DNA from: Lachnospiraceae bacterium AM93-12TA
GTDB lineage: Bacteria > Bacillota > Clostridia > Lachnospirales > Lachnospiraceae
Length of the DNA: 64,000 nt
NCBI GenBank assembly: GCA_027698105.1
Contig: JAQERH010000004.1
Coordinates: 41,944-105,943, forward strand
Direction of reading: 5' to 3'
In this document: positions 1 through 64,000 of the stretch, piece by piece
Layout: every line of letters starts with the position of its first letter
Numbering within the stretch: the first letter of the stretch is position 1
Program-made: the position numbers and the translations under genes
Notes under the pieces: model-generated
Database searches by the model: none
Told to the model about the DNA's origin: nothing
What the model saw: the letters and a program-made list of their open reading frames with translations, nothing else

Positions 1-19
1 GGCTCTCTGAATCCTGATT

Positions 20-622
20 TTATCTGTACGCCGCTCTCTCTCCGCCGATACACTTCAGCCTCGTTCTGGCGCAGGTCACATGGGCGCTTCCAATCTCCCG
101 CACAGAGGTGCGGACCGGCACTGCTACCGGACGCAGGTGCATTCCAATGAAGGTATCTCCGATGTCAATGCCGCCGTGGGCCTGAATCCGCTCCACTGCC
201 GCCGCATTCTGGAAAGCCCCGAAAGCCGCTGTAGCAAAGGATCCCCCCGCTTTCAGCTGAGGCACTACATTTACCTGCTCCAGTCCGTATTTCTCAGCGC
301 AGGCCTCCTCCACAATGAGAGCCCTGTTTAAATGCTCACAGCACTGGGCAGCCAGGTAAAGTCCTCTCTTCTGCGTTTCCTGGTAAATCTCTTCAAACAC
401 AGCCAGTCCGATCTCCCGGCTGGAATAGGAACCGATTCTGTGGGCCTCAATCTCGCTGGAAGAGCATCCCACTACCAGGATCTGTCCCTCCTTCATGCCG
501 GCCGCCTCAAAAAACTCTCCTAACAGCTGCCTTACCTGCCCTCTGATTTTCTCCATTTCAGCCTTATCTGCTGCCTCCTCTGCCATGCCCGTTCCAATAA
601 TATCTGTTTTCCTCTCTTCCAT
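20..622 (-). CDS. TIGR01440/DUF436 family protein (YwlG-like)
   Basis: This is a complete 200-residue protein of the DUF436 (TIGR01440, UPF0340) family, to which Bacillus YwlG belongs; no biochemical function is established for the family. The family-like segments are the VGCSSSEIEAHRIG stretch near residues 51-64, the QCCEHLNRALI stretch near residues 93-103 and the GGIDIGDTFIGMHLRPVAVP stretch near residues 148-168. The ATG at 622 is preceded by an AGGAGG-like site at about 629-634. It lies downstream of aroC on the same strand, separated by a hairpin, so it may be read through from aroC or be independent. The assignment rests on overall sequence resemblance; the role is unknown. Confidence 0.85.
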   Translation of the reverse strand: MEERKTDIIGTGMAEEAADKAEMEKIRGQVRQLLGEFFEAAGMKEGQILVVGCSSSEIEAHRIGSYSSREIGLAVFEEIYQETQKRGLYLAAQCCEHLNRALIVEEACAEKYGLEQVNVVPQLKAGGSFATAAFGAFQNAAAVERIQAHGGIDIGDTFIGMHLRPVAVPVRTSVREIGSAHVTCARTRLKCIGGERAAYR

Positions 623-681
623 TCTGACTTCCTCCTGTCTTTTCTTTATTTTGTAAATCCGCCTTTTCTCTCTCTGCCAAA

Positions 682-719
682 AGAAGATGCGGCATATCCC
701 AACGTATGCGGCATCTTCT
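682..719 (-). terminator. Hairpin between aroC and the DUF436 gene
   Basis: An inverted repeat AGAAGATGC ... GCATCTTCT with an inner GCATA/TATGC stem is followed on the minus strand by TTTTGG. It fits a weak intrinsic terminator or attenuating hairpin after aroC. Confidence 0.5.
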
Positions 720-730
720 CTATTGTTTTC

Positions 731-1846
731 CTATACTGGCATCAGCCTCTGATAAAACTCTCTGACCCGATCCACTCTGGCGCCCATGTTTACAAGCATC
801 ATATCGGCTGCTGTAAAGGCCGCCATGGCCTCTACCACCACGACAGCCCTGGGCACGATAATCGGATCGTGGCGTCCCTTGATTTCCAGCTCTGTCTCCT
901 CACCTCTGCAGTTCACTGTATGCTGAGGTGCTGCAATAGATGGAGTCGGCTTAAAGGCCGCCCGGAATACGATCTCGCTTCCATCGCTGATTCCTCCCAG
1001 AATTCCTCCGGAATGATTCGTCTGCTTGACAGTCCTGCCATCCTGGTCAAGGGTGAACGCATCGTTGTTTTCACTTCCCACAGAAGCCGCCGCGCTAAAT
1101 CCGTCTCCAATCTCAAAGCCCTTCACCGCTCCGATGGAGCAGACAGCCTTAGCCAGATTGGCGCTCAGCTTATCAAATACCGGTTCTCCTATCCCTGCAG
1201 GCATTCCTGTGATTCTGCACTCCACAACACCCCCGGCTGAGTCCCGCTCTGCCATTTTCACATCTAAAAACTGCTCCGCCGCTTTTGCCGCTTCTGAATC
1301 CGGCATACAAAGCCTGTTCTCACGGGCTGCCTGAAGGTCAAACCGCTCCGGCGATATCTGCACAGGTCCAATCTGTCTGGTATACGCCGTTACTGTAATG
1401 CCCAGCTCCTTTAACAGTTTCGCCGCCACTGCCCCGGCAGCTACACGGCCAATGGTCTCCCGGCCGGAGGAGCGTCCTCCGCCCCGGTAATCCCGAAAAC
1501 CGTATTTCTGATCAAAGGTGTAGTCTGCATGTCCTGGTCTATAACAGGACGCTATCTCTCCGTAATCCCTGGATCGCTGATCCTGGTTTCTCACCATCAT
1601 GGAAATTGGGGTTCCTGTAGTTTTCCCCTCAAACACTCCTGACAGAATCTCCACCTGATCGCCCTCGTTTCGCTTGGTGGAATATTTTCCCTGTCCCGGC
1701 TTTCTTCTGTCCAGATATTCCTGAATATCTGCCTCGCAGAGGGCAAGCCCTGCAGGACATCCGTCTACCGTCACTCCCAGGGCCGGGCCGTGGGATTCTC
1801 CCCAGGTTGTCATTCTAAGAATTGTGCCAAATGTCGATCCCGCCAT
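731..1846 (-). CDS. aroC: Chorismate synthase
   Basis: Chorismate synthase converts 5-enolpyruvylshikimate-3-phosphate to chorismate, the last shared step of aromatic amino acid synthesis, using reduced FMN. The 371-residue length is normal. The N-terminal GTILRMTTWGESHGPALG block, the RPGHAD motif at residues 103-108 and the GGGRSSGRETIGR block at 122-134 are family hallmarks. The ATG at 1846 has an AAGGAGG site about 13 bases upstream. No other aroma-pathway gene is nearby; the neighbour upstream is a lactonase and downstream a DUF436 protein, so it is not in an aro operon here. Function is near certain. Confidence 0.97.
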   Translation of the reverse strand: MAGSTFGTILRMTTWGESHGPALGVTVDGCPAGLALCEADIQEYLDRRKPGQGKYSTKRNEGDQVEILSGVFEGKTTGTPISMMVRNQDQRSRDYGEIASCYRPGHADYTFDQKYGFRDYRGGGRSSGRETIGRVAAGAVAAKLLKELGITVTAYTRQIGPVQISPERFDLQAARENRLCMPDSEAAKAAEQFLDVKMAERDSAGGVVECRITGMPAGIGEPVFDKLSANLAKAVCSIGAVKGFEIGDGFSAAASVGSENNDAFTLDQDGRTVKQTNHSGGILGGISDGSEIVFRAAFKPTPSIAAPQHTVNCRGEETELEIKGRHDPIIVPRAVVVVEAMAAFTAADMMLVNMGARVDRVREFYQRLMPV

Positions 1847-1907
1847 CGCTTCGCTGATCCTCCTTACGCTCTTCTGGCCTTCCGCCTGTTCTTCCTGTTC
1901 CGTCTTC

Positions 1908-2972
1908 CTACTCCGGAATCTTCGTAATCACGCAGCAGTTCGGCTCATTTACATCAATCGAACGATGGTTCATCATTAACAGGCCGTTCTCATAGTCTAT
2001 TTTGAAGAAGGAAATTGTTCCGCTGGCGTGATTGATGCTGGCCATGTGCTTCTGATCCGGGAAGATCGCAATATCCTTCGGATAATCCCCGCTGATCGGC
2101 AGGCAGCACTTCATAGTCAGAAGTCCTGTATCCGGATCTCTCTCATAAATGCTTACGCAGTTGTCTCCTGCATTGCTGCAGAACAGGTACCTGTCATCCG
2201 GGGACATGCGGATCGCGCAGGCCGCTGTCAGTTCCCCTGCCGGTGTGTCTGTAGAGGAAATCGTCTGTAGCTTTTCAATCTTAGGAACCCGCTCCCCCTC
2301 CTCATATTCATAGCTGTATACATCAATGGCATTCTTCAGCTGATACATCAGATAGAAGAACCGTCCGTCTTTACTGAATACAAACTGTCTCGGCGCAGAT
2401 TCCAGCTCGCACCGCACTGCGTCTACCTGGGAAATTTTTCCCTTCTCGCTGTCAAAACCATAAATCTTCACCTGATCGATACCCAGATCTGCCACCATTA
2501 AAAATTCCCCGTCTGGTGTCCTTCCAGCGCAGCTGACATGGGGACGGAAATTTCTCTCCGCCACGCTTCCAAGACCTTTGTGGAACACTTTATCGGTAAT
2601 TGCTCCCACTGTTCCATCTGGATTCAGCCTGAGAATGGTCTCCTTCCCGTCATGGTAGCCTGACACGAAAATGTACTTGTCCTCTGCATCTGTAGCCAGA
2701 TGGCAGCCTCTCATACCCTTAATGCCTGCGCTGTTTAACCGCGCCAGTCCTCCATTAGGCAGAATGCGGAAAGACACTATACCTTCGTCCGCAATCGAAT
2801 AGAGAGTCTTTCCGTCATGAGAAACTGTCAGATAGGAAGAGTTGTCCACCTCTACCTCGCACCTGTATTTAAAATATCCGTTCTCTACATCTACATCGTA
2901 AACTGTAATTCCTTTAGCCTGCCCATTATAGGAATACGATCCCACATAAGCCATGTACTTGCCTGCCATCAT
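1908..2972 (-). CDS. Lactonase family protein (beta-propeller, 6-phosphogluconolactonase type)
   Basis: The 354-residue protein belongs to the lactonase/Pgl beta-propeller family (PF10282), which includes 6-phosphogluconolactonases of the YbhE type. Repeated blade motifs are visible, for example YLTVSHDGKTLYSIADEG, ATDAEDKYIFVSGYHDG, VFSKDGRFFYLMYQ and RMSPDDRYLFCSNAGDN. It has no signal peptide, so it is cytosolic. The first of two adjacent ATGs (2972) is chosen because GGAGG lies seven bases upstream. Many members have unproven substrates, so hydrolysis of 6-phosphogluconolactone is only the default assumption. It appears to be a single-gene unit ending just upstream of aroC. Confidence 0.85.
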   Translation of the reverse strand: MMAGKYMAYVGSYSYNGQAKGITVYDVDVENGYFKYRCEVEVDNSSYLTVSHDGKTLYSIADEGIVSFRILPNGGLARLNSAGIKGMRGCHLATDAEDKYIFVSGYHDGKETILRLNPDGTVGAITDKVFHKGLGSVAERNFRPHVSCAGRTPDGEFLMVADLGIDQVKIYGFDSEKGKISQVDAVRCELESAPRQFVFSKDGRFFYLMYQLKNAIDVYSYEYEEGERVPKIEKLQTISSTDTPAGELTAACAIRMSPDDRYLFCSNAGDNCVSIYERDPDTGLLTMKCCLPISGDYPKDIAIFPDQKHMASINHASGTISFFKIDYENGLLMMNHRSIDVNEPNCCVITKIPE

Positions 2973-3107
2973 ATATTATCCTCCCCAAGCGCAGCACCAG
3001 GTCCCTTTTCATCAGCAAGGAGGCCTTCTGAAAATGTTGCTATTTAAGATAAACACATAATATCACAGTTTTTATCGTTTGTGAACCTGAAAGACGCAGT
3101 TTTCCTG

Positions 3108-3135
3108 TTGACACCTGACATAAAGAATGTATAAT
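3108..3135 (+). promoter_or_regulatory. Sigma-A type promoter of the polyamine transport operon
   Basis: TTGACA (3108-3113) and TATAAT (3130-3135) are separated by 16 bases and lie about 120 bases before the XRE-cupin regulator gene. Both boxes match consensus exactly. Confidence 0.75.
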
Positions 3136-3255
3136 GGAATATGCTGTGTGTTTATTATTTCTAAACTTTCAGATTATTTTTATCTTGATTTAGCAGCATT
3201 AAACTTTTAAATTAGAATAAAGTTAAAAAACGTCCGGCGAAAGGAGATAACAGCC

Positions 3256-3789
3256 ATGAGCATCGGATCGAAATTAAAGGAACTTCGGGTTCTGAAAGGA
3301 CTGACCCAGGAGGAGCTGGCAGACAGGGCAGAGCTGTCCAAGGGATTCATCTCCCAGGTGGAGCGGGATCTGACTTCCCCGTCCATCGCTACCCTGATGG
3401 ACATTCTTCAGTGTCTGGGAACCACCATCGGAGAATTTTTCACAGAGACTGCTGACGAACAGATTGTGTTCGGCAAACATGATTTTTTCAGAAAAACGGA
3501 CAGCGAACTGAAAAATTCTGTCCAGTGGATTGTCCCGAACGCCCAGAAAAACTGTATGGAGCCTATTCTTTTAACCCTGGAGGCGGGCGGCTCCACCTGC
3601 CCTGACGCTCCCCACGAAGGAGAGGAGTTTGGCTACATTTTAAGCGGCAGCATACTGCTCCACATCGGAAGCAGCATTTATAAGGCAAAAAAAGGGGAAT
3701 CCTTTTATTTTACCAGCGATAAAACACACTACATAGAAACAAAGGCCGGAGCGTCCCTGCTGTGGGTCAGCTCTCCGCCCAGTTTTTAA
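3256..3789 (+). CDS. XRE-family regulator with C-terminal cupin, probable polyamine-responsive
   Basis: This 177-residue protein has an N-terminal XRE helix-turn-helix (residues 5-60, with the [20 protein letters not shown] segment) and a C-terminal cupin barrel (about 105-175, [15 protein letters not shown] and the closing HYIE segment). The arrangement matches PuuR-like regulators. It is the first gene of an operon with potABCD: the coding region ends 29 bases before potA. The ATG at 3256 follows AAAGGAG at the right distance. From its place I infer that the cupin senses a polyamine and that the protein controls its own operon; the ligand is not proven by sequence. Confidence 0.88.
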
Positions 3790-3818
3790 CAGAAGCTACA
3801 GAGTACGGAGGATTTAAG

Positions 3819-4895
3819 ATGAGTCAGCCATTAATTGATCTCGTAAATATCACGAAAAGCTTTGACGGCGATATCGTCCTTGACGATCTCTGCCTGTCCG
3901 TAAAAGAAAATGAATTTGTCACCTTACTTGGCCCCAGCGGCTGCGGAAAAACTACCACCCTGCGCATCATCGGCGGATTTGAGTCCCCTGATCAGGGAAA
4001 GGTCATCTTCGGCGGAAAGGATATTACCAATGTTCCGCCTAACAAGCGCCAGCTGAACACGGTTTTTCAGAAGTACGCCCTGTTCCCCCATATGAGCATT
4101 GCGGAAAATATTGCCTTTGGACTGAAAATCAAGAAAAAATCCAAAAGCTACATCGATGACAAGATCCGCTATGCATTAAAGCTTGTAAACTTAAACGGCT
4201 TTGAAAACAGAACCGTAGATTCCTTAAGCGGCGGCCAGCAGCAGCGAATCGCCATCGCCAGAGCCATTGTAAACGAGCCTAAGGTACTTCTGTTAGACGA
4301 GCCTTTGGGCGCTCTGGATCTGAAGCTCCGCCAGGATATGCAGTACGAACTGATCCGTCTGAAAAACGAGCTGGGCATTACTTTTATTTATGTCACTCAC
4401 GACCAGGAGGAAGCCCTTACCATGTCCGACACCATCGTCGTTATGAACCAGGGCTATATCCAGCAGATGGGATCCCCGGAGCAGATTTACAATGAGCCGG
4501 AAAATGCTTTTGTAGCGGACTTTATCGGAGAGAGCAACATTGTAGACGGAATCATGCTCCACGACGAGCTGGTGGAGATTGCCGGCGCCAAATTTGCCTG
4601 CGTGGACAAGGGCTTTGGCTGCAGAAAGCCGGTAGACGTAGTCATCCGTCCGGAGGACATCGATCTGGTGAAGCCGGAGGACGGAACGCTTCAGGGCGTT
4701 GTCACCCACCTGATTTTCAAGGGCGTCCACTACGAGATGGAGGTAACTACACCGGACGGCTACGAATGGCTGGTTCACAGCACAGATATGTTCCCGGTTG
4801 GAGAAAAGGTAGGCATTCATGTAGAACCTTTTGATATCCAAATCATGAATAAGCCTGCTTCTGAAGATGAGGAGGCGGTAGGAATTGATGAGTAG
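3819..4895 (+). CDS. potA: Spermidine/putrescine ABC importer, ATP-binding subunit
   Basis: PotA is the ATPase that powers polyamine uptake at the inner face of the membrane. The 358-residue protein shows Walker [10 protein letters not shown] (38-46), the Q-loop glutamine near 84, the signature LSGGQQQR (136-143), Walker B LLLDEP (157-162) and a C-terminal TOBE-type regulatory domain. An upstream in-frame start exists at 3762 but would run into the regulator gene; ATG 3819 has a GGAGG six bases upstream and begins MSQPLIDLV as in homologues. It overlaps potB by eight bases, which implies translational coupling. Confidence 0.96.
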
Positions 4896-5721
4896 CGTTT
4901 CTAAAAAAACCATGAAGCAATACCTGGCCGGCCCCTATCTGATCTGGATGATCGGGTTTACCATCATCCCTCTGCTCTTAATCGCCTGGTACGGCCTGAC
5001 AGATACAAGCGGGGCTTTTACCATGGAGCACATCGCCTCCATCGCTACCCCGGAGCACTCCAAGGCCCTGTTTCTGTCTCTGGGGCTTTCGCTTCTGAGT
5101 ACGGCAGTCTGTCTGCTGCTGGCCTATCCGCTGGCCATGGTTCTCAGGAAAAAGCATATCGGCAGAGGCAGCTTTGTAGTATTTATTTTCATCCTTCCCA
5201 TGTGGATGAACTTTCTTTTAAGAACCCTGGCCTGGCAGACGCTCCTTGAGAAGAACGGAGTAATTAACGGAATCTTATCCACACTGGGCCTGCCCGGGAT
5301 CTCAATTATCAACACTCCGGCAGCCATTGTCCTGGGTATGGTGTATAACTTCCTGCCCTTTATGGTGCTTCCGATTTACAACGTGCTGGTAAAAATTGAT
5401 GATAATACCATTAACGCTGCCAAGGATCTGGGAGCCAATGAATTTCAGACCTTGATCCATGTGTGGCTGCCTTTAAGTCTCCCAGGCATTATCAGCGGCA
5501 TCACCATGGTGTTTGTGCCGGCCCTGACAACCTTCGTCATCTCGAACCTGTTAGGCGGCAGCAAAATTCTTCTGATAGGAAATGTCATTGAGCAGGAATT
5601 CACCAAGGGAAGCAACTGGCATCTGGGATCCGGTCTTTCCCTGGTTCTGATGGTCTTCATCCTGATCAGCATGGCACTCATTGCCAAATACGATAAAAAC
5701 GGGGAGGGAACTGCATTCTGA
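4888..5721 (+). CDS. potB: Spermidine/putrescine ABC importer permease PotB
   Basis: This 277-residue membrane protein is the first permease of the polyamine importer. It has about six hydrophobic segments and the binding-protein-dependent transport EAA-type loop ([21 protein letters not shown], near residues 175-195) that contacts PotA. I take ATG 4888 rather than the TTG at 4885 because GAGGAGG lies upstream at 4869-4875. The start overlaps the end of potA, and the stop TGA shares one base with the ATG of potCD (TGATG), so the operon is tightly coupled. Confidence 0.95.
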
Positions 5722-7697
5722 TGAACACGAACAACAACACGGCAGATACGACAAATTCCGGCGCAGTCAGGGCCTCCCGGCGCAGCCGGCTTCGGAAATT
5801 TTTCCAGGATTTTTACCTGGTAATTATTCTGCTTTTCCTTTATGCGCCCATTGCCACCATGATGATCCTGTCCTTTAATGACTCCAAGTCCAGGACTCTG
5901 TGGGGCGGTTTTACCACAAAATGGTACACTCAGATGTTTGAAAGTCCTGCTATTATGGACGCTCTTTACAACACGCTTCTGATTGCCTTTATCTCAGCTC
6001 TGGCAGCTACCATTCTCGGCACTCTGGCAGCTATCGGCATCAGCAGCATGAAGCGGACGCCGAAAAACATTGTAATGGGACTGAACAATATCCCGATTCT
6101 GAATTCCGAGATCGTAACCGGCATCTCCCTGATGCTGACTTTCATCGCCTTCGGGATTTCCCTGGGCTTTAAGACCATTCTTATTGCCCACATTACCTTC
6201 AACGTGCCCTTCGTCATTTTAAGCGTTATGCCGAAGTTAAAACAGACCAGCCGGTATACCTACGAGGCGGCGCTGGATCTGGGGGCAGGACCTCTTCAGG
6301 CCTTCTTTAAGATTGTATTCCCGGATATTCTTCCAGGCGTACTGTCTGGTTTCCTGATGGGCTTTACCATGTCCTTAGACGACTTTATTATCACACACTT
6401 TACCAGGGGAGCAGGCATCAATACCCTGTCCACCCTGATTTACAGCGAGGTGCGCCGCGGCATTAAGCCATCCATGTACGCCCTGTCTACCATTATCTTT
6501 GTGACGGTGCTGGCGCTCCTTTTAATTACAAATTTCGCTCCCAAAGATAATCCGGCAAAATCCAAGGCTGGAGAAGCAAAGCCTGCTTCCGGCCTGCGGG
6601 GACCTGGATTTAAAAAAGGACTGCTGGCAGCAGCCTCCTTTATCATCGTGTGCAGCGTCTGCGCTGCCACCTATATTCACTATACCACCCAGTCCTCCAA
6701 TGAGCTTTATGTCTACAACTGGGGTGAATATATTGACGAATCCGTTATTGAGGAATTCGAGGAGGAAACTGGAATTGACGTGATCTACGACCTGTTTGAA
6801 ACCAACGAGGAAATGTACCCTGTGGTAGAAGCAGGCGGCGTAAATTACGACGTAGTCTGCCCCTCTGATTATATGATTCAGAAAATGGCAGAAAACGATA
6901 TGCTGGCTGAGCTTGACTACTCCAACATACCAAACCTTGAAAATATTGATCCTCAATATATGGCAAAGGCCGAAAGCTTCGATCCGGGCAACCGGTATGC
7001 GGTTCCCTATACCTGGGGTACAGTCGGTATTCTCTACAATACAAAACGGGTGGAGGAACTGGGCATACAGCCTCCTTCCAAATGGTCTGATCTGTGGGAT
7101 CCAGCCTATAAGGGAGAAATCCTCATGCAGGACAGCGTCCGTGATGCCTTCATGGTAGCCCTTAAATCCCTTGGCTACTCCATGAACTCCACTAATGAGG
7201 AAGAGCTGAAAGAGGCCAGGGATCTGCTGATCGCCCAGAAGCCTCTGGTACAGGCCTATGTCATCGATCAGGTAAGAGATAAGATGATTGGCGGAGAAGC
7301 TGCTGCAGGTGTTATCTACTCTGGAGAAATGCTCTTTATCCAGGAAGAGGTCGCCAAACAGAATCTGGACTATCAGCTGGAGTATGTCATTCCAGAAGAG
7401 GGCACAAATATCTGGATTGATGCATGGGTAATTCCGAAAAACGCGAAAAACAAGGAAAATGCAGAAAAATGGATCAATTTCCTCTGCCGTCCTGATATCG
7501 CAAAGAAAAACTTCGAGTACATTACCTACGCTACCCCTAACCGGGCCGCAAAGGAGCTGCTGGAGCCGGAGCTTCAGAATAATAAAGCCCTGTTCCCGGA
7601 TACCGATAAGCTGGAAAACTCCGAGGTCTTCAAATACCTGGGAGACACCGTAGACATGATATACAACAGCCTTTGGAAAGAAGTGAAGTCACAGTAA
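5721..7697 (+). CDS. potCD: Fused PotC permease and PotD polyamine-binding protein
   Basis: The 658-residue polypeptide joins two subunits that are separate in E. coli. Residues 1-280 are the PotC permease with several membrane spans and the coupling loop DLGAGPLQAFFKIVFPDILPG. A Lys/Ala/Pro-rich linker follows, then one hydrophobic span (about 300-320), then a PotD-type periplasmic binding fold beginning YVYNWGEYIDESVIEEFE. The binding protein is thus tethered to the outer face by a transmembrane helix instead of a lipid anchor. No frameshift or internal stop is seen, so the fusion is real in this sequence. It closes the operon and is followed by a strong hairpin. Such fusions occur in some Firmicutes. 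Confidence 0.95.
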   Translation: MNTNNNTADTTNSGAVRASRRSRLRKFFQDFYLVIILLFLYAPIATMMILSFNDSKSRTLWGGFTTKWYTQMFESPAIMDALYNTLLIAFISALAATILGTLAAIGISSMKRTPKNIVMGLNNIPILNSEIVTGISLMLTFIAFGISLGFKTILIAHITFNVPFVILSVMPKLKQTSRYTYEAALDLGAGPLQAFFKIVFPDILPGVLSGFLMGFTMSLDDFIITHFTRGAGINTLSTLIYSEVRRGIKPSMYALSTIIFVTVLALLLITNFAPKDNPAKSKAGEAKPASGLRGPGFKKGLLAAASFIIVCSVCAATYIHYTTQSSNELYVYNWGEYIDESVIEEFEEETGIDVIYDLFETNEEMYPVVEAGGVNYDVVCPSDYMIQKMAENDMLAELDYSNIPNLENIDPQYMAKAESFDPGNRYAVPYTWGTVGILYNTKRVEELGIQPPSKWSDLWDPAYKGEILMQDSVRDAFMVALKSLGYSMNSTNEEELKEARDLLIAQKPLVQAYVIDQVRDKMIGGEAAAGVIYSGEMLFIQEEVAKQNLDYQLEYVIPEEGTNIWIDAWVIPKNAKNKENAEKWINFLCRPDIAKKNFEYITYATPNRAAKELLEPELQNNKALFPDTDKLENSEVFKYLGDTVDMIYNSLWKEVKSQ

Positions 7698-7710
7698 GAT
7701 AGAGATTAAG

Positions 7711-7764
7711 AAAAAGGGATGTTTTCCTCGTTCCACTTGAAGTCACTGGAAAACATCCCTTTTT
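7711..7764 (+). terminator. Terminator-like hairpin A with shared loop core
   Basis: A perfect 17-bp stem (7711-7727 with 7748-7764, AAAAAGGGATGTTTTCC and its complement) ends in a T run, as expected for a terminator after potCD. The 20-base loop read on the minus strand contains GTGACTTCAAGTGGAAC, the core shared with the other hairpins of the family described in this annotation. Confidence 0.85.
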
Positions 7765-7793
7765 CATCCTCTGCTGTATACAATTTCCACTGT

Positions 7794-7852
7794 GGAAGAA
7801 AAGCAATTTTTCGGTGACTTTCATCTGGAACAAGAAAAATTGCTTTTCTTCC
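7794..7852. repeat. Hairpin element B with shared loop core
   Basis: A perfect 18-bp stem (7794-7811 with 7835-7852) is unrelated in sequence to the stem of the neighbouring hairpin A. Its 23-base loop reads CGGTGACTTTCATC followed by TGGAACAAG on the plus strand. It could terminate the minus-strand NifX-like gene or plus-strand read-through, but the conserved loop is not explained by termination. Confidence 0.8.
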
Positions 7853-7858
7853 TGATAT

Positions 7859-8245
7859 TTAAAAACACTTATTCCCGCAGGCGCTCACGTTTCCATTGCT
7901 CTCGCCGGACTGCTGCTCGCTTCTGCTCTCTTTTGTCTCGAAGTGAAGCTGGCCGTTTAAGAACTTTTCTACCTGCTCTCTGGCTGCCCCGTAGGCTCCG
8001 CCCATCACCTGAATCTTAGCGTCCTGAAGATTTAAAAGGGAAGCCACTCCGATATTTCCGCAGATCACCACATTCACTCCCTGCTCCTTTAAAATGGCTG
8101 CTGTCTGTGCAGGCGTATCCTGGGAAATGGACATCAGCTCCTCCTCCAGAATATCAAACTCATCCACTGTATAAATCTTAAACTGAGAAGCCTCATTAAA
8201 GTGCTGGAACACCTGCTCCTCTGCATATGGAATTGCTATTTTCAT
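7859..8245 (-). CDS. NifX/NifB-associated (dinitrogenase iron-molybdenum cofactor) family protein
   Basis: The 128-residue protein begins MKIAIPYAEEQVFQHFNEASQFKIYTVD and carries GVNVVICGNIGVASLLNLQDAKIQVMGGAYG, the pattern of the NifX/NafY/NifB C-terminal family that binds iron-sulfur or Fe-Mo cofactor precursors. The natural domain ends near residue 105; a hydrophilic tail ends in CGNKCF, a possible metal-binding cysteine pair. AAAGGAG stands before the ATG. No nitrogenase gene is visible. Its neighbour is an [FeFe] hydrogenase, so a role in iron-sulfur handling is plausible but inferred only from location. Confidence 0.8.
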   Translation of the reverse strand: MKIAIPYAEEQVFQHFNEASQFKIYTVDEFDILEEELMSISQDTPAQTAAILKEQGVNVVICGNIGVASLLNLQDAKIQVMGGAYGAAREQVEKFLNGQLHFETKESRSEQQSGESNGNVSACGNKCF

Positions 8246-8309
8246 ACCATTTGTCTCCTTTCACGGAATTTACCCTCAGTATAAGCAATACCCGCCGGAA
8301 AGTCAACAC

Positions 8310-8354
8310 GAGGTAATTTTCGGTGCTTTAGGTGGAGCAGAAAAATGTTTCCTC
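8310..8354. repeat. Hairpin element F with shared loop core (diverged)
   Basis: GAGG...ATTTTC pairs with GAAAAAT...CCTC around the loop GGTGCTTTAGGTGGAGCA. The loop keeps the GGTG...TGGAGC pattern of the hairpin family but has lost part of the GACTT core. It lies between the hydrogenase stop and the NifX-like start on the minus strand. Confidence 0.6.
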
Positions 8355-8369
8355 CTGCATCCCTTTTGA

Positions 8370-9893
8370 TTAATCCACCAGCTTATCTAACTCTTTTACA
8401 TGCTCTGTCTCGCTGGATGTAGCATGCTGGGCTTTGGACGCGTACTGCTTTACAGCCGCCTGGGACTTCTTAATCGGCTGCATGGTTCCTGCACCGGCTA
8501 CACAGCCTCCTGGGCAGGCCATTCCCTCTAACAGGTAACCGTTATATTTTCCTGCCTTGGCCAGTGTCAGAAGCTTGCGGCAGTCCTTTAAGCCCTCTGC
8601 ATTGGCAATCTTGATCTCGCGGTCCGGGAATCTCTTTTTGATTACATTGACAACAGACTGTGCAACTCCTCCTGCCACGGCAAAGTTACGGCCGTCTGTG
8701 GAAGCGTCGTTTACACCTGCCGGATCCTCTTCCATGGTCTCAATATCCACATGCTTGGCATCAAAAATTCCTGCCATCTCCTCAAAGGTCAGTACGAAGT
8801 CCACCTCGCTGCGCACCGTTTTTCTCATAGCCTCCAGCTTCTTAGCCGCGCACGGCCCGATAAATACGATCTTGGCGTTCTCATGCTTGCTCTTAATCAG
8901 TCTCGCTGTCAGCGTCATAGGTGTCAGAGCCATGGAAATACAGTTTGCCTGCTCCGGGAACAGCTTTTTAGCCATCATGGACCATGCCGGACAGCAGGAA
9001 GTGGCCATAAACGGAATCTTTTCCGGAACCTCTTCGATAAAGTCAATGGCCTCCTGAGTAGCGCACAGGTCAGCTCCGATAGCCACCTCAAATACATCGG
9101 CAAAGCCCAGCTGCTTCATCGCTGCACGCAGCTTTCCAGGGGTTACAGTCGGTCCGAACTGGCCTACGAACGCAGGAGCTACTGCCGCGTACACGCGCTC
9201 GCCAGACTGAATAGCGCGGATTACCTGGAAGATCTGGGATTTGTCTGCAATCGCACCAAAGGGGCAGTTTACCAGGCACTGTCCACAGGAAACGCATTTC
9301 TCATAATCAATATCCGCTTTTCCATTGGCATCTGAACGGATGGCGTCCATACCGCAGGCAGCCGCACAGGGACGTTCCTGCACAATGATTGCGTTATAGC
9401 CGCAGACATCCTTACACTTTCCGCACTTAATACATTTATCCTGATCAATGTAAGATCTGCCGTTTGTCCTGTCCAGGGTCACTGCATTCTTGGGACAGAC
9501 CTCCACGCACGGATGCGCCAGACATCCCTGGCAGCCGTCTGTCACATAGACGCGCTTCTCATGGCAGGCGTTGCAGGCAAACTTGATTACATTGATTAAC
9601 GGCGGAGTGTAGTAGGTCTCCGCTTTATCTGCCGCCTCAATATTATCAGATAACGGCGCATGTTCTGCTGCACCTCTGCAGGGAAGGCCCATAGCCAGCC
9701 TTAAACGCTCTCCTACAATCGCTCTCTCCAGGAAAACATCATTTCTGAAATTTCCAACCTCTCCCGGAATAATCTTATATGGAAGCTCCTCAATTCTCTT
9801 ATCTACCGGCCACTCTGTGTGATAGGCCATGCGCGCCACCTCACGGAAAATTCGATGACGGATTTCCTGGATTCGTGTCTCTACTCCTCTCAT
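8370..9893 (-). CDS. Monomeric [FeFe] hydrogenase, group B type
   Basis: The 507-residue enzyme carries all three H-cluster motifs: TSCCPAWSMM (L1), IGPCAAKKLEA (L2) and EGMACPGGCVAGAGT (L3). The N-terminal half has many cysteines, including two classical CxxCxxCxxxC ferredoxin-type sets (CIKCGKCKDVC and CVSCGQCLVNC). The L2 and L3 spelling and the absence of a 2Fe-2S N-terminal domain match group B clostridial hydrogenases, thought to work with ferredoxin. ATG 9893 (MRGVETRIQE) is chosen; an upstream in-frame extension to 10142 has no ribosome site and reads as non-coding. The reaction is H2 evolution or uptake in the cytosol. Confidence 0.93.
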   Translation of the reverse strand: MRGVETRIQEIRHRIFREVARMAYHTEWPVDKRIEELPYKIIPGEVGNFRNDVFLERAIVGERLRLAMGLPCRGAAEHAPLSDNIEAADKAETYYTPPLINVIKFACNACHEKRVYVTDGCQGCLAHPCVEVCPKNAVTLDRTNGRSYIDQDKCIKCGKCKDVCGYNAIIVQERPCAAACGMDAIRSDANGKADIDYEKCVSCGQCLVNCPFGAIADKSQIFQVIRAIQSGERVYAAVAPAFVGQFGPTVTPGKLRAAMKQLGFADVFEVAIGADLCATQEAIDFIEEVPEKIPFMATSCCPAWSMMAKKLFPEQANCISMALTPMTLTARLIKSKHENAKIVFIGPCAAKKLEAMRKTVRSEVDFVLTFEEMAGIFDAKHVDIETMEEDPAGVNDASTDGRNFAVAGGVAQSVVNVIKKRFPDREIKIANAEGLKDCRKLLTLAKAGKYNGYLLEGMACPGGCVAGAGTMQPIKKSQAAVKQYASKAQHATSSETEHVKELDKLVD

Positions 9894-10102
9894 ACTGTAA
9901 CCTCTCTTTTCTCTGCTCTTTGTTTGGGATTTATTCAGTAAAAACGCAGTCTGCGTTTTGTTCCCTTCTTTATCGTTAAGAATATAACGCATTTCCCCTA
10001 TGAATAGCAAGTTCTTAATCACATACAATCGTATTTTTACAGATCTGCATAGATTTTCTTTAAAGGAAATCACAAATCTGTAAATTTGTTTTTCTCCAGG
10101 CA
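9894..10102. other. Intergenic region between divergent hydrogenase and nagB
   Basis: About 330 bases separate the two divergent starts. This part holds the presumed minus-strand promoter of the hydrogenase gene, but I could not fix its boxes. No conserved small gene is seen. Confidence 0.4.
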
Positions 10103-10132
10103 TTGAAAAAACGTGATAAAATCGATTATAAT
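10103..10132 (+). promoter_or_regulatory. Probable nagB promoter
   Basis: TTGAAA (10103-10108) and TATAAT (10127-10132) are 18 bases apart, about 90 bases before nagB. The leader between them and the gene holds a CATCC/GGATG inverted repeat that could be an operator. Confidence 0.55.
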
Positions 10133-10137
10133 AATAG

Positions 10138-10965
<828 letters not shown>

Positions 10966-10986
10966 CTATAACGCAAATATAAAACG

Positions 10987-11037
10987 GAGGCTGTATATTC
11001 CAGTGACTTCCACAATAGAACTGGAACATACAGCCTC
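10987..11037. terminator. Bidirectional terminator-like hairpin E with shared loop core
   Basis: GAGGCTGTAT pairs with ATACAGCCTC and, beyond one mismatch, TTCCAG pairs with CTGGAA. The loop begins TGACTTCCAC, so the plus strand reads CCAGTGACTT as in the other hairpins of the family. It separates the convergent nagB and nagA genes. Confidence 0.75.
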
Positions 11038-11071
11038 TTCTTATCTGCAGGCTTTTCTTATTCTTTTTATC

Positions 11072-12211
11072 CTACAGCATCCGTCTGCCGCGGCAGTAGG
11101 TCTGGGCTACATCGTAATTGTCCTCTAAAACTACCAGATCCGCGTCGTATCCGGCACAGATTTTTCCTTTTCTGTCATCTACGCCCAGACATCTGGCCGG
11201 GTTGATAGTACAGGAATTGAGAGCTGAATCAAACGGAATCATAGCCTTCTCCACCAGAATCTGAAGTCCCCGGTTCATATGCAGGGTGCTTCCTGCAATG
11301 GTGCTGGTTCCTTTCAGATAAGCCAGTCCCTCTGCAGTGATCTCGATATCGTGGCCGCCCAGCTGATATTTACCTCCCGGCGGGCAGTGCTTTGCTCTCA
11401 GGGAGTCTGTCACCATCATAGCGAAATCCCGGCCCTTCAGCTGGTAGAAATTGTTGAGAGCCGATACATGAGAGTGATGTCCGTCTGCGATCACCTCGCC
11501 GTAAATATCTCTCACCCGGAAAGCTACTCCCACCAGGCCCGGCTTTCTGTGGGTAAAGGCTGTCATTCCATTATAAACATGAGTCATGGATGCAGCTCCG
11601 TTGGCAATGGCCATCATGGCCTGCTCATAAGTCGCGCAGGAATGTCCCATGCTGACTACCACGCCTGTCTGACGCAGATAGCGTGTCAGGGCAAGGCCCG
11701 GATCATGCTCAGGAGCCAGTGTAATGTAGCGGATATGGCCTCTGGCGGCCTCCTGATACTTCTTAAACTGCTCTACACTGGGAACAGCAATAGCTTCCGG
11801 CGGCTGAGCGCCTTTATACTCCATGTCTAAAAACGGCCCCTCAAAATGGATGCCCAGAATCTCAGCTCCCTCGTACTCTCCCTCTGCCACATCTGCCACA
11901 TTCTTCACAGATGCCAGAAGTACCTCCGGCATCTGGGTCACAGTAGTAGGAAGAATCGAGGTCACTCCCTCCTCTGGAATCCGTCTCATCCAGTCCCTGA
12001 GTCCTTCCGGCTCTGCATCGTTTGTATCAAAACCGTAGGCTCCGTGGGTGTGAACGTCAATAAAGCCCGGAACAATACGCTTATCTCCCCAGTCTTCGTC
12101 CGGCTCCCTGCTTCCGTACTCTAATACCTGAACAATCCTATCTCCCTCGATCTGAAGCTGAAGGGGCAGAAACTGTCCCGCTGTCCATACGCGTCTGCTC
12201 TGAAGAATCAT
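11072..12211 (-). CDS. nagA: N-acetylglucosamine-6-phosphate deacetylase
   Basis: NagA removes the acetyl group from N-acetylglucosamine-6-phosphate. The 379-residue amidohydrolase shows PGFIDVHTHGAYGFDTND near residue 50, the HFEGPF segment near 125, the GHSCATYEQAM segment with a metal-site histidine, the HVYNGMTAFTHR block and VTDSLRA with the catalytic Asp. ATG 12211 (MILQSRRVW) follows AGGAGG; the longer in-frame start at 12250 lies within trmL. It starts 26 bases after trmL, so it may be cotranscribed from the upstream gene, and it ends against the shared hairpin with nagB. Confidence 0.96.
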   Translation of the reverse strand: MILQSRRVWTAGQFLPLQLQIEGDRIVQVLEYGSREPDEDWGDKRIVPGFIDVHTHGAYGFDTNDAEPEGLRDWMRRIPEEGVTSILPTTVTQMPEVLLASVKNVADVAEGEYEGAEILGIHFEGPFLDMEYKGAQPPEAIAVPSVEQFKKYQEAARGHIRYITLAPEHDPGLALTRYLRQTGVVVSMGHSCATYEQAMMAIANGAASMTHVYNGMTAFTHRKPGLVGVAFRVRDIYGEVIADGHHSHVSALNNFYQLKGRDFAMMVTDSLRAKHCPPGGKYQLGGHDIEITAEGLAYLKGTSTIAGSTLHMNRGLQILVEKAMIPFDSALNSCTINPARCLGVDDRKGKICAGYDADLVVLEDNYDVAQTYCRGRRML

Positions 12212-12236
12212 GGTATTTTCCTCCTGTCCTCTGTTT

Positions 12237-12728
12237 TTACTGCCAGTCATAGTTTCTCAGATGTCCCTGCATCGTCATCTTCTCAAATCCATTCTGTCTG
12301 AGAGCCTCATAGAGAATAATCGAGACAGAATTGGACAGATTCAGGGAACGGATATCTCCCCACATGGGAATCCTGACACAGGTTTCCTGGTGCTCTACCA
12401 GAATATCCTCCGGAATCCCCCGGCTCTCCGGCCCGAACATAATGTAGCAGTCCGGCTCATAATCAGCCTCTGTATACACATTCGGCGCCTTAGTAGTAGC
12501 CATATAAATCTTCGCTCCAGGATTCCTGTTCAGAAAATCCTGAAAATCACTGTAAACCGTCACATCCAGCTTATCCCAGTAATCGAGTCCCGCCCGCTTC
12601 AGGGCCTTCTCATTCAGCTTAAAGCCAAGGGGTTCTATCAGGTGCAGCCTGGTTCCTGTCGCCACGCAGGTTCTTCCGATATTTCCCGTATTGGCCGGCA
12701 TTTCCGGCTCATACAGTACAATGTTCAT
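12237..12728 (-). CDS. trmL: tRNA (cytidine(34)-2'-O)-methyltransferase
   Basis: TrmL is a SPOUT methyltransferase that modifies the wobble ribose of leucine tRNAs. The 163-residue protein has the N-terminal MNIVLYEPEMPANTGNIGR block and the knot motifs MFGPESRGIPEDIL (near 102-115) and LNLSNSVSIILYEALRQ (near 130-146). Length and motifs are typical. It lies between an aminotransferase gene 21 bases upstream and nagA downstream, all on the minus strand. Confidence 0.95.
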   Translation of the reverse strand: MNIVLYEPEMPANTGNIGRTCVATGTRLHLIEPLGFKLNEKALKRAGLDYWDKLDVTVYSDFQDFLNRNPGAKIYMATTKAPNVYTEADYEPDCYIMFGPESRGIPEDILVEHQETCVRIPMWGDIRSLNLSNSVSIILYEALRQNGFEKMTMQGHLRNYDWQ

Positions 12729-12749
12729 CTTATGTCAACCTCTTTCCTC

Positions 12750-13934
12750 TTACGATTCTTTCCCTGCATTCTCCTCATCCAGCCGGTTTACAAACCGGCG
12801 GATTCTGCGGATTGCCCGCTTTAAATCCTCCAGAGAATATGCATAGGAAACCCTCAGATATCCCTCACCGCAGTCTCCGAAAGCAGTTCCCGGAACAATG
12901 GCAATCTTTTCTTCTCTGAGCAGTCTGGTGGCAAACTCCTCAGAAGTCATGCGGAACCGCTTAATACAGGGGAACATATAGAAAGCGCCGTAAGGCTCAA
13001 AGCAGTCCATTCCCAGGGAACGGAACTCCTTTAACAGATATCTGCGCCGCTCGTCATAGGAACGCTTCATCTCCTCGATATCGCTGTCCCCGTTCTTTAC
13101 CGCTTCCACTGCCGCATACTGGCTGGTGGTAGGAGCACACATAATCGCATACTGGTGGATTTTCAGCATCTGCTTTAAAATCGGAGCCGGGGCACAGGCG
13201 TAGCCAATTCGCCATCCGGTCATAGCGTAGGCCTTGGAAAAGCCGTTGATCAACACGGTTCTCTCCCTCATGCCAGGAAGAGAGGCAATGGTCACATGCT
13301 TTTTCTTGTAGGTCAGCTCTGCATAAATCTCATCGCTGATCACAAAGAGATCCTTCTCCTCCACAATCTGGGCTACTGCCTCCAGATCCTCTCTCTCCAT
13401 AATCGCTCCTGTGGGATTATTGGGGAAAGGCAGAACTAAAATCTTCGTCCTGTCTGTAATTTTCTCCAGCAGCTTCTCTCTGGTCAGGCGGAACTGATCC
13501 TTCTCCTCCAGCTCAATCACCACCGGGACGCCTCCCGCCAGAATGGTGCAGGGAACATAGGACACATAGCTGGGCTGAGGAATCAGAACCTCGTCTCCCG
13601 GATCCAGCATGGCACGCAGGGCTGCGTCAATGGCCTCGCTGCCGCCAATGGTTACCATCACCTCTTTATTATAGTCATACTCCACCTGCATCCGCCGCTT
13701 CAGATAATTGCAGATCTCCTGCTTCAGTTCTTTCAGTCCTGCATTGGAGGTATAGAAGGTTTTTCCCATTTCCAGGGAGCGGATACCTGCATCTCTCACA
13801 TGCCAGGGCGTATCGAAATCCGGCTCTCCAACGCCCAGGGAGATGGCTCCGTCCATCTCGCTTACAATGTCAAAAAACTTCCGGATACCGGATGGCGGAA
13901 TATTTACAATCGTGTTTGATAAGGGGTTTCTCAT
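12750..13934 (-). CDS. Class I/II PLP-dependent aminotransferase
   Basis: The 394-residue fold-type I aminotransferase has VTIGGSEAIDAALRA, the FPNNPTGAIMERED block, the VISDEIYAELTY block and the PLP lysine in INGFSKAYAMTGWRIGYA. The C-terminal RVSYAYSLEDL segment contains the substrate carboxylate arginine. Family members act on aspartate, alanine or aromatic amino acids; the substrate is not decided by sequence. Its ATG overlaps the stop of an Lrp-family regulator (ATGA), so the regulator is cotranscribed and probably controls it in response to an amino acid. Confidence 0.93.
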   Translation of the reverse strand: MRNPLSNTIVNIPPSGIRKFFDIVSEMDGAISLGVGEPDFDTPWHVRDAGIRSLEMGKTFYTSNAGLKELKQEICNYLKRRMQVEYDYNKEVMVTIGGSEAIDAALRAMLDPGDEVLIPQPSYVSYVPCTILAGGVPVVIELEEKDQFRLTREKLLEKITDRTKILVLPFPNNPTGAIMEREDLEAVAQIVEEKDLFVISDEIYAELTYKKKHVTIASLPGMRERTVLINGFSKAYAMTGWRIGYACAPAPILKQMLKIHQYAIMCAPTTSQYAAVEAVKNGDSDIEEMKRSYDERRRYLLKEFRSLGMDCFEPYGAFYMFPCIKRFRMTSEEFATRLLREEKIAIVPGTAFGDCGEGYLRVSYAYSLEDLKRAIRRIRRFVNRLDEENAGKES

Positions 13935-14413
13935 GGGTTAATCAGCATCCTTTCATCCTGGGGTCCATCGCCTAAAACTGTGCCGTGATCTTTGTATTTT
14001 TTCAGCACGAAATGGGTAGCTGTGCTGACAACGGAATCGATAGTAGCCAGCTTTTCAGATACAAACTGGGCCACTCCCCTCATAGTTTTTCCCTCTATAA
14101 TAACTGTGAAATCGTAAACGCCTGACATCAGATACACAGCTTTCACTTCACTGTAAAGGGCAAGACGCTCTGCGATCTTTTCAAAGCCCATCTGTCTCTG
14201 AGGCGTCACCTTAACCTCAATCAGGGCAATTACCTTTTCATCCTCTGTGTTGTCCCAGTTGATCAGGGTGTGGTAACCGCAGATAATGTGCTCCTCTTCC
14301 ATTTCAGCAATCTCCGCCGCCACCGCCGCTTCATTTTCCCCCAGGATCTCCGCCAGCTCCGCCGTGCTGATCCGGCTGTTCTTCTCGATGACTGCTAAAA
14401 TTCGTTCTCTCAT
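13931..14413 (-). CDS. Lrp/AsnC-family transcriptional regulator
   Basis: The 160-residue protein has an N-terminal winged helix (residues 1-50, ILAVIEKNSRISTAELAEILGENEAAV) and a C-terminal RAM ligand-binding domain (about 60-140, ALIEVKVTPQ and YLMSGVYDFTVII). It is translationally coupled by a four-base overlap to the downstream aminotransferase gene. The upstream region 14414-14500 is very AT rich (ATTATTATAAATAATTATAAT) and probably holds its promoter and own binding site. Confidence 0.93.
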   Translation of the reverse strand: MRERILAVIEKNSRISTAELAEILGENEAAVAAEIAEMEEEHIICGYHTLINWDNTEDEKVIALIEVKVTPQRQMGFEKIAERLALYSEVKAVYLMSGVYDFTVIIEGKTMRGVAQFVSEKLATIDSVVSTATHFVLKKYKDHGTVLGDGPQDERMLINP

Positions 14414-14503
14414 ACTGCTGCCTCCTTCTGATTCTTCATCGTTGTGTTATTATCATAATTATTATAAATAATTATAATTCCTATATTATTTGAATTTTAA
14501 AAA

Positions 14504-15094
14504 TTATTTTAATAATTTTAATTTTTCAATTTCATCTGTCTTGGGACGATCCAGAAAGGTTTCAATTTCCCTGTTTAAGATCCGTCTGGCCGGGCCGGGC
14601 TTCACCGTTCCAATGACTGCGGCCTCAAAGCCTCTTCTTCTCAGCTCTCTCACTGCCGAAAAACCGCTGTCTGCCCCTATGAGAAAGCAGCCTCCGGAGT
14701 GGAGCCGGTAAGGATTCAGGTCAAATACCTCGCACACTTCCACGGTCTCCTGGCGGATGGGAATGGAACGAAGCTCAATGGAGCAGCCCAGACTATAGGC
14801 TTCCAGAAGCCTCCAGAGGCAGTTCATAATGCCTCCCTCTCCCACTGGTTCCATATCTGAAGCCCCTGTCTCCCTGCCGATCTCCTCTGCCTCCTCGCAG
14901 GACAAAAGATCCTGATCAAGTGTAAGCATACGCTTTGTATAAGCAGGAGAAAAACGCTCCCTTACAGCGCGCTCTCCCTCTCTGGCAGCAAAAGCCGCCC
15001 CTGTCAGACCGATACTTCCGGCTATGATAAGATCCTGGCCCGGCTTCAACGAGCCGGGCCTTTTTTCCTGTTCCTGATTCAAATGTCTGTTCAT
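14504..15094 (-). CDS. AIR synthase-related protein, C-terminal domain only
   Basis: The 196-residue protein resembles the C-terminal (AIRS_C/PurM_C) half of AIR synthase-related and HypE-like proteins: GQDLIIAGSIGLTGAAFAARE, the EGGIMNCLWRLLEAYSLG segment, IPIRQETVEVCEVFDLNPYRLHSGG and a closing VIGTVKPGPARRI segment. Full members are about 330 residues with an N-terminal ATP-binding half, which is missing here; no remnant of it precedes the gene because VanW ends 21 bases upstream. ATG 15094 follows GGGAGG by five bases. Whether this half works alone or with a partner is not known. Confidence 0.75.
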   Translation of the reverse strand: MNRHLNQEQEKRPGSLKPGQDLIIAGSIGLTGAAFAAREGERAVRERFSPAYTKRMLTLDQDLLSCEEAEEIGRETGASDMEPVGEGGIMNCLWRLLEAYSLGCSIELRSIPIRQETVEVCEVFDLNPYRLHSGGCFLIGADSGFSAVRELRRRGFEAAVIGTVKPGPARRILNREIETFLDRPKTDEIEKLKLLK

Positions 15095-15114
15095 ACGCAC
15101 CTCCCGCAGAGCCT

Positions 15115-16629
15115 TTAAGCCGGCGCTCCCGGCTCTGGCACAGAGGCCGGATCCGGAGCAGGAGCAGGACTTACAGTCTCAGAGCCAGGTCCGGCAGGTC
15201 CTGACGGCTGTTCCGGTGCCGGAACACTCGGCGGCGTATCTGTTGGAGCCGACGGTTCTGTGACAGCCGGTACAGACGGAGCTGCCGGTCCCACACGGTA
15301 TACAGCCTTTGACGCCATATAGCTGTCCGTGTGAAGAATCTCCCTTCCTGTCTCTACTCCGTTTTCATAGACTACCTTCCATAGTCTTGATTTTTTTCCA
15401 ACATGTCCGGAGGATTCCTTTACCCTGGCGCCTGGCGCCAGAGACGCATCCGGCTTCTCCACCGGTGCTCCCGGATCTGTGGTTCCAAGAGTCTCGGAAA
15501 TAAACTCAACCGTTCTTCCCTCTGGTCTGGTATCCTTTCCGTAAGCTGTAAAGGTAAGCGTATTTCCTGACACCAGTCCTTCAATATAGATAGGCGTATC
15601 GTAATTATTCTTAAACTTCAGATCTTTATAGGTTCCGGCAATCGCTGCGTCCTCCGAAGGCTTTACATATCCCACAGTCATGGAATGATTCTGCCTCTGG
15701 GTAACTTCCAGCTCCGCCCGGAGCACCACGTTATAGAGAGTGGTACACAGCTGGCAGGCGCCTCCGCCGATAGAGTCTACCGTCCGGCCGTTTTCATAGG
15801 ATCCGGCAGCGGCGTATCCGTTCTCAATGGTAAACGGCGTCAGCCAGGTATAGGCAGAAAATTCCTCTCCCGGCATCAGAACCGTGCCGTTTATTTTTCC
15901 TGCTCCTGTCTTCAGATTCTGGGTTCTGGATCTGGCTCCCGCATTAAAATTCGTGCTGAAAGTTCCAAGTACGTCTGAAATGCTCTCCAGATCTGATCTG
16001 TGAATTCTGGGCTCTGTCTTTGTCACCACCGCCTCCACAGAGACGGTATCTGAAATTCCCTGATTCAAGGCAGTGTTCAAAGCCTCTCTGGTGGCTTCAA
16101 AATCGACTCCCAAGCCAATCTCTTCATCTGTAATGACAAAGGCCCCGTTTTCTCTGGAAATAGACGCGTCCTTTGCCTCCCTCACATAGGGCGCGCAGCT
16201 GTCATTCACAAAAGCTGACAGTTTTTCATCGTCCAGGGATGCCTTCACAGTCAGGGAAAGCGGTTCTTTCTGAAGCTTCTTTGTCCGCGCAAAGCGCTCT
16301 AACAGGTTTCCTCCGGAATACTCCTCTATGGCTGCGCTTAACTCCTCTTTATTCTCCCAGTAAAGCCCCAGTTCTCCTGCTGTGGAGGAAAAACTGGCTC
16401 CGTCAATAGAAATGGAAATCTCTTCTGACTCCATGGTTCCTACATATTCCTCCAGCTTTCCTGAGGCTTCCTCTGCCGTCTGTCCGGAAAAATCAAGAGC
16501 CTCGTCTCCAGCTGCAGCTACAGAAAATCCTTCCGGAAGGATTCCCGCCTCCGCTCCCGCAGGCTGCATAAATAAAATTCCGGCTGACAGAGCTGCTGTC
16601 AGGCCGGCTGTCCATAAATTCCTCTTCAT
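15115..16629 (-). CDS. VanW-family secreted or surface protein
   Basis: The 504-residue protein has a signal peptide (MKRNLWTAGLTAALSAGILF, cleavage after about 28), a peptidoglycan-binding-4 type region (about 45-210), a VanW domain (about 225-370, including MLPGEEFSAYTWL and GGGACQLCTTLYNVVLRA) and a Pro/Ala/Glu-rich C-terminal tail (about 445-504). VanW proteins are common in Firmicutes walls; the name comes from a vancomycin cluster but the domain does not by itself give resistance, and no vanHAX genes are near. It is likely extracellular. The next gene follows after 20 bases. Confidence 0.92.
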   Translation of the reverse strand: MKRNLWTAGLTAALSAGILFMQPAGAEAGILPEGFSVAAAGDEALDFSGQTAEEASGKLEEYVGTMESEEISISIDGASFSSTAGELGLYWENKEELSAAIEEYSGGNLLERFARTKKLQKEPLSLTVKASLDDEKLSAFVNDSCAPYVREAKDASISRENGAFVITDEEIGLGVDFEATREALNTALNQGISDTVSVEAVVTKTEPRIHRSDLESISDVLGTFSTNFNAGARSRTQNLKTGAGKINGTVLMPGEEFSAYTWLTPFTIENGYAAAGSYENGRTVDSIGGGACQLCTTLYNVVLRAELEVTQRQNHSMTVGYVKPSEDAAIAGTYKDLKFKNNYDTPIYIEGLVSGNTLTFTAYGKDTRPEGRTVEFISETLGTTDPGAPVEKPDASLAPGARVKESSGHVGKKSRLWKVVYENGVETGREILHTDSYMASKAVYRVGPAAPSVPAVTEPSAPTDTPPSVPAPEQPSGPAGPGSETVSPAPAPDPASVPEPGAPA

Positions 16630-16650
16630 ACGCTGGAAAACTCCTATTCC

Positions 16651-16764
16651 CTAAAATAAGGAGGATAAGCCTGCGATCACAGTTCCCCCTACCATGGTTA
16701 TGAGAATGATCACAACCATAATTGTAGTGACAATCTTCTTTGACTTATTATTTCCCATAAACAT
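16651..16764 (-). CDS. Small single-span membrane protein (37 aa)
   Basis: This short gene reads MFMGNNKSKKIVTTIM and continues as a hydrophobic helix (about residues 11-31) ending GLSSLF. A GAGGTGAG ribosome site precedes it. It lies between the exonuclease and VanW genes on the same strand, with tight spacing to both. A basic N terminus followed by one hydrophobic helix suggests a membrane microprotein with its N terminus inside. I do not recognise the family. Confidence 0.6.
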   Translation of the reverse strand: MFMGNNKSKKIVTTIMVVIILITMVGGTVIAGLSSLF

Positions 16765-16771
16765 ACGTCTC

Positions 16772-17524
16772 TCACCTCTTTTTCATTCTTCCGTACTGAA
16801 ATATAATTTTATCTGTCATCCTGGACGCCTCGCTGCGGGTCAGGTATTCTATGTCAACAGATAGATTTATTCTATGATATTTTGCCAATTCCCGCAAGTC
16901 TTCTTTTTGCTTTTTTGAGGCTGGCTGATCCCGTTTTACTTTATAAATCAACGGCTTTTCCGAAAAAATTTCCTCATTTCCTGAAAAGTTCTGCTCCCTG
17001 ATCTTCTGATAGAGAAAATGAGCCATTCTGGCGTCTGAAAGGGCTCTGTGGGCAGTTTCTCTGGGAACCTGAAACCAGGCGCAGGCCGCGGACAGATTCT
17101 TTTTCTCCTCTGCAGGCATAAATCTGCGGCAGACCGCCAGAGTATCGATCCCGGCCCTCTCAAATGGAAAACCTGCATTGACTGCAGCCCGCTTTAAAAA
17201 GCTGTAATCGAAGATTACATGGTGTCCCAAAATGGGAAGATCCTGACAGAATTCCATTACCTGCCCGATCACAGCCTCCATATCCGGCGCTTCTTTCAGC
17301 ATCCCGTCTGTAATCCCTGTCAGAGATATAATCCGTTCCGGAAGCGCCTGGTGAGGATTGACAAACAGGGAAAGTTCTTTCTCTATCACTCCATTTTTTA
17401 CCCGGCAGGCTCCTATCTCTATGATTTTATCGCGTTTCGGATCCAGTCCTGTGGTCTCCAGATCCAGAGCCAGGTAGGAGCCTCCGGCAGCGCAGCACGC
17501 TGATTCCCCTTCTCTCCTCTCCAT
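16772..17524 (-). CDS. DEDD-type 3'-5' exonuclease (PolC/DnaQ epsilon-like)
   Basis: The 250-residue protein has an exonuclease domain with LALDLETTGLDPKRDKIIEIG (Exo I, Asp and Glu), the GHHVIFDYSFLK segment (Exo II) and HRALSDARMAHFL (Exo III, His and Asp), as in DNA polymerase III epsilon. A C-terminal extension of about 60 residues is basic. A longer in-frame start (17635) would overlap nth by over 100 bases; ATG 17524 shares one base with the nth stop (TGATG), so translation is coupled to nth. A role in DNA repair or RNA processing is probable; exact substrate is open. Confidence 0.9.
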   Translation of the reverse strand: MERREGESACCAAGGSYLALDLETTGLDPKRDKIIEIGACRVKNGVIEKELSLFVNPHQALPERIISLTGITDGMLKEAPDMEAVIGQVMEFCQDLPILGHHVIFDYSFLKRAAVNAGFPFERAGIDTLAVCRRFMPAEEKKNLSAACAWFQVPRETAHRALSDARMAHFLYQKIREQNFSGNEEIFSEKPLIYKVKRDQPASKKQKEDLRELAKYHRINLSVDIEYLTRSEASRMTDKIIFQYGRMKKR

Positions 17525-18180
17525 CACGGCTCTTCCTTTCTTCCGGGACATTCCTCCCTTAAAAAGCATTCCCCGCACCTGGGATTTCTGGCTGTGCAGA
17601 TTGTCCTCCCCAGCGTAATAATGTGTATATTCCACAGAATCCAGTGATCTTTGGGAAGCACTTTCATCAGCTCGTACTCGATTTTTTCCGGATCCTCTTC
17701 CTTCGCAAGGCCCAGCTTTCTGGAAATCCGCTTCACATGAGTGTCCACCACAATACTGGGTTCATTGTAAATATTTCCGCGGATTACATTGGCCGTCTTC
17801 CTGCCCACTCCTGCCAGAGTCAGCAGATCCTCCATTCGTTCCGGAACCTGGCCTTCAAACCGCTCCACAAGCGCCTGACAGCAGGCAATAATATTTTTAG
17901 CCTTGGAATGGTAAAAGCCAATAGAATGAATATCCTGTTCCAGCTCTCCCTGATCGGCAGCGGCAAACTTTTCCAGGGTATCGTATTTCTTAAACAGAGT
18001 CTCTGTCACCAGATTTACCCTGGCATCTGTACACTGGGCGCTCATAATCACGGCAATTAAGAGCTGCCACGGCGTCTCGTGATTCAGATAGCAGCGATAC
18101 TCTGTGCCGTATTCCTGATCCAGAAGCGCCAGAATTCTCTTCACCCGCTCCGCTCTCTCTGCTTTCGTCTCTCGTCTCAC
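17524..18180 (-). CDS. nth: Endonuclease III
   Basis: Nth is a DNA glycosylase/AP lyase that excises oxidised pyrimidines. The 218-residue protein has the helix-hairpin-helix LAGVGRKTANVI containing the catalytic lysine, the catalytic aspartate in VVDTHVKRISRKLG, and the 4Fe-4S cluster loop CTARNPRCGECFLREEC (C-x6-C-x2-C-x5-C). Length is typical. The gene starts two bases after the stop of the radical SAM gene and overlaps the exonuclease by one base, forming a repair-related cluster. Confidence 0.97.
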   Translation of the reverse strand: MRRETKAERAERVKRILALLDQEYGTEYRCYLNHETPWQLLIAVIMSAQCTDARVNLVTETLFKKYDTLEKFAAADQGELEQDIHSIGFYHSKAKNIIACCQALVERFEGQVPERMEDLLTLAGVGRKTANVIRGNIYNEPSIVVDTHVKRISRKLGLAKEEDPEKIEYELMKVLPKDHWILWNIHIITLGRTICTARNPRCGECFLREECPGRKEEP

Positions 18181-18182
18181 AG

Positions 18183-20078
18183 CTATTGTTCCCCTTTTTC
18201 GTAAAAATGATGAACCGGTTCCGGCTCTTTTTCTGAATCCTTCTGCCCGATTCTGCCAGCCTCGATGATTCTCGCGTTTCCAAGCAGCGCATCCCGGTGC
18301 AGGTAATCGAACAGCAGCATCCGTCCGTCTCTCATAATCTCCACATGAACCATCCGGCTCATCTGTTTCGAGTCGTATTCCTCGTATCCCATGAGATAAC
18401 GGCGTTCCTTTCCCTCCCTGATGAAGAACTGCTTGATTTCTTCCTTATAAGGTGTCAAATCCCGTCCAAAGGACGGACGGCTCTTGGCATTCTCCCGAAG
18501 GTAAAGATCCTCGGTCAGAAAATCCCGGTACCGTTCCAGCCTGTCTGTCTGCGCGTTCTTTTCCAGCATTTTTCTGATAAAGCTAAACAGAATCTCATAT
18601 CTGGCGTTCCGGCTGTGGCTGACTGCTGACAGCTCCTGATCCCTGTAATATTCCCGAAGGGCCTCGTACATGTCAAAAGGTGATGAAAATTCCGTCTGAA
18701 GCTCTCTCATGGTGTTCCCAAACTGGCCGCTGTTGTAGTAAACTTCCACCATTTCCTCTACACCCTTCAGGCGGATCAGCTCCCCATAGGACAGCCATCT
18801 GGTAGACAATACCTCGTAGGGAGGCGTATCTCTGAACAAAAGTCCGTAGTCCTCTGCCTTTTCCTCCATGTAGGAGCCGGAGAGCACCTTCAGAAATCCC
18901 AGCTGCAGCTGTTCCGGCTCCATGGCATAAACCTGGTTAAAGGAATTTTTAAAGGACTCATATCCCTCCCAGGGAAGACCTGCAATTAAATCTAAATGCT
19001 GGTGAATATTCCGAAATCCATTCACCCGCCTTACGTTTGACTCTAACTTTTCCAGATCCATTCGCCGCCTGATTTCCCGGATCGTATCAGGATTCGTAGT
19101 CTGGACTCCAATTTCCAGCTGAACCAGCCCAGGTCTCATCTCTGACAGCAGCGAAAGCTCCTCCTCCGACAGAAGATCAGCTGAAATCTCAAAATGAAAA
19201 TTCGTAATACCATTGTCATGGTCTTTAATAAAGCTCCAGATCTCCATGGAATGGCTCTTTTTACAGTTAAAGGTCCGATCCACGAATTTCACCTGGGGTA
19301 CTCTGTGTTCCAGAAAGAATGCCAGCTCTTTTTTCACCAGTTCAAGGCTTCGAAACCGCACCGTCTTATCAATGGAAGAAAGACAGTAGCTGCAGGAAAA
19401 GGGGCAGCCTCTGCTGCTCTCATAATAGATAATCCTGTTCTCCATGCCCTTTAAATCACCGTACACAAAGGGGATATCATCCAGATCCATCAGAGGCGCA
19501 GGCGGGTTTTTGACGATATCGCTCCGATGATCACTGCCGTCTTCCGCCCTGTTCTCTCTCCTGAAAACCAGACCGGGGATCTGCTCCAGGGCCTCATCCT
19601 GCCAGATAGTCCGCTCTTTCGGCTGGCAGACAGACCCGCAGCCGTCTCCTTTCTCCTCCCAGTCTGCAGCGCCCAGAAGCCGGAAAAAGGTCTCCTCCCC
19701 TTCTCCGGCCATCACTCCCCGCACAGACGGTTCCTGTATTAAAATTTCTTCCGCCCGGTAAGACACCTCCGGCCCTCCCAGCCAGATCTCTGTCTGTGGA
19801 AGCACCTTTTTCAGGTCACGGATCAGCTCCTGCACATAGAGAATATTCCAGATATAACAGGAGAATCCCACTGCATCAGGGGACTTCTCATAGATATCCT
19901 GCAGAATATAGTCCATCTGGTGGTTAATGGTATACTCTCCTATCTCAATCTCCCAGTCCAGATCCAGGGCGTCTCCAGTCCGTCTGTTCCTCTTCTCGTC
20001 TGCGTACCTTTTCAGGCTGTAGACGCCCAGATTTGAATGGATATACTTGGCGTTTACTGCCGCCAGCAAAAATTTCAT
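18183..20078 (-). CDS. B12-binding radical SAM protein with DUF4080
   Basis: The 631-residue protein has an N-terminal cobalamin-binding domain (about 1-135), a radical SAM core with the CSYCLSS segment (full CxxxCxxC in GCPFSCSYC near residue 225), and a C-terminal DUF4080-type region from about 440. Such proteins use SAM and probably cobalamin to methylate or rearrange unknown substrates. It abuts the dCMP deaminase gene (no gap) and is followed by nth. No tailoring partner or precursor peptide gene is visible, so the substrate cannot be inferred. Confidence 0.9.
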   Translation of the reverse strand: MKFLLAAVNAKYIHSNLGVYSLKRYADEKRNRRTGDALDLDWEIEIGEYTINHQMDYILQDIYEKSPDAVGFSCYIWNILYVQELIRDLKKVLPQTEIWLGGPEVSYRAEEILIQEPSVRGVMAGEGEETFFRLLGAADWEEKGDGCGSVCQPKERTIWQDEALEQIPGLVFRRENRAEDGSDHRSDIVKNPPAPLMDLDDIPFVYGDLKGMENRIIYYESSRGCPFSCSYCLSSIDKTVRFRSLELVKKELAFFLEHRVPQVKFVDRTFNCKKSHSMEIWSFIKDHDNGITNFHFEISADLLSEEELSLLSEMRPGLVQLEIGVQTTNPDTIREIRRRMDLEKLESNVRRVNGFRNIHQHLDLIAGLPWEGYESFKNSFNQVYAMEPEQLQLGFLKVLSGSYMEEKAEDYGLLFRDTPPYEVLSTRWLSYGELIRLKGVEEMVEVYYNSGQFGNTMRELQTEFSSPFDMYEALREYYRDQELSAVSHSRNARYEILFSFIRKMLEKNAQTDRLERYRDFLTEDLYLRENAKSRPSFGRDLTPYKEEIKQFFIREGKERRYLMGYEEYDSKQMSRMVHVEIMRDGRMLLFDYLHRDALLGNARIIEAGRIGQKDSEKEPEPVHHFYEKGEQ

Positions 20079-20645
20079 TTACAGAAATACCTCTATCTTT
20101 CTTCCCGTTGGATTGTACTTGTAATATCTCACTCCTGCTGCGTCAAGCATTCTCTTAGATGCCCGGACAGAAGGCGTATTCCCATATTTATCGCTGTCAT
20201 AGACCAGCGTACGGATGCCCGCCTGGATAATGGCCTTAGCGCACTCATTGCAGGGAAACAGGGTAACGTAAAGCTTGCTGCCCTCCAGGCTTCCTCCCCT
20301 GTAGTTTAAAATAGCGTTCAGCTCGCTGTGGGTCGTATAGAGATACTTGGCATTATAAGGATCGTCTGTCTCATGCTCTTTTCCCCACGGGAATTCATCG
20401 TCTGAACAGCCGATGGGAAATCCGTTATACCCCATGGAGAGGATCTTATTGTCGCTGCTGACAATGCAGGCTCCTACCTGAGTGCTGGGATCCTTGGACC
20501 GCATGGCCGCCAGCTTGGCCACTCCCATAAAATACTCGTCCCAGGTAATATAATCTGCCCGTTTTTCTGACTTGCAGACCCTGCCTCTGATTTTAGCTGT
20601 CTTCTCTGCGCTTACTGTCTCTTCTGCTTTTTCTGCCCCGTTCAT
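20079..20645 (-). CDS. dCMP deaminase family protein
   Basis: The 188-residue cytidine/deoxycytidylate deaminase has the zinc motif HSELNAIL (His and catalytic Glu near 106-109) and TLFPCNECAKAII (the two cysteines near 130). The MGYNGFPIGCSDDEFPW block is typical of dCMP deaminase (ComEB type). It makes dUMP from dCMP for thymidylate synthesis. The N-terminal 30 residues are Lys/Glu-rich and not part of the domain. AGGAGGAGG precedes the ATG. The adjacent Sua5/TsaC gene lies 42 bases upstream. Confidence 0.93.
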   Translation of the reverse strand: MNGAEKAEETVSAEKTAKIRGRVCKSEKRADYITWDEYFMGVAKLAAMRSKDPSTQVGACIVSSDNKILSMGYNGFPIGCSDDEFPWGKEHETDDPYNAKYLYTTHSELNAILNYRGGSLEGSKLYVTLFPCNECAKAIIQAGIRTLVYDSDKYGNTPSVRASKRMLDAAGVRYYKYNPTGRKIEVFL

Positions 20646-20687
20646 GGTTCATGCCTCCTCCTGTTCTGTCTCTTCCTGCGCCGTTTG

Positions 20688-21818
20688 CTATGCCTGAATG
20701 ATCTGATAGCCTGCTGCCTTATTCAGACGGTTCATAATCGCCAGCCCAAGCTCATCGGCAGGAAAACTCTCTGAAAAGATAACGTCCGCTCCCAGATCGT
20801 CAAAATCCCTGAGAACCCCGTAAAGATTGTGTGCCACTGTCGCCTCGTCCGCCCGAAAGCCGATACTCTTTACCATTCCGGCCGGATAGAGGGCTTTCGT
20901 CTCCTCTGTACAGATAATTCCTACCTTGAAACCTTCTCCCAGCTTTTCAGCTGCCAGATCATTGATGCGGGCCGTTACCGCCTCCTGGTTTCCCTCTACC
21001 AGAGTGAGGGATGCCTTAGGCGCGTAGTGGCGGTATTTCATCCCCGGTGCCTTGGGCTTTATATCTGCTCTCATAGGACCTGTGAGAGCCGGATCCACTG
21101 CTACCTGGCCTACAACGCTGCGAAGCATTTCCATGGTAATAGCTCCAGGTCTTAACAGAGTAGGGATCTCCTCCGTCACATCTACAATCGTAGACTCCAC
21201 TCCGATTCCCACCGGACCGCCGTCCACAATCATGTCAATTTTTCCGTCCATATCCTGCAGCACATGCTCTGCTCTGGTGGGGCTGGGACGGCCTGATGTG
21301 TTTGCGCTGGGGGCGGCGACTGGAACGCCTGCAAGGCGGATCAGCTCCCTTGCCACCGGATCACTGGGCATACGCACAGCCACAGTCTCAAGACCTCCCG
21401 TTGTTCCATGGGGCACGATTTCGCTCTTTGGAAATACCAGGGTCAGCGGTCCCGGCCAGAATGCCTCTGCCAGCTTTCTCCCTGCCTCCGGAATCTCAGC
21501 CACCAGGGGCTTCAGCCCGTCTAAATCAGCAATATGTGCAATCAGAGGATTGTCAGAGGGACGTCCTTTCGCCTCATAAATCTTTTTGGCTGCCTTCTCA
21601 TCCAGCGCATTCGCCCCCAGGCCGTAAACAGTCTCTGTAGGAAAGGCTGCCAGGCCTCCTCTGCGAAGAACGTCTGCCGCTTCCCTGAGAACTTCCCGGT
21701 CCCTATCTGTCAGCTTTGCCGGCCTGTTTCTGTCTTCCAGAGAAAAGCTCAGCTCATTCTCCCGCATATTTCTATACGCTTCATTGATTTTTACAACCTT
21801 TGTCTTTATCTGATCCAT
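20688..21818 (-). CDS. L-threonylcarbamoyladenylate synthase (Sua5/YwlC type)
   Basis: This enzyme makes threonylcarbamoyl-AMP from threonine, bicarbonate and ATP for the t6A37 modification of tRNA. The 376-residue length with an N-terminal YrdC domain (GGLAAFPTETVYGLGANA, KGRPSDNPL, APSANTSGRPSPT) and a C-terminal Sua5 domain after a PGMKYRHYAPK linker identifies the long Sua5 form. ATG 21818 (MDQIKTKVV) has GGAG nine bases upstream; the 47-residue upstream extension lacks a ribosome site and reads as non-coding. Upstream is cwlD on the same strand. Confidence 0.95.
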   Translation of the reverse strand: MDQIKTKVVKINEAYRNMRENELSFSLEDRNRPAKLTDRDREVLREAADVLRRGGLAAFPTETVYGLGANALDEKAAKKIYEAKGRPSDNPLIAHIADLDGLKPLVAEIPEAGRKLAEAFWPGPLTLVFPKSEIVPHGTTGGLETVAVRMPSDPVARELIRLAGVPVAAPSANTSGRPSPTRAEHVLQDMDGKIDMIVDGGPVGIGVESTIVDVTEEIPTLLRPGAITMEMLRSVVGQVAVDPALTGPMRADIKPKAPGMKYRHYAPKASLTLVEGNQEAVTARINDLAAEKLGEGFKVGIICTEETKALYPAGMVKSIGFRADEATVAHNLYGVLRDFDDLGADVIFSESFPADELGLAIMNRLNKAAGYQIIQA

Positions 21819-21988
21819 GTTCGTTTTCTCCTTTTCCCAGACTGACTCCGCACTGCTCCTTACAGCTGCGCCGCCTTCTGTTCTCTTGTTTCTTTCTATG
21901 GTATTTCCTGATTTCCTGTATACTGACGCTATCATAGCACAGGAACAGGGCAGGTGCAAGACTGGCCTCCCTCAGCAGATTCAGACGA

Positions 21989-22702
21989 TCATCTGGTATT
22001 TAAGTATTCCATCACTCCCATATGAATCGTCCAGGCCATCCGATCCTGGTACTCCGGCGAATTGAGCCTCGCCGCCTCCTGACAGTTAGAGAGAAATCCG
22101 CACTCCACAATCACAATCGGACATTTTACATGGAGCAGAAGATAATAGCTGCTGTTGGCCTTAGCCTTCCTGGTATTCTTCTCCCCCAGAACGTAGTCGA
22201 ACCTCTTCTGTATGATTTCTGCCAGACGTTTCCCCTTAACGGATCCGGTATAATAAAAAACCTGTCCTCCCGATACCTGCTCCTGATGATAGCTGTTCTG
22301 GTGAATGCTCACTACAAGATCTGGCTGCGCTTCGTCAATCAGACTGCATCTGGCCTTCATATCAGCTGACTTCTTTCTGGTATCTGTCTCGCTGTACAGC
22401 CCCTTGTCTTCCTCCCTCGTCAGGATTGTCTTCACATCTGCCTGTTCCAGATAATGAGCCAGCCTTTTAGCTATGTCCAGGTTAATGTCCTTTTCCAGGC
22501 TCTGATCCACTCCTACTTTGCCGGGATCATTGCCTCCGTGTCCCGCGTCAATCACCACCACCGGCTGTTTCGTCCCCACATGAACGCTTCTTCCTGCTGC
22601 CGCAAGTCCTGTATACCGGAATACAGAAAACAAAAATGCTGCCAGAAGCACGGCACAAAACGCCCCCGTTATATGCCGCTTTATAAAATGGACTGTCCTC
22701 AT
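21989..22702 (-). CDS. cwlD: N-acetylmuramoyl-L-alanine amidase, CwlD-like
   Basis: The 237-residue protein is an Amidase_3 zinc hydrolase that cuts the muramoyl-alanine bond of peptidoglycan. It has a basic N terminus with one membrane helix (about 9-30), VVIDAGHGGNDPGKVG with the first zinc His, the conserved Glu in EKDINLDIAKRL, SIHQNSYH with the second His, and the IVIVECGFLSNCQEA block with the catalytic Glu. CwlD forms muramic lactam of spore cortex in sporulating Firmicutes, which would fit a spore former. ATG 22702 begins MRTVHFIKRH; a longer in-frame start (22846) lacks a ribosome site. Confidence 0.88.
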   Translation of the reverse strand: MRTVHFIKRHITGAFCAVLLAAFLFSVFRYTGLAAAGRSVHVGTKQPVVVIDAGHGGNDPGKVGVDQSLEKDINLDIAKRLAHYLEQADVKTILTREEDKGLYSETDTRKKSADMKARCSLIDEAQPDLVVSIHQNSYHQEQVSGGQVFYYTGSVKGKRLAEIIQKRFDYVLGEKNTRKAKANSSYYLLLHVKCPIVIVECGFLSNCQEAARLNSPEYQDRMAWTIHMGVMEYLNTR

Positions 22703-22862
22703 TGCTCCACCTGCCTGCGCTTCATTCCGTTTAATATATTCCCCCTGGCTCTGTCCCATGTATGACACCGGTGTACACGGAGGCTGAAATATAAAAAAGA
22801 ATGTGTTCTGGCACATTTTCACGCCAAGCGCGGTCGTTTGTGACATGTTTTTTCTGCGCGCG

Positions 22863-22920
22863 AGCGCTCATCCTAAGCGGAGCGCTTTTTATGACACAGG
22901 ACGCAATTTCCTATGTCATA
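22863..22920. terminator. Two small hairpins upstream of cwlD
   Basis: AGCGCTC/GAGCGCT (22863-22886, followed by a T run) and TATGACA/TGTCATA (22890-22920) lie in tandem in the gap between cwlD and the GH18 gene. Their function is not evident. Confidence 0.5.
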
Positions 22921-22922
22921 AA

Positions 22923-22972
22923 AAAGAAAGCGTTTCGATCCTTCTTAGAGCAGAATCGAAACGCTTTCTTTT
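22923..22972 (-). terminator. Intrinsic terminator of the GH18 gene
   Basis: AAAGAAAGCGTTTCGAT pairs with ATCGAAACGCTTTCTTT, and on the minus strand the stem is followed by a T run. It lies 38 bases after the GH18 stop. Confidence 0.85.
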
Positions 22973-23009
22973 ACATCTACATCATGGGCAAATACTTCCT
23001 GCCCGGTAT

Positions 23010-24692
23010 TTATTTTTCTTTGCTGCTGTCCCACTGGATCACATCCCAGATTTCAGGGCTTTCCAGACCCAGCTTCCAGCCGGCCGTTCCAGCCAGATCA
23101 TACTTTCTGATTAAATCCATCTTAAGACCCAGTGATTTCTCCTCTTCCATCCAGAGATACTCTGTAGCTTCGCCGGATTCTCTGTGTTCTCCATAATACT
23201 GTCCAAGATCCTCCTGCCATGTCAGCTCCACATCTTTCTCCTCTGCCCATTCCTTCGCTTTATAAATGCCGAGCGCGGAGGAGGTTGTCTTTCCATCTTC
23301 CTCTGTCCAGAGTCTTGTATAGAACGGCACAGCATTGATAATTTTTTCCTTTGGCACCTCCAGAAGCGTATCTGTGATTCCTTTTTCCACAAATCCGACA
23401 GAGGCTGTAGAGCCTTTCTCGCCTCCTGCGTAATGCTCGTCGTAGCCCATAATAATCACATAGTCTGCTACGATTCCCTGCTCCGTTCTGTTATAGTCAG
23501 CCGTATACTCAGAAGGCACATAATTATCCACAGAAAGGACAAGGCCTCGTTCCCGGCAGGCAATAGACATCTCTCTGATAAACTGCACATAATGAGGCAT
23601 GGCTTCTGGCTTCAGGCTCTCAAAATCCAGATTAAAGCCGTCAAAGCCATAGGTTTCTGCCTCCTCCATCATGTTTTCTATCAGCTTTTGTCTGGTGGAG
23701 GTTTTAGACAGCAGAATTTCAGACTGGACGTTCCTGCTGCATTCCTTGCTGAAATTATCCAGCATAGCCCAGACCTGAAGTCCTTTTGCATGGGCCTTAT
23801 CTACATAGCTTCTGCTGGCCAGGGATTCATAAGCCCCATCATTGCTGCTTAAAGTAAACCAGGTGGGCACAATCACATTGACTCCCTTGGACGGCTCCAG
23901 AAGCTCTTCCATCTTGCCATTGGCTTCCGGAATGGTTACCTGATGGAAGACCAGAAGAATTTTCTCATCCAGAGAAATATTTTTATATACAGGCTCTTTA
24001 AAATCTGTTTCAATGGTCTCCGCCCTGAGATTTTTAAGCTTTCTGTTTTTCACATAGCCTACATGGCCGTCCGGCGTAGCCACCTTGACCCATTTCTCAT
24101 CTGCATCCAGAACTGTGACACTGTCGCCCCTTGTACACTCCGTCAGAATCGGACTTTTCACATCCTTTTTCGTTCTTACCTGCACGGTTCCCCGCACATC
24201 GGCTGTAGGAATGTTTTCAAAGGTGTCTTCAATAAATACTCGCTTTGCATCTGTCCTGTCAAAAGCCTGGATTCTGACTTTTGTGTAGTTTAACACCAGT
24301 CCCATAGACATGTAAATGCCATCTTCCTTCTTTAAAAACAGAGGCTGACCGCCGCTTCCCACGGTACTGATATCAGCATAGAGGATTTCTTCCGGAAGGG
24401 CATAAACCAGCATCTCTTCCTCCTCATCCCAGTAAAACCGGCTGTTAATATGTTCGCTTACCCAGTCCATGGGCAGATAGGTCTGGCCGTTTTCATAAAT
24501 GCCGAAAGCGTCCTGCTTCTCATAGTTGAAATATAAAACTGTCTCGTTTTCATCCGCCTGGTAAACGCTTTTTAAATCAGCGCGTTCCCTGGACGGTCCA
24601 AATTTCCAGTAAAGAAAAACGCTGCCTGCAATTACAGCCAGAAAAAACACTGCGCCCAGCGCTTTTAAGATAGGATTTTTTCTGTTTTTCAT
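23010..24692 (-). CDS. Membrane-anchored glycoside hydrolase family 18 protein with SH3 domain
   Basis: The 560-residue protein has an N-terminal membrane anchor (about 8-28), an SH3-type wall-binding domain (about 165-225, TECTRGDSVTVLDADEKWVKV) and a GH18 barrel from about 240 to the end. The GH18 catalytic signature is present as FDGFNLDFE, near residue 353. The combination resembles YaaH/SleL-like spore or wall glycosidases that act on N-acetylglucosamine bonds. ATG 24692 follows GGAGG. It follows a repeat-rich gap and is terminated by a strong hairpin. Confidence 0.88.
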   Translation of the reverse strand: MKNRKNPILKALGAVFFLAVIAGSVFLYWKFGPSRERADLKSVYQADENETVLYFNYEKQDAFGIYENGQTYLPMDWVSEHINSRFYWDEEEEMLVYALPEEILYADISTVGSGGQPLFLKKEDGIYMSMGLVLNYTKVRIQAFDRTDAKRVFIEDTFENIPTADVRGTVQVRTKKDVKSPILTECTRGDSVTVLDADEKWVKVATPDGHVGYVKNRKLKNLRAETIETDFKEPVYKNISLDEKILLVFHQVTIPEANGKMEELLEPSKGVNVIVPTWFTLSSNDGAYESLASRSYVDKAHAKGLQVWAMLDNFSKECSRNVQSEILLSKTSTRQKLIENMMEEAETYGFDGFNLDFESLKPEAMPHYVQFIREMSIACRERGLVLSVDNYVPSEYTADYNRTEQGIVADYVIIMGYDEHYAGGEKGSTASVGFVEKGITDTLLEVPKEKIINAVPFYTRLWTEEDGKTTSSALGIYKAKEWAEEKDVELTWQEDLGQYYGEHRESGEATEYLWMEEEKSLGLKMDLIRKYDLAGTAGWKLGLESPEIWDVIQWDSSKEK

Positions 24693-24737
24693 ATCTATCC
24701 TCCGGAATATTCTCATCAGACTGCTGCGTAAAACTTG

Positions 24738-25055
24738 TGTCTGCTACGCAGACTGTTTGCTCATGAAACTCCAAAATGCAGCTGTGCTCCGCACATCTGG
24801 CGCTGCCTTCGGCAGTTAAAACATTTTGTCGTTACCACATCAGGTGAAAACAAATGTCTGCTGACATGCACTCGCAAACCCGCACCTTGTGCTCTCTGTC
24901 TGCTTCGCAGACTGTTTGCTCGTGAAACTCCAAAATGCAGCTGTGCTCCGCACATCTGGCACTGCCTTCGGCAGTTAAAACATTTTGTCGTTACCACATC
25001 AGGTGAAAACAAATGTCTGCTCCGCAGACGCTTGTTTTCCTGCTGATGTGGTACA
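24738..25055. repeat. Two tandem 159-bp repeat units rich in small hairpins
   Basis: Unit 1 (24738-24896) and unit 2 (24897-25055) are closely similar for most of their length at a fixed offset of 159 bases. Each holds several short palindromes (TCTGC..GCAGA, GTGCTCCGCAC, CTGCCTTCGGCAG). The second unit ends in a large imperfect palindrome at 24992-25053 in which TACCACATCAG pairs with CTGATGTGGTA, GAAAACAA with TTGTTTTC, and TCTGC with GCAGA. The 595-base gap has no convincing gene; the open frames in it are by-products of the repeats. It looks like an intergenic repetitive or MITE-like element. Confidence 0.8.
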
Positions 25056-25287
25056 TTATACCATATTCCGGATGAATAGATTTGAATTTTTTCTTACATT
25101 TCTGTTCGATTTCTGTCCAGGAAAAGAAGGACGCCGGCCGATTGTTCTGCTCTGGCTTTTAGCCGCTGTGTTCAGGCATAACAGCATCCTCTGAATGTCG
25201 CCAATGCCAATCTGCCTGGCTTCCTGCCTCTCTTGCAGTTCTGCTCTCCTTATTCACCTGGATTCAATGATATCCCCCCTGTCTGTT

Positions 25288-25593
25288 CTATCTGTGATAA
25301 ACCTTGTCAAATCTGATTTCTACCAGTTTTCCTGATTCATCAGCAATATAGTCACCCATATAAAAGGCTCCATCTTCCCGGATCTCCACTATTTTTTCAA
25401 GATCGCGTGGTCCTGGTTCCTTTCCGTCTACCAGCACTGTAACGCCCACCTTCTGAAACCGCTTAATTCCTTCCAGATAACGCCGTTTTTCCTCTGCTTC
25501 CCTTTTTCTTTTTTCTTCTGCTTTTTCGCACCTATCCTTCAATTTTCTTCTCCTGTCTGAAGGACAGTCTGAAACTCCTCCAGGAGGTTTCAT
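25288..25593 (-). CDS. Small hypothetical protein, charged coiled-coil N terminus
   Basis: The 101-residue protein has a strongly charged helical stretch (residues 14-42, Lys/Glu/Arg) followed by a compact domain ending DGAFYMGDYIADESGKL and IRFDKVYHR. The C-terminal part resembles short conserved proteins of Lachnospiraceae that I know only as hypothetical. The ribosome site is weak (GAAGGT), so the true start may be internal, near residue 25-45. It follows the P-loop gene on the same strand after 45 bases. Function unknown. Confidence 0.6.
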   Translation of the reverse strand: MKPPGGVSDCPSDRRRKLKDRCEKAEEKRKREAEEKRRYLEGIKRFQKVGVTVLVDGKEPGPRDLEKIVEIREDGAFYMGDYIADESGKLVEIRFDKVYHR

Positions 25594-25638
25594 ACCTTCA
25601 ATATTGTGATATATTATGTCTGTTCAGTCTGCCCTTCT

Positions 25639-26301
25639 TTAATATTTCAGAAATCCCCCAAAGAAAGCAATGACCTCCCCTGACACCTTAAAAGCGTCCT
25701 CCGTTCTAGGAATCCGCCTGGCTTCTATGCCCGGATATCTCGAAAGCCCCTTCATAAACTCGCTGCTTCCTGAGCTGATAAAATACTCCCACTTCCCATC
25801 TGCACGTTTTTTCTCTTCCGCCAGTTTCAGAAACGAATATATTTTCCATTCAGACAGAGAGCCTACCAGAAATTTGCGCTGGCAGAGCTGAAATTTTGCT
25901 CTCACTGCCTCAAAATCATGTCCAAAATCAATCACTACTGTGTCAAATTCTGAATTGGCCAAATCCGAGAACGTCTCCGGATCGGCTTCCTTCATAAAAG
26001 AAATCTCCAAAATACTACACGAACCATTTTCCTGTTTTAAGGCAGACCGCTCTGACAGAATCTCAAAAAGACGCGAAAAATCTCCGCTCCTGTTTTCTTC
26101 CAGCAGAGCTGTCCGCTTTCCCAGGACGCCTGAAAGATAAGAGGCAGTCATAATAGAAAAATGAGTGGTTCCCACTCCCGGACAGCTTCCCGCCACCCCT
26201 ATCATCAAAGGACTGTGAAAGTCTTTGTTTCTCCTGCCCTGTTTAAAAAACCTTCTTCCAGGCCGCTTCACTTTTTTGTATCGGTCAGTTACACCTGCCA
26301 T
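25639..26301 (-). CDS. P-loop NTPase-like protein with lysine-less Walker A
   Basis: The 220-residue protein has a MinD/ParA-like start, MIGVAGSCPGVGTTHFSIMTASYL (residues 33-56), in which the Walker A lysine is replaced: GVGTTH stands where GxGKTT would be. The VVIDFGHDFEA segment near residue 120 looks like Walker B. A basic N terminus (1-27) precedes the domain. The next gene upstream, 15 bases away, is a Ser/Thr kinase whose own C terminus has the same unusual motif. The two probably work together. No DNA-partition partner is present, so a plasmid-type ParA role is unlikely. Confidence 0.75.
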   Translation of the reverse strand: MAGVTDRYKKVKRPGRRFFKQGRRNKDFHSPLMIGVAGSCPGVGTTHFSIMTASYLSGVLGKRTALLEENRSGDFSRLFEILSERSALKQENGSCSILEISFMKEADPETFSDLANSEFDTVVIDFGHDFEAVRAKFQLCQRKFLVGSLSEWKIYSFLKLAEEKKRADGKWEYFISSGSSEFMKGLSRYPGIEARRIPRTEDAFKVSGEVIAFFGGFLKY

Positions 26302-26316
26302 TTCTGTTTCTTCAGT

Positions 26317-27822
26317 TTATACCACTCCTCTCCCGCGCCGTCCCCGTCTGCGCTTCTTTTTCCAGACTTCTGCCAACCTCAGAAGGCCAGAAAGCCGCCA
26401 TGCCGATCTCTTGCCGCCTCTTTCTTCCCTTAACAGCCATTTCTCTCCCTCTGTCCCTGACAGCAGGCGGAAAAATACCTGATCCGCCTCCTCTGTCAGC
26501 GGCCGCAGAGGATCCTCTATCCAGGGAAACCGTCCAGCTATAAAGCCGGAGGCCTCCTCAGGCAGAACCACCGTTCCCCGGCCTTCCTGCCGGTTGATGA
26601 GAATCCTTATGGGGATCTGTTCCGGTGAAAGCATCCTGAAAAGCCTTCTCACTGCTCTTCTGCAGTCTGAAAGCTCCCATTCCCTTCCCCCACAGACCAG
26701 CAGAAAAAGAGACGCTTCCTTCACTTCAGAATCCAGGCCCCCGGATCCCTCTCCAGGCCGTCCTCCTGCTACTCCCAGATCCAGCACCCGGATATGAAAG
26801 CTGTGCCCGTCCGGACAGACCTGTTCCCCCAGTCGAGGTTTCACTGACAGGATTCCAGCTCTGAAAATTCCTCTTCTGTCAGGTCCCGCGCCCATACACC
26901 GGCCCAGCGAAGCCGCTGCTCCAGAATTGTTTCTCTCCTCGTAAAGACAAGGGCCTGCGTGAACCGTCAAAAAGGCCGACAGAGCTAAGGCTGCATGGGT
27001 AGCTCCCGATCCCGGGCGGCTGCCCGCCACAGCAATGGTAAGAAGTGGTTTCCGCATTTCACCGGCGGTTCCTGTTTTCAGAGTACAGAGCGCCTCCAGA
27101 AGTTCCTCCGCCGTCTGAAACCGTTTTTCCCGCAGCGGATCCAAACACCTTCTTATGACCGCTTCCAGGCGTCTGCCAAACAGAGCTGTGTCTGTGTCAG
27201 AATCATTCTCCGGGCTTCTCCCCGTTCCCATAAAAAACAGGAGGGCTCCAATGGCATAAATGTCTGCTCTCTCATCCGGAATTTCACTTCGATACAGTTC
27301 CGGGGCAGCGAAGCCTGGAGTTGCAAAACGTGGTTCCGCTCCATGTTGGGCAGACGCAAAGACAGACTGGCCGAAATCAATTAATTTAAGCGTGCCGCCG
27401 CAGATCAGAAGGTTCTTAGGCTGAAGATCTAAATGCAAAATAGGGTTTGGTTTGAGCGAATGCAGATAAACCAAGATTCGGCAGAGTTCACTCCCATATG
27501 ACAGGATCTCTGCGCGAGTAAGACTGCCCCTTTCCTGAACCAGGGCAGATAGAGAATGTCCGTCCAGATATTCCTGGACAATGTAATAATATTCCTTAGA
27601 CTCATATAAATCATAGATAACCGGTATCCCCGGATGCCGCAGCGTCTTTAAAATCTCTGCTTCCCGAAGCTGTTTTCCCTCCTCCTTTGGTACCCTCTTA
27701 ATGGCCCTGTATTCCTGAAGGCCTAAGTGAACCGCTAAAAGGACGGAGCCGTTTCTCCCGCTTCCAAGCGTCCCGGTTATCTGGTATTTTCCAAACAGTA
27801 CCGTATCTTCTGTCTCCCGCAC
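26317..27822 (-). CDS. Ser/Thr protein kinase fused to a P-loop-like domain
   Basis: Residues 11-250 form a Hanks-type kinase: glycine loop LGSGRNGSV (19-27), lysine K42, catalytic loop HLDLQPKNLL (130-139) with D132, and DFG (149-151). From about 260 a second domain starts with LTIAVAGSRPGSGATHAALAL, a P-loop without the usual lysine that matches the motif of the following gene. The C terminus is rich in Arg/Lys. No PASTA repeats and no clear membrane helix are present, so it is not a PrkC. The pair with the downstream P-loop gene suggests a signalling module of unknown output. Confidence 0.85.
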   Translation of the reverse strand: MRETEDTVLFGKYQITGTLGSGRNGSVLLAVHLGLQEYRAIKRVPKEEGKQLREAEILKTLRHPGIPVIYDLYESKEYYYIVQEYLDGHSLSALVQERGSLTRAEILSYGSELCRILVYLHSLKPNPILHLDLQPKNLLICGGTLKLIDFGQSVFASAQHGAEPRFATPGFAAPELYRSEIPDERADIYAIGALLFFMGTGRSPENDSDTDTALFGRRLEAVIRRCLDPLREKRFQTAEELLEALCTLKTGTAGEMRKPLLTIAVAGSRPGSGATHAALALSAFLTVHAGPCLYEERNNSGAAASLGRCMGAGPDRRGIFRAGILSVKPRLGEQVCPDGHSFHIRVLDLGVAGGRPGEGSGGLDSEVKEASLFLLVCGGREWELSDCRRAVRRLFRMLSPEQIPIRILINRQEGRGTVVLPEEASGFIAGRFPWIEDPLRPLTEEADQVFFRLLSGTEGEKWLLREERGGKRSAWRLSGLLRLAEVWKKKRRRGRRGRGVV

Positions 27823-28038
27823 CTCCTCTCGGAACCGCCGGCATCTGAACAGCTATCGGAAATACCACTTCTTAGCCTGTATTCTAATACATGGTTTCAC
27901 TGTTTACAACCACTTTTAGGAAAATTTCATAAAATTTTCTATAAATTTTTCACATATGAATTGCCAATTCCTTATATTATATAGTATATTGGGTATATAG
28001 AATCTTAATTCAGGCTGTAACGAAAGGCGAGTGATCCC

Positions 28039-28809
28039 ATGAAAATAGAACGCATCAACGAAAACCAGATCCGCTGCACGCTCACCAGCTTCGATTTAAG
28101 CATGAGAAACCTGAATCTCGGAGAACTGGCCTATGGCTCTGAAAAAGCCAGAAAACTTTTCCGGGAAATGATAAAAAAAGCCGAAGCTGAAGTGGGATTT
28201 GAAGCTGAGGATATTCCCCTCATGGTGGAGGCCATTCCTCTGTCTGCAGAAAGCATTATGCTGATCATCACCAAAATCGAGGATCCCGAAGAACTGGACA
28301 CCCGATTTTCCCGGTTCTCTCCTGTGTCAGAGGAGGAACCATCCGAAACCTCCCTGCCAAATGAACTGCTGGAGGGCGCGGATCAGATCTTAAATCTTCT
28401 CTCCCAGGCGGCAGGAAATCAGGAACACACCAGGATTTCTGCTCCTGCGAAACAGGTTTCTGATAAAAAAGCCGGAACCGCTGAAAGCGGGCAGAATAAA
28501 ACCTACGCCGACTCTCTGGCTCAGCGGATTTTTTGCTTTGATACCTTAAAGGCCGCTACCCAGGCATGCCGCATCGGCGGACAGGCCTTTGATGGAGAAA
28601 GCTGTCTCTACAAAAACAGACGCACTGGAAAGTATTACCTGTTTCTCAGAGAACTGACTCCTGCTTCTGAAGATTTTATCCGGTTCTGCAATCTCCTGGT
28701 AGAGTACGGAACCAACGTCCGCGCCGAATATGCGTCCCGCGCCTATTTCGACGAACACTATGAGCGTATCATCCGCGAGAATGCTGTAGCTGTGTTAAGC
28801 AGACTTTAA
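28039..28809 (+). CDS. mecA: Adaptor protein MecA
   Basis: MecA is an adaptor that hands substrates to the ClpC/ClpP protease. The 256-residue protein has the typical N-terminal recognition domain (MKIERINENQIRCTLTSFDL, then GELAYGSEKARKLFREM and EAIPLSAESIMLIITKI), an acidic and variable linker (about 95-155) and a C-terminal ClpC-binding domain (about 160-256, with FDTLKAATQACR and the EYASRAYFDEHYERII segment). It is transcribed alone and ends at a clear terminator. The start ATG follows AAAGG. Confidence 0.95.
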   Translation: MKIERINENQIRCTLTSFDLSMRNLNLGELAYGSEKARKLFREMIKKAEAEVGFEAEDIPLMVEAIPLSAESIMLIITKIEDPEELDTRFSRFSPVSEEEPSETSLPNELLEGADQILNLLSQAAGNQEHTRISAPAKQVSDKKAGTAESGQNKTYADSLAQRIFCFDTLKAATQACRIGGQAFDGESCLYKNRRTGKYYLFLRELTPASEDFIRFCNLLVEYGTNVRAEYASRAYFDEHYERIIRENAVAVLSRL

Positions 28810-28831
28810 CAGCTTTCTCTCCGCAGCGGTG

Positions 28832-28876
28832 AAAAAGGCAGATGAAAAGGGAACTCTCCCTCTCATCTGCCTTTTT
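28832..28876 (+). terminator. mecA terminator
   Basis: AAAAAGGCAGATGA pairs with TCATCTGCCTTTTT across a 17-base loop. It is symmetric and may also serve the minus-strand DUF1858 gene that ends at 28896. Confidence 0.9.
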
Positions 28877-28895
28877 ATTTCAGCCTGTTTCAGAA

Positions 28896-29096
28896 TTACT
28901 TCTGAGCCAGGTATTCATTGATCGCATTTACTAATGTATCAACCGGGATTCCATGAACCATACTAGCCTCTTCCAGAGACTCCATCTGAGAAGCCGGTCA
29001 GCCTAAGCAATGCATTCCTGCTCCCATAAGGATAGGTGCAATCCCATCGTCCAGACGAACCAGATCACCGATTAACATATCTTTATTAATCTGCAT
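28896..29096 (-). CDS. DUF1858 redox protein with in-frame TGA (probable selenocysteine)
   Basis: The 66-residue protein reads [14 protein letters not shown] and carries HCLG-TGA-PASQMES; the TGA (28998-29000) stands at residue 33, where standard family members (TIGR03980, hybrid-cluster-protein associated redox domain) have the second cysteine of a CxxC pair. The frame stays open after the TGA through [20 protein letters not shown] to a TAA stop, and both sides match the family. A strong AAGGAGG site precedes the ATG. I therefore read the TGA as selenocysteine, giving a Cys-x-x-Sec redox pair (C30, U33). The alternative, a nonsense mutation, is less likely because the rest is intact. Confidence 0.8.
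28970..29000 (-). promoter_or_regulatory. Candidate bacterial SECIS hairpin after the TGA
   Basis: Seven bases into the segment beginning at the UGA, CUUC pairs with GAAG, a single U is bulged, CAGA pairs with UCUG, and the seven-base apical loop UGGAGUC has two G residues near its start. A bulged U and G-containing loop are features of the E. coli fdhF element. The loop is somewhat nearer to the UGA than usual. Confidence 0.5.
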
Positions 29097-29327
29097 GTTT
29101 GTACCTCCTTGTGCTGTTTTTTACATTCAATAATATAATACTTTTTACTGCCCATTGCAAGGCATATTTCATCCTGATACAGCATACTGATATCAGAAAA
29201 GAATGGAAATTTGCAAAATACTGTCAGAAAATCACTCATTCTATTCTATTGTTTCCCTTTATCCGCCAAAATACTCCCTGTTATTCCCTTGCTTTTATTT
29301 TAGAACAAGTTTTTTTAGGGTACCATC

Positions 29328-29356
29328 TTGAATATTTTCGGAGTTTAGTATAAAAT
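29328..29356 (+). promoter_or_regulatory. Probable ferredoxin promoter
   Basis: TTGAAT (29328-29333) and TAAAAT (29351-29356) are 17 bases apart and end 35 bases before the ferredoxin start. Confidence 0.6.
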
Positions 29357-29391
29357 GTAGGCACAACCATAATTAAAGGAGGTAATTTATC

Positions 29392-29562
29392 ATGGCATAT
29401 GTAATTACAGATACATGCGTTAGCTGTGGCGCTTGCGCTGGCGGATGTCCAGTAGGCGCAATCAGCGAGGGAGATGGCAAGTACGAGATCGACGCTGCTG
29501 CTTGCATCGACTGCGGAGCTTGCGCTGGTACATGCCCAACAGGTGCAATCGAGGAGGCTTAA
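29392..29562 (+). CDS. Two-[4Fe-4S] ferredoxin
   Basis: This 56-residue protein is a clostridial ferredoxin, a soluble low-potential electron carrier. It has two cluster motifs, CVSCGACAGGCP and CIDCGACAGTCP, each followed by the GAI turn, in the usual tandem arrangement. AAAGGAGG precedes the ATG. It is monocistronic, with its own promoter and terminator. It may serve the [FeFe] hydrogenase encoded 20 kb away, but that is inference only. Confidence 0.96.
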   Translation: MAYVITDTCVSCGACAGGCPVGAISEGDGKYEIDAAACIDCGACAGTCPTGAIEEA

Positions 29563-29606
29563 TTTAAGCTGATTTTTCCGTCTCAGACGGATTCAGATTG
29601 TAAAAG

Positions 29607-29661
29607 AAAGAGACTGCTTCAAAACAGCCGGTTCATCGGTGGTTTCGGGCAGTCTCTTTTT
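29607..29661. terminator. Bidirectional terminator between ferredoxin and AEC transporter
   Basis: AAAGAGACTGC pairs with GCAGTCTCTTT with T runs on both sides, so it can end both convergent genes. Confidence 0.85.
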
Positions 29662-29676
29662 ATGTGCTCCTCTCTT

Positions 29677-30615
29677 TTATATCATTCCCATACTCCGGAA
29701 CAGCAGAACCCATAGGAAAATGGTAAGGATAGAAGCCGCTGTACTGACAACTACAAACTGGCCTGCCAGTTCTCCGTCTCCTCCCATATTCTGAGCCATG
29801 GAATAGGATGCTGTAGCCACAGGAGTCGCGTACATGGTAAACAGAACAAACCTCTCCAGATTTCCGAATCCCATAACCGTAGCAATGCCGGTAATGACAG
29901 CCGGCAGAAGCACCATTTTCACAGTCAGGGAAGGAACAAGATATTTGAGATTTCCCTTCACAGCAGAAAAATGCAGAGTTCCCCCTAGCACAAACAGCGC
30001 CAAAGGCGTAGTCAGCCCGGCAAACTGAGAAATCGTCCCATTCACACAGTCCGGCAGTTTGATACGAAGCAGGAAAAAGACAAGTCCTGTGACAGCTCCC
30101 ATAATCAATGGATTCGTTATCACATTCCTGACCAGTTTTTTAATATCCGACTTTCCTCCATGAAACATTTCAAGAATAATCACCGCCGTTACGTTATAAA
30201 TCGGTATGACAATGGCCACCATCATGGATGCCAGAGCCGCCCCTGCCTCTCCGAACAGGCTGGTAGTCAGCGGAATTGCAAACAGAACAAAATTGCTCCT
30301 GTAAATACCCTGAATCACCACTCCTCTCTGAGGATTTCCCTTCACAAGCCTCGGCACAATAAGCACCAGCAAAATCTGAAGAATCAGAACACTGGCAATA
30401 CCCACTGCTGCCAGCCTTCCATCCAGCGAAGAGCCCGGCTCCATTTTGTAGAGATTATTAAACATTAAAATGGGAAAAAACGCCCTGAAAATCAGCTTAT
30501 TCAGCTGATTCATAAAATCCTCGTCCACCAGACCACTCATCCGTACCCCGTAGCCGAAGGAAATATAAATCAAAAACGGCATAACCGCATTGACTGCCAC
30601 TAAAAAACTTTCCAT
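29677..30615 (-). CDS. AEC family transporter
   Basis: The 312-residue integral membrane protein belongs to the auxin efflux carrier (AEC, Mem_trans) family. About ten hydrophobic segments are visible. The N-terminal MPFLIYISFGYGVRMSGLVDE, the FFPILMFNNLY and the YRSNFVLFAIPL segments are typical. Bacterial members carry malonate, malate or amino acids; the substrate here is not defined. It is a single gene with sortase B upstream on the same strand. Confidence 0.9.
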   Translation of the reverse strand: MESFLVAVNAVMPFLIYISFGYGVRMSGLVDEDFMNQLNKLIFRAFFPILMFNNLYKMEPGSSLDGRLAAVGIASVLILQILLVLIVPRLVKGNPQRGVVIQGIYRSNFVLFAIPLTTSLFGEAGAALASMMVAIVIPIYNVTAVIILEMFHGGKSDIKKLVRNVITNPLIMGAVTGLVFFLLRIKLPDCVNGTISQFAGLTTPLALFVLGGTLHFSAVKGNLKYLVPSLTVKMVLLPAVITGIATVMGFGNLERFVLFTMYATPVATASYSMAQNMGGDGELAGQFVVVSTAASILTIFLWVLLFRSMGMI

Positions 30616-30673
30616 TAATTCTGCCTCCTTCGTCTGCTCTCTCTATTCAGACGCCGCATCCTTTTCTGCCCTT

Positions 30674-31486
30674 CTATTTGGCTTCTGGCTTTTTCAGCGC
30701 AGGCTCCCCGTCTGACAGTTCTATCTCCCCAGTCACTGCAGCCTGAACCACAAATCGGTGGCTGTATCCATTGCCTGTACAGGTCACAAGAGTAATCAGG
30801 CGATCTTCTGCGCCTGCAGAAATTCCCGTATCATACCAGGCCTTGGACTTAATCCTGTCAATATAGGCCATTTTCTCTTCTTCATTCCCAAACTGTATCG
30901 GGAAATTCTCCTCCTGGGCCTCCTCCTGATGGCTGGAAATCACACTGCAGCGCAGAATCCTGTCTGGAAGATATAAATCAATCTCCGGATAAGCCCGGAA
31001 AAACTCTTCTTTTCCGTACTTTTTCAGCAGTCCAAACATAGAGCCATCCCTCATATTGTGGCCGTAGAGAATCGTATTGTCATCTGTTACAGATGGATTA
31101 TTTCTGTAATCCATAAATACTGTACCTGCAAAATTATATTCCCCTTTCAGCGTCTTTCTCAGATAATAATCGTTATCCTCCGCCTGGGCCACTGGATAGC
31201 TGACGCCTGTACCTGGGATATCAATCCAGAGAACCACATCCTCAGAAACAGACCTTAATGCATCAAAATCGACAGTCAAAGGCGCCCAGACAGCCTGTCC
31301 GCCCCCATTCTCTCCCAGCTCTCCGTATGATGAATCTTCCTTTCGCTGAATCACCTGATCTGCCAGCTGTTCATATGCCTGTCCGGCAGAATGATAAGAA
31401 AACCATACAAATCCCAGATATCCCAGCGCACCGAGAAAAACCAGAAGCGCCAGAATAAAAATAGCTTTTGTTACATTTCTTTTCAC
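30674..31486 (-). CDS. Class B sortase
   Basis: The 270-residue membrane-bound transpeptidase has an N-terminal membrane helix (about 8-30), the LYGHNM motif with the active His (near 141), TLVTCTGN with the catalytic Cys (near 234) and the SHRFVV Arg (near 243). Spacing and the FMDYRNNPSV segment fit class B. I choose GTG 31486 because AGGAGG (31497-31502) lies ten bases upstream; the longer reading would include its own ribosome site. The nearest possible substrate is the LPKTG protein at 34443-36104. Clostridial class B enzymes accept (S/N)PxTG-like signals, so the match is uncertain. Confidence 0.92.
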   Translation of the reverse strand: MKRNVTKAIFILALLVFLGALGYLGFVWFSYHSAGQAYEQLADQVIQRKEDSSYGELGENGGGQAVWAPLTVDFDALRSVSEDVVLWIDIPGTGVSYPVAQAEDNDYYLRKTLKGEYNFAGTVFMDYRNNPSVTDDNTILYGHNMRDGSMFGLLKKYGKEEFFRAYPEIDLYLPDRILRCSVISSHQEEAQEENFPIQFGNEEEKMAYIDRIKSKAWYDTGISAGAEDRLITLVTCTGNGYSHRFVVQAAVTGEIELSDGEPALKKPEAK

Positions 31487-31634
31487 GTTATGTAAACCTC
31501 CTGTCAAGAAACTTTTTTATAAAAGCTTCCCTTTTAGACTGGGGCCGATATCTATCTGCCCATATTTATCAGTATAACAAAAATACACTGCAAAAACCAG
31601 TCTTCTGTCCAGCTTCTGCCTATTTGTGTTTCCA
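31487..31634. other. Intergenic region between divergent sortase and rpn genes
   Basis: No gene is seen. It contains the sortase ribosome binding site and presumably its promoter; the rpn promoter follows directly. Confidence 0.4.
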
Positions 31635-31663
31635 TTGTAGTTTCCTCTCGCCTATGTTATACT
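31635..31663 (+). promoter_or_regulatory. Promoter of the first rpn copy
   Basis: TTGTAG and TATACT are 17 bases apart. The same two boxes with the same spacing recur 1359 bases later before the second copy although the spacer has changed, which supports function. A leader of about 155 bases with a conserved AGGCCTG/CAGGCCT hairpin (31695-31714) follows. Confidence 0.65.
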
Positions 31664-31823
31664 GAACCTACAAAAGCATACATTTCACCACATCAGGCCT
31701 GGTTCTTCAGGCCTTATATCTCTGATTCCTTTCTTTCAGAACATCAGAAAATCTATGCTTTTTCCACATTTTTATCAGAGCAGGAGATTTTCATTTCTGA
31801 AGACTCCTGCAAAAGGAGGTCAA

Positions 31824-32924
31824 ATGAATCAGAAACAAAACAGCCGAACTGCAGGTTTGGCACACTGGCAGCAGTCTCAGGCGCAGCAGTCTCAGGCACA
31901 GCAAGTTTTACAGGCACAGCAAGTTTTACAGGCACAGCCAGCTCAGCCAGTCCAGCGCAGCTACAAGGATACCCTCTTCCGTATGCTCTTTAACGATAAA
32001 GAGGCGCTTCTGTCTCTTTACAATGCAGTAGGGCAAACCGATTACAGGGATACCTCGCAGCTGGAGATCGTCACATTAGAAAATGCCATTTACATGAACA
32101 TGAAAAACGATCTGGCCTTTCTCATTAACCTGGAGCTGAATCTCTACGAGCACCAGTCCACCTGGAACCCAAACATGCCCCTCAGAGATCTCTTCTATGT
32201 GGCAAGAGAGTACGAGCAGTTAATCCGAAAGGATACTCTCTATTCCTCCCGGCTGGTAAAGCTCCCCGTTCCCAGATTTCTTGTCTTCTGCAATGGAAAG
32301 ATGCCGGAGCAGGCGGAACGGATTGTTTTAAAACTGTCTGATTCCTTTGAAAAGGCGACAGACGATCCGGAGCTGGAACTGAAGGTGACAGTGCTCAACA
32401 TCAACGCTGGCTGTAATGAGACTCTGATGAATGCCTGCAGGCTTCTGAAGGAATATTCCCTCTATGTGGCGCGGGTTCGCACCTATGCTGCACAGATGGA
32501 TATGAACACAGCAGTCAACCGGGCCGTGGAGGAATGTATCAGCGAAGGAATCCTGGAAGATTTTCTTTTAAAATCACGGGCGGAGGTAGTTGCTATGAGC
32601 ATTTTTGAATACGATGAAGAGCGGGAACGGGAACTGATTAAAAAGGCGGAGTTTGAGTGCGGAAAGGAAGAGGGCATGAAAACTGGCATTGAACTGGGTA
32701 AAGCTCAAGGTATTGAGCTGGGTAAAGTTCAGGGCATTGAATTAGGCAAAGCCCAGGGTATTGAGCTGGGCAAAGCTCAGGGCATGAAAGCTTTAATTCA
32801 GGCATTACAGGAGCTAGGCGCTTCCAGGGAAGCTGCTCTTCTCTCCCTAAAAAAACAATTTTCCCTTTCTGAGGAGGAGGCTGAAAAACAACTGGATAAA
32901 TTCTGGCCTGTTACAATGGAATAA
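31824..32924 (+). CDS. Rpn family PD-(D/E)XK nuclease, copy 1
   Basis: The 366-residue protein belongs to the Rpn (recombination-promoting nuclease/putative transposase) family. It has a Gln/Ala-rich N-terminal linker (about 12-45), the nuclease core beginning QRSYKDTLFRMLFNDKEALLSLYNA, with catalytic-type residues in LAFLINLELNLYEHQST, and a C-terminal helical tail with four GIELGKxQ octads. ATG 31824 follows AAAGGAGG; the longer reading from 31755 has none. An in-frame internal ATG at 32676 follows AAGGAAGAGGG and would yield an 82-residue C-terminal product, as described for intragenic antitoxins of this family. It is one half of a tandem duplication. Confidence 0.88.
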   Translation: MNQKQNSRTAGLAHWQQSQAQQSQAQQVLQAQQVLQAQPAQPVQRSYKDTLFRMLFNDKEALLSLYNAVGQTDYRDTSQLEIVTLENAIYMNMKNDLAFLINLELNLYEHQSTWNPNMPLRDLFYVAREYEQLIRKDTLYSSRLVKLPVPRFLVFCNGKMPEQAERIVLKLSDSFEKATDDPELELKVTVLNINAGCNETLMNACRLLKEYSLYVARVRTYAAQMDMNTAVNRAVEECISEGILEDFLLKSRAEVVAMSIFEYDEERERELIKKAEFECGKEEGMKTGIELGKAQGIELGKVQGIELGKAQGIELGKAQGMKALIQALQELGASREAALLSLKKQFSLSEEEAEKQLDKFWPVTME

Positions 32925-32993
32925 ACAAAATTATCTGCTTCTAAATCCTTTGCAGTCTCGCTTTCAAACAAGACTGCAGCTTCTGTTTCCTCG

Positions 32994-33022
32994 TTGTAGT
33001 TCCTTTCCATCTATGTTATACT
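32994..33022 (+). promoter_or_regulatory. Promoter of the second rpn copy
   Basis: TTGTAG (32994-32999) and TATACT (33017-33022), 17 bases apart, repeat the boxes of the first copy at an offset of 1359 bases. Confidence 0.65.
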
Positions 33023-33182
33023 GAACTCACAAAAGCATACATTTCACCACATCAGGCCTGGTTCTTCAGGCCTCATATCTCTGATTCCTTTCTTTCAGAA
33101 CATCAGAAAATCTATGCTTTTTCCACATTTTTATCAGAGCAGGAGATTTTCATTTCTGAAGACTCCTGCAAAAGGAGGTCAA

Positions 33183-34283
33183 ATGAATCAGAAACAAAAC
33201 AGCCGAACTGCAGGTTCGGCGCACTGGCAGCAGTCTCAGACACAGCAGATACAGCCAGTTTTACAGGCACAGCCAGTCCAGCGCAGCTACAAGGATACCC
33301 TCTTCCGTATGCTCTTTAACGATAAAGAGGCGCTCCTGTCTCTTTACAATGCAGTAGGGCAGACCAATTACAGGGATGCCTCACAGCTGGAGATCGTCAC
33401 ATTAGAAAACGCCATTTACATGAACATGAAAAACGATCTGGCCTTTCTCATTAACCTGGAGCTGAATCTCTACGAGCATCAATCCACCTGGAACCCAAAC
33501 ATGCCCCTCAGAGATCTTTTTTATGTGGCAAGGGAGTACGAGCAGCTGATCCGGAAGGATACTCTCTATTCCTCCCGGCTGGTAAGGCTCCCCGTTCCCA
33601 GATTTCTTGTCTTCTGCAATGGAAAAATGTCGGAGCAGGCGGAACGGATTGTTTTAAAACTGTCTGATTCCTTTGAAAAGGCGACAGACGATCCGGAGCT
33701 GGAACTGAAGGTGACAGTGCTCAACATCAACGCTGGCTGTAATGAGACTCTGATGAATGCCTGCAGGCTTCTGAAGGAATATTCCCTCTATGTGGCGCGG
33801 GTTCGCACCTATGCTGCACAGATGGATATGAACACAGCAGTCAACCGGGCCGTGGAGGAATGTATCAGCGAAGGAATCCTGGAAGATTTTCTTTTAAAAT
33901 CACGGGCGGAGGTAATTGCTATGAGCATTTTTGAATACGATGAAGAACGGGAACGGGAACTGATCAAGAAAGCGGAGTTTGAGTGCGGAAAGGAAGAGGG
34001 CATTAAGTTGGGTAAGGCCCAGGGTATTGAACTGGGCAAGGCTCAAGGTATTGAGCTGGGCAAAGTTCAGGGCATCGAATTAGGCAAAGCCCAGGGTGTT
34101 GAGCTAGGTAAGGCCCAGGGCGTTGAGCTGGGCAAAGCTCAGGGCATGAAAGCTTTAATTCAGGCATTACAGGAGCTAGGTGCTTCCAGGGAAGCTGCCC
34201 TTCTCTCCCTTAAAAAGCAGTTTTCCCTCTCTGAGGAGGAGGCTGAAAGGCAGCTGGAAATGGTCTGGGCAAAAGATAACTGA
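33183..34283 (+). CDS. Rpn family PD-(D/E)XK nuclease, copy 2
   Basis: This second 366-residue copy is nearly identical to the first across the nuclease core and leader, with a few substitutions. The N-terminal Gln-rich linker is shorter and the C-terminal octad repeat is longer (about six GxELGKAQ units against four), so the total length is the same by compensation. The internal ATG found in copy 1 is ATT here; a TTG two codons later could serve instead. RBS and start are as in copy 1. The gene ends at a terminator at 34336. Both copies are intact, so both are probably expressed. Confidence 0.88.
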   Translation: MNQKQNSRTAGSAHWQQSQTQQIQPVLQAQPVQRSYKDTLFRMLFNDKEALLSLYNAVGQTNYRDASQLEIVTLENAIYMNMKNDLAFLINLELNLYEHQSTWNPNMPLRDLFYVAREYEQLIRKDTLYSSRLVRLPVPRFLVFCNGKMSEQAERIVLKLSDSFEKATDDPELELKVTVLNINAGCNETLMNACRLLKEYSLYVARVRTYAAQMDMNTAVNRAVEECISEGILEDFLLKSRAEVIAMSIFEYDEERERELIKKAEFECGKEEGIKLGKAQGIELGKAQGIELGKVQGIELGKAQGVELGKAQGVELGKAQGMKALIQALQELGASREAALLSLKKQFSLSEEEAERQLEMVWAKDN

Positions 34284-34335
34284 TAAAACCTAAAATACAA
34301 AAATCTGCATGACATTTGCAGCAAAAGCATAATAA

Positions 34336-34380
34336 AGGAGCCACAGTTTCTTATCTTCTAATGATGAAACTGTGGCTCCT
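34336..34380. terminator. Terminator after the rpn pair
   Basis: AGGAGCCACAGTTTC pairs perfectly with GAAACTGTGGCTCCT across a 15-base loop. It lies between the convergent rpn copy 2 and the LPKTG gene. Confidence 0.85.
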
Positions 34381-34442
34381 GTTTATATTACTGCTTTTTC
34401 TACTCTTATATTCTCCCTTTTATGGAGATGGCCATTCAGGTC

Positions 34443-36104
34443 TTACTGCTCCTCTTTCTTTCTGCGAAGGGAAGATCCCATCCAGAGAAGAATAATTCCG
34501 CTGCCAATAAGGGTTACTACGGCTGGAATCACAGGAGTATCATCTCCTGTTTTTGGAAGCACTGCCAGCGGTACCGGGCCGTCTTCAATGATTGTCTCAT
34601 CTGTAAGCGGCGCTCCCGGCGCTAACGGAACCTCGCTGTCTGTAATGGTGACTGTGGGGCCTTTGCCGCCGCCTCCACCACCGCCGCCTCCGCCGCCGTG
34701 GCTTCCTCCACCGCCATTACCGCCTTCTTCTTTTACTTCCGTTACCATAAACTGCCAGTCAATTTTAGAAAGAACGCCTGCGTACTTATTGACCAGACTG
34801 CTCTCTCCTGCTTCCGGAGTAATGGATGGATCCTCTGTCAGAGTAAGGGTCGGATCTAACTGGAGTTCTACGCGGATGGAACCTTTCCGGCCGCTTTCAT
34901 AGCCGCCCAGATAAACGGCTCTCTCGCCTTCTGTTCCTCCTGCTGTATCGCCCTGTGTCAAAAGTGTGGAACCAAGGGAATTTCCTGTGTAGAGAAGCTT
35001 CTCTTCTCCACTTGGATTCGTGTACCAGACCTTCATGGAAATCTTTTCCAGAAGCTCATCCTGAAGAGCGCTCTGCTCTCTTGGAAGTGCCTTCATGTAC
35101 AGCTTCCATGTCTTATTGCTGGCATTTTCGATGTTTAAGCGATCCCGGTAAATGCCGCCTGGAACCATATTGGTGAAGCTCATAAACCAGTTGCCTTCCT
35201 CTACCTGGCCGTCTCCGTCCCGGTAAGGAACATAAGTCATGGTTCCGTCTGTCTCTGCAAATTTCAGGGTCTTAGGCTCTTTTGCCTCAAATACGCCTTC
35301 CTCAGCAATATTCTTCACCAGGTAGTCCAGAGTCTCTGCATCTTCTGCGCCCTGTCCCAGCACCTGCTGAACTGCCGCCTGAGTATCCTGAACCGTTGTA
35401 GCGTTAATCGTCATGGTATAAGTACCATTCTCATAACCAGTTCCCTGAGAATCGTTTGAGGTAGCTTTCAGCACGATTTTGCCTGTGTAATTTCCCTCTC
35501 CGTCTGCTTCCGGCTCATACTCCTTGTCTACAATACCGGAAGTAATACGGGAATTCATGCTGACGCTGTCAAGCAGCTGAGGAGAACTCTTACCAGCTTC
35601 AATAATTCCCATGTAATAAAGGGTAAAGCTTCCATTATCGCCTTCCGGAATCTCATTTAAAAGCAGCCATTTACCTTTTGCTTCCTCTGCTTTCGTCACT
35701 GCCTGCAGACCCCAGCGGTTGGCATCTACAGCGCCATCAGCATCTCCGGAAGCTAATAAAACTACGTTATTTTTGTTGAATTCAGGAATTGCGGCGTACT
35801 CTGTATCGCCGTTCTGGGCCTGGAACGTCAGAGGAAAGGACGGCTCCCAGCTCTGATTAATTACAACCTTCGCCATGGCGTCCACAGTGCCTTTATTAGT
35901 TACCTGCACTGCTTTTTCTGTTCTCTCTCCTGGCTTCCAGTTTGTCGGAGACTCGAAGGTTTCGTCCAGAGAAGTATTATAGCTGCCAGTCATAAATTCA
36001 TTTCCGGCCTTCAGTTCCTGAGTCCAGCTTGCCCATGTCCCGCCTATGGCAGCCACTGAAAGCAGCGCCGCCAGACCTAATACTGCATGTTTGCCTTTCC
36101 TCAT
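34443..36104 (-). CDS. BsaA/TasA-like SipW-type protein with LPKTG wall anchor
   Basis: The 553-residue protein has a SipW-type signal sequence (MRKGKHAVLGLAALLSVAAIGGTWASW) and a TasA/camelysin-like N-terminal domain (GSYNTSLDETFESPTNWKPGE, VTNKGTVDAMAKVVI). A second domain follows (about 300-450), then a poly-glycine stretch (about 465-485) and a sorting signal LPKTG (516-520) with a hydrophobic segment and the RRKKEEQ tail. It may therefore act as the wall-attached base of a filament made by its neighbours. It is the last gene of the array. The cleavage enzyme for the sorting signal could be the nearby sortase B. Confidence 0.9.
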   Translation of the reverse strand: MRKGKHAVLGLAALLSVAAIGGTWASWTQELKAGNEFMTGSYNTSLDETFESPTNWKPGERTEKAVQVTNKGTVDAMAKVVINQSWEPSFPLTFQAQNGDTEYAAIPEFNKNNVVLLASGDADGAVDANRWGLQAVTKAEEAKGKWLLLNEIPEGDNGSFTLYYMGIIEAGKSSPQLLDSVSMNSRITSGIVDKEYEPEADGEGNYTGKIVLKATSNDSQGTGYENGTYTMTINATTVQDTQAAVQQVLGQGAEDAETLDYLVKNIAEEGVFEAKEPKTLKFAETDGTMTYVPYRDGDGQVEEGNWFMSFTNMVPGGIYRDRLNIENASNKTWKLYMKALPREQSALQDELLEKISMKVWYTNPSGEEKLLYTGNSLGSTLLTQGDTAGGTEGERAVYLGGYESGRKGSIRVELQLDPTLTLTEDPSITPEAGESSLVNKYAGVLSKIDWQFMVTEVKEEGGNGGGGSHGGGGGGGGGGGKGPTVTITDSEVPLAPGAPLTDETIIEDGPVPLAVLPKTGDDTPVIPAVVTLIGSGIILLWMGSSLRRKKEEQ

Positions 36105-36193
36105 ATCGTTCTATCTCCTGTCTTTGCCTGTTTTCGTCAGGCAGAAGGAAAACAAAGTTTTCTTTGCACTTCTGCCTGAATAGTTGGATCTAT

Positions 36194-37006
36194 TTACTGT
36201 ACAGGTTTTTCACTGTTTAATTCAGTTGCATCTAAGAAATCGTTGATTACGATTTCTTCAGCTTCTTCTTCCATAGAGAGAGCTTCGCCAAATACTTCTT
36301 TTACTGCATCGGAGGTTGCCTGAACTGTCTTGGCATTGATTGTCATGGTATACTGATCAGCTTCATACTTGAACTCTGATTTTGTTTCCTTCGGCTGGCT
36401 AAGAGTTCCATCTTCACCCACTGTATACACTTTGTCCGTTACAGAAGATTTAATAAGCGGATTCATGGTAACAGATTCCACAAGATTATTGGTACTACCA
36501 TTTTCTTTTATGATTCCGCTATAAACAAAACACAACTGCTGGGAGCCATCCTGCATGTCATTCACTTCTGTGAGAACCCACATATTTTCCGCTTCAGCAA
36601 ATGAATCTACCGTTTTTGAAATTTTTAAAGGAGCTGCTTCCGCAACCAACTCAGGACTTGCAAATACTGCTACGTTCTCTCCCCACTGAACCTGTGCTGC
36701 ATATTCCTGTCCATTAGAAAATGTTAAGCTGCTTGCGTTTTTCTCTTCATCTTCCCACCGCTGTGTAAGCTTAACCATGACAGCCATATCTACATTACCG
36801 GAATTCGTTACTTTAACAAGCTTATCTACTTTCTCACCTGGGAGCCAGTTTTCCTCTGGTGTAAACTCCTCGTAAATATCGGAATCAAAATTTCCTGCCT
36901 GGAAATTATTGTCTACTGATAAGTTCTGGTTCCAGTATGCCCATGTTCCGCCAATAGCTGCTACTGCTGCCAGTCCTGCTAATCCTAACGCCGCTCTCTT
37001 TTTCAT
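36194..37006 (-). CDS. BsaA-family SipW-dependent biofilm matrix protein 1
   Basis: The 270-residue protein starts with a SipW-type signal peptide (MKKRAALGLAGLAAVAAIGGTWAYWNQ) and continues with the BsaA/TasA-like fold: NFQAGNFDSDIYEEFTPEENWLPGE and VTNSGNVDMAVMVKLTQRW. A typical closing segment is QYTMTINAKTVQATSDAVKEVFG. It ends in an acidic tail. Proteins of this type form extracellular fibres or matrix in Bacillus and Clostridium. It follows sipW after 30 bases. Confidence 0.9.
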   Translation of the reverse strand: MKKRAALGLAGLAAVAAIGGTWAYWNQNLSVDNNFQAGNFDSDIYEEFTPEENWLPGEKVDKLVKVTNSGNVDMAVMVKLTQRWEDEEKNASSLTFSNGQEYAAQVQWGENVAVFASPELVAEAAPLKISKTVDSFAEAENMWVLTEVNDMQDGSQQLCFVYSGIIKENGSTNNLVESVTMNPLIKSSVTDKVYTVGEDGTLSQPKETKSEFKYEADQYTMTINAKTVQATSDAVKEVFGEALSMEEEAEEIVINDFLDATELNSEKPVQ

Positions 37007-37036
37007 AATCTTTGTCCTCTTTCCTTTTACAACTGC

Positions 37037-37537
37037 CTAGGCCTCTGTCTTTTCCTCTTTCTTCTTATCCGGGAAAATCATATCCAGGGCAATTCCCAAT
37101 ATAATGATTCCTGCCATTACGGCAATCACCGCTATGTTTTTACTGTAGCTTACAAAATATCCTGCGTATGGAATACTTACCTTCCACACCTTTCCGATTA
37201 CCTCATCGTAGTCCACCGGGCTGGGATCCTCAGATATATTAGCGTCTCCTTTTGTAACAAAATTTTGGGAAAGCTCGCTCTTTTCTACCACACGGTGAGT
37301 CACCATACCGTCCTCACCTGCCTGGAAGGTAATGGCGTCTCCTACATTAATATCAGCGAAATCTGCTTCTTTGTAGTAGATAATGCTTCCCACATGGTAG
37401 GTAGGCTCCATACTTCCGCTGAGAACCACGACCGGATGATATCCCGCCAGCATCGGCGCTGCTATCAGAAGATAGCAGGCAATGCAGGCGTATACGATCC
37501 ACGTGAGAATATTTACAAATCCTTTGATTAGTCGCAT
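37037..37537 (-). CDS. sipW: SipW-type signal peptidase I
   Basis: SipW is an ER-type signal peptidase that processes TasA-like precursors. The 166-residue protein has N- and C-terminal membrane helices, the active serine Ser42 in LSGSMEPT and His81 in MVTHRVV in place of the lysine of ordinary type I enzymes. The FVTKGDANISEDPSPVDYDEVIGKV block is typical. It is embedded among its presumed substrates (the BsaA-like genes on both sides), which supports the assignment. Confidence 0.95.
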   Translation of the reverse strand: MRLIKGFVNILTWIVYACIACYLLIAAPMLAGYHPVVVLSGSMEPTYHVGSIIYYKEADFADINVGDAITFQAGEDGMVTHRVVEKSELSQNFVTKGDANISEDPSPVDYDEVIGKVWKVSIPYAGYFVSYSKNIAVIAVMAGIIILGIALDMIFPDKKKEEKTEA

Positions 37538-37581
37538 ATGTTATGTCCTGTTATGTATCACTTATCTGTAAATTCTAATGA

Positions 37582-38409
37582 TTAAGCAATTGGCTGAGCC
37601 CCATCTACAAGATCTTTCACCTGATCAAATCCAATACTTCCCCATGCCTCTGTAACTGCATCCTCTGTCGGCTGAACAAACTCAATTGTAATAGTTAAAT
37701 CATAATTTGCATCTGCATAACCCTGAAGAGTTGGATCTAACTCTTTACCTTTCTTAACATGGAAATATTTTCCTTCTGCCTTAGCCTCAGCGCCGGCTAC
37801 TTTTAATTCCTCTTCAGTTTCTACTGACTTCCAATCTGTTAATGGATCGTTCTCTCCATCTGTTACACAGTATGCAAATACTTCTTTATATTTTCCCATA
37901 TCCAGGTCACTTGCCAGTGTAACGGACTTCAAAAGGCTCTCTGAATCTGTTTTTGCAGCTAATCTTGTGTTATAGTACCAGTATCCATCTTCATTATTAA
38001 ATGTCCAATCAGTTTCATTCAATTCTTTTCCGACTACTGTTTTATCCCGTTCTACTAATCCGTCCTCTGCATCTTCCTGTTCTACTGTTGTAAATACTGT
38101 CCCATATCTACTGGTAAGTAACTTAAGATCTTCGTCGCCTCTGCGCCAAACCTCATCCATTGCAACACGAACCAGAACATCTGCATCTCCTGTATTGCTT
38201 GCAATAACCTCTTTGTTCACTGTTACGCCTGGCTTCCAATCCTCACCATCACTTGGATTGAAGTGCTCGATAACAGATGTCTCATAACCGCCTTCTGTAT
38301 GGAATGGGTTCGTAATTGCTGCTGTCTGACTAAAGTATGCCCATGTTCCACCTACTGCTACTAATGCTGCTAAACCGCCAAGTGCTGCTGCCTTCTTATT
38401 CATCTTCAT
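37582..38409 (-). CDS. BsaA-family SipW-dependent protein 2
   Basis: The 275-residue protein has the signal MKMNKKAAALGGLAALVAVGGTWAYFSQ, the GGYETSVIEHFNPSDGEDWKPG segment and the SNTGDADVLVRVAMDEVWRR segment, then the LTITIEFVQPTEDAV close. ATG 38409 follows GAGGAGG by eight bases. It has the same domain plan as the other members but differs widely in sequence, so it is a paralogue rather than a recent copy. Confidence 0.88.
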   Translation of the reverse strand: MKMNKKAAALGGLAALVAVGGTWAYFSQTAAITNPFHTEGGYETSVIEHFNPSDGEDWKPGVTVNKEVIASNTGDADVLVRVAMDEVWRRGDEDLKLLTSRYGTVFTTVEQEDAEDGLVERDKTVVGKELNETDWTFNNEDGYWYYNTRLAAKTDSESLLKSVTLASDLDMGKYKEVFAYCVTDGENDPLTDWKSVETEEELKVAGAEAKAEGKYFHVKKGKELDPTLQGYADANYDLTITIEFVQPTEDAVTEAWGSIGFDQVKDLVDGAQPIA

Positions 38410-38467
38410 TACTTTTTCCTCCTCATAGATTCTTTTATTTTAACCAGTAAAACTGCTGGCCAAAGTC

Positions 38468-39328
38468 TTATTTCTGAAGTGCCCAGTCCCAATTTTCTTT
38501 TGCAAACTCTACTGTTTCCGCATCAAATACAGATTTGACTGCTTCTTCTGTGGCCTGGACTGTGTGGGCCTTGATTGTTAAATTGTAAGCTGCGTCTGAA
38601 TAACCTGTGAGCGTTTCATCTGTCACAACATCTGAACGCATATGATAAAGAGTTTCGCCTTTTTCCTTCAATTGCTTTACCAGTTCCGCTTCGGAAATTG
38701 GATTTCCCTCCTCATCTACAGGAAATGGTTTCCACTCGCTTTCCGGAACTGTCTCCTCCGGATTTGTGGAATACTTCTTTACCACTGTAATTTTTCCTAA
38801 ATCCGCATCTTTTGAAAGTGTCACAGCGTCTAACAGATTAGTCTCTGTCGTTGCTCCTGCGGGAAGAGTTTTCGTATAGTAGTAATAACCGTCTCTGTAA
38901 AACCAGTCTTCTCCCAGATTAAGCGTCTTTTCTACTACAGAATCATCTTTGCCCGTAAGGCCGTCTGTCGCACTTTCCTGCCAGACACTCTCAAATTTAT
39001 TGTTTGCTTCTCCGTGGCCTTCCTCTTTTTCAGTTGTGTCAATGGTAACGTAAGCTCCGTCATCCTTTTCCCAGGTCTCCTGGAAGCTGACGCGCACTAC
39101 CATTGGCACATCGCCTGAATTCTTAACTGCAAAGTCTTTGTTCACCGTTGTTCCCGGCTTCCAGTCTTTTCCTTCCTCCGGCCGGAACTCCTCCACAATC
39201 TCCGTGTCGAATTTACCGGCTTTCAGAACATTCACTGCTTCCAAATCTTGATTGAAATACGCCAGGGAGCCGCCGACTGCAAACACTGCTGCGATTCCTG
39301 CAAGAGCAGCGATATGTTTCTTTCTCAT
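38468..39328 (-). CDS. BsaA-family SipW-dependent protein 3
   Basis: The 286-residue protein begins MRKKHIAALAGIAAVFAVGGSLAYFNQ and has KAGKFDTEIVEEFRPEEGKDW, then VKNSGDVPMVVRVSFQETWEKDD and the closing YNLTIKAHTVQATEEAV block. ATG 39328 has AGGAGGAG upstream; an eight-residue longer reading is rejected. Spacing to the next member is 58 bases. Confidence 0.88.
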   Translation of the reverse strand: MRKKHIAALAGIAAVFAVGGSLAYFNQDLEAVNVLKAGKFDTEIVEEFRPEEGKDWKPGTTVNKDFAVKNSGDVPMVVRVSFQETWEKDDGAYVTIDTTEKEEGHGEANNKFESVWQESATDGLTGKDDSVVEKTLNLGEDWFYRDGYYYYTKTLPAGATTETNLLDAVTLSKDADLGKITVVKKYSTNPEETVPESEWKPFPVDEEGNPISEAELVKQLKEKGETLYHMRSDVVTDETLTGYSDAAYNLTIKAHTVQATEEAVKSVFDAETVEFAKENWDWALQK

Positions 39329-39388
39329 TTTCTGTCTCCTCCTGTCCTCCACTTCGCCTTCCTGCGAAATGGTTTTCTATGGCTTTTT

Positions 39389-40021
39389 CTAAGATGTTGG
39401 AAGCAAGTTGTTCCACTCCAGCTGTTCCGCTCCAACTTCGGACTGTGTCAGTCCCCAGTTGGAAACTGCCAGAGAAGCGGCGTCTGCCTGAACTGCTTCT
39501 GCGTTAAAGTCTACAATAAATCGGCCTGTGCTGTAATTAGCTGCATGATCGTCGTTAGATACCTCCGGATTCAAAGTCAGACTATCCAGGAAGTTAGAAG
39601 TTTTACTTTTATCCTCTCCTTTTCCTTCCAGGATATAAGCGTAATAGTAAGTTCCACTGTTCTCTGGAATTTCAACCCAGTCATTGTCAAAACCGTCTGG
39701 ATAGTTCAGCGTAACCATCTCTGTTTTGAGATTTTTTGCTTCCTGTTCTGTCGTTTTATCCATCCAGTAAGTATCCATCTTCAGTCTGAGAACCAGCTCC
39801 GTATCTCCTGTATTCACGAAATACGGCTTTTTATCTACCGTCTCCCCCGGCAGAATCGTGTCTGCCGGGTTGAAGTCCTCTACCATGTCAATGGAACTGT
39901 TAGTTGTATGAAACGGGTTCACAATTGACTGTGTGTCTGAGTAGTAGGCCCATGTGGAGCTGAATCCGACTGCCATGGCGGAACCGGCCAGGATAACCGC
40001 TAATCGTTTATATAATTTCAT
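39389..40021 (-). CDS. BsaA/TasA-like SipW-dependent protein 4
   Basis: The 210-residue protein is the shortest member. It begins MKLYKRLAVILAGSAMAVGFSSTWAYYSDTQS and shows DMVEDFNPADTILPGE, FVNTGDTELVLRLKMDTYW and a final DFNAEAVQADAASLAVSNWG block. It follows member 5 by only two bases and so is translationally coupled to it. It is likely secreted. Confidence 0.86.
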   Translation of the reverse strand: MKLYKRLAVILAGSAMAVGFSSTWAYYSDTQSIVNPFHTTNSSIDMVEDFNPADTILPGETVDKKPYFVNTGDTELVLRLKMDTYWMDKTTEQEAKNLKTEMVTLNYPDGFDNDWVEIPENSGTYYYAYILEGKGEDKSKTSNFLDSLTLNPEVSNDDHAANYSTGRFIVDFNAEAVQADAASLAVSNWGLTQSEVGAEQLEWNNLLPTS

Positions 40022-40023
40022 AA

Positions 40024-40761
40024 TCAGTTCCCTCCTCCGGCTGTTCCGTCAGACCAGATGATTGTTGCTGTATCTTTATTAGACGGCCACTTGTCTTCAT
40101 TCTGGTCTTTGTCAATTGTTGTATTTCCGTCATCAATTGTTGCTGAAATGTTCTGCTCAAACAGTTTGGCTACCGCGTCCTCGCTGACTTTCCACTCATC
40201 GCTGGCCTGAACCACTTCTGCCTGGAAATGGATTTCATACTCGGCATTTGTATACGTACTCTTCAAAGCTTCTTCTAAGGTATCAATCTTAGAAAAATCA
40301 ACGCTTTCCATGAAATTCTCTGTTGTACTGCCTGCTGGAAGAACCTTCTTATAATAATACCAGCCGTCTTCTCCGAGTTCCCAGTTCACGTTGGAAATCA
40401 CTTTGGAGGCTACATCGCTTTTACCGTCTGGCATTTTGTTGGAAAGAAGTTCCCTCTCTCCGTCCGCTCCTCCTGAAGTACTCCATGATTCAGAATAGGC
40501 CACTCTGAGAAATACGTCCGCTGAACCTGGATTCTTAAAGCTTACCTTCTTCGGCTTTGTCCAATCGTTTGGATCATTGTCTTTCAGGTCTTCCTTTACC
40601 TCTACGATTACCGTATCGGTAGAAATCTCATTTTTCAGGTTTATCTGATGTCTGACTACTGCGCTTGTGCTGCCGATACCAACCGTGAGCGCTGCCAGAA
40701 GGGCGATTCCGGACAGCTTGATCATATTTTTTTTCTTTCTGCTTTTATACAAGTGGATCAC
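40024..40761 (-). CDS. BsaA/TasA-like secreted protein 5 (divergent signal)
   Basis: The 245-residue protein has a hydrophobic N terminus (IKLSGIALLAALTVGIGSTSAV) but lacks the GGTWAY motif of the other members. It retains VSFKNPGSADVFLRVAYSESW and a closing YEIHFQAEVVQASDE block. I use the GTG at 40761, preceded by AGGAGG; an ATG at 40725 (MIKLSG) is an alternative. The GTG start overlaps the end of the VWA gene by 17 bases, so translation of the two is coupled. Confidence 0.8.
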   Translation of the reverse strand: MIHLYKSRKKKNMIKLSGIALLAALTVGIGSTSAVVRHQINLKNEISTDTVIVEVKEDLKDNDPNDWTKPKKVSFKNPGSADVFLRVAYSESWSTSGGADGERELLSNKMPDGKSDVASKVISNVNWELGEDGWYYYKKVLPAGSTTENFMESVDFSKIDTLEEALKSTYTNAEYEIHFQAEVVQASDEWKVSEDAVAKLFEQNISATIDDGNTTIDKDQNEDKWPSNKDTATIIWSDGTAGGGN

Positions 40762-43700
40762 CCTCCTCCTCTTCCATCTCTGCTACCTTTTTGTTTCTCT
40801 TGCCTGTGTCTGCCGTTGGCTGAGACTCGGCTGCTTCCCTGGCTGCTGACTTATCATTAGTAAACGGGTCTGCTGGATTTCCAGTTGTCCTGTTTGTTAC
40901 CTGGTCTACGCTGTGGAAGTAGCCTTCGTGCGCAAGATTGTTGGTCAACCGTACAATCAGGTCATCGCCAGGCTTTACAGTAAGGATACTATTTGCTAAT
41001 CGTTCCGCTGTTATATCCTGCTGTCCTGCATCTGCTGTCTTCTGGAATACTTTAATTCCTTCCAGACTGTATTCCATCGGAACGGCCTCTGAAATCTTGA
41101 AACGAGCCTCTCCCTCTGTCTTTACAACTGGAGATGTTTCATTATTTTTCAGCGCTACAGATGAGAATTTCTGTCCCTGAGAACCATCTACCTCTGTTTT
41201 CTCCAGATTGATAATAAACTTCGCATCTGCGAGAGGCGTCTGATTATCATCAATCTCAACCAGCTTCTGGACTACGAACTGGCCTGTCTGCGGTACTTGG
41301 AGAACTGGATGGTCGTAGGTTACAGTTGAAGATGAACCATCATAAGTATACGTAACTTTTGCGTTCTCGTTTGTCGGGAAACCTGGCTTTCCAGAACTTG
41401 TACTATTATCTGGCGCATCCGTACCAGCATCACCTACAAATTCGTTTGGCTGCTTACCTCCGTTTGGAGCCCTGTAATATCCGCCGTCTGTCTGGTAATC
41501 CTGTTTTGCTTCCTGTGTTGGCTTTACTGGGAAAGTAATGCTGTATATAACATCTTTCTCAAGTTCATTTTCCTTTCCAGATTCACTGTTCACATTCTGA
41601 AGATACAGTGTAATTGTTTTATCTGTGATATCAACTGTGTACTGGTTCTCGCTAAGAGTAGTTACTGTTCCCTCTGCTGTTTTTCTGGTTACTCTCACAT
41701 TGCCTAAATTGCTTGTATCAAAGGCAAACTCTGCATATTTGCTTAATGTATCTGTGATAGTTACATTTGTTACGCCTGGTGTACTGTTGGTTACCTCATT
41801 GACAATTTCATCGGCAATCTGCTTTAACGCTGCATTTACTTCCGCTTCATTGGAACCATTAATATACAGGCCGTCTGTACTGTCATACTTTCCTAAACCG
41901 TTAGCTTCTCTCACTACAGTTTCCATAAAAGTATTATTAGTATCCTTTGTTACTCCAACTGCATAAAGCTTCGTTCCCGGCATTAACGCCTGTAAATTTT
42001 CAACAGCTGTATAACTATCTCCATATTCCGACCGTTCACTTGGTTCGCCATCTGTAAGGAAAATAATATATTTTTTAACATTTTCTCTATTATCTTCTTT
42101 AAGTTTGGAAACAGCTGCCGTTAAGGCACTTGCTGGATATGTGCCTCCTTGTTCTACATCTCCGCCTTGAGCATACTGCCATCCCCAATAGTCAATCCAC
42201 TTGTCTGTTCCCCAATACAAGCACAGGTTCTCCTTTGCCTGTTCAGCCTCTCCATACCATCCAAAGAAGCCTGAAGGCTCATTACTCCATTTATAGCCTC
42301 CCAGCTGAATATCCTTGTAGTTTCCAAGTGTATCAATTGCTATTGTTAATGCATTATTTACAGCTTCTGCACGACTTCCTTCATATTTTCCTTCTGTTTT
42401 AGAGTCCAGTCGGTGTACCATGCTTCTTGACTTATCCACCAGGAAAAGAACATCTGCCGGTACAGACTCTGTAAGAATTTCCTCGCTACTCGCTTTTGTG
42501 CTGGTCACATTTAATGTTAAATCATAAGTACCATCACCATTATCTTTGATGTACTTCTGATGTTCCGGTTTATAAGTAGCAGATGCCGGAATAACTGGGT
42601 GTGGATAATATACCTTTGTTGTTCCATCTTCGCCAAAGGAGAAGTATGCTTCTGTATTCGTTTTAATTCCGAGTTTTCCAGAACTAATATTGCCATCCTC
42701 GTAATCGGTATTTGGATCTCCCTGAACCTTATCGTCTGGCTGAATTTCAACTCCATCCTTTACCTTGATATCGAAAGATAATTCATAAATGACACCATTC
42801 TTCAGCTTCGTATTCTCACCAAAAATCAGATTAATTGTCCCTGTTTCTGGATTGAACTCTAATCTGTCATAGCCCTTTCCTTCCTCAAGAGTTTCCTTAA
42901 AAACAAGTTCCCCTGTCTTCTCATCCTTTGTAAATGTCTGAACCTTTACATTGGAAGCACCTTCTGTGTTCCCCTTAAATGTCACAAATTTGCTTAACTG
43001 ATCGGAAATCGTAACATTTGTCATCTTCAGGTTGGCAAGAATCTTCTTAAAAGCCTCATTCAGTTCCTGTGCATTCGCTCCATTCGTTTCCAGCGTTGTT
43101 CCATCGTTCTCATTAGGAGCAATCCACTTACCCTCTGAATCCGCCTCCCATGTAAGCCCCTGCGAAATCGCGTACAAATACTGTTCTGGCTGATAATGGT
43201 TATATTCTCCTTGCCAGTATTTATTACCCCACCTATCGGTTTCCCACTTTCCATCTAAATCTGGAATTCCAAACCCTACTGTGTAAACGCTGCCGTTCAT
43301 TTTCTCAATCTCATCATGGAATTTTCCGGCTGCCAAGATAGTGCCATCGCCTGTGTTCTCATCTATTTTACCGCCTGACCCTGATTCTTTTTCGGCTTCT
43401 TTAAATTCATCTACTGGAGCATAATAATAGGTCGGCTTTCCATCGCTGAGGAAAATGACAACTGGAATATTGCTGCTGTTTCCTCTTTTTCCAAGAATCT
43501 CCATTGTCTCGCATAAACCAGCTTCGTAGTTTGTGCCTCCGTCTGCCTTAAGCCCTCCGATAATTGTTTTAATTTGGTCTTTTCCAGAACCGTTAGTTCC
43601 CAGTCCTGTCCATCCCAATTTTGTATCACTATGGGTAGAGTAAGTTACCACTGAGAAACGGCTGTTTGGAGACTGCTCGAATAAATTATCGATGAAACCT

Positions 43701-45721
43701 ATAGCTTTATCTTCATAATAATCCGGGGCGAACCATCCTCCGTCTACCATTTCTCCGTATCCAAGAGTGTTTTTTAATGCATTCAAACGGGAAATTCTGT
43801 TATGTCCATTGCCAATCGAATTATCCATACTGTTAGATAAGTCAATCGCCAGTACAATATCCAGTCCCTGCTGATCGCCTCCTGTCACACCCAAGTGCAG
43901 GCGGTAACTTCCATCTTCATTCTGTTCAATCTGCTTATAGTAGGTTCCCTCTGCTGGAATCATTCCGCTTAACGGAACTACTCCCGCCATCACCACAGCT
44001 TCCGTCTCATCGCTTCTGCTGCTCCTGAACAGCTTGAACGCTCTCTTCGGCTGTGCCTTCTTTACGGTTGCTCCTACTGCTGGAAGCATAGTCATGTTGA
44101 GGTAGGAGATTCCATCGTCCTCGCTGTCGTAGGCTACGGATACTTCGTCTGTGTAGTCCTCCTCTTCTTCAGCCTCTTCCTCTTCTTCCTCCATCATTTC
44201 CTGCCACTCTTCGAAGCTCATATCACCGAACTCGTCCTCCTCGAACTCTGCGTTCGGGTTTGGTCCCATTACCATAGGAAGGTTCAGGCTGGATTTGGAA
44301 AGCTTCGCGCTGTCGGAATCGGAACCGCCATTGTCGGAGCTGCTGCCGGAATTGCTGCTTCCTGAATTTCCGCTGTTGCTGCCTCCCTTGTCAGAGCTTC
44401 CTTTATCGGAGTTGCTGTCGGAACCGGAGTTTCCGCTGTTTCCGGAATTGCTGCTGCCGCTGCCGGAATCAGAACCGCCCTGGTGGGAATCGCCCTTATC
44501 GGAGCTGTCTCCCTTATCAGAGGAACTGCCCTCATCCTTGCCGCTTTCTGAGCTGCTGCCGGAATCGGAATTTCCGCTGTTTCCTGTATTTCCAGTGTTT
44601 CCACTGTTTCCACTGTCAGCGTTTCCATGATTGTCATTGCCGCTGTCAGAATCGGAACCATTATCTTCGGAGTTTCCTGTATTTCCATCATTTCCGGAAT
44701 CTGTATTTCCGTTCTCTGTATCTGAGGAGCCGTTATTCTCCTGCTGGCTGTCAGAACCGCCGCCTGTCTGACCGTCCTCCGGCTTTTCTGCTGGAGCTTC
44801 TGTATCTGCGCTGCCGCCGTTTCCGTCCTCTGTCTGACCGCCTTCTGTCTGGCTGTCATCAGAAGCGCCCTCGTCTGTCGGGTCGTCCTCAGAGTCGCTG
44901 CTGCTGTCTCCGGAACCGCTTCCAGAATCGCCGCCAGCGTCAGGAGAACCTGCCTCGTTGGCATCCTCTGCTGGCTGCTCTGCCGGGCCTTCTGTCTCTT
45001 CCTCAGTCTCTGCGTAAAGCTCTGTATGGCTTGGAACGACAATGTCGTCTGCATTCAGATTTTCAATATTCAGAGTGAAGGTTACGCTTCCATCGTCTGC
45101 GTTGACATACAGGAATACTAATTCCTCATTTCCTGTCAGAACGTAGCTTCTCTCTGCCGCATCGGAATCAGTAGCGTCAGAATCAGTTGCTTTAGCTGTT
45201 CCCTCTTCCTTCTCAAATGCCTCATAGGCTTCCTTTTCTACCCGGACGATAATATAGCCGTAAGCCTTATCGCTTCCGCCTGTCAGACGTCCGCCGTTTC
45301 CGTTATCACCGAAAAGAGTAAAGCTTCTGTAACCCTTAAACAGATCGCTGTAGCTCTCGTTTTTCCCCTCAGCATTCTTCATCAGCCGGATCTCTGAATC
45401 GAAATCAAACTCATATCCTGCTGAAATCACACGGATTGCCTCTTCCTTCAATTCTTCGCCGCTGATTGTCTCCTCCGGCATCAGAATCTCAGATGCATTA
45501 CTGTCTGTCGCTGTCGCATCGCTGGGAGTTGCCGCCATCAGCGCATCACTGGACGTGGCAATCTCTGCTGCGTACACGGCTGAATTCATGTTTGCCATGC
45601 ACATACAGAAAACAAGAAGCCATGCAACTGCTCGTCTGAAGCTTCTCTTCATGGGGCTGTTGCTTTTTGCACGCGACATTTTCTTTCTGAATTCCATATT
45701 TACCCCTGCCTTTCCTTCCAT
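40745..45721 (-). CDS. Giant secreted protein with two VWA domains and Ser/Gly/Asp-rich stalk
   Basis: The 1658-residue protein has a signal peptide (RRAVAWLLVFCMCMANMNSAVYA), a Thr/Ser/Asp-rich N-terminal part, a long Ser/Gly/Asp/Asn low-complexity stretch (about residues 235-485), an acidic patch, then two von Willebrand A domains. MIDAS motifs DLSNSMD (near 627) and DKSRSM (near 1097) are intact, with matching FLSDGKP and FLTDGEP sites. Each VWA is followed by a repeat ending in a DNVTI-like ISDQLSKFVTF or ITDTLSKYAEF segment. A SpaA-like region lies near the C terminus. There is no LPxTG. ATG 45721 is used; GTG 45724 and ATG 45697 are possible. I suggest a surface adhesin, perhaps the tip of a filament built from the downstream proteins. 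Confidence 0.88.
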   Translation of the reverse strand: MEGKAGVNMEFRKKMSRAKSNSPMKRSFRRAVAWLLVFCMCMANMNSAVYAAEIATSSDALMAATPSDATATDSNASEILMPEETISGEELKEEAIRVISAGYEFDFDSEIRLMKNAEGKNESYSDLFKGYRSFTLFGDNGNGGRLTGGSDKAYGYIIVRVEKEAYEAFEKEEGTAKATDSDATDSDAAERSYVLTGNEELVFLYVNADDGSVTFTLNIENLNADDIVVPSHTELYAETEEETEGPAEQPAEDANEAGSPDAGGDSGSGSGDSSSDSEDDPTDEGASDDSQTEGGQTEDGNGGSADTEAPAEKPEDGQTGGGSDSQQENNGSSDTENGNTDSGNDGNTGNSEDNGSDSDSGNDNHGNADSGNSGNTGNTGNSGNSDSGSSSESGKDEGSSSDKGDSSDKGDSHQGGSDSGSGSSNSGNSGNSGSDSNSDKGSSDKGGSNSGNSGSSNSGSSSDNGGSDSDSAKLSKSSLNLPMVMGPNPNAEFEEDEFGDMSFEEWQEMMEEEEEEAEEEEDYTDEVSVAYDSEDDGISYLNMTMLPAVGATVKKAQPKRAFKLFRSSRSDETEAVVMAGVVPLSGMIPAEGTYYKQIEQNEDGSYRLHLGVTGGDQQGLDIVLAIDLSNSMDNSIGNGHNRISRLNALKNTLGYGEMVDGGWFAPDYYEDKAIGFIDNLFEQSPNSRFSVVTYSTHSDTKLGWTGLGTNGSGKDQIKTIIGGLKADGGTNYEAGLCETMEILGKRGNSSNIPVVIFLSDGKPTYYYAPVDEFKEAEKESGSGGKIDENTGDGTILAAGKFHDEIEKMNGSVYTVGFGIPDLDGKWETDRWGNKYWQGEYNHYQPEQYLYAISQGLTWEADSEGKWIAPNENDGTTLETNGANAQELNEAFKKILANLKMTNVTISDQLSKFVTFKGNTEGASNVKVQTFTKDEKTGELVFKETLEEGKGYDRLEFNPETGTINLIFGENTKLKNGVIYELSFDIKVKDGVEIQPDDKVQGDPNTDYEDGNISSGKLGIKTNTEAYFSFGEDGTTKVYYPHPVIPASATYKPEHQKYIKDNGDGTYDLTLNVTSTKASSEEILTESVPADVLFLVDKSRSMVHRLDSKTEGKYEGSRAEAVNNALTIAIDTLGNYKDIQLGGYKWSNEPSGFFGWYGEAEQAKENLCLYWGTDKWIDYWGWQYAQGGDVEQGGTYPASALTAAVSKLKEDNRENVKKYIIFLTDGEPSERSEYGDSYTAVENLQALMPGTKLYAVGVTKDTNNTFMETVVREANGLGKYDSTDGLYINGSNEAEVNAALKQIADEIVNEVTNSTPGVTNVTITDTLSKYAEFAFDTSNLGNVRVTRKTAEGTVTTLSENQYTVDITDKTITLYLQNVNSESGKENELEKDVIYSITFPVKPTQEAKQDYQTDGGYYRAPNGGKQPNEFVGDAGTDAPDNSTSSGKPGFPTNENAKVTYTYDGSSSTVTYDHPVLQVPQTGQFVVQKLVEIDDNQTPLADAKFIINLEKTEVDGSQGQKFSSVALKNNETSPVVKTEGEARFKISEAVPMEYSLEGIKVFQKTADAGQQDITAERLANSILTVKPGDDLIVRLTNNLAHEGYFHSVDQVTNRTTGNPADPFTNDKSAAREAAESQPTADTGKRNKKVAEMEEEEGDPLV

Positions 45722-45973
45722 CACTCCAACTCAACCTCCTCTTTTTCTATCTAAAATTCGTGATTTTTATCAATTTCTTTTTTTCAGTTTTTTGTCAAAA
45801 TTCTTAACTTTTCCTGAATTCCTCTTCATTTTATTCGATTGCCAATCATAAAACCAATCACAAAAAGTCTCATTTTTATTTTTTCTGTTTTTTAGTGTCA
45901 GCATACAATCTTTCTATCCCCGGTCGAACCGATTTACCTCCCATTTCTCCAGGCTGGCGTTAAAATTGCGTAA
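45722..45973. other. AT-rich leader upstream of the VWA gene
   Basis: No gene is seen. It should hold the promoter of the VWA-BsaA-SipW array; on the minus strand a TTGACA occurs at about 45791-45796 but I could not assign a matching -10 box with confidence. Confidence 0.4.
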
Positions 45974-46013
45974 AAAAATGCCCATCCTGTCTCAAAACAG
46001 AATGGGCTGCGCC
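45974..46013. repeat. 40-bp direct repeat (terminator), left copy
   Basis: The sequence, starting AAAAATGCCCATCCTGTC and ending GGGCTGCGCC, forms a hairpin (GCCCAT/ATGGGC and CTGT/ACAG) with a T run on the minus strand. An identical 40-bp copy occurs at 46365-46404. Confidence 0.9.
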
Positions 46014-46026
46014 TTACTTTTTATAA

Positions 46027-46055
46027 TTGTCATAAGAAAAATTTTACTATATAAT
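46027..46055 (+). promoter_or_regulatory. Promoter of the small toxin gene
   Basis: TTGTCA (46027-46032) and TATAAT (46050-46055) are 17 bases apart. The near-consensus pair lies about 90 bases before the toxin start. Confidence 0.75.
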
Positions 46056-46143
46056 GAACACATGGGAAACCATAGAGCCAGGCGGCTTACCCTCCTACCT
46101 CGGAGGGGCTAACCCTCCAGACGAAAGAAAGGAGGGCCTGCCA

Positions 46144-46239
46144 ATGTATGTTACATATTCTGACTTAATTCAGATTGGAATATTCATTGTTGCCCTTGTC
46201 AGTCTTTGTTACGAGATTTTCAGGGACAAAAGAAAATAG
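46144..46239 (+). CDS. Putative holin-like (Hol_Tox) type I toxin, 31 aa
   Basis: The peptide MYVTYSDLIQIGIFIVAL then VSLCYEIFRDKRK has one hydrophobic helix and a basic tail, the pattern of Hol_Tox/type I toxins of Firmicutes (members begin M-x-TYSDL). AAAGGAGG lies eight bases before the ATG. The leader contains CCCTCC blocks that could pair with that site. Leader 46080-46094 is complementary, with one mismatch, to 46293-46307 in the 3' region, allowing the mRNA ends to pair. An overlapping antisense RNA is expected on the minus strand but its promoter was not identified. A longer in-frame reading from 46054 is leader, not protein. Confidence 0.78.
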   Translation: MYVTYSDLIQIGIFIVALVSLCYEIFRDKRK

Positions 46240-46293
46240 CCGCCACTACTCGCACTAGTGACGGCCTAACGTAAGTTAAGTAAATCATTATTG

Positions 46294-46325
46294 AGGGTAA
46301 GCCACCTCTGTGGTCTTCCCTTTTT
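46294..46325 (+). terminator. 3' hairpin of the toxin mRNA
   Basis: GGGTAAGCCAC and GTGGTCTTCCC form an imperfect stem followed by TTTTT. The 5' arm is also the segment complementary to the toxin leader. Confidence 0.6.
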
Positions 46326-46364
46326 CTGTCTTTAATATATCATATTTCCCAGCAGGATACAAGC

Positions 46365-46404
46365 AAAAATGCCCATCCTGTCTCAAAACAGAATGGGCTG
46401 CGCC
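46365..46404. repeat. 40-bp direct repeat (terminator), right copy
   Basis: It is identical to 45974-46013 and lies just after the stop of the minus-strand SARP regulator, for which it is a suitable terminator. Confidence 0.9.
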
Positions 46405-46422
46405 CGCATTTCTTATTCGCGC

Positions 46423-47649
46423 TTAAAAATCCAGCATTCCTCCCATGCCACCCGCATATGTGACGTCTGTAGAAATAACTACCTCTGCCTGTTTGCCGGA
46501 GAGTTCTCGGAAGTTCCGGCAGATTCTCTTTCCCACCACTTCGCTGTTTTCCTCCCCTACTCCTGTAAGCAGAATTAAATACTGGGATGCGCTGTATTTG
46601 GCATAGACGTCGCTCCTTCTGAGAGCGCGTCCAATGGTCTTTCTAAGAAGCTCGGAGCGAACTCTCAGCTTCTCCTGATTCTGAATGACTTTCCCCTCGT
46701 AGTCTGTAATCGTACACAGCATCAGGCAGAAGGGCTGTCCGTTTCTCTCACTGCGCCGGGCTGACAGACGGTAAATATCAATAAAGCTTGGCAGAGAGCA
46801 ATAATAGGCATTGATTTTCTCATCCTCCTGCTCTCTTAACTCTGCCCTGATATTCTTCAGCACGTCCGGGCGGTTGACAAACTGGCGGCTCATAGTTTTA
46901 TAACATTCCAGCATTTTATCGGAAGGCGGGAGTCCCATCTCCTCAGAATACCGTTTGGCCGTATTGTCATAGAGAAGGAATGCCTCTTTATATCGTCCCA
47001 TATAGGTCATGCTTTCGATCTGGCCCACCTGCCAGTTATCGAAGGGGTACACCTGAGCTGCCTGGCGGTACAGCTGATACATACCCGGATAATCCTTCTG
47101 ACCTTTCATATAATCGCCCAGCCAGGAAACGGCTTTCTCATACATCCGCTTAAACCGCAGGCTCTCTACAATGACCCAGTTTTCTGTGGAAATCGAGATC
47201 AGCAGCTCGCCCTGATACAGCTCCTCCGCCTTCTTATAATACTGAAAGGCCTCCTTCTCCTGCTGCCTCTTTTTATCTCCCATTTCCACCAGGCGCTCAA
47301 ATTCCCTGGCGTCTACCCACACAGGAATTTCCCGATCCCAGAAGTAAACGCCGTCCTGATTGATGACGTAGAGTGATTTCGGGAATCCGCTCTCCGCCAG
47401 AACCTTGCGGAGACGGTAAATCAGGTTATTGAGACTGTTGTTCAGACTGGACAGGGAATCCCGGTCATAAAGCATTCCCGCCAGATCGTCCCTGGTCACT
47501 CCCTTCTCCCCTGCCAGCCATACGATCTGCAGAAGCTGGATCAGCTTCGAAGAGCTGTTTCTCCCCAGGGACAGGATCTGATCTCCGTATTCCACAGAAA
47601 ATCGCCCCAGCATATAGACCGATAATACGTTTTTTCTGTTCTGAGCCAC
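46423..47649 (-). CDS. SARP/BTAD-type transcriptional regulator with degenerate GGDEF-like tail
   Basis: The 408-residue protein has an N-terminal winged-helix (about 10-110, SVYMLGRFSVEYGDQ, NSLNNLIYRLRKVL), a bacterial transcriptional activation (BTAD, TPR-like) domain (about 115-270) and a C-terminal domain that looks like a nucleotide cyclase fold, with DVYAKYSASQYLILL in the place of DxxxRYGGDEF. The catalytic GGDEF is therefore lost, so the domain probably binds rather than makes a ligand. GTG 47649 is the start. It stands upstream of the SipW-BsaA array in the same direction and is the obvious candidate for its control. Confidence 0.82.
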   Translation of the reverse strand: MAQNRKNVLSVYMLGRFSVEYGDQILSLGRNSSSKLIQLLQIVWLAGEKGVTRDDLAGMLYDRDSLSSLNNSLNNLIYRLRKVLAESGFPKSLYVINQDGVYFWDREIPVWVDAREFERLVEMGDKKRQQEKEAFQYYKKAEELYQGELLISISTENWVIVESLRFKRMYEKAVSWLGDYMKGQKDYPGMYQLYRQAAQVYPFDNWQVGQIESMTYMGRYKEAFLLYDNTAKRYSEEMGLPPSDKMLECYKTMSRQFVNRPDVLKNIRAELREQEDEKINAYYCSLPSFIDIYRLSARRSERNGQPFCLMLCTITDYEGKVIQNQEKLRVRSELLRKTIGRALRRSDVYAKYSASQYLILLTGVGEENSEVVGKRICRNFRELSGKQAEVVISTDVTYAGGMGGMLDF

Positions 47650-47779
47650 AAGATCCCCCCTTTTCTTCTATTTTTAATCATATCGCAAAAATCAGTCTTC
47701 GTCCAGTCACATTCTGTAAAGTTTTATTTTATTTATGTAAACTTATTATGTCTTTAAAAGTTTGATCGAAGCGCTTCTC

Positions 47780-47808
47780 TTGACACTCTATAAGCAGGGT
47801 GATAGTAT
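47780..47808 (+). promoter_or_regulatory. thrH promoter
   Basis: TTGACA (47780-47785) and TAGTAT (47803-47808) are 17 bases apart, about 30 bases before thrH. Confidence 0.65.
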
Positions 47809-47837
47809 TAAAAAAATGATTAGAGGAGGACATGAGT

Positions 47838-48440
47838 ATGTATATTGTATGCCTTGATATGGAGGGAGTTCTGGTCCCTGAGATATGGATTGCGTTTGCC
47901 GAGGCCAGCGGTATCCCGGAGCTGAAACGCACCACCAGAGACGAACCGGATTACAATAAGCTGATGCGGTGGAGACTGGATGTGCTGAAAGAGCACGGGC
48001 TGGGACTGCCTGAGATTCAGAAAACTATTTCCCAGATCGATCCGCTGCCGGGAGCCAAGGAGTTCTTAGATGAGCTGCGTTCCTTTACCCAGGTCATCGT
48101 ACTCAGCGATACGTTTGAGGAGTTCGCCATGCCCCTGATGAAAAAACTGGGATATCCGGCTCTGTTCTGCAATTCCCTCAGCGTGGATCCAGACGGAACT
48201 ATCACAGATTTCCACATGCGGGTGGAAAATTCCAAGCTGACCACTGTGAAGGCTCTTCAGTCCATCGGTTTTGATACCATCGCCAGCGGTGACAGTTACA
48301 ATGATCTGGGCATGATTCAGGCCAGCAAGGCCGGATTCCTCTTTAAGAGTCCTGAGAGCATCCGGGCTTCTGTACCGGAGATTCCTGCCTTCGATACCTT
48401 TGATGAACTGCTGCAGGCTATCAAACAGGCCATGGTATAG
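47838..48440 (+). CDS. thrH: ThrH: phosphoserine phosphatase/homoserine phosphotransferase
   Basis: The 200-residue HAD-family enzyme matches ThrH: MYIVCLDMEGVLVPEIW carries the nucleophile Asp, VIVLSDTFEEFA is HAD motif II, and ASGDSYNDLGM is motif IV. ThrH dephosphorylates phosphoserine and can transfer phosphate to homoserine. ATG 47838 has GGAGG eight bases upstream; the ATG six bases earlier is too close to it. No other serine or threonine gene is adjacent. Its upstream neighbour, on the other strand, is the SARP regulator. Confidence 0.93.
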   Translation: MYIVCLDMEGVLVPEIWIAFAEASGIPELKRTTRDEPDYNKLMRWRLDVLKEHGLGLPEIQKTISQIDPLPGAKEFLDELRSFTQVIVLSDTFEEFAMPLMKKLGYPALFCNSLSVDPDGTITDFHMRVENSKLTTVKALQSIGFDTIASGDSYNDLGMIQASKAGFLFKSPESIRASVPEIPAFDTFDELLQAIKQAMV

Positions 48441-48670
48441 GTTTCGTTATAATTTCTTTATGAATCCGTAAGATTGGTTTAGAAGTTTTTTAGAGACTGG
48501 ACAAATATTAGACACATTTATCGGTTATTATAATCATGTAAACAACAAGAGGCCAATGAACATAGAAACAGCGCGCATCATTTCATTGGACTCGCCTAAC
48601 AATTATTTCCTTTATATAGATTTTCTGAAACCCCTTTTTCCTTTCCCCCTTTTATGTTTCAGAAAAAAAC
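48441..48670. other. Intergenic region between convergent thrH and map
   Basis: No gene is seen. The stretch contains an inverted CCAATGA/TCATTGG pair near 48553-48589 of unknown meaning, followed by the shared terminator. Confidence 0.4.
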
Positions 48671-48713
48671 GGGAGCACTGCAGAGAGCGACGTAAGCGTC
48701 GGGCAGCGCTCCT
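48671..48713. terminator. Bidirectional terminator between thrH and map
   Basis: GGAGC and CTGC pair with GCAG and GCTCC around an inner GCGACG/CGTCG stem, with T runs on both sides. Confidence 0.75.
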
Positions 48714-48737
48714 CTTTTTTATTCTTTTCTATGCAGT

Positions 48738-49610
48738 TTACCAGCACAGCACCTCGTGGCCTGTTTCTGTCACCAGTACCATAATTTCCCACTGGGCGGA
48801 GGGCTTTCCGTCCTCTGTATACACACCCCAGCCGTCATTATCGTCTACATAGACCTCACAGCCTCCCATATTGACCATAGGCTCAATGGTAAATACCATA
48901 CCTGGAGCCATCATAATACCGGTTCCCGGCTCTCCGATGTAGCCTACCCAGGGATCCTCGTGGAATTCCAGACCCACGCCATGGCCTCCGATCTCCCGGA
49001 CCACACTGTAGCCATTTTTAACTGCGTGCTCATGAACGGCATGAGCCATATCCCCCAGAAATCCCCAGGGTTTTACCTGCTCAAGACCTTTTTCCACACA
49101 TTCCTTCGTCACATCCACCAGTTTTTTCTTTTCCGGACTCACCTCTCCGATGCAGAACATGCGGGAGGAATCGGAATAATATCCCTTGTAAATGGTGGAA
49201 ACGTCCACATTGATAATATCTCCGTCCTTTAATACTACGTTTTCCGATGGGATACCGTGGCACACCTGATCGTCAATGGAGGTGCAGACGCTCTTGGGAA
49301 ATCCCTGATATCCCAGCGGCGCCGGAATTCCTCCCCGCCTTGTCGTCTCCTCATAGACCCATTTGTCAATTTCCTCAGTGGTCACTCCCGCCTTGATGTG
49401 CTCCGCTACATAGTCCAGCACAGCAATATTAATCTTACAGCTCTCCCGGATTCCCTCTAACTGCTCCGGAGTCTTGATCATATCGTGGGAAGGAATAAAA
49501 TGGCCCTCTCTGGCCGCCTCCTCCAGTTTTTCGTCAAACGCCTGATGGCAGTGCTTGTATTTCTTCTGGCTGCCGCACCAGCAGGCGTCATTTCTTCCAA
49601 GTTTCTTCAT
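48738..49610 (-). CDS. map: Type I methionine aminopeptidase with SEC-C zinc motif
   Basis: Map removes the initiator methionine from new proteins. The 290-residue enzyme has an N-terminal SEC-C type zinc motif (CWCGSQKKYKHCH, residues 10-22), a frequent addition in clostridial Map, and the pita-bread fold with metal ligands in DVSTIYKGYYSDSSRM (two Asp), HGVGLEFHEDP (His), FTIEPM (Glu) and the last Glu in AQWEIMVLVT. It is a single gene in this region with its own terminator. Confidence 0.96.
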   Translation of the reverse strand: MKKLGRNDACWCGSQKKYKHCHQAFDEKLEEAAREGHFIPSHDMIKTPEQLEGIRESCKINIAVLDYVAEHIKAGVTTEEIDKWVYEETTRRGGIPAPLGYQGFPKSVCTSIDDQVCHGIPSENVVLKDGDIINVDVSTIYKGYYSDSSRMFCIGEVSPEKKKLVDVTKECVEKGLEQVKPWGFLGDMAHAVHEHAVKNGYSVVREIGGHGVGLEFHEDPWVGYIGEPGTGIMMAPGMVFTIEPMVNMGGCEVYVDDNDGWGVYTEDGKPSAQWEIMVLVTETGHEVLCW

Positions 49611-49723
49611 GGTTCAGCGCTTCCCTTCTTTATTATAAATAATTAAATTAACCGCAATACTTGAAGTCTATCACATGAAAAGATAAAAAGCAAATTGCAG
49701 ATTTGATCGGAGGAGAGCGACCG

Positions 49724-49764
49724 GAAATTTTCCCTGTTCCAGTTGAAAGTCACAGGAAAATTTC
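49724..49764. repeat. Hairpin element C with shared loop core
   Basis: GAAATTTTCC pairs with GGAAAATTTC. The loop on the minus strand reads GTGACTTTCAACTGGAAC, matching the core of the family. Confidence 0.8.
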
Positions 49765-49802
49765 TGTTCGCCCCTTAGCCGCTGCAATCTGTGAAAAAAG
49801 AA

Positions 49803-49843
49803 GAGAGGAAAGTTTTCCGGCGACTAAGCTTTTGGTGGAGCAT
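49803..49843. repeat. Half element H (5' arm and loop only)
   Basis: These 41 bases differ at a single base from the 5' arm and loop of element G at 49959-49996 and its flank (GAGAGGAAAGTTTTCC, then GCGACTAAGC and TTTTGGTGGAGCAT), but the 3' arm is missing. Confidence 0.75.
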
Positions 49844-49952
49844 CTCCCTGCGTATTTATATAAAACACATTCAGCTGATATAAGTGATAATGGCGAGGCT
49901 TTCGCAACGAGGTTCGCGCTTATTTCCGCCATCCGGAGTCGCTCTGAGAGAA

Positions 49953-50016
49953 GGAGAGAGGAAAGTTTTCCAGCGACTAAGCTTTTGGTGGAGCATGGAA
50001 AACTTTCCCTCTCTCC
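49953..50016. repeat. Hairpin element G with shared loop core
   Basis: A 19-bp stem (GGAGAGAGGAAAGTTTTCC and its complement with one bulged C) encloses the loop AGCGACTAAGCTTTTGGTGGAGC. It stands 98 bases before the histidine kinase start; the 503-base gap 49611-50113 holds elements C, H and G and no gene. The open frame that runs through them is non-coding. Confidence 0.8.
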
Positions 50017-50113
50017 CTCTCCCCAACATCTTATCATCTTTTTTACTGAATTTTCCTGTAAAATCAGGTATAATAAACAGATTATCAATAGTTATGACAG
50101 GAGTGTATTCATT

Positions 50114-51226
50114 ATGAACAGACATGAGGAGAGGCTGCGGCATTTTCCGACTCCGAAAACCAGAGCGGCCAATATCGCCGTTACGCTGGCGTTTCTTTCT
50201 ATCGCTACCGCTGTCTCGTTTTTCTTTTTTACAAAAATGAAAGAACCTGCCTCCAGCATCAGCTTGTGCTACATTCTGGCTCTCTTTCTGACAGCCAGGT
50301 ATACAACAGGCTATTTTTATGGGGTTCTGTCAGCTTTGATCAGCGTAGGATGTGTGAATTTTCTCTTTACCTACCCGTATTTCGAGCTGAATTTTACCTT
50401 GAGCGGTTATCCTATGAGCTTTATTGCCATGTTTACGATTTCCACTATTACCAGCGCCCTGACCACGAATATCAAGGAGCAGGCCCGGATTATCTCGGAG
50501 CGTGAAAAGCTTTTAATGGATGCTGAAAAGGAAAAAATGAGGGCCAACCTGCTGCGGGCCATTTCCCATGACCTGCGTACTCCCCTCACCAGTATTATCG
50601 GTTCCAGCACCGTCTACCTGGAAAATGAAGCCAGCCTGGCAGAGGCGGAAAAAAAGGCCCTGGTAAGCCACATTTTAGAGGATTCCAACTGGCTGCTGAA
50701 TATGGTGGAAAACCTGCTTTCCGTCACCCGAATTAACAATGAAACGGCTAAGGTCAACACCTCCATGGAACCGGTGGAAGAAGTAATGGGAGAGGCTGTC
50801 AGCCGTCTGAAAAAACGAATTCCTGACGCGCCTGTCCAGGTCCGGGTTCCGGATGAAATTTTGATTATCCCTATGGACGCTATCTTAATCGAGCAGGTTC
50901 TCATTAATCTGATGGAAAATGCAGTGGTGCATTCCAAAAGCTCCAAACCGATTGAATGCTTTGCAGATTCATCACCGAACTTCGTCACCTTCCACGTAAG
51001 GGACTATGGAGTCGGCATTCCCCCGGAGAAGCTGAATACGATCTTTGACGGCTCCTCCTCCACTGCCAGCACATCCACGGACGGAAGAAAGGGCATGGGT
51101 ATCGGCCTTTCTATCTGCAAAACCATCATAAACGCCCATGGCGGCACCCTGGCTGCCCTCAACCACCCCGATGGGGCGGAATTTTATTTTACACTTCCAA
51201 AGGAGGACTCAAGCATTGTCTCATAA
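50114..51226 (+). CDS. KdpD-like sensor histidine kinase, N-terminal domains absent
   Basis: The 370-residue kinase has four hydrophobic segments (about 20-110, DUF4118-like), a HisKA domain with AISHDLRTPLTSIIGSS (phospho-His near residue 153), and a HATPase domain with LINLMENAVVHS (N box), VRDYGVGIPPEK (G1) and GRKGMGIGLSICKTI (G2). It corresponds to the C-terminal half of KdpD without the KdpD and universal-stress domains. ATG 50114 (MNRHEERLRHF) follows AGGAG. The longer reading from 49703 runs through the repeat elements. The stop overlaps the response regulator by 11 bases. No kdpFABC pump genes are adjacent. Confidence 0.92.
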   Translation: MNRHEERLRHFPTPKTRAANIAVTLAFLSIATAVSFFFFTKMKEPASSISLCYILALFLTARYTTGYFYGVLSALISVGCVNFLFTYPYFELNFTLSGYPMSFIAMFTISTITSALTTNIKEQARIISEREKLLMDAEKEKMRANLLRAISHDLRTPLTSIIGSSTVYLENEASLAEAEKKALVSHILEDSNWLLNMVENLLSVTRINNETAKVNTSMEPVEEVMGEAVSRLKKRIPDAPVQVRVPDEILIIPMDAILIEQVLINLMENAVVHSKSSKPIECFADSSPNFVTFHVRDYGVGIPPEKLNTIFDGSSSTASTSTDGRKGMGIGLSICKTIINAHGGTLAALNHPDGAEFYFTLPKEDSSIVS

Positions 51227-51926
51227 AATTTCTATTCTTCTGGTAGAAGATGAACCAAATATCTGCAACTTCATCACAGCCACCCTCTCTGCCCATGACT
51301 ACAGAGTGTCACAGGCCCACACAGGCAAGGATGCCCTGTCCATCATCACCTCCCAGTGCCCGGATCTGATCCTGCTGGATCTGGGACTCCCGGATATGGA
51401 CGGTATGGAAATTATCAGGCAGGTAAGAACATGGGCCAGTATCCCGATTATCGTCATTTCCGCCCGTATTCAGGAGCAGGAGAAGGTAAAAGCCCTGGAT
51501 CTGGGCGCAGACGACTACCTGACCAAACCCATCGGCACATCAGAGCTTCTGGCCCGCATCCGCACCGCCATGCGCCACAGCAACCGTCTGAATACAGATT
51601 CTCTTTTATACAAGCGCCCTTTTCATGCAAAGGATCTGGTTATTGATTTCGACAAACATATGGTTACCATCGGCGGACAGGAAACCCATCTGACCCAGAA
51701 TGAATTTAAGATTATCGCCCTACTGGCAAAAAATTCCGGCCGGGTGATGACCTACGACTCCATTATCGAGAATATCTGGGGCCCCTACGCAGACGGCGAC
51801 AACAGTATTCTCCGTGTCAATATGGCTCATATCCGCCGTAAAATAGAAAAAAATCCGGCAGAGCCGGAGTACATTTTTACGGAGATTGGGATTGGATATC
51901 GGATGATCGAGGATGAGATGAATTAG
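51216..51926 (+). CDS. kdpE: KdpE-like response regulator
   Basis: The 236-residue OmpR-family regulator has a receiver domain with the phospho-acceptor D55 in LILLDLGLPDMDG, the acidic pocket ED (11-12) and the Lys in LTKPIG, then a winged helix (about 135-230, TQNEFKIIALLAKNSGRVMT). TTG 51216 is chosen because AAAGGAGG lies nine bases upstream and the protein then starts MSHKISILLVEDEP. It overlaps the kinase gene, forming a two-component pair. Since potassium pump genes are not present, the output genes are unknown. Confidence 0.92.
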   Translation: MSHKISILLVEDEPNICNFITATLSAHDYRVSQAHTGKDALSIITSQCPDLILLDLGLPDMDGMEIIRQVRTWASIPIIVISARIQEQEKVKALDLGADDYLTKPIGTSELLARIRTAMRHSNRLNTDSLLYKRPFHAKDLVIDFDKHMVTIGGQETHLTQNEFKIIALLAKNSGRVMTYDSIIENIWGPYADGDNSILRVNMAHIRRKIEKNPAEPEYIFTEIGIGYRMIEDEMN

Positions 51927-51935
51927 ATATAATAT

Positions 51936-51998
51936 GGAGAGAGGGAGCAAGTTTTCTGCGCTCCACTGAAAGTCGCTGGAAAACTTCTCCCTCTCTCC
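51936..51998. repeat. Hairpin element D with shared loop core
   Basis: GGAGAGAGGGAG pairs with CTCCCTCTCTCC and, after a bulged C, AAGTTTTC pairs with GAAAACTT. The loop on the minus strand reads GCGACTTTCAGTGGAGC. It directly follows the kdpE stop. Confidence 0.8.
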
Positions 51999-52007
51999 TG
52001 ATGCAAG

Positions 52008-52034
52008 GCCGCTGGGAAACTTCTCCCTCTCTCC
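52008..52034. repeat. Duplicated 3' arm of element D
   Basis: GCCGCTGGGAAACTTCTCC and the following CTCTCTCC repeat the 3' half of element D before a T run, offering a second partner for the same 5' arm. Confidence 0.65.
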
Positions 52035-52039
52035 CTTTT

Positions 52040-52768
52040 TTATATTCCGTTGGACTGGTAAATATATAATGAGCAGTTTTCACCGTTAAATATCTGGACT
52101 CCCACATACAGAGGCTCATTATCCTGGGTGTATGTGACACTCTTGATAAACAGCAGGGAGGAACCTTTTTTTACCTCCAGCAGCTTTGCCTCAGATGCAG
52201 TGGCTCTGCAAAGTCCAATCCATTTTTCTGATGCTGAGACAGTTACCTTTGCTTTTTCATGAAGAAACGAGAATAATGAATTATTATCAAATGTTTCATC
52301 TAATAAAAATGCATATTTGGTTGGAAAATAGTTCTTTTCGATTGCAACTGGCTGTCCGTCTGCATATCTCAAACGTGAAATAGCAATCACCTTACTGTCT
52401 TTCTCAAGTCCCAGCATCTGTCTCGTCTTCTCATCCGGAGATACAAGGCAGTTTTCCAGCATCTTCCCGCCCGGTTCCATGCCCATATAGCGGCACATTT
52501 CCGTAAAGCTCTGAAGATCTTTCATATTTTTGGTGAATTTCGGCTTGGAAACAAAGGTTCCCTTTCCCTGTTTTTTCTCTACCAGACCCTTTTCCACTAA
52601 GCCGCTGACAGCGCTTCTTACTGTGATAATGCTGACTCCAAAAGTTTTTGCCATCTCGCTTTCAGACTGGAGTCTTTCACCTGGCTGATAAACGCCGCAC
52701 CGTATTTTTTCTTCTATCTGATTCATTAACTGTACGTATAATGGGGTCACTGTCTTTCCATTCAGCAT
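52040..52768 (-). CDS. GntR/HutC-family transcriptional regulator with UTRA domain
   Basis: The 242-residue protein has an N-terminal GntR winged helix (about 5-75, SESEMAKTFGVSIITVRSAVSGLVEKGLVEKKQGKGTFV) and a C-terminal UTRA ligand domain (about 90-240, VIAISRLRYADGQPVAIEKNYFP). Members such as FrlR and NagR bind phosphorylated sugars. It lies at the downstream end of a catabolic cluster on the same strand, 30 bases from a 50-bp palindrome, so self-regulation and control of the cluster are likely. Confidence 0.92.
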   Translation of the reverse strand: MLNGKTVTPLYVQLMNQIEEKIRCGVYQPGERLQSESEMAKTFGVSIITVRSAVSGLVEKGLVEKKQGKGTFVSKPKFTKNMKDLQSFTEMCRYMGMEPGGKMLENCLVSPDEKTRQMLGLEKDSKVIAISRLRYADGQPVAIEKNYFPTKYAFLLDETFDNNSLFSFLHEKAKVTVSASEKWIGLCRATASEAKLLEVKKGSSLLFIKSVTYTQDNEPLYVGVQIFNGENCSLYIYQSNGI

Positions 52769-52798
52769 AACTATCGTTCCTTTATCTTTTTTCTTTCA

Positions 52799-52848
52799 AT
52801 ATAATGTTATCGGCAAACATATTAATATGTTTGCCGATAACATTATAT
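52799..52848. promoter_or_regulatory. 50-bp perfect palindrome upstream of the GntR gene
   Basis: The arms (ATATAATGTTATCGGC and onward) are perfectly symmetric about the centre ATATTAATAT. The 12-mer ATATAATGTTAT in each arm recurs in the palindrome before the kinase gene at 63135. It is a probable GntR operator and could also act as a hairpin after yjbQ. Confidence 0.75.
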
Positions 52849-52881
52849 CTCAATCTTTCATAAAAGGCAAAGAATTTTTCC

Positions 52882-53313
52882 TTATTCTCCCATGATTTGA
52901 ACGGTATAATGCCTGATTTTAAGCCCGTCAAACTCTACAAAATAGATATCCTGGGCGCTTCCTCCTGCCATTTTTCCATCAGCGACCGGAAGCACGCAGT
53001 GGTTTCCGCACAGCATGGATTTTAAATGTCCCGGAGCATTGCCGCTGCAGGTTCCATAGCTGGGCAACATATGGGTATGGACATAGGGAGCGTCGGAAGG
53101 AACCAGACGTTCCAGGGTGAGCTCTATGTCTTTTTCTACGCAGGGAAGGCTTTCATTAATCATGATTCCTGTAGTCGTGTGAAGTGAAATCACAAAAACA
53201 ACTCCATTTTTCACTCCGCTTTCCTCTACGTCCTTCTTCACCTGGTCTGTAATCTTTACCATATGAAATTCTTCCTTGCTGGCAATCTCGTGGGTAAAGG
53301 ACTTAATAAGCAT
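52882..53313 (-). CDS. YjbQ-family protein (UPF0047)
   Basis: The 143-residue protein belongs to the YjbQ/UPF0047 family, whose members have weak thiamine-phosphate synthase or phosphatase-like activity in vitro. The HTTTG motif (SLHTTTGIMINES, near 50) and the histidine-bearing segment YVHTHMLPSYG with the downstream NHCVLPVADGKM are typical of the small trimeric fold. It overlaps the amidohydrolase gene by 11 bases and closes the operon. Its role in the pathway is unknown. Confidence 0.88.
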   Translation of the reverse strand: MLIKSFTHEIASKEEFHMVKITDQVKKDVEESGVKNGVVFVISLHTTTGIMINESLPCVEKDIELTLERLVPSDAPYVHTHMLPSYGTCSGNAPGHLKSMLCGNHCVLPVADGKMAGGSAQDIYFVEFDGLKIRHYTVQIMGE

Positions 53314-54169
53314 AGTCTCTCACCTCCATTCCCAGGAAGACTTTTGCATTGCCTCCCAGAATCTTATCTAACACGTCCCTTCGGATCGGCAGCTTCTCAA
53401 GCCCTTCCCTGGTTCTGACCTGCCGAAATCTTGGCAGATTGGATCCGAACATTACCTTATCCATCAGATTATTCTGGAGCCATCCCGGCGCCATGTTTTT
53501 CATAAAAATCTGATCATAGTAATTAGTCGGACTGTCCATAAATACCGTCGCTGTATCTGTATACACATTGGGGTATTTAAGCAGCATCATGGACATCTCA
53601 TCTACCCACGGCCATCCTAAATGAGCCAGACAAAATCTGAGAGACGGATACTCTACCGCGATATCTTCATATAAGATCGGTCTTCCGTACTTAGACGGAG
53701 AATCCGGCTCCCAGCTGAATCCGCTGTGGAACATCACCGGCTTTTCATACTGTACGCACAGCTTTAAAAGCGGCTCCAGCCTCTTATCGTCAGGATACAT
53801 CTGAAGATGGCTTAAATTCAGTTTCAGGCCTGAAAGCTTTAACTCTGAAAATGCCTGCTCCAGCTGCTCCTTGGCGTCACAGTTTCTGGGATCCACGCCT
53901 GCAAATCCGATAAACCGTTCCGGTTCCAAATCCACCAGCATTTTCACCTCTTCGTTGCTGATAATGGGACGCCCCATTTCTGCCGAATAGTCCTCTGCCA
54001 GAAGCACAGCCTTATCCACTCCCGCGTGATCCATCACAGCCATTACCTGGCTCATGGGAATAGGAGACGACTTATAGAGGCCGAAGGCCTGTTTTCTGAA
54101 TTCCACTTTCTCTTTATCTTCACAAATCGGCCCAAACAGAACCGGATGAACATGCATATCTATAACCAT
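53303..54169 (-). CDS. Amidohydrolase_2 family TIM-barrel hydrolase
   Basis: The 288-residue protein is an Amidohydrolase_2 member: MVIDMHVHPVLF has the first HxH pair, KPVMFHSGFSW the next histidine and CLAHLGWPWV a further one. In the last motif the usual metal or catalytic Asp (GSDxP) reads FGSNLPRFR, that is Asn. Family reactions are hydrolysis or decarboxylation of lactones and aromatic acids. It overlaps yjbQ by 11 bases and starts two bases after the PfkB kinase gene, so it belongs to one operon. Confidence 0.88.
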   Translation of the reverse strand: MVIDMHVHPVLFGPICEDKEKVEFRKQAFGLYKSSPIPMSQVMAVMDHAGVDKAVLLAEDYSAEMGRPIISNEEVKMLVDLEPERFIGFAGVDPRNCDAKEQLEQAFSELKLSGLKLNLSHLQMYPDDKRLEPLLKLCVQYEKPVMFHSGFSWEPDSPSKYGRPILYEDIAVEYPSLRFCLAHLGWPWVDEMSMMLLKYPNVYTDTATVFMDSPTNYYDQIFMKNMAPGWLQNNLMDKVMFGSNLPRFRQVRTREGLEKLPIRRDVLDKILGGNAKVFLGMEVRDYAY

Positions 54170-54171
54170 AT

Positions 54172-54984
54172 CTATTTTCTTCCTCTCTGATGGTAAGGTT
54201 CAAAAATGCTGACAATCTCGGCAGCTTTTCTGGCCCCCCGTTCCATGCACGCTTCAATGCTCTCTCCCCGGATGATTCCGGCCATAAAACCGGATCCATA
54301 AGAGTCCCCGGCTCCTACCGTATTCACCAGATGGTCTGATGTCAGGCATTTCTGACGATAGAAGTTCGTTCCGTCATAGGCCAGAGATCCGTTCTCTCCA
54401 AAGGTTGCCAAAAGGATCTCAGCTCCTCTCTCACATCCCATTTTCAGAAGCTCCCTTACCTCCTCCGTCTCTTCTTCAAATGAGAAGATACCGTAGTGGA
54501 TGGAGCTTAAAATCTTAGGTACGTCCGGATGCTGATATCTCTTGGAAAAATCAAAATATATCTTTGTCCCGCTTTTCTTGATCTCAGGAAGCAGATCTAC
54601 CACATTCCAGGACAGATCCGTGTGAATATAGTCCTGGCTGCATATGAAATCCATATCTTCCTTGGTGGGCCTGTAATCCGGCATGACGCCTCTGTCTACA
54701 GAATGGTGAACCCTGTCTTTTCCATTTAACAGCATTTCTATCACAGCTGTCTTTCCCCCGGGAACCACCTGCACATGAGAGGTATCCACCTGTCTGATTC
54801 TGCACTCTTCCAAAAGCTGTCTTCCATTTTCATCATCACCGACAGCTGTGACTACAGAAGGTTCTATTTCCTCCACCTGCTCCATCAGATTAAACAGAAG
54901 GTCAATGCCGTTTCCAGTCGGATACTGAATCCCCAGATTTTTATAAACGTCAATACATGTAAACCCTACAGCCGCAAATTTCAT
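54172..54984 (-). CDS. PfkB-family carbohydrate kinase (fructoselysine-kinase-like)
   Basis: The 270-residue ribokinase-fold kinase starts MKFAAVGFTCIDVYKNLG and has the anion-hole motif VNTVGAGDSYGSGFMAG with the catalytic Asp (near residue 230). The N-terminal layout resembles FrlD. It is the first of two PfkB kinases in this cluster; the other, at 62269-63135, is closer to FrlD. Two kinases argue for two phosphorylation steps or two substrates. Its substrate is presumably a sugar-amine or ketose. Confidence 0.85.
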   Translation of the reverse strand: MKFAAVGFTCIDVYKNLGIQYPTGNGIDLLFNLMEQVEEIEPSVVTAVGDDENGRQLLEECRIRQVDTSHVQVVPGGKTAVIEMLLNGKDRVHHSVDRGVMPDYRPTKEDMDFICSQDYIHTDLSWNVVDLLPEIKKSGTKIYFDFSKRYQHPDVPKILSSIHYGIFSFEEETEEVRELLKMGCERGAEILLATFGENGSLAYDGTNFYRQKCLTSDHLVNTVGAGDSYGSGFMAGIIRGESIEACMERGARKAAEIVSIFEPYHQRGRK

Positions 54985-55004
54985 ACCTTTTCTCCTATTC
55001 TCTC

Positions 55005-56534
55005 CTAAACGCCGCTGTTTAAGTCAGATAACAGGTGGAGATTATCCTTATTATCCTCATACAGCCTGCAGAACATCTCATAATATGGGCGGTACAGCTT
55101 TGTCCGCTTCTCGTCCGGTGTATATATTTTCTTAATATTTATAATATCCCTCAGCTCTTCAAATCCCTTAAAATGTCCGACTCCAATGGCTGCCATCAGG
55201 GCGTCCCCATAACATGCCCCGATAGTCTCTTCCCCAACTGCCACCGGAATGCCTGTAATATCAGCTGTCATCTGCATCCAGACAGGATTTTTTGTTCCTC
55301 CTCCAGCTGCTAAAATTCTGGTTGGCTCAATTCCCTTCTCCCTGAAAATTTCAATGTGCTGAAGAATGGAAAATACGATTCCCTCCAGCGCAGAACGGTA
55401 TAAATGCTTTCTGGTGTGATTCAGGGTAAGGCCAAACACAATTCCCCTGGCAGCCGGATCGTTAATCGGCGTTCTCTCTCCTGCAAAATAGGGAAGTGTC
55501 ACCAGTCCCTCACTTCCTGGCTCGATTTCCTCAATTCCCTCCATCATCTGCGCGAAAGAGCTTCCGGCCTCTGTTTCCTCTGCCTGCAGGCAGTCTGAAA
55601 ACAGGGTATCTCTGTACCAGTTCTGCAGGGTTCCCGCATTATTTGTACCTGCTGCTATGCTGTATCTGCCTGGAATGACGAAGCTGTTTCCCCGAACACG
55701 CTCATCAGTTACCATACGATCTGTACAGCAGTAGAAAAACAGGGAGGAACCAAACTGAACCATCAGATCTCCTGGTGACAGCACTCCTGTGCTGATGGCC
55801 TCTGCCGCTGAATCTCCTGTTCCCACAATCACAGGAGTTCCCGGAGCAAGGCCCGTTTCTGCTGCCGCCGCTTCTGTCACGCATCCGGCAATGTCTGTCA
55901 CTGCATGGCCCTCCGCCAGCTGAGAAGGACTGCAGATCGGAGCGCACATCTCCTCCCGAATGGTTCCGTCCATCTGGTAGAAAGGGCGAAACGATGCAAT
56001 GCCTAAAAATCGATCTATGGTGTAATTACCTGTCAGCTTTGCGGTGACATAAGAGGAGCCTGTCAAAAATTTATAGGCTTTCTTATAGACTTCCGGTTCG
56101 TTTTTCTTTAACCAGAGAATCTTAGCAGCCACATCTCCGGAGCAGATTGGGCGTCCGAATAATTCCTGAACCCGCTCTTCCCCATAATAGCTGGTCATCT
56201 CTTCCATTTCCTCTGTACACCTTGCATCGATTCCATACAGAATCGCCTTCCTAAGCGGCTTTCCCTCCTCATCCACGGGAAGGCAGTCTGCGCCCAGGGT
56301 GCTGGAGCCTACAGCCCCTATCTCTTCTGGAGAAATACCGCTTGTCTGAATCAGCTCCCTGGACAGCTTGCAGAAATCTCCCCACCAGATCTGTTCTGCA
56401 TCCTGTTCAAAATAGCCGGGAGCCGGGTTTTCCATGGTATGGGGCACTGACGCCCGTGCCTTTACTCTTCCGTCCTCTCCTACAAGCACCCCTTTGCTGG
56501 AAAAGGTTCCTATATCAATCCCCAAAAAATACAT
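55005..56534 (-). CDS. FGGY-family carbohydrate kinase (xylulokinase-like)
   Basis: The 509-residue kinase has the FGGY N-terminal phosphate loop GIDIGTFSSKGVLV, the VGSSTLGADCLPVD region, the catalytic block IVGTGDSAAEAISTG and the C-terminal ILAAGGGTKNPVWMQ ATP-binding segment. It resembles XylB. FGGY kinases phosphorylate pentoses, pentuloses or related polyols. It lies within the operon, downstream of BtpA. It adds a third phosphorylating enzyme to the cluster. Confidence 0.9.
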   Translation of the reverse strand: MYFLGIDIGTFSSKGVLVGEDGRVKARASVPHTMENPAPGYFEQDAEQIWWGDFCKLSRELIQTSGISPEEIGAVGSSTLGADCLPVDEEGKPLRKAILYGIDARCTEEMEEMTSYYGEERVQELFGRPICSGDVAAKILWLKKNEPEVYKKAYKFLTGSSYVTAKLTGNYTIDRFLGIASFRPFYQMDGTIREEMCAPICSPSQLAEGHAVTDIAGCVTEAAAAETGLAPGTPVIVGTGDSAAEAISTGVLSPGDLMVQFGSSLFFYCCTDRMVTDERVRGNSFVIPGRYSIAAGTNNAGTLQNWYRDTLFSDCLQAEETEAGSSFAQMMEGIEEIEPGSEGLVTLPYFAGERTPINDPAARGIVFGLTLNHTRKHLYRSALEGIVFSILQHIEIFREKGIEPTRILAAGGGTKNPVWMQMTADITGIPVAVGEETIGACYGDALMAAIGVGHFKGFEELRDIINIKKIYTPDEKRTKLYRPYYEMFCRLYEDNKDNLHLLSDLNSGV

Positions 56535-56551
56535 CTTATTCCCCCTCCCTG

Positions 56552-57358
56552 CTACAGGGTATTTCTGTATTCCTTTACTGCCTGCATAAATTCCTGTACT
56601 CTTGCTTTTTCTACAAAGTTTTCAAATTTTCCGTCCTTCTTAAATGCAGTTCCTACACATGCTCCGTCGCTCTGTGCAAGCTTTTCTGCAATATTTTCTT
56701 TCGTACAGCCTGTGTTGCAGAAAACAGGAATATCTCCTGCCACATTCTTCACGCGGGTTACCAGGCTGGAATCTGTCTCAGAACCTGCGCTTGCTCCTGA
56801 AACGCATAAACCGTCCGGGAAGCAGTGGAAAATCATGGATTTTGTGATTTTTTCCAGGCTTCTCTCTGCCATGTAAACATCAGATTCCGGATTTACCTTA
56901 AACAGCAGCTTGAGATCGTGAAGGCCTAAGGCAGCCTTTCTTCTCAATGTCTCAGGAATATTTGTATCAGTAATTCCGTTTTCTCCGATGTAAGCTCCTG
57001 TGAATGTACTTCTCACAAAGTTTGCTCCTGTGGCTGCCGCTAAATCAATGGTTGCCAGCGGATTGGAAACAATATTTACGCCAAAGGGAACTTTGATATC
57101 CCTTGACAGCTCTCCCACAATTCGTCCCATAGCTGCCACTGTAACATGGGATACCTTTTTTTCATAGGGCAGGCTGAACTCATTTGCAATCAGAATTCCA
57201 TCTACGCCGCCGTCCTGAAGCGCATTCAGCTCTTCTCTGGCCTTCTCGATGACAGCGTTCATAGAACCTCCAAATAATGGATCTCCCGGCAAAGCTCTCA
57301 GATGAAGCAGCGCAATAATCGGTTTCTCTACCTTAAACAGTTCTTTTGTCCACATCAT
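56552..57358 (-). CDS. BtpA/SgcQ family protein
   Basis: The 268-residue protein is a BtpA family TIM-barrel-like protein (PF03437): KPIIALLHLRALPGDPLFGG at the start, GGVDGILIANEFSLPY and the PFGVNIVSNPLATIDLAAATGANFVRS block are typical. SgcQ of the E. coli sgc sugar cluster belongs here. BtpA itself is tied to photosystem I stability in cyanobacteria, but in heterotrophs the family sits in sugar operons with unknown reactions. Its end is 17 bases before the FGGY gene, and its start shares one base with the stop of the epimerase gene. Confidence 0.9.
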   Translation of the reverse strand: MMWTKELFKVEKPIIALLHLRALPGDPLFGGSMNAVIEKAREELNALQDGGVDGILIANEFSLPYEKKVSHVTVAAMGRIVGELSRDIKVPFGVNIVSNPLATIDLAAATGANFVRSTFTGAYIGENGITDTNIPETLRRKAALGLHDLKLLFKVNPESDVYMAERSLEKITKSMIFHCFPDGLCVSGASAGSETDSSLVTRVKNVAGDIPVFCNTGCTKENIAEKLAQSDGACVGTAFKKDGKFENFVEKARVQEFMQAVKEYRNTL

Positions 57359-58197
57359 TAATCCTCCATATACATTCTTAAATTCTGCACATTTTTCTTA
57401 TCATAATAAAATGGATCCAGGTAGTAGGCAGGATCCGTCAGCTCCTGTGTAAAGTACCCTTCATATCCGTTCCTTATCATTACCTCTAAATCTTCTCTCA
57501 GGTTCCTGGTTCCCTGTCCCCATATGTAGTGTCCATAGGGGTTGCAGTCCTGAAAATGGGCATGGGCAATATTTTCTGTTCCAAATACGTCAAACCAGTC
57601 CTGAATGCTCTCTCCGGCAACAGACATGGCTGTAAGGTCTACCATAACCTTGAAGTTCGGATGGTTAACTCCGTCAAACAAACGCTTCATCTGGGAAAGG
57701 CTGTATCCAATCTTCGACTCCTGAGGACGCAGGGATTCAGCCACAATGGTGATATTGTTCTGTTCCGCCACCTCAGCCAGCATCTGATGCATCTCGATGG
57801 CTCTTTTAAGTCCTTCCTCTTCCGGCTCATCCCAGTAACCCCATCCTGAATTGGCTTCCATATATTTCGCTCCCAAAGCGGCGGCTAATTTAATTCCATT
57901 GGAAAAAAATCCAAAGGTCTTTTTTCTAAGCTCCGGCTCCTTTACGCCAAACTGATAGCCGAATCTGCAATTCTGCGGCGTAAATACAGGACAATGCAGG
58001 TTTCGCGACTGAAGCTTCTTTAAAATCGGCTCCGGATCCTGGTACTCATTGGGATCCAGCCACATTCCCTGGTGTCCTCCTAACAGCTCCACATTTTTGA
58101 TTCCCAGATCCACCATCCGATCCAGGAAGTAATCCAGGGAATACTGGAAATAATGCAGATTCAATACAGATAATCGTTCAAATGAAACCAGCTTCAT
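57358..58197 (-). CDS. Sugar phosphate isomerase/epimerase (FrlC-like) 1
   Basis: The 279-residue TIM-barrel protein of the xylose isomerase-like fold starts MKLVSFERLSVLNLHYFQYSL. Metal-ligand residues include the Glu in NITIVAESLRP, the Asp in MVDLTAM and the His in HAHFQD, then the last Glu in YFTQELTD. The layout is that of fructoselysine 3-epimerase FrlC. It is next to a second gene of the same family, so the two are probably sequential or specific for two epimers. Confidence 0.86.
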   Translation of the reverse strand: MKLVSFERLSVLNLHYFQYSLDYFLDRMVDLGIKNVELLGGHQGMWLDPNEYQDPEPILKKLQSRNLHCPVFTPQNCRFGYQFGVKEPELRKKTFGFFSNGIKLAAALGAKYMEANSGWGYWDEPEEEGLKRAIEMHQMLAEVAEQNNITIVAESLRPQESKIGYSLSQMKRLFDGVNHPNFKVMVDLTAMSVAGESIQDWFDVFGTENIAHAHFQDCNPYGHYIWGQGTRNLREDLEVMIRNGYEGYFTQELTDPAYYLDPFYYDKKNVQNLRMYMED

Positions 58198-58211
58198 ACT
58201 AAATCCTCCAT

Positions 58212-59045
58212 CTATTCAACAAACGCCTTCAGTGCCTTCCAGTTCTTTTCGTCTGCTTCCCTGGGGTTATCCAGATATCTTGGATCGTTTACAGAAAGGC
58301 TTAAATACCCTGTATAGCCATACTGTTCGATCCAGCCAAACTGGTCTTCCAGAGGCCTGAGTCCGTCTCCCCAGACCAGTCTGCCGCCAGGCCTTCCGTC
58401 TGTAAAGCGGATATGGCGCACCTTGTCTCCTAAAAGCTCAAACCAGTCCTTCATGCTCTCTCCTGCCATGCCTGCTGCCGTCAGATCGAGACATGCCTGT
58501 ACGTTTTTGCTGTTTACAGCGTCCAGCAGACTCTTCAGTTCTGTCAGCGTATTAAAAACAGGAGAATCTCCCGGACAAAGGGTCTCCACCGCAAGCAGGA
58601 TGCCGTGTTCAGAAGCTGTCTTTCCTAAGCAGGTAAGCCGGTCTACAGCCCGTTCAAAGATCCGTTCCTTTTCCTCATCCCTGAGGCCGCCGCCGCAGTT
58701 CACCACCATAAGCTTCGCCTCCGCCTGTTCTGCCGCCTCAATAGCCTTTTCAAAATAACCCATAGAATGTCTCGCCGCCGTCTCGTCCTGAGCACACAGG
58801 TTATAGTTGTACACCGTACACTCCGGGGAAAATGCAGCCAGCTTCATTCCGTAGAAATCCAGCTTTTCCTTCAGCTTTTTTACGTCCTCAAATCCATAAT
58901 CATCCAGCAGAAAGTGAGGTCTGGCGCACCAGAACTCGATTGACTGGACTCCCAGCTCCTGCTGGCTCTCCAGAAAATAGTCAAGGGGTCTGAACTTGTA
59001 ATGCATCCCCATTCCTGCGATCCGCTCTCTCTTTACAGGCTTCAT
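58212..59045 (-). CDS. Sugar phosphate isomerase/epimerase (FrlC-like) 2
   Basis: The 277-residue protein is a paralogue of the previous one: MKPVKRERIAGMGMHYKFRPL start, Glu in LLAVETLCPG, Asp in ACLDLTAAGMAGESMKDWF and His in RHIRFTDG. In the last motif the metal-ligand Glu found in copy 1 (TQELTD) reads LSLSVNDP, so it may lack one ligand. That would weaken metal catalysis. It starts after a hairpin that follows the transporter gene. Confidence 0.85.
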   Translation of the reverse strand: MKPVKRERIAGMGMHYKFRPLDYFLESQQELGVQSIEFWCARPHFLLDDYGFEDVKKLKEKLDFYGMKLAAFSPECTVYNYNLCAQDETAARHSMGYFEKAIEAAEQAEAKLMVVNCGGGLRDEEKERIFERAVDRLTCLGKTASEHGILLAVETLCPGDSPVFNTLTELKSLLDAVNSKNVQACLDLTAAGMAGESMKDWFELLGDKVRHIRFTDGRPGGRLVWGDGLRPLEDQFGWIEQYGYTGYLSLSVNDPRYLDNPREADEKNWKALKAFVE

Positions 59046-59070
59046 AGCTTTTCCTCCTTATAAGGTTTAA

Positions 59071-59103
59071 GGCCGGTTCTGTAAGAACATTTACAGACCG
59101 GCC
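59071..59103 (-). terminator. Intercistronic hairpin between transporter and epimerase genes
   Basis: GGCCGG and CTGTAA pair with TTACAG and CCGGCC across a six-base loop. On the minus strand no long T run follows, and the epimerase ribosome site stands just downstream, so it is probably a stability or attenuation hairpin within the operon. Confidence 0.6.
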
Positions 59104-59119
59104 TTTTACACTGCTTTTA

Positions 59120-60484
59120 TTATTTACTTTCATCCCAGACTGCATGGGGGTGTTTGTGCCACCATTTAAAAATGACAGGAACAATAATCAAAGCGGCCAG
59201 GTAAATCAGAATAGGAGCAACTGCTGCAATCCAGTTTCCCTGTACGCAGGCTACCGGTACAGCTGCCAAAGCAAAAATCTCAATAATCGACTCAATCGGT
59301 GTTACGATGGCTGCATCGTCCAGTGTACAGCTCTTGTTCTCCGGATCCACGATTCTGAGAAGCGCCATTCCAATGGCTGTTACGCCAGTAGAATATCCAT
59401 ATACGTAAATGCCTCTCTCAAACCACTCCTGTTTTAACAGGCGAGGAGCAATTACTGTAAAGTGGAATACAACCCATGCGATACCGAACAGCATCAAAAG
59501 TCCAAATGGTACTGCATACTCAATAATAACCGGAATTTTAATAGATGCTACTCCGAAAAATACTAAGAAATCAGTTGCGCAGCTTCCCATACGGGAAATA
59601 ATCCGGTTGTCCACATACTTGTCTGCCTTAATTCCCTTTAACAGGAAGTGGAACACAATGGCTACCAGGAAACCTACGGAAAAGCTTGGAACGCCCAGTC
59701 CAGTTGCCGCCTGAATTGCGTTGGTAAGAAGGTAACCAATTCCTGTCGGAATCAGAATCAGCATTAAGTGCCATGCAAGAGGATCAATCGCCATAGGAGA
59801 AACTGTTTCCTCGCCAAGCACCGGTCTCTTTCCTTCCTGAATCAGTCCTGTTCTCATATCCTCAGGAAGCTGGCTGAAGTCCTTAACAAACTTTGTATAA
59901 TTTTTCTTGGTTCCGATTTTAATGAGAATAATTCCGCCGAAAATTCCTGTTAAAATTCCAACGGTTGCAGAAGTCATACCCAGGTCTGTAGCATCTGCCC
60001 AGCCCAGAGAATCAAGGGTTGCTCCCAGAGCTGCCGCTGTACCGTGTCCTCCCTGGAAACCTGCCGGAATCAGCATTCCGAATGCCGGGTTTAATTCTGG
60101 CTCAATCACTTTCAGAACCAGCATGGAGAAGATAATCGGTACTGCATACTGAAATGCCCATCCGATATTTCTGAAGCAGTAATAGCTTCCGATTCTGTCA
60201 AAGTTGGTCTTCCATCCGCCGCTGCTGAAGTTAAATCCTCTCAGTCCGATGGATACGAACACTGCGATAATTAAAAGTCCTGCATAGGAACCGAACTGTG
60301 AAGAAAAATTGATGATTCCAAATCCGTTCTGGCCCATGGCAAGTCCAATGAAACCTGCTAACAGGCTGACAGGAACGAATAAGCTCTGCAGTATCTTAAT
60401 CTTCTCTCTCAATAATTTTGCTGCAAATAAGAATATTCCTGCCCACATAAAATCTATCAGCATTGAGTAAGCATTAAATTCCAT
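59120..60484 (-). CDS. ESS family sodium symporter (GltS-like)
   Basis: The 454-residue membrane protein belongs to the glutamate:sodium symporter family (GltS, ESS). About ten to eleven hydrophobic helices are visible, with the two typical re-entrant-like motifs including GFQGGHGTAAALGATLDSLG and the symmetry-related YSTGVTAIGMALLR. GltS carries glutamate with sodium. Here it heads an operon of sugar-phosphate type enzymes, so the substrate may be a sugar-modified amino acid. The inference rests on context. An AT-rich palindrome precedes it. Confidence 0.88.
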   Translation of the reverse strand: MEFNAYSMLIDFMWAGIFLFAAKLLREKIKILQSLFVPVSLLAGFIGLAMGQNGFGIINFSSQFGSYAGLLIIAVFVSIGLRGFNFSSGGWKTNFDRIGSYYCFRNIGWAFQYAVPIIFSMLVLKVIEPELNPAFGMLIPAGFQGGHGTAAALGATLDSLGWADATDLGMTSATVGILTGIFGGIILIKIGTKKNYTKFVKDFSQLPEDMRTGLIQEGKRPVLGEETVSPMAIDPLAWHLMLILIPTGIGYLLTNAIQAATGLGVPSFSVGFLVAIVFHFLLKGIKADKYVDNRIISRMGSCATDFLVFFGVASIKIPVIIEYAVPFGLLMLFGIAWVVFHFTVIAPRLLKQEWFERGIYVYGYSTGVTAIGMALLRIVDPENKSCTLDDAAIVTPIESIIEIFALAAVPVACVQGNWIAAVAPILIYLAALIIVPVIFKWWHKHPHAVWDESK

Positions 60485-60538
60485 GTTCTCTCTCCCCTCT
60501 TAATTTTTATTTTCCTTTTCCCAGAATATTTTCTTTTG

Positions 60539-60562
60539 ATATAATATTTTATAATATTATAT
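60539..60562. promoter_or_regulatory. AT-rich inverted repeat before the transporter operon
   Basis: ATATAATATT and AATATTATAT are perfect complements around TTAT, 55 bases before the transporter start. It resembles the palindromes before the other units of the cluster and is a probable GntR operator. Confidence 0.6.
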
Positions 60563-60580
60563 TTGATTGTATTATACTAT

Positions 60581-60994
60581 TTATTTATGCAGTAAGACAG
60601 CAGCTTCTTTTCTCACCATCTCCAGCTCTTCTGCCGTCATATCACAGTAGGTGCTGTTCTGCTCTGTCGTTCCGGCATCCTGAACATAGATAAGCTTTGT
60701 GTCCTTTTCTGTAATGGTATTAAACCAGGTTTCCTGAGGAACATTGTAAACCTTTCCAGGCTCCATTAAAGTCAGGTCAATCTGGAACCCCTCATTTTCC
60801 CTGGATGCTGTCAGCAGAACTGCCTTGCCCTGTACAAGAACAAACTGCTCGTCTGTCTCGTGATGAACCTCTAAATACTTGATTTCCCCTATGTCATTAT
60901 TAGGCTTCCAGTTTTTTATGCACATTACCCAATGTCCATTGTTGTAAACGCACTCAATTCCTTCACCCTGGTATTCAAAAACCTCCGCTTTCAA
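60581..60994 (-). CDS. Cupin domain protein
   Basis: The 137-residue protein has a single cupin barrel: EVHHETDEQFVLVQGKAVLL in motif 1 and PGKVYNVPQETWFNTITEKD in motif 2. The first motif keeps the HH-x-x-x-E/Q pattern for metal binding. The N-terminal part (EYQGEGIECVYNNGHWVMCIKNW) resembles small cupins linked to sugar isomerase roles. It has its own AT-rich upstream palindrome and lies between the transporter and the deglycase. It may be an isomerase or anomerase for the pathway; this is inferred. Confidence 0.8.
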   Translation of the reverse strand: MKAEVFEYQGEGIECVYNNGHWVMCIKNWKPNNDIGEIKYLEVHHETDEQFVLVQGKAVLLTASRENEGFQIDLTLMEPGKVYNVPQETWFNTITEKDTKLIYVQDAGTTEQNSTYCDMTAEELEMVRKEAAVLLHK

Positions 60995-61063
60995 ATGATT
61001 CCCTCCAATCTTCTTCTTTACATACCTTTTGTTCTTGTTTTATCGGCCGATTGCTTATGTCAT

Positions 61064-61077
61064 TATAATATATTATA
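61064..61077. promoter_or_regulatory. AT-rich palindrome before the cupin gene
   Basis: TATAATATATTATA is perfectly symmetric, 70 bases before the cupin start, and is followed at a short distance by a TATCGGC (61041-61047) also found in the arms of the GntR-proximal palindrome. Confidence 0.5.
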
Positions 61078-61191
61078 TATCGTTATGCTGTCAATAGCTT
61101 TTTACGCTTTTTTTAGCTATTTTTTACAATTTACTTTTCTTTCAGCTGAACAGTTATGATAAAACTGCTTATCCCAATCTCTGTTTTTATC

Positions 61192-61218
61192 AAAAAAGGC
61201 AGCAGAACTGCCTTTTTT
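61192..61218 (-). terminator. Terminator after the deglycase gene
   Basis: AAAAAAGGCAG and CTGCCTTTTTT form a perfect 11-bp stem; on the minus strand the stem ends in TTTTTT. It marks the end of the frlD-frlB unit. Confidence 0.9.
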
Positions 61219-61261
61219 CAGCTCTGCCGCCTCTTTAATTTTCAATCCAGAGTACTTCTGC

Positions 61262-62239
61262 CTAGTACTCTACCTTCCACATATAACGTCTCTCATCCAT
61301 AGAATGGCCTCTCACCTCTGCCATCTGAGCTACGTAGTATCTCTCAATCGGGATCATGACAACCGGGTTAAAGAACTCTGCTACTTCCGGCGCAATTCTG
61401 CCCTGGTTTAACTCCTTAAAATCAATGATAATATAATTCTCTGCATACTGCTTCAGGAACTTCAGACATCTCTCGTCTAAGGCTCTTGTTCTTCCTTCGC
61501 TCATTAAGAGTACCATCGGAAGCTGTTTATCTGTAGTCTCGAACGGTCCGTGGAAATACTCTCCTGTGTGCAGGCATACGGCATGCTTCCACTGCATTTC
61601 CATGAAATGGCAGCAGCACATGGAATAAGCCACGCCATAGTTAGGGCCTGATGCCAGCACATAAAAGATCGGCTCATCTTTATAGGTGTCAGCCCACTTC
61701 TGAGCGATTGGAAGAGCCTTCTCTTTTCCCTCTGCAACGATCCGATCAATCTCTGCATAAGCTGCCATAGCCTTGTCATAGTTTTCGTAGTTTTCAAACT
61801 GCTTTAATAACTCAAATCCAATACGGAGCGCATTCGCCTGGTTAGAATCGCTGTATACCTGGTCGTCTCCATTGGAGTAGGTTACGACATACTGGCCTAC
61901 CTGTGCCATACCTGTCTCCATAGAACCTGTCATGGCAATTGTAACTGCGCCTGCAGCATTGGCTGTCTTCACTGCCTCTACTGTCTCCGGTGTTGCCTTT
62001 AAGGAGCAGATCACAGCCACACATCTGTTGTCTAACTCCTTTGGTGTAGCATGTACAAACTCATTACTTGTGTAGGTAGTAGCGCCAAATGTCTTCGCCT
62101 CGCTCTGAAGCAGGTAAAGGCCTGGGAAAATCGCTGCCTTAGAACCGCCGCAGGCAACAAAATATACATGCTTTAAACCGCCTGCCTGGTCCATCTTTAC
62201 CTTAATTTCGCTTACAATCTCTTTTACTGTCTTTGTCAT
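61262..62239 (-). CDS. frlB: SIS-domain deglycase, FrlB-like
   Basis: The 325-residue protein has two SIS (sugar isomerase) domains and resembles FrlB, which cleaves fructoselysine-6-phosphate to glucose-6-phosphate and lysine. Matching parts are VYFVACGGSKAA near the start, the AVICSLKATPETVEAVK block, the HTGEYFHGPFE segment, which carries the conserved Glu and His of the FrlB-type active site, and the MDERRYMWKVEY C terminus (FrlB ends similarly DERRYY-VEY). The amine half released here need not be lysine. It is preceded by the kinase gene 29 bases away. Confidence 0.85.
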   Translation of the reverse strand: MTKTVKEIVSEIKVKMDQAGGLKHVYFVACGGSKAAIFPGLYLLQSEAKTFGATTYTSNEFVHATPKELDNRCVAVICSLKATPETVEAVKTANAAGAVTIAMTGSMETGMAQVGQYVVTYSNGDDQVYSDSNQANALRIGFELLKQFENYENYDKAMAAYAEIDRIVAEGKEKALPIAQKWADTYKDEPIFYVLASGPNYGVAYSMCCCHFMEMQWKHAVCLHTGEYFHGPFETTDKQLPMVLLMSEGRTRALDERCLKFLKQYAENYIIIDFKELNQGRIAPEVAEFFNPVVMIPIERYYVAQMAEVRGHSMDERRYMWKVEY

Positions 62240-62268
62240 CTCTGTATCCTCCTCATTATAATAAATAT

Positions 62269-63135
62269 TTACTGAATCTCTTTTCCATGGCCAAATGCGC
62301 CCTGAACCATACAGGTCTTAGCGGCAAAGGCTGCGCCTGCGGCCATCGCCTCTTTAATAAAGGTTTCCTTTAATTCCTCTGCCTTCTCCGGATGCTCTGC
62401 GTTCTTTTCCAGATTTCCTACATAAGAAAGTAAAAAAGCTGTTGCAAAGGAATCTCCCGCCCCCAATGTGTCTACTGCTTCCACTAATTTCGGCTCCTGC
62501 GTATAAAAGTTTTTTCCATTATACAATACAGAACCATAGCTGCCTCTCGTGGCTATCACCATCGGACATCCTGCTTTGTAAATCGTGCGGCAAATCTCTT
62601 TGGCTTCCGCCTCTGGCACAGATCCACAGGATAAAAAGGCATATTTCACATACGGAGCTACCTGCGCTACTTTTTCTTTTTCCTTCCACTGTCCAGAAAA
62701 ATCATAGGAAACTGATAAACCTGCCTCAGCCAATTTAGGAAGCTGACTGTCAAAATGGCTGTTATTGCTCGTGTGAATATGGGAAAACTCCTTGACGTAT
62801 TCCATATCATCCGCATCCAGAATTACTGGATATTCCTTTGCAATTCCGCCTTTATTACTTCCTAAAAATACTCTGTCTCCATCCACTAAAGTCACTCTGG
62901 CATATCCGTTTTCTCCATCATGCTGTCTGCAACGCTCATGTTTTACTTCCAGTTTATCCAGAGTAGCCAGTATGTGAGCCGCTACTTCATCACGTCCGAA
63001 TGTTCCCATATAGGAGGCATCCGCTCCTAGCATTTTTGCATAAACAGCAAAATTTAACGCCTGTCCTCCTGGAAACATGGTATTAAGATGAATGTATTTA
63101 TCACATACGTTATCACCAATACCAATAACTTTCAT
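62269..63135 (-). CDS. frlD: PfkB-family kinase, FrlD-like
   Basis: The 288-residue kinase has the N-terminal signature GIGDNVCDKYIHLNTMFPGG and QALNFAVYAKMLG of fructoselysine 6-kinase, and the C-terminal DTLGAGDSFATAFLLSY with the catalytic Asp. FrlD phosphorylates fructoselysine at C6 before FrlB cleaves it. It forms a two-gene unit with the FrlB-like gene, which supports the function in Amadori-type compound catabolism. The exact sugar-amine is unknown. An AT-rich palindrome stands upstream. Confidence 0.86.
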   Translation of the reverse strand: MKVIGIGDNVCDKYIHLNTMFPGGQALNFAVYAKMLGADASYMGTFGRDEVAAHILATLDKLEVKHERCRQHDGENGYARVTLVDGDRVFLGSNKGGIAKEYPVILDADDMEYVKEFSHIHTSNNSHFDSQLPKLAEAGLSVSYDFSGQWKEKEKVAQVAPYVKYAFLSCGSVPEAEAKEICRTIYKAGCPMVIATRGSYGSVLYNGKNFYTQEPKLVEAVDTLGAGDSFATAFLLSYVGNLEKNAEHPEKAEELKETFIKEAMAAGAAFAAKTCMVQGAFGHGKEIQ

Positions 63136-63154
63136 AATTTCACCCCTTTGTTAG

Positions 63155-63186
63155 TATATTATTATATAATGTTATAATATAATATA
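63155..63186. promoter_or_regulatory. AT-rich inverted repeat before the frlD-like gene
   Basis: TATATTAT and ATAATATA flank an inner TATAATGTTATA, in part matching ATATAATGTTAT in the palindrome before the GntR gene. It is 20 bases from the start and is a probable operator. Confidence 0.6.
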
Positions 63187-63221
63187 AGTTCATATTCTCT
63201 AATTTGTCAAGACCTTTTTGC

Positions 63222-63263
63222 AAAAAAGCTGGAACTCTTGAAACAACAGAGAGTTCCAGCCAT
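63222..63263 (-). terminator. Terminator upstream of the frl-type cluster
   Basis: GCTGGAACTCT pairs with AGAGTTCCAGC and on the minus strand a TTTTTT follows. It shields the cluster from transcripts coming from the toxin and rRNA side. Confidence 0.8.
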
Positions 63264-63391
63264 AATAAAAATCTGATTTACTCATATTATGCTTATATTA
63301 TTTTATCAGGTATATTGCAATCCAAAATCGCATATGCTATAATGCCAATAGGCTAAAAGATAGAAGTTATCCATGTCGGATGACCTAAACA

Positions 63392-63421
63392 AAAAACCCA
63401 GTGCTGGAACACTGGGTTTTT
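63392..63421. terminator. Terminator of the second toxin gene
   Basis: AAAAACCCAGTG and CACTGGGTTTTT form a perfect 12-bp stem, 52 bases after the toxin stop on the minus strand. It is symmetric. Confidence 0.85.
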
Positions 63422-63472
63422 CTATTCCTAATTTCGGAGTGGGAAGGCTTAAACCCACAGGCTGATTACCGA

Positions 63473-63559
63473 CTACTTACCGCCATCCAGCCATTTGCAA
63501 ATGAGATGGCTAATCACACCTGCCGCAACAGCGATAATCAAAGATAGAAGAATTTCCAC
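63473..63559 (-). CDS. Small hydrophobic peptide, possible type I toxin (28 aa)
   Basis: The GTG-started peptide VEILLSLIIAVAAGV then ISHLICKWLDGGK has one hydrophobic helix and a short charged tail, a pattern seen in type I toxins and small membrane peptides of clostridia. GGGAGG lies a few bases before the GTG. The leader contains TTACCGCCTCC, of which TTACCGCC can pair with GGCGGTAA at the 3' end of the coding region and CGCCTCC with the ribosome site. An extended -10 (TGGTATAAT, 63608-63616 on the minus strand) precedes it. I did not find a clear antisense RNA gene. Confidence 0.65.
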   Translation of the reverse strand: MEILLSLIIAVAAGVISHLICKWLDGGK

Positions 63560-63607
63560 GTCAGACACCTCCCTTCCGTACCTGTCTAGGAGGCGGTAAC
63601 ATCATAA

Positions 63608-63613
63608 ATTATA
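63608..63613 (-). promoter_or_regulatory. Extended -10 box of the second toxin gene
   Basis: On the minus strand TGGTATAAT lies about 50 bases before the GTG start. The -35 region is weak, as is common with extended -10 promoters. Confidence 0.5.
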
Positions 63614-63732
63614 CCATAGTATTATTTGCTTCTCTACTTATTTTTGACTTCACATGCAGTTTTGTTATTCATCACTTAATTTTTTCCGGGTGTTTACAGA
63701 TGTCTACTATTTTTCAAAAAACTCCAGAAAAC

Positions 63733-63773
63733 AAAAAAGGCCGGAACCCTTGATAATTCAAGGAATTCCAGCC
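63733..63773 (-). terminator. Terminator of the rRNA-tRNA transcript
   Basis: GGCTGGAA and CCTTGA pair with TCAAGG and TTCCGGCC (one bulge), followed on the minus strand by TTTTTT, just downstream of tRNA-Gly. Confidence 0.8.
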
Positions 63774-63782
63774 AATAAAAAA

Positions 63783-63854
63783 AGCGCGAGACGGGATTCG
63801 AACCCGCGACCCTCGCCTTGGCAAGGCGATACTCCACCACTGAGCCACTCGCGC
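63783..63854 (-). tRNA. tRNA-Gly (GCC)
   Basis: The minus strand folds to a cloverleaf: acceptor GCGCGAG/CTCGCGC, D arm GCTC...GAGT, anticodon stem TCGCC/GGCGA with loop TTGCCAA, and T arm GCGGG-TTCGAAT-CCCGT. The anticodon GCC is at 63820-63822. The CCA end is not encoded. It lies 119 bases after the 23S rRNA 3' end, with no 5S rRNA between. Confidence 0.97.
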
Positions 63855-63973
63855 ATTTGAGATAATCATTTATCTCTCTATTTAATTTTTGAGGTTTATC
63901 TGATACATACCCTCAAAACCACACATTGAATCTACTCTCTATCTTTCCATCCTTCTTCTCTACCCAACCTCTT

Positions 63974-64000
63974 GGTTAAGCCCTCGACCGATTAGTAACA
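63974..64000 (-). rRNA. 23S ribosomal RNA, 3' end (partial)
   Basis: The minus strand reads TACTAATCGGTCGAGG then GCTTAACC, the universal 3'-terminal sequence of 23S rRNA (terminal helix with the 5' GGUUAAG). The rest of the gene lies beyond the window. The mature end may extend one or two bases past 63974. Confidence 0.9.

Follow-up and report, generated by a model that had tools for sequence, protein, structure and literature searches.

Heated food commonly contains Amadori compounds, for which to our knowledge few bacterial routes are known. The closest described systems are the fra locus of Salmonella (fraR, fraBDAE), for the use of fructose-asparagine, and the frl operon of E. coli (frlABCD, frlR), for fructoselysine and psicoselysine. 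A fructoselysine system with a kinase, a fructosamine deglycase and a transporter is described in the available part of the report on Intestinimonas AF211 (PMC4697335), and Fra homologs using fructose-asparagine are reported chiefly from Clostridia in the available part of PMC10100877. The gene cluster analysed here lies within a stretch of 64,000 nucleotides (the window) and very probably serves the breakdown of conjugates between sugars and amino acids, of the type that arises when food is heated.

Gene content and conservation

Twelve ORFs occupy the minus strand between positions 52040 and 63135, in agreement with the sequence-only reading, which had proposed a one-strand cluster with these coordinates and families. 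Ten of the twelve gave a Pfam match (PfkB twice, SIS, AP_endonuc_2 twice, BtpA, FGGY, Amidohydro_2, UPF0047 (YjbQ) and GntR with UTRA), with the ESS-type and cupin assignments being backed by relatives.

62269..63135, minus: PfkB1, sugar kinase resembling FrlD/FraD, in the SIS-side group (PF00294, 90.5 bits; kinase tree)
61262..62239, minus: SIS deglycase, FraB/FrlB type (262.2 bits to 9otj, 243.5 to 3eua)
60581..60994, minus: cupin-like protein, TTG start in the ORF list (named from homologs)
59120..60484, minus: ESS-type (sodium/glutamate symporter-like) transporter (PF03616 in relatives)
58212..59045, minus: EPI1, FrlC-like epimerase (PF01261, 120.2 bits)
57358..58197, minus: EPI2, FrlC-like epimerase (PF01261, 99.9 bits)
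56552..57358, minus: BtpA/SgcQ family TIM-barrel protein (PF03437, 261.5 bits, above the gathering cut-off of 30)
55005..56534, minus: FGGY kinase, xylulokinase model nearest (PF00370 and PF02782)
54172..54984, minus: PfkB2, kinase resembling FrlD, in the AH-side group (238.1 bits to the NCBIfam fructoselysine 6-kinase model; kinase tree)
53303..54169, minus: AH, Amidohydro_2 protein with the ACMSD/LigJ/LigW fold (PF04909, 106.7 bits, above the gathering cut-off of 26.4; model and fold matches)
52882..53313, minus: YjbQ (UPF0047), overlapping AH by 11 bases (PF01894, 114.9 bits, above the gathering cut-off of 27)
52040..52768, minus: GntR/UTRA regulator, FrlR-like (PF00392 and PF07702)

The spacing between genes is below 100 bases throughout the cluster, save for 267 bases before the cupin gene and 113 before gntR, and two gene pairs overlap (EPI2/BtpA and AH/YjbQ). 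Three putative regulatory sites were noted, the promoter-like ones by consensus match alone, in a scan that gave 32 sites against 19.5 (sd 4.9) in shuffled sequence.

63181..63210, minus: promoter-like site, 11/12 consensus match, upstream of PfkB1
61067..61094, minus: promoter-like site, 11/12 consensus match, upstream of the cupin gene
52799..52848, no strand assigned: perfect 50-base palindrome between yjbQ and gntR, candidate operator

The palindrome could possibly act as an operator, judging from its sequence. A shared operator for the PfkB1 and gntR upstream regions was rejected, with the single 12-mer common to both being judged near chance in A+T-rich DNA.

The transporter of the window gave no Pfam match, even to E=5. 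Its ESS name is taken from relatives, since a 90% identical protein in L043 carries PF03616 (59.8 bits), as do many of the homologs among the matches listed. The cupin likewise gave no Pfam match; of its 206 homologs, 120 were listed, four of them carrying the name 'cupin' and two being given as 'cupin superfamily' by a source.

Counterparts of all twelve genes were found in a divergent layout in L005, of eleven in L144, and of nine in L128, where eight follow the window's order with GntR at the opposite end. The completeness of L005 and the order kept in L128 indicate that the grouping exceeds chance. The cupin and the FGGY-BtpA pair also accompany the set in rearranged relatives. In a family of 397 genomes, 12 of the 18 genomes with AH also carried a FraB/FrlB-type SIS gene against 1.8 expected (the other six having none at the limit used), and in a second family of 197 genomes this was true for all six, against 0.3 expected. 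Of 33 other AH genomes, 5 had no SIS scoring 160 bits or more, and 31 of 80 AH loci had no SIS in the stretch examined.

The fra/frl-like core

On sequence comparison the SIS protein is closer to the FraB-like PDB series (9otj) than to E. coli FrlB. This series, the entries of which are titled 'SIS domain protein', is probably Salmonella FraB, since in one variant chain the position matching Glu214 is Ala; an E214A variant of FraB is described as having no catalytic activity in the available parts of PMC12755824 and PMC10100877. The catalytic Glu214 of FraB is conserved in the SIS protein, as is His230, and both are present in all 79 distinct relatives scoring 100 bits or more, although overlapping loci may have entered a gene into this count a second time under another start.

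Scores against the NCBIfam models of the frl enzymes fell below their cut-offs, with 106.4 bits for SIS against FrlB (cut-off 430), 161.5 for PfkB1 and 238.1 for PfkB2 against fructoselysine 6-kinase (247), and 122 for EPI1 and 86.7 for EPI2 against fructoselysine 3-epimerase (305). The FGGY kinase was also below the cut-off of the XylB model (320.3 bits; 380.25). The structures nearest to the predicted model of BtpA were TIM barrels acting on phosphorylated compounds. PfkB1 and PfkB2 fell into separate groups in a kinase tree built from unique sequences of 230-330 residues, with L081-L127, L129, L130 and L138 left aside as short or duplicate stretches. The tree carries a long-branch warning, E. 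coli FrlD being among the long branches. The GntR-family regulator typical of a Fra/Frl-type locus is present, and shares 28.8% identity with E. coli FrlR across 215 residues.

Dcu transporters are present in the related clusters L024 and L144, while FrlA-like permeases adjoin AH-YjbQ in L073 and L077; the window has an ESS-type transporter in their place. These transporters, together with the position of SIS nearest the FraB-like series, mark the core as a variation on a known type.

The PfkB2-AH-YjbQ group

The FrlD-like kinase PfkB2, AH and YjbQ form a conserved group which is absent from the E. coli frl operon and is the newer part of the cluster. YjbQ lay within 1 kb of AH in all 80 loci, these having been selected for AH and counted by tblastn, as the first gene calling was incomplete, recovering AH in 69 loci and YjbQ in 57. 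The AH-YjbQ pair is also found in one Chloroflexota MAG (L074). It should also be noted that the sequence-only reading had not noticed this conserved group.

The predicted model and structure matches place AH in the ACMSD/LigJ/LigW branch, with the uncharacterised BB4693 as the nearest chain and with probable 2-pyrone-4,6-dicarboxylate hydrolases among the matches. In LigW-type amidohydrolases, an Asp at the end of strand 8 has a metal role. This Asp was observed in a LigW-type chain, whereas the window's AH has Asn at this position, as do 113 of the 118 aligned rows with a residue there, and by this sequence feature AH would differ from a catalytically canonical ACMSD/LigW-type enzyme. The function of the YjbQ family is described as unknown in the available parts of PMC7954711 and PMC4731195, with a cited title reporting thiamin phosphate synthase activity.

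It is tentatively proposed, at somewhat less than even confidence, that PfkB2, AH and YjbQ are an undescribed enzyme module, widespread in Bacillota, for a new step of Amadori catabolism, which may be a second phosphorylate-and-cleave route or the repair of cyclised or phosphorylated side forms. If true, this would place the YjbQ family in a physiological pathway for the first time. In open-licence literature, seen mostly as titles, no publication was recognised by title as describing the whole cluster or this trio.

A role for AH-YjbQ as a deglycase replacing SIS was weakened by 22 of the 80 AH loci, which hold a SIS of at least 100 bits and a PfkB2-like kinase without a PfkB1-like one, and by the presence of SIS in most AH genomes examined. 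Fusions of AH-YjbQ (P0040) and ESS-PfkB (P0188) were rejected as evidence of linkage, as their break points fall within domains, so that both resemble deletions or assembly joins.

Proposed pathway and comparison with known systems

To judge from its sequence and its relatives, the cluster is probably a locus of the Fra/Frl type that acts on Amadori compounds. The likeliest of these are acidic amino acids carrying a fructosyl group, namely fructose-aspartate or fructose-glutamate. The gene families, the catalytic residues of the deglycase, the conserved grouping and the genome-wide co-occurrence are supported directly. We infer the substrate, the order of steps, which position is phosphorylated and what each extra enzyme does. 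The ESS-type symporter would import the Amadori compound, the FrlC-like epimerases would convert C3 epimers, PfkB1 and/or PfkB2 would phosphorylate the sugar at O6 and the SIS deglycase would release glucose 6-phosphate and the amino acid, with GntR/UTRA controlling expression. By their conserved grouping, PfkB2-AH-YjbQ, the cupin and FGGY-BtpA probably belong to the same pathway. They may form a second phosphorylation branch or deal with forms beyond the reach of a simple kinase-deglycase route, be these different epimers or sugars, lactones or lactams arising by cyclisation, or phosphorylated side products that are toxic.

Amadori-type catabolism had been proposed from sequence alone and is well supported by the likeness of SIS to FraB/FrlB structures, the retained Glu214 and the AH-SIS co-occurrence, as is the suggestion of an imported compound with an acidic amine, by the Dcu transporters of related clusters. 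The accompanying claim of a new pathway is supported in part; as the PfkB-SIS core is kin to fra/frl, and Fra homologs are reported mainly in Clostridia, the pathway is not wholly undescribed. Counting against a Fra/Frl reading, the fra and frl routes as known include no step for AH, YjbQ, the cupin, BtpA or FGGY, the NCBIfam scores for FrlB, FrlC and FrlD lie below their cut-offs, some AH loci and genomes show no SIS, and the cluster has no asparaginase gene.

The cluster could instead consist of separate sugar operons that are neighbours without sharing a pathway. These would be a fra-like unit (PfkB1-SIS-cupin-ESS-epimerases), a unit of FGGY and BtpA acting on a different ketose, and a PfkB2-AH-YjbQ unit. 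In C. fessum (G003) the last of these is on a different contig from the other nine genes, and BtpA and FGGY were each found by tblastn in just 14 of the 80 AH loci. However, the units rejoin in the differently arranged L005 and L144, and the deglycase is strongly enriched in AH genomes, making this arrangement unlikely. An amino-sugar route, in which SIS would isomerise or deaminate an amino sugar or other sugar amine and the whole cluster would serve this compound, is less likely again. SIS proteins, PfkB kinases and TIM-barrel epimerases all form broad families, and SIS weakly matches the GlmS (47.8 bits) and NagB-II (40.7 bits) models, but its scores are far higher to the FrlB model and the deglycase structures, and its relatives are accompanied by FrlA-like and Dcu transporters.

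A narrower form of the Amadori reading involves opine and Amadori lactone chemistry. Here AH, with HyuAB in relatives, would hydrolyse Amadori lactones or lactams (for example fructosyl-pyroglutamate, or spiro-lactones of opine type), with the phosphorylation and deglycation steps coming afterwards. It draws on the hydantoinase/oxoprolinase A and B genes, which adjoin the SIS gene in L001, L002, L137 and L139 and are each found in 8 of the 80 AH loci, and on the probable 2-pyrone-4,6-dicarboxylate hydrolases among the fold matches of AH. However, the ORF list shows no Hyu gene in the window's cluster, and AH and YjbQ are kept while transporters vary, which argues against a role for AH tied to one amino acid. 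Ring opening as the main role of AH was demoted to an alternative, and is improbable.

If the Fra/Frl-type reading is true, many Bacillota would use a pathway richer than fra or frl, and a substrate class would be available for YjbQ, BB4693-like amidohydrolases, BtpA and a cupin family without a Pfam model, with the roles of YjbQ and BtpA becoming directly testable.

Among known systems, that of Intestinimonas AF211 uses an ABC importer, unlike the window, in the available part of PMC4697335, the main text of which contains neither 'amidohydrolase' nor 'yjbq'. The cluster has BLASTP homologs of E. coli FrlB (27%), FrlC (27 and 25%), FrlD (29 and 30%) and FrlR (29%), none of which reaches an NCBIfam equivalog cut-off. 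As had been stated from sequence alone, the frl operon is without AH, YjbQ, cupin and BtpA, and uses a different transporter, there being no FrlA-like permease in the window; it is also without FGGY. The nearer comparison is the Salmonella fra locus, which shares the Glu214 deglycase, a PfkB-type kinase and a GntR regulator, and of which FraA belongs to the Dcu family, as do the transporters of L024 and L144. The window differs in having an ESS-type transporter instead of FraA and no asparaginase (FraE) gene, with no match to that family among the twelve genes in a profile search, and it further contains another PfkB kinase, a pair of epimerases, AH, YjbQ, a cupin, BtpA and FGGY.

Gene content of the cluster and its surroundings

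The sequence-only reading had placed a single-strand catabolic cluster of named families at 52040–63135, and the ORF list of the window bears this out with twelve ORFs, all on the minus strand. The profile search gave direct support for ten of the twelve proteins, with the identities of the symporter-like transporter (ESS) and the cupin being based on relatives instead of profile matches of their own. Features noted in the window are:

52040–63135, minus strand: from 63135 downwards, PfkB1 (FrlD-like kinase), SIS (FraB/FrlB-type deglycase), cupin, ESS (sodium/glutamate symporter-like), EPI1 and EPI2 (FrlC-like epimerases), BtpA, FGGY kinase, PfkB2 (FrlD-like kinase), AH (Amidohydro_2 protein), YjbQ and GntR (regulator)
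52799–52848: perfect 50-base palindrome between yjbQ and gntR, which could be a GntR operator or a terminator
63473–63559, minus strand: short hydrophobic ORF upstream of PfkB1, which we take to resemble small type I toxin-antitoxin peptides
63783–64000, minus strand: tRNA-Gly, the only Rfam match there, after a probable 23S rRNA gene 3' end at the window edge
49703–51926, plus strand: KdpD-like sensor kinase (DUF4118, HisKA, HATPase_c) and response regulator, with no kdpABC-like ORF seen beside them in the window ORF lists
34443–45724, minus strand: run of secreted proteins, two matching camelysin (PF12389), with a 1659-residue protein (VWA and DUF7604 domains) after the run
31755–32924 and 33114–34283, plus strand: adjacent, nearly identical 389-residue ORFs, the first with no Pfam match
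5721–7697, plus strand: one ORF fusing an ABC permease and a solute-binding protein (BPD_transp_1 and SBP_bac_8)

Conservation of the AH neighbourhood

A scan of species genomes with an AH alignment gave 215 pattern matches and 185 relatives, the best 80 of which were used as loci for comparison; these are AH-selected and non-independent (the kinases of L076–L079 are nearly identical), and genes were counted by tblastn. YjbQ lay within 1 kb of AH in all 80 of these loci, and PfkB (73/80), an epimerase (41/80), GntR (41/80) and SIS (39/80) were found within 5 kb. A SIS match was present anywhere in the compared stretch of 49 of the 80 (39 at ≥100 bits, 10 weaker) and absent from that of the other 31. 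Genomes were examined for 19 of these 31 loci, and 18 carry a SIS of ≥160 bits elsewhere, L030 being the one without such a match outside its stretch. In one set of 33 AH genomes, 28 had a SIS of ≥160 bits and five did not, four of the five carrying a weaker one. In Paenibacillaceae loci L035 and L036 (also L023), four consecutive FrlC-like epimerase genes follow AH-YjbQ.

Co-occurrence was also seen genome-wide, with p values that ignore kinship among genomes of unstated completeness. Among 397 genomes of the Clostridium fessum (G003) family, SIS was found in 39, AH in 18 and both in 12 against 1.8 expected (hypergeometric p 1.8e-9; E up to 1e-50 for each), the two lying ≤7 kb apart on one contig in 10 of the 12; the closest AH match in this family was not above 82%. 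In the 197 genomes of the G417 family the counts were 10, 6 and 6 against 0.3 expected (p 2.8e-9; limits 1e-40 for SIS, 1e-50 for AH).

Fuller gene sets recur as well. For each of the twelve genes a counterpart occurs in locus L005 (31–83% identity), where the arrangement is divergent; its two epimerases are both closest to EPI1, and one of them is truncated where the stretch ends. L144 has eleven strongly diverged counterparts (25–59% identity) with a Dcu transporter present and ESS absent. L043 holds PfkB1, SIS, GntR, cupin, AH, YjbQ, PfkB2 and ESS together. In C. fessum (L128), the eight genes from PfkB1 to FGGY keep the window order with GntR before PfkB1, and PfkB2-AH-YjbQ lie on a different contig. 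Hydantoinase/oxoprolinase A and B genes adjoin the SIS gene in L001, L002, L137 and L139, a hint that clusters related to this one include a step that opens a ring.

In a kinase tree of 118 rows, all 48 kinases that had AH or YjbQ, but no SIS, within 400 bases fell in one 70-row group (support 100/99) together with 18 others and four SIS-side rows, and 17 of the 21 SIS-side kinases, including PfkB1, belonged to a separate 30-row group (100/99). Of the two window kinases, PfkB2 is the closer to the FrlD model (238.1 bits; PfkB1, 161.5 bits). Since 22 of the best 80 AH loci pair a SIS of ≥100 bits with a PfkB2-like kinase and lack a PfkB1-like one, PfkB2 may itself feed a deglycase.

Deglycase, transporters and substrate class

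The window SIS scored 262.2 bits against the PDB series 9otj/9otl/9ou5 and 243.5 bits against 3eua, a putative fructose-aminoacid-6-phosphate deglycase; E. coli FrlB is a more distant relative (27% identity). Glu214 and His230 are present in 79 of 79 distinct SIS relatives of ≥100 bits, a count leaving out 11 weaker proteins, and also in E. coli FrlB. His230 presumably has a role in the deglycase; the literature passages searched did not mention one. FraB E214A is described as catalytically inactive in passages of two papers (PMC12755824, PMC10100877).

Permease matches in the best 80 of the 185 AH relatives' loci were amino-acid-ABC-like (20), FrlA-like (17) and sugar-ABC-like (16), with an oligopeptide-type binding protein in L044 and a BCCT transporter in L058. 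In L073 and L077 the permease next to AH-YjbQ comes closest to the FrlA model (563.1 bits against 200.8 for the next model in L073, 530.7 against 188.8 in L077), staying under its cut-off of 800, and DcuA/DcuB-type transporters occur in L024 and L144; Salmonella FraA is given as homologous to the Dcu family in the part consulted of PMC4072780. Judged by sequence likeness, these transporters point to sugar-amino acids as substrates and, with them, the window's ESS type suggests, with moderate confidence, an acidic amino acid part, in line with the earlier hint of an amino acid or acidic amine. AH and YjbQ are constant while the neighbouring transporters vary, and they therefore probably act on what the transported compounds have in common.

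Comparison with known Amadori systems

As had been claimed, the fructoselysine operon lacks the extra partner families: the E. coli stretch examined carries frlA, B, C, D and R, and the window's extra families are all missing from the operon. The Salmonella fra locus comprises a deglycase, kinase, Dcu-type transporter, asparaginase and GntR regulator, as far as the passages of PMC4072780 describe it. Passages of PMC10100877 report Fra homologs from fructose-asparagine-using Clostridia, and work on these strains may already have covered part of the window's cluster. Of the new Amadori-type pathway first proposed, the Amadori assignment stands with good confidence as a Fra/Frl-type locus, and its being wholly new does not, the core being of a known kind; the real news of the cluster is the conserved PfkB2-AH-YjbQ trio.
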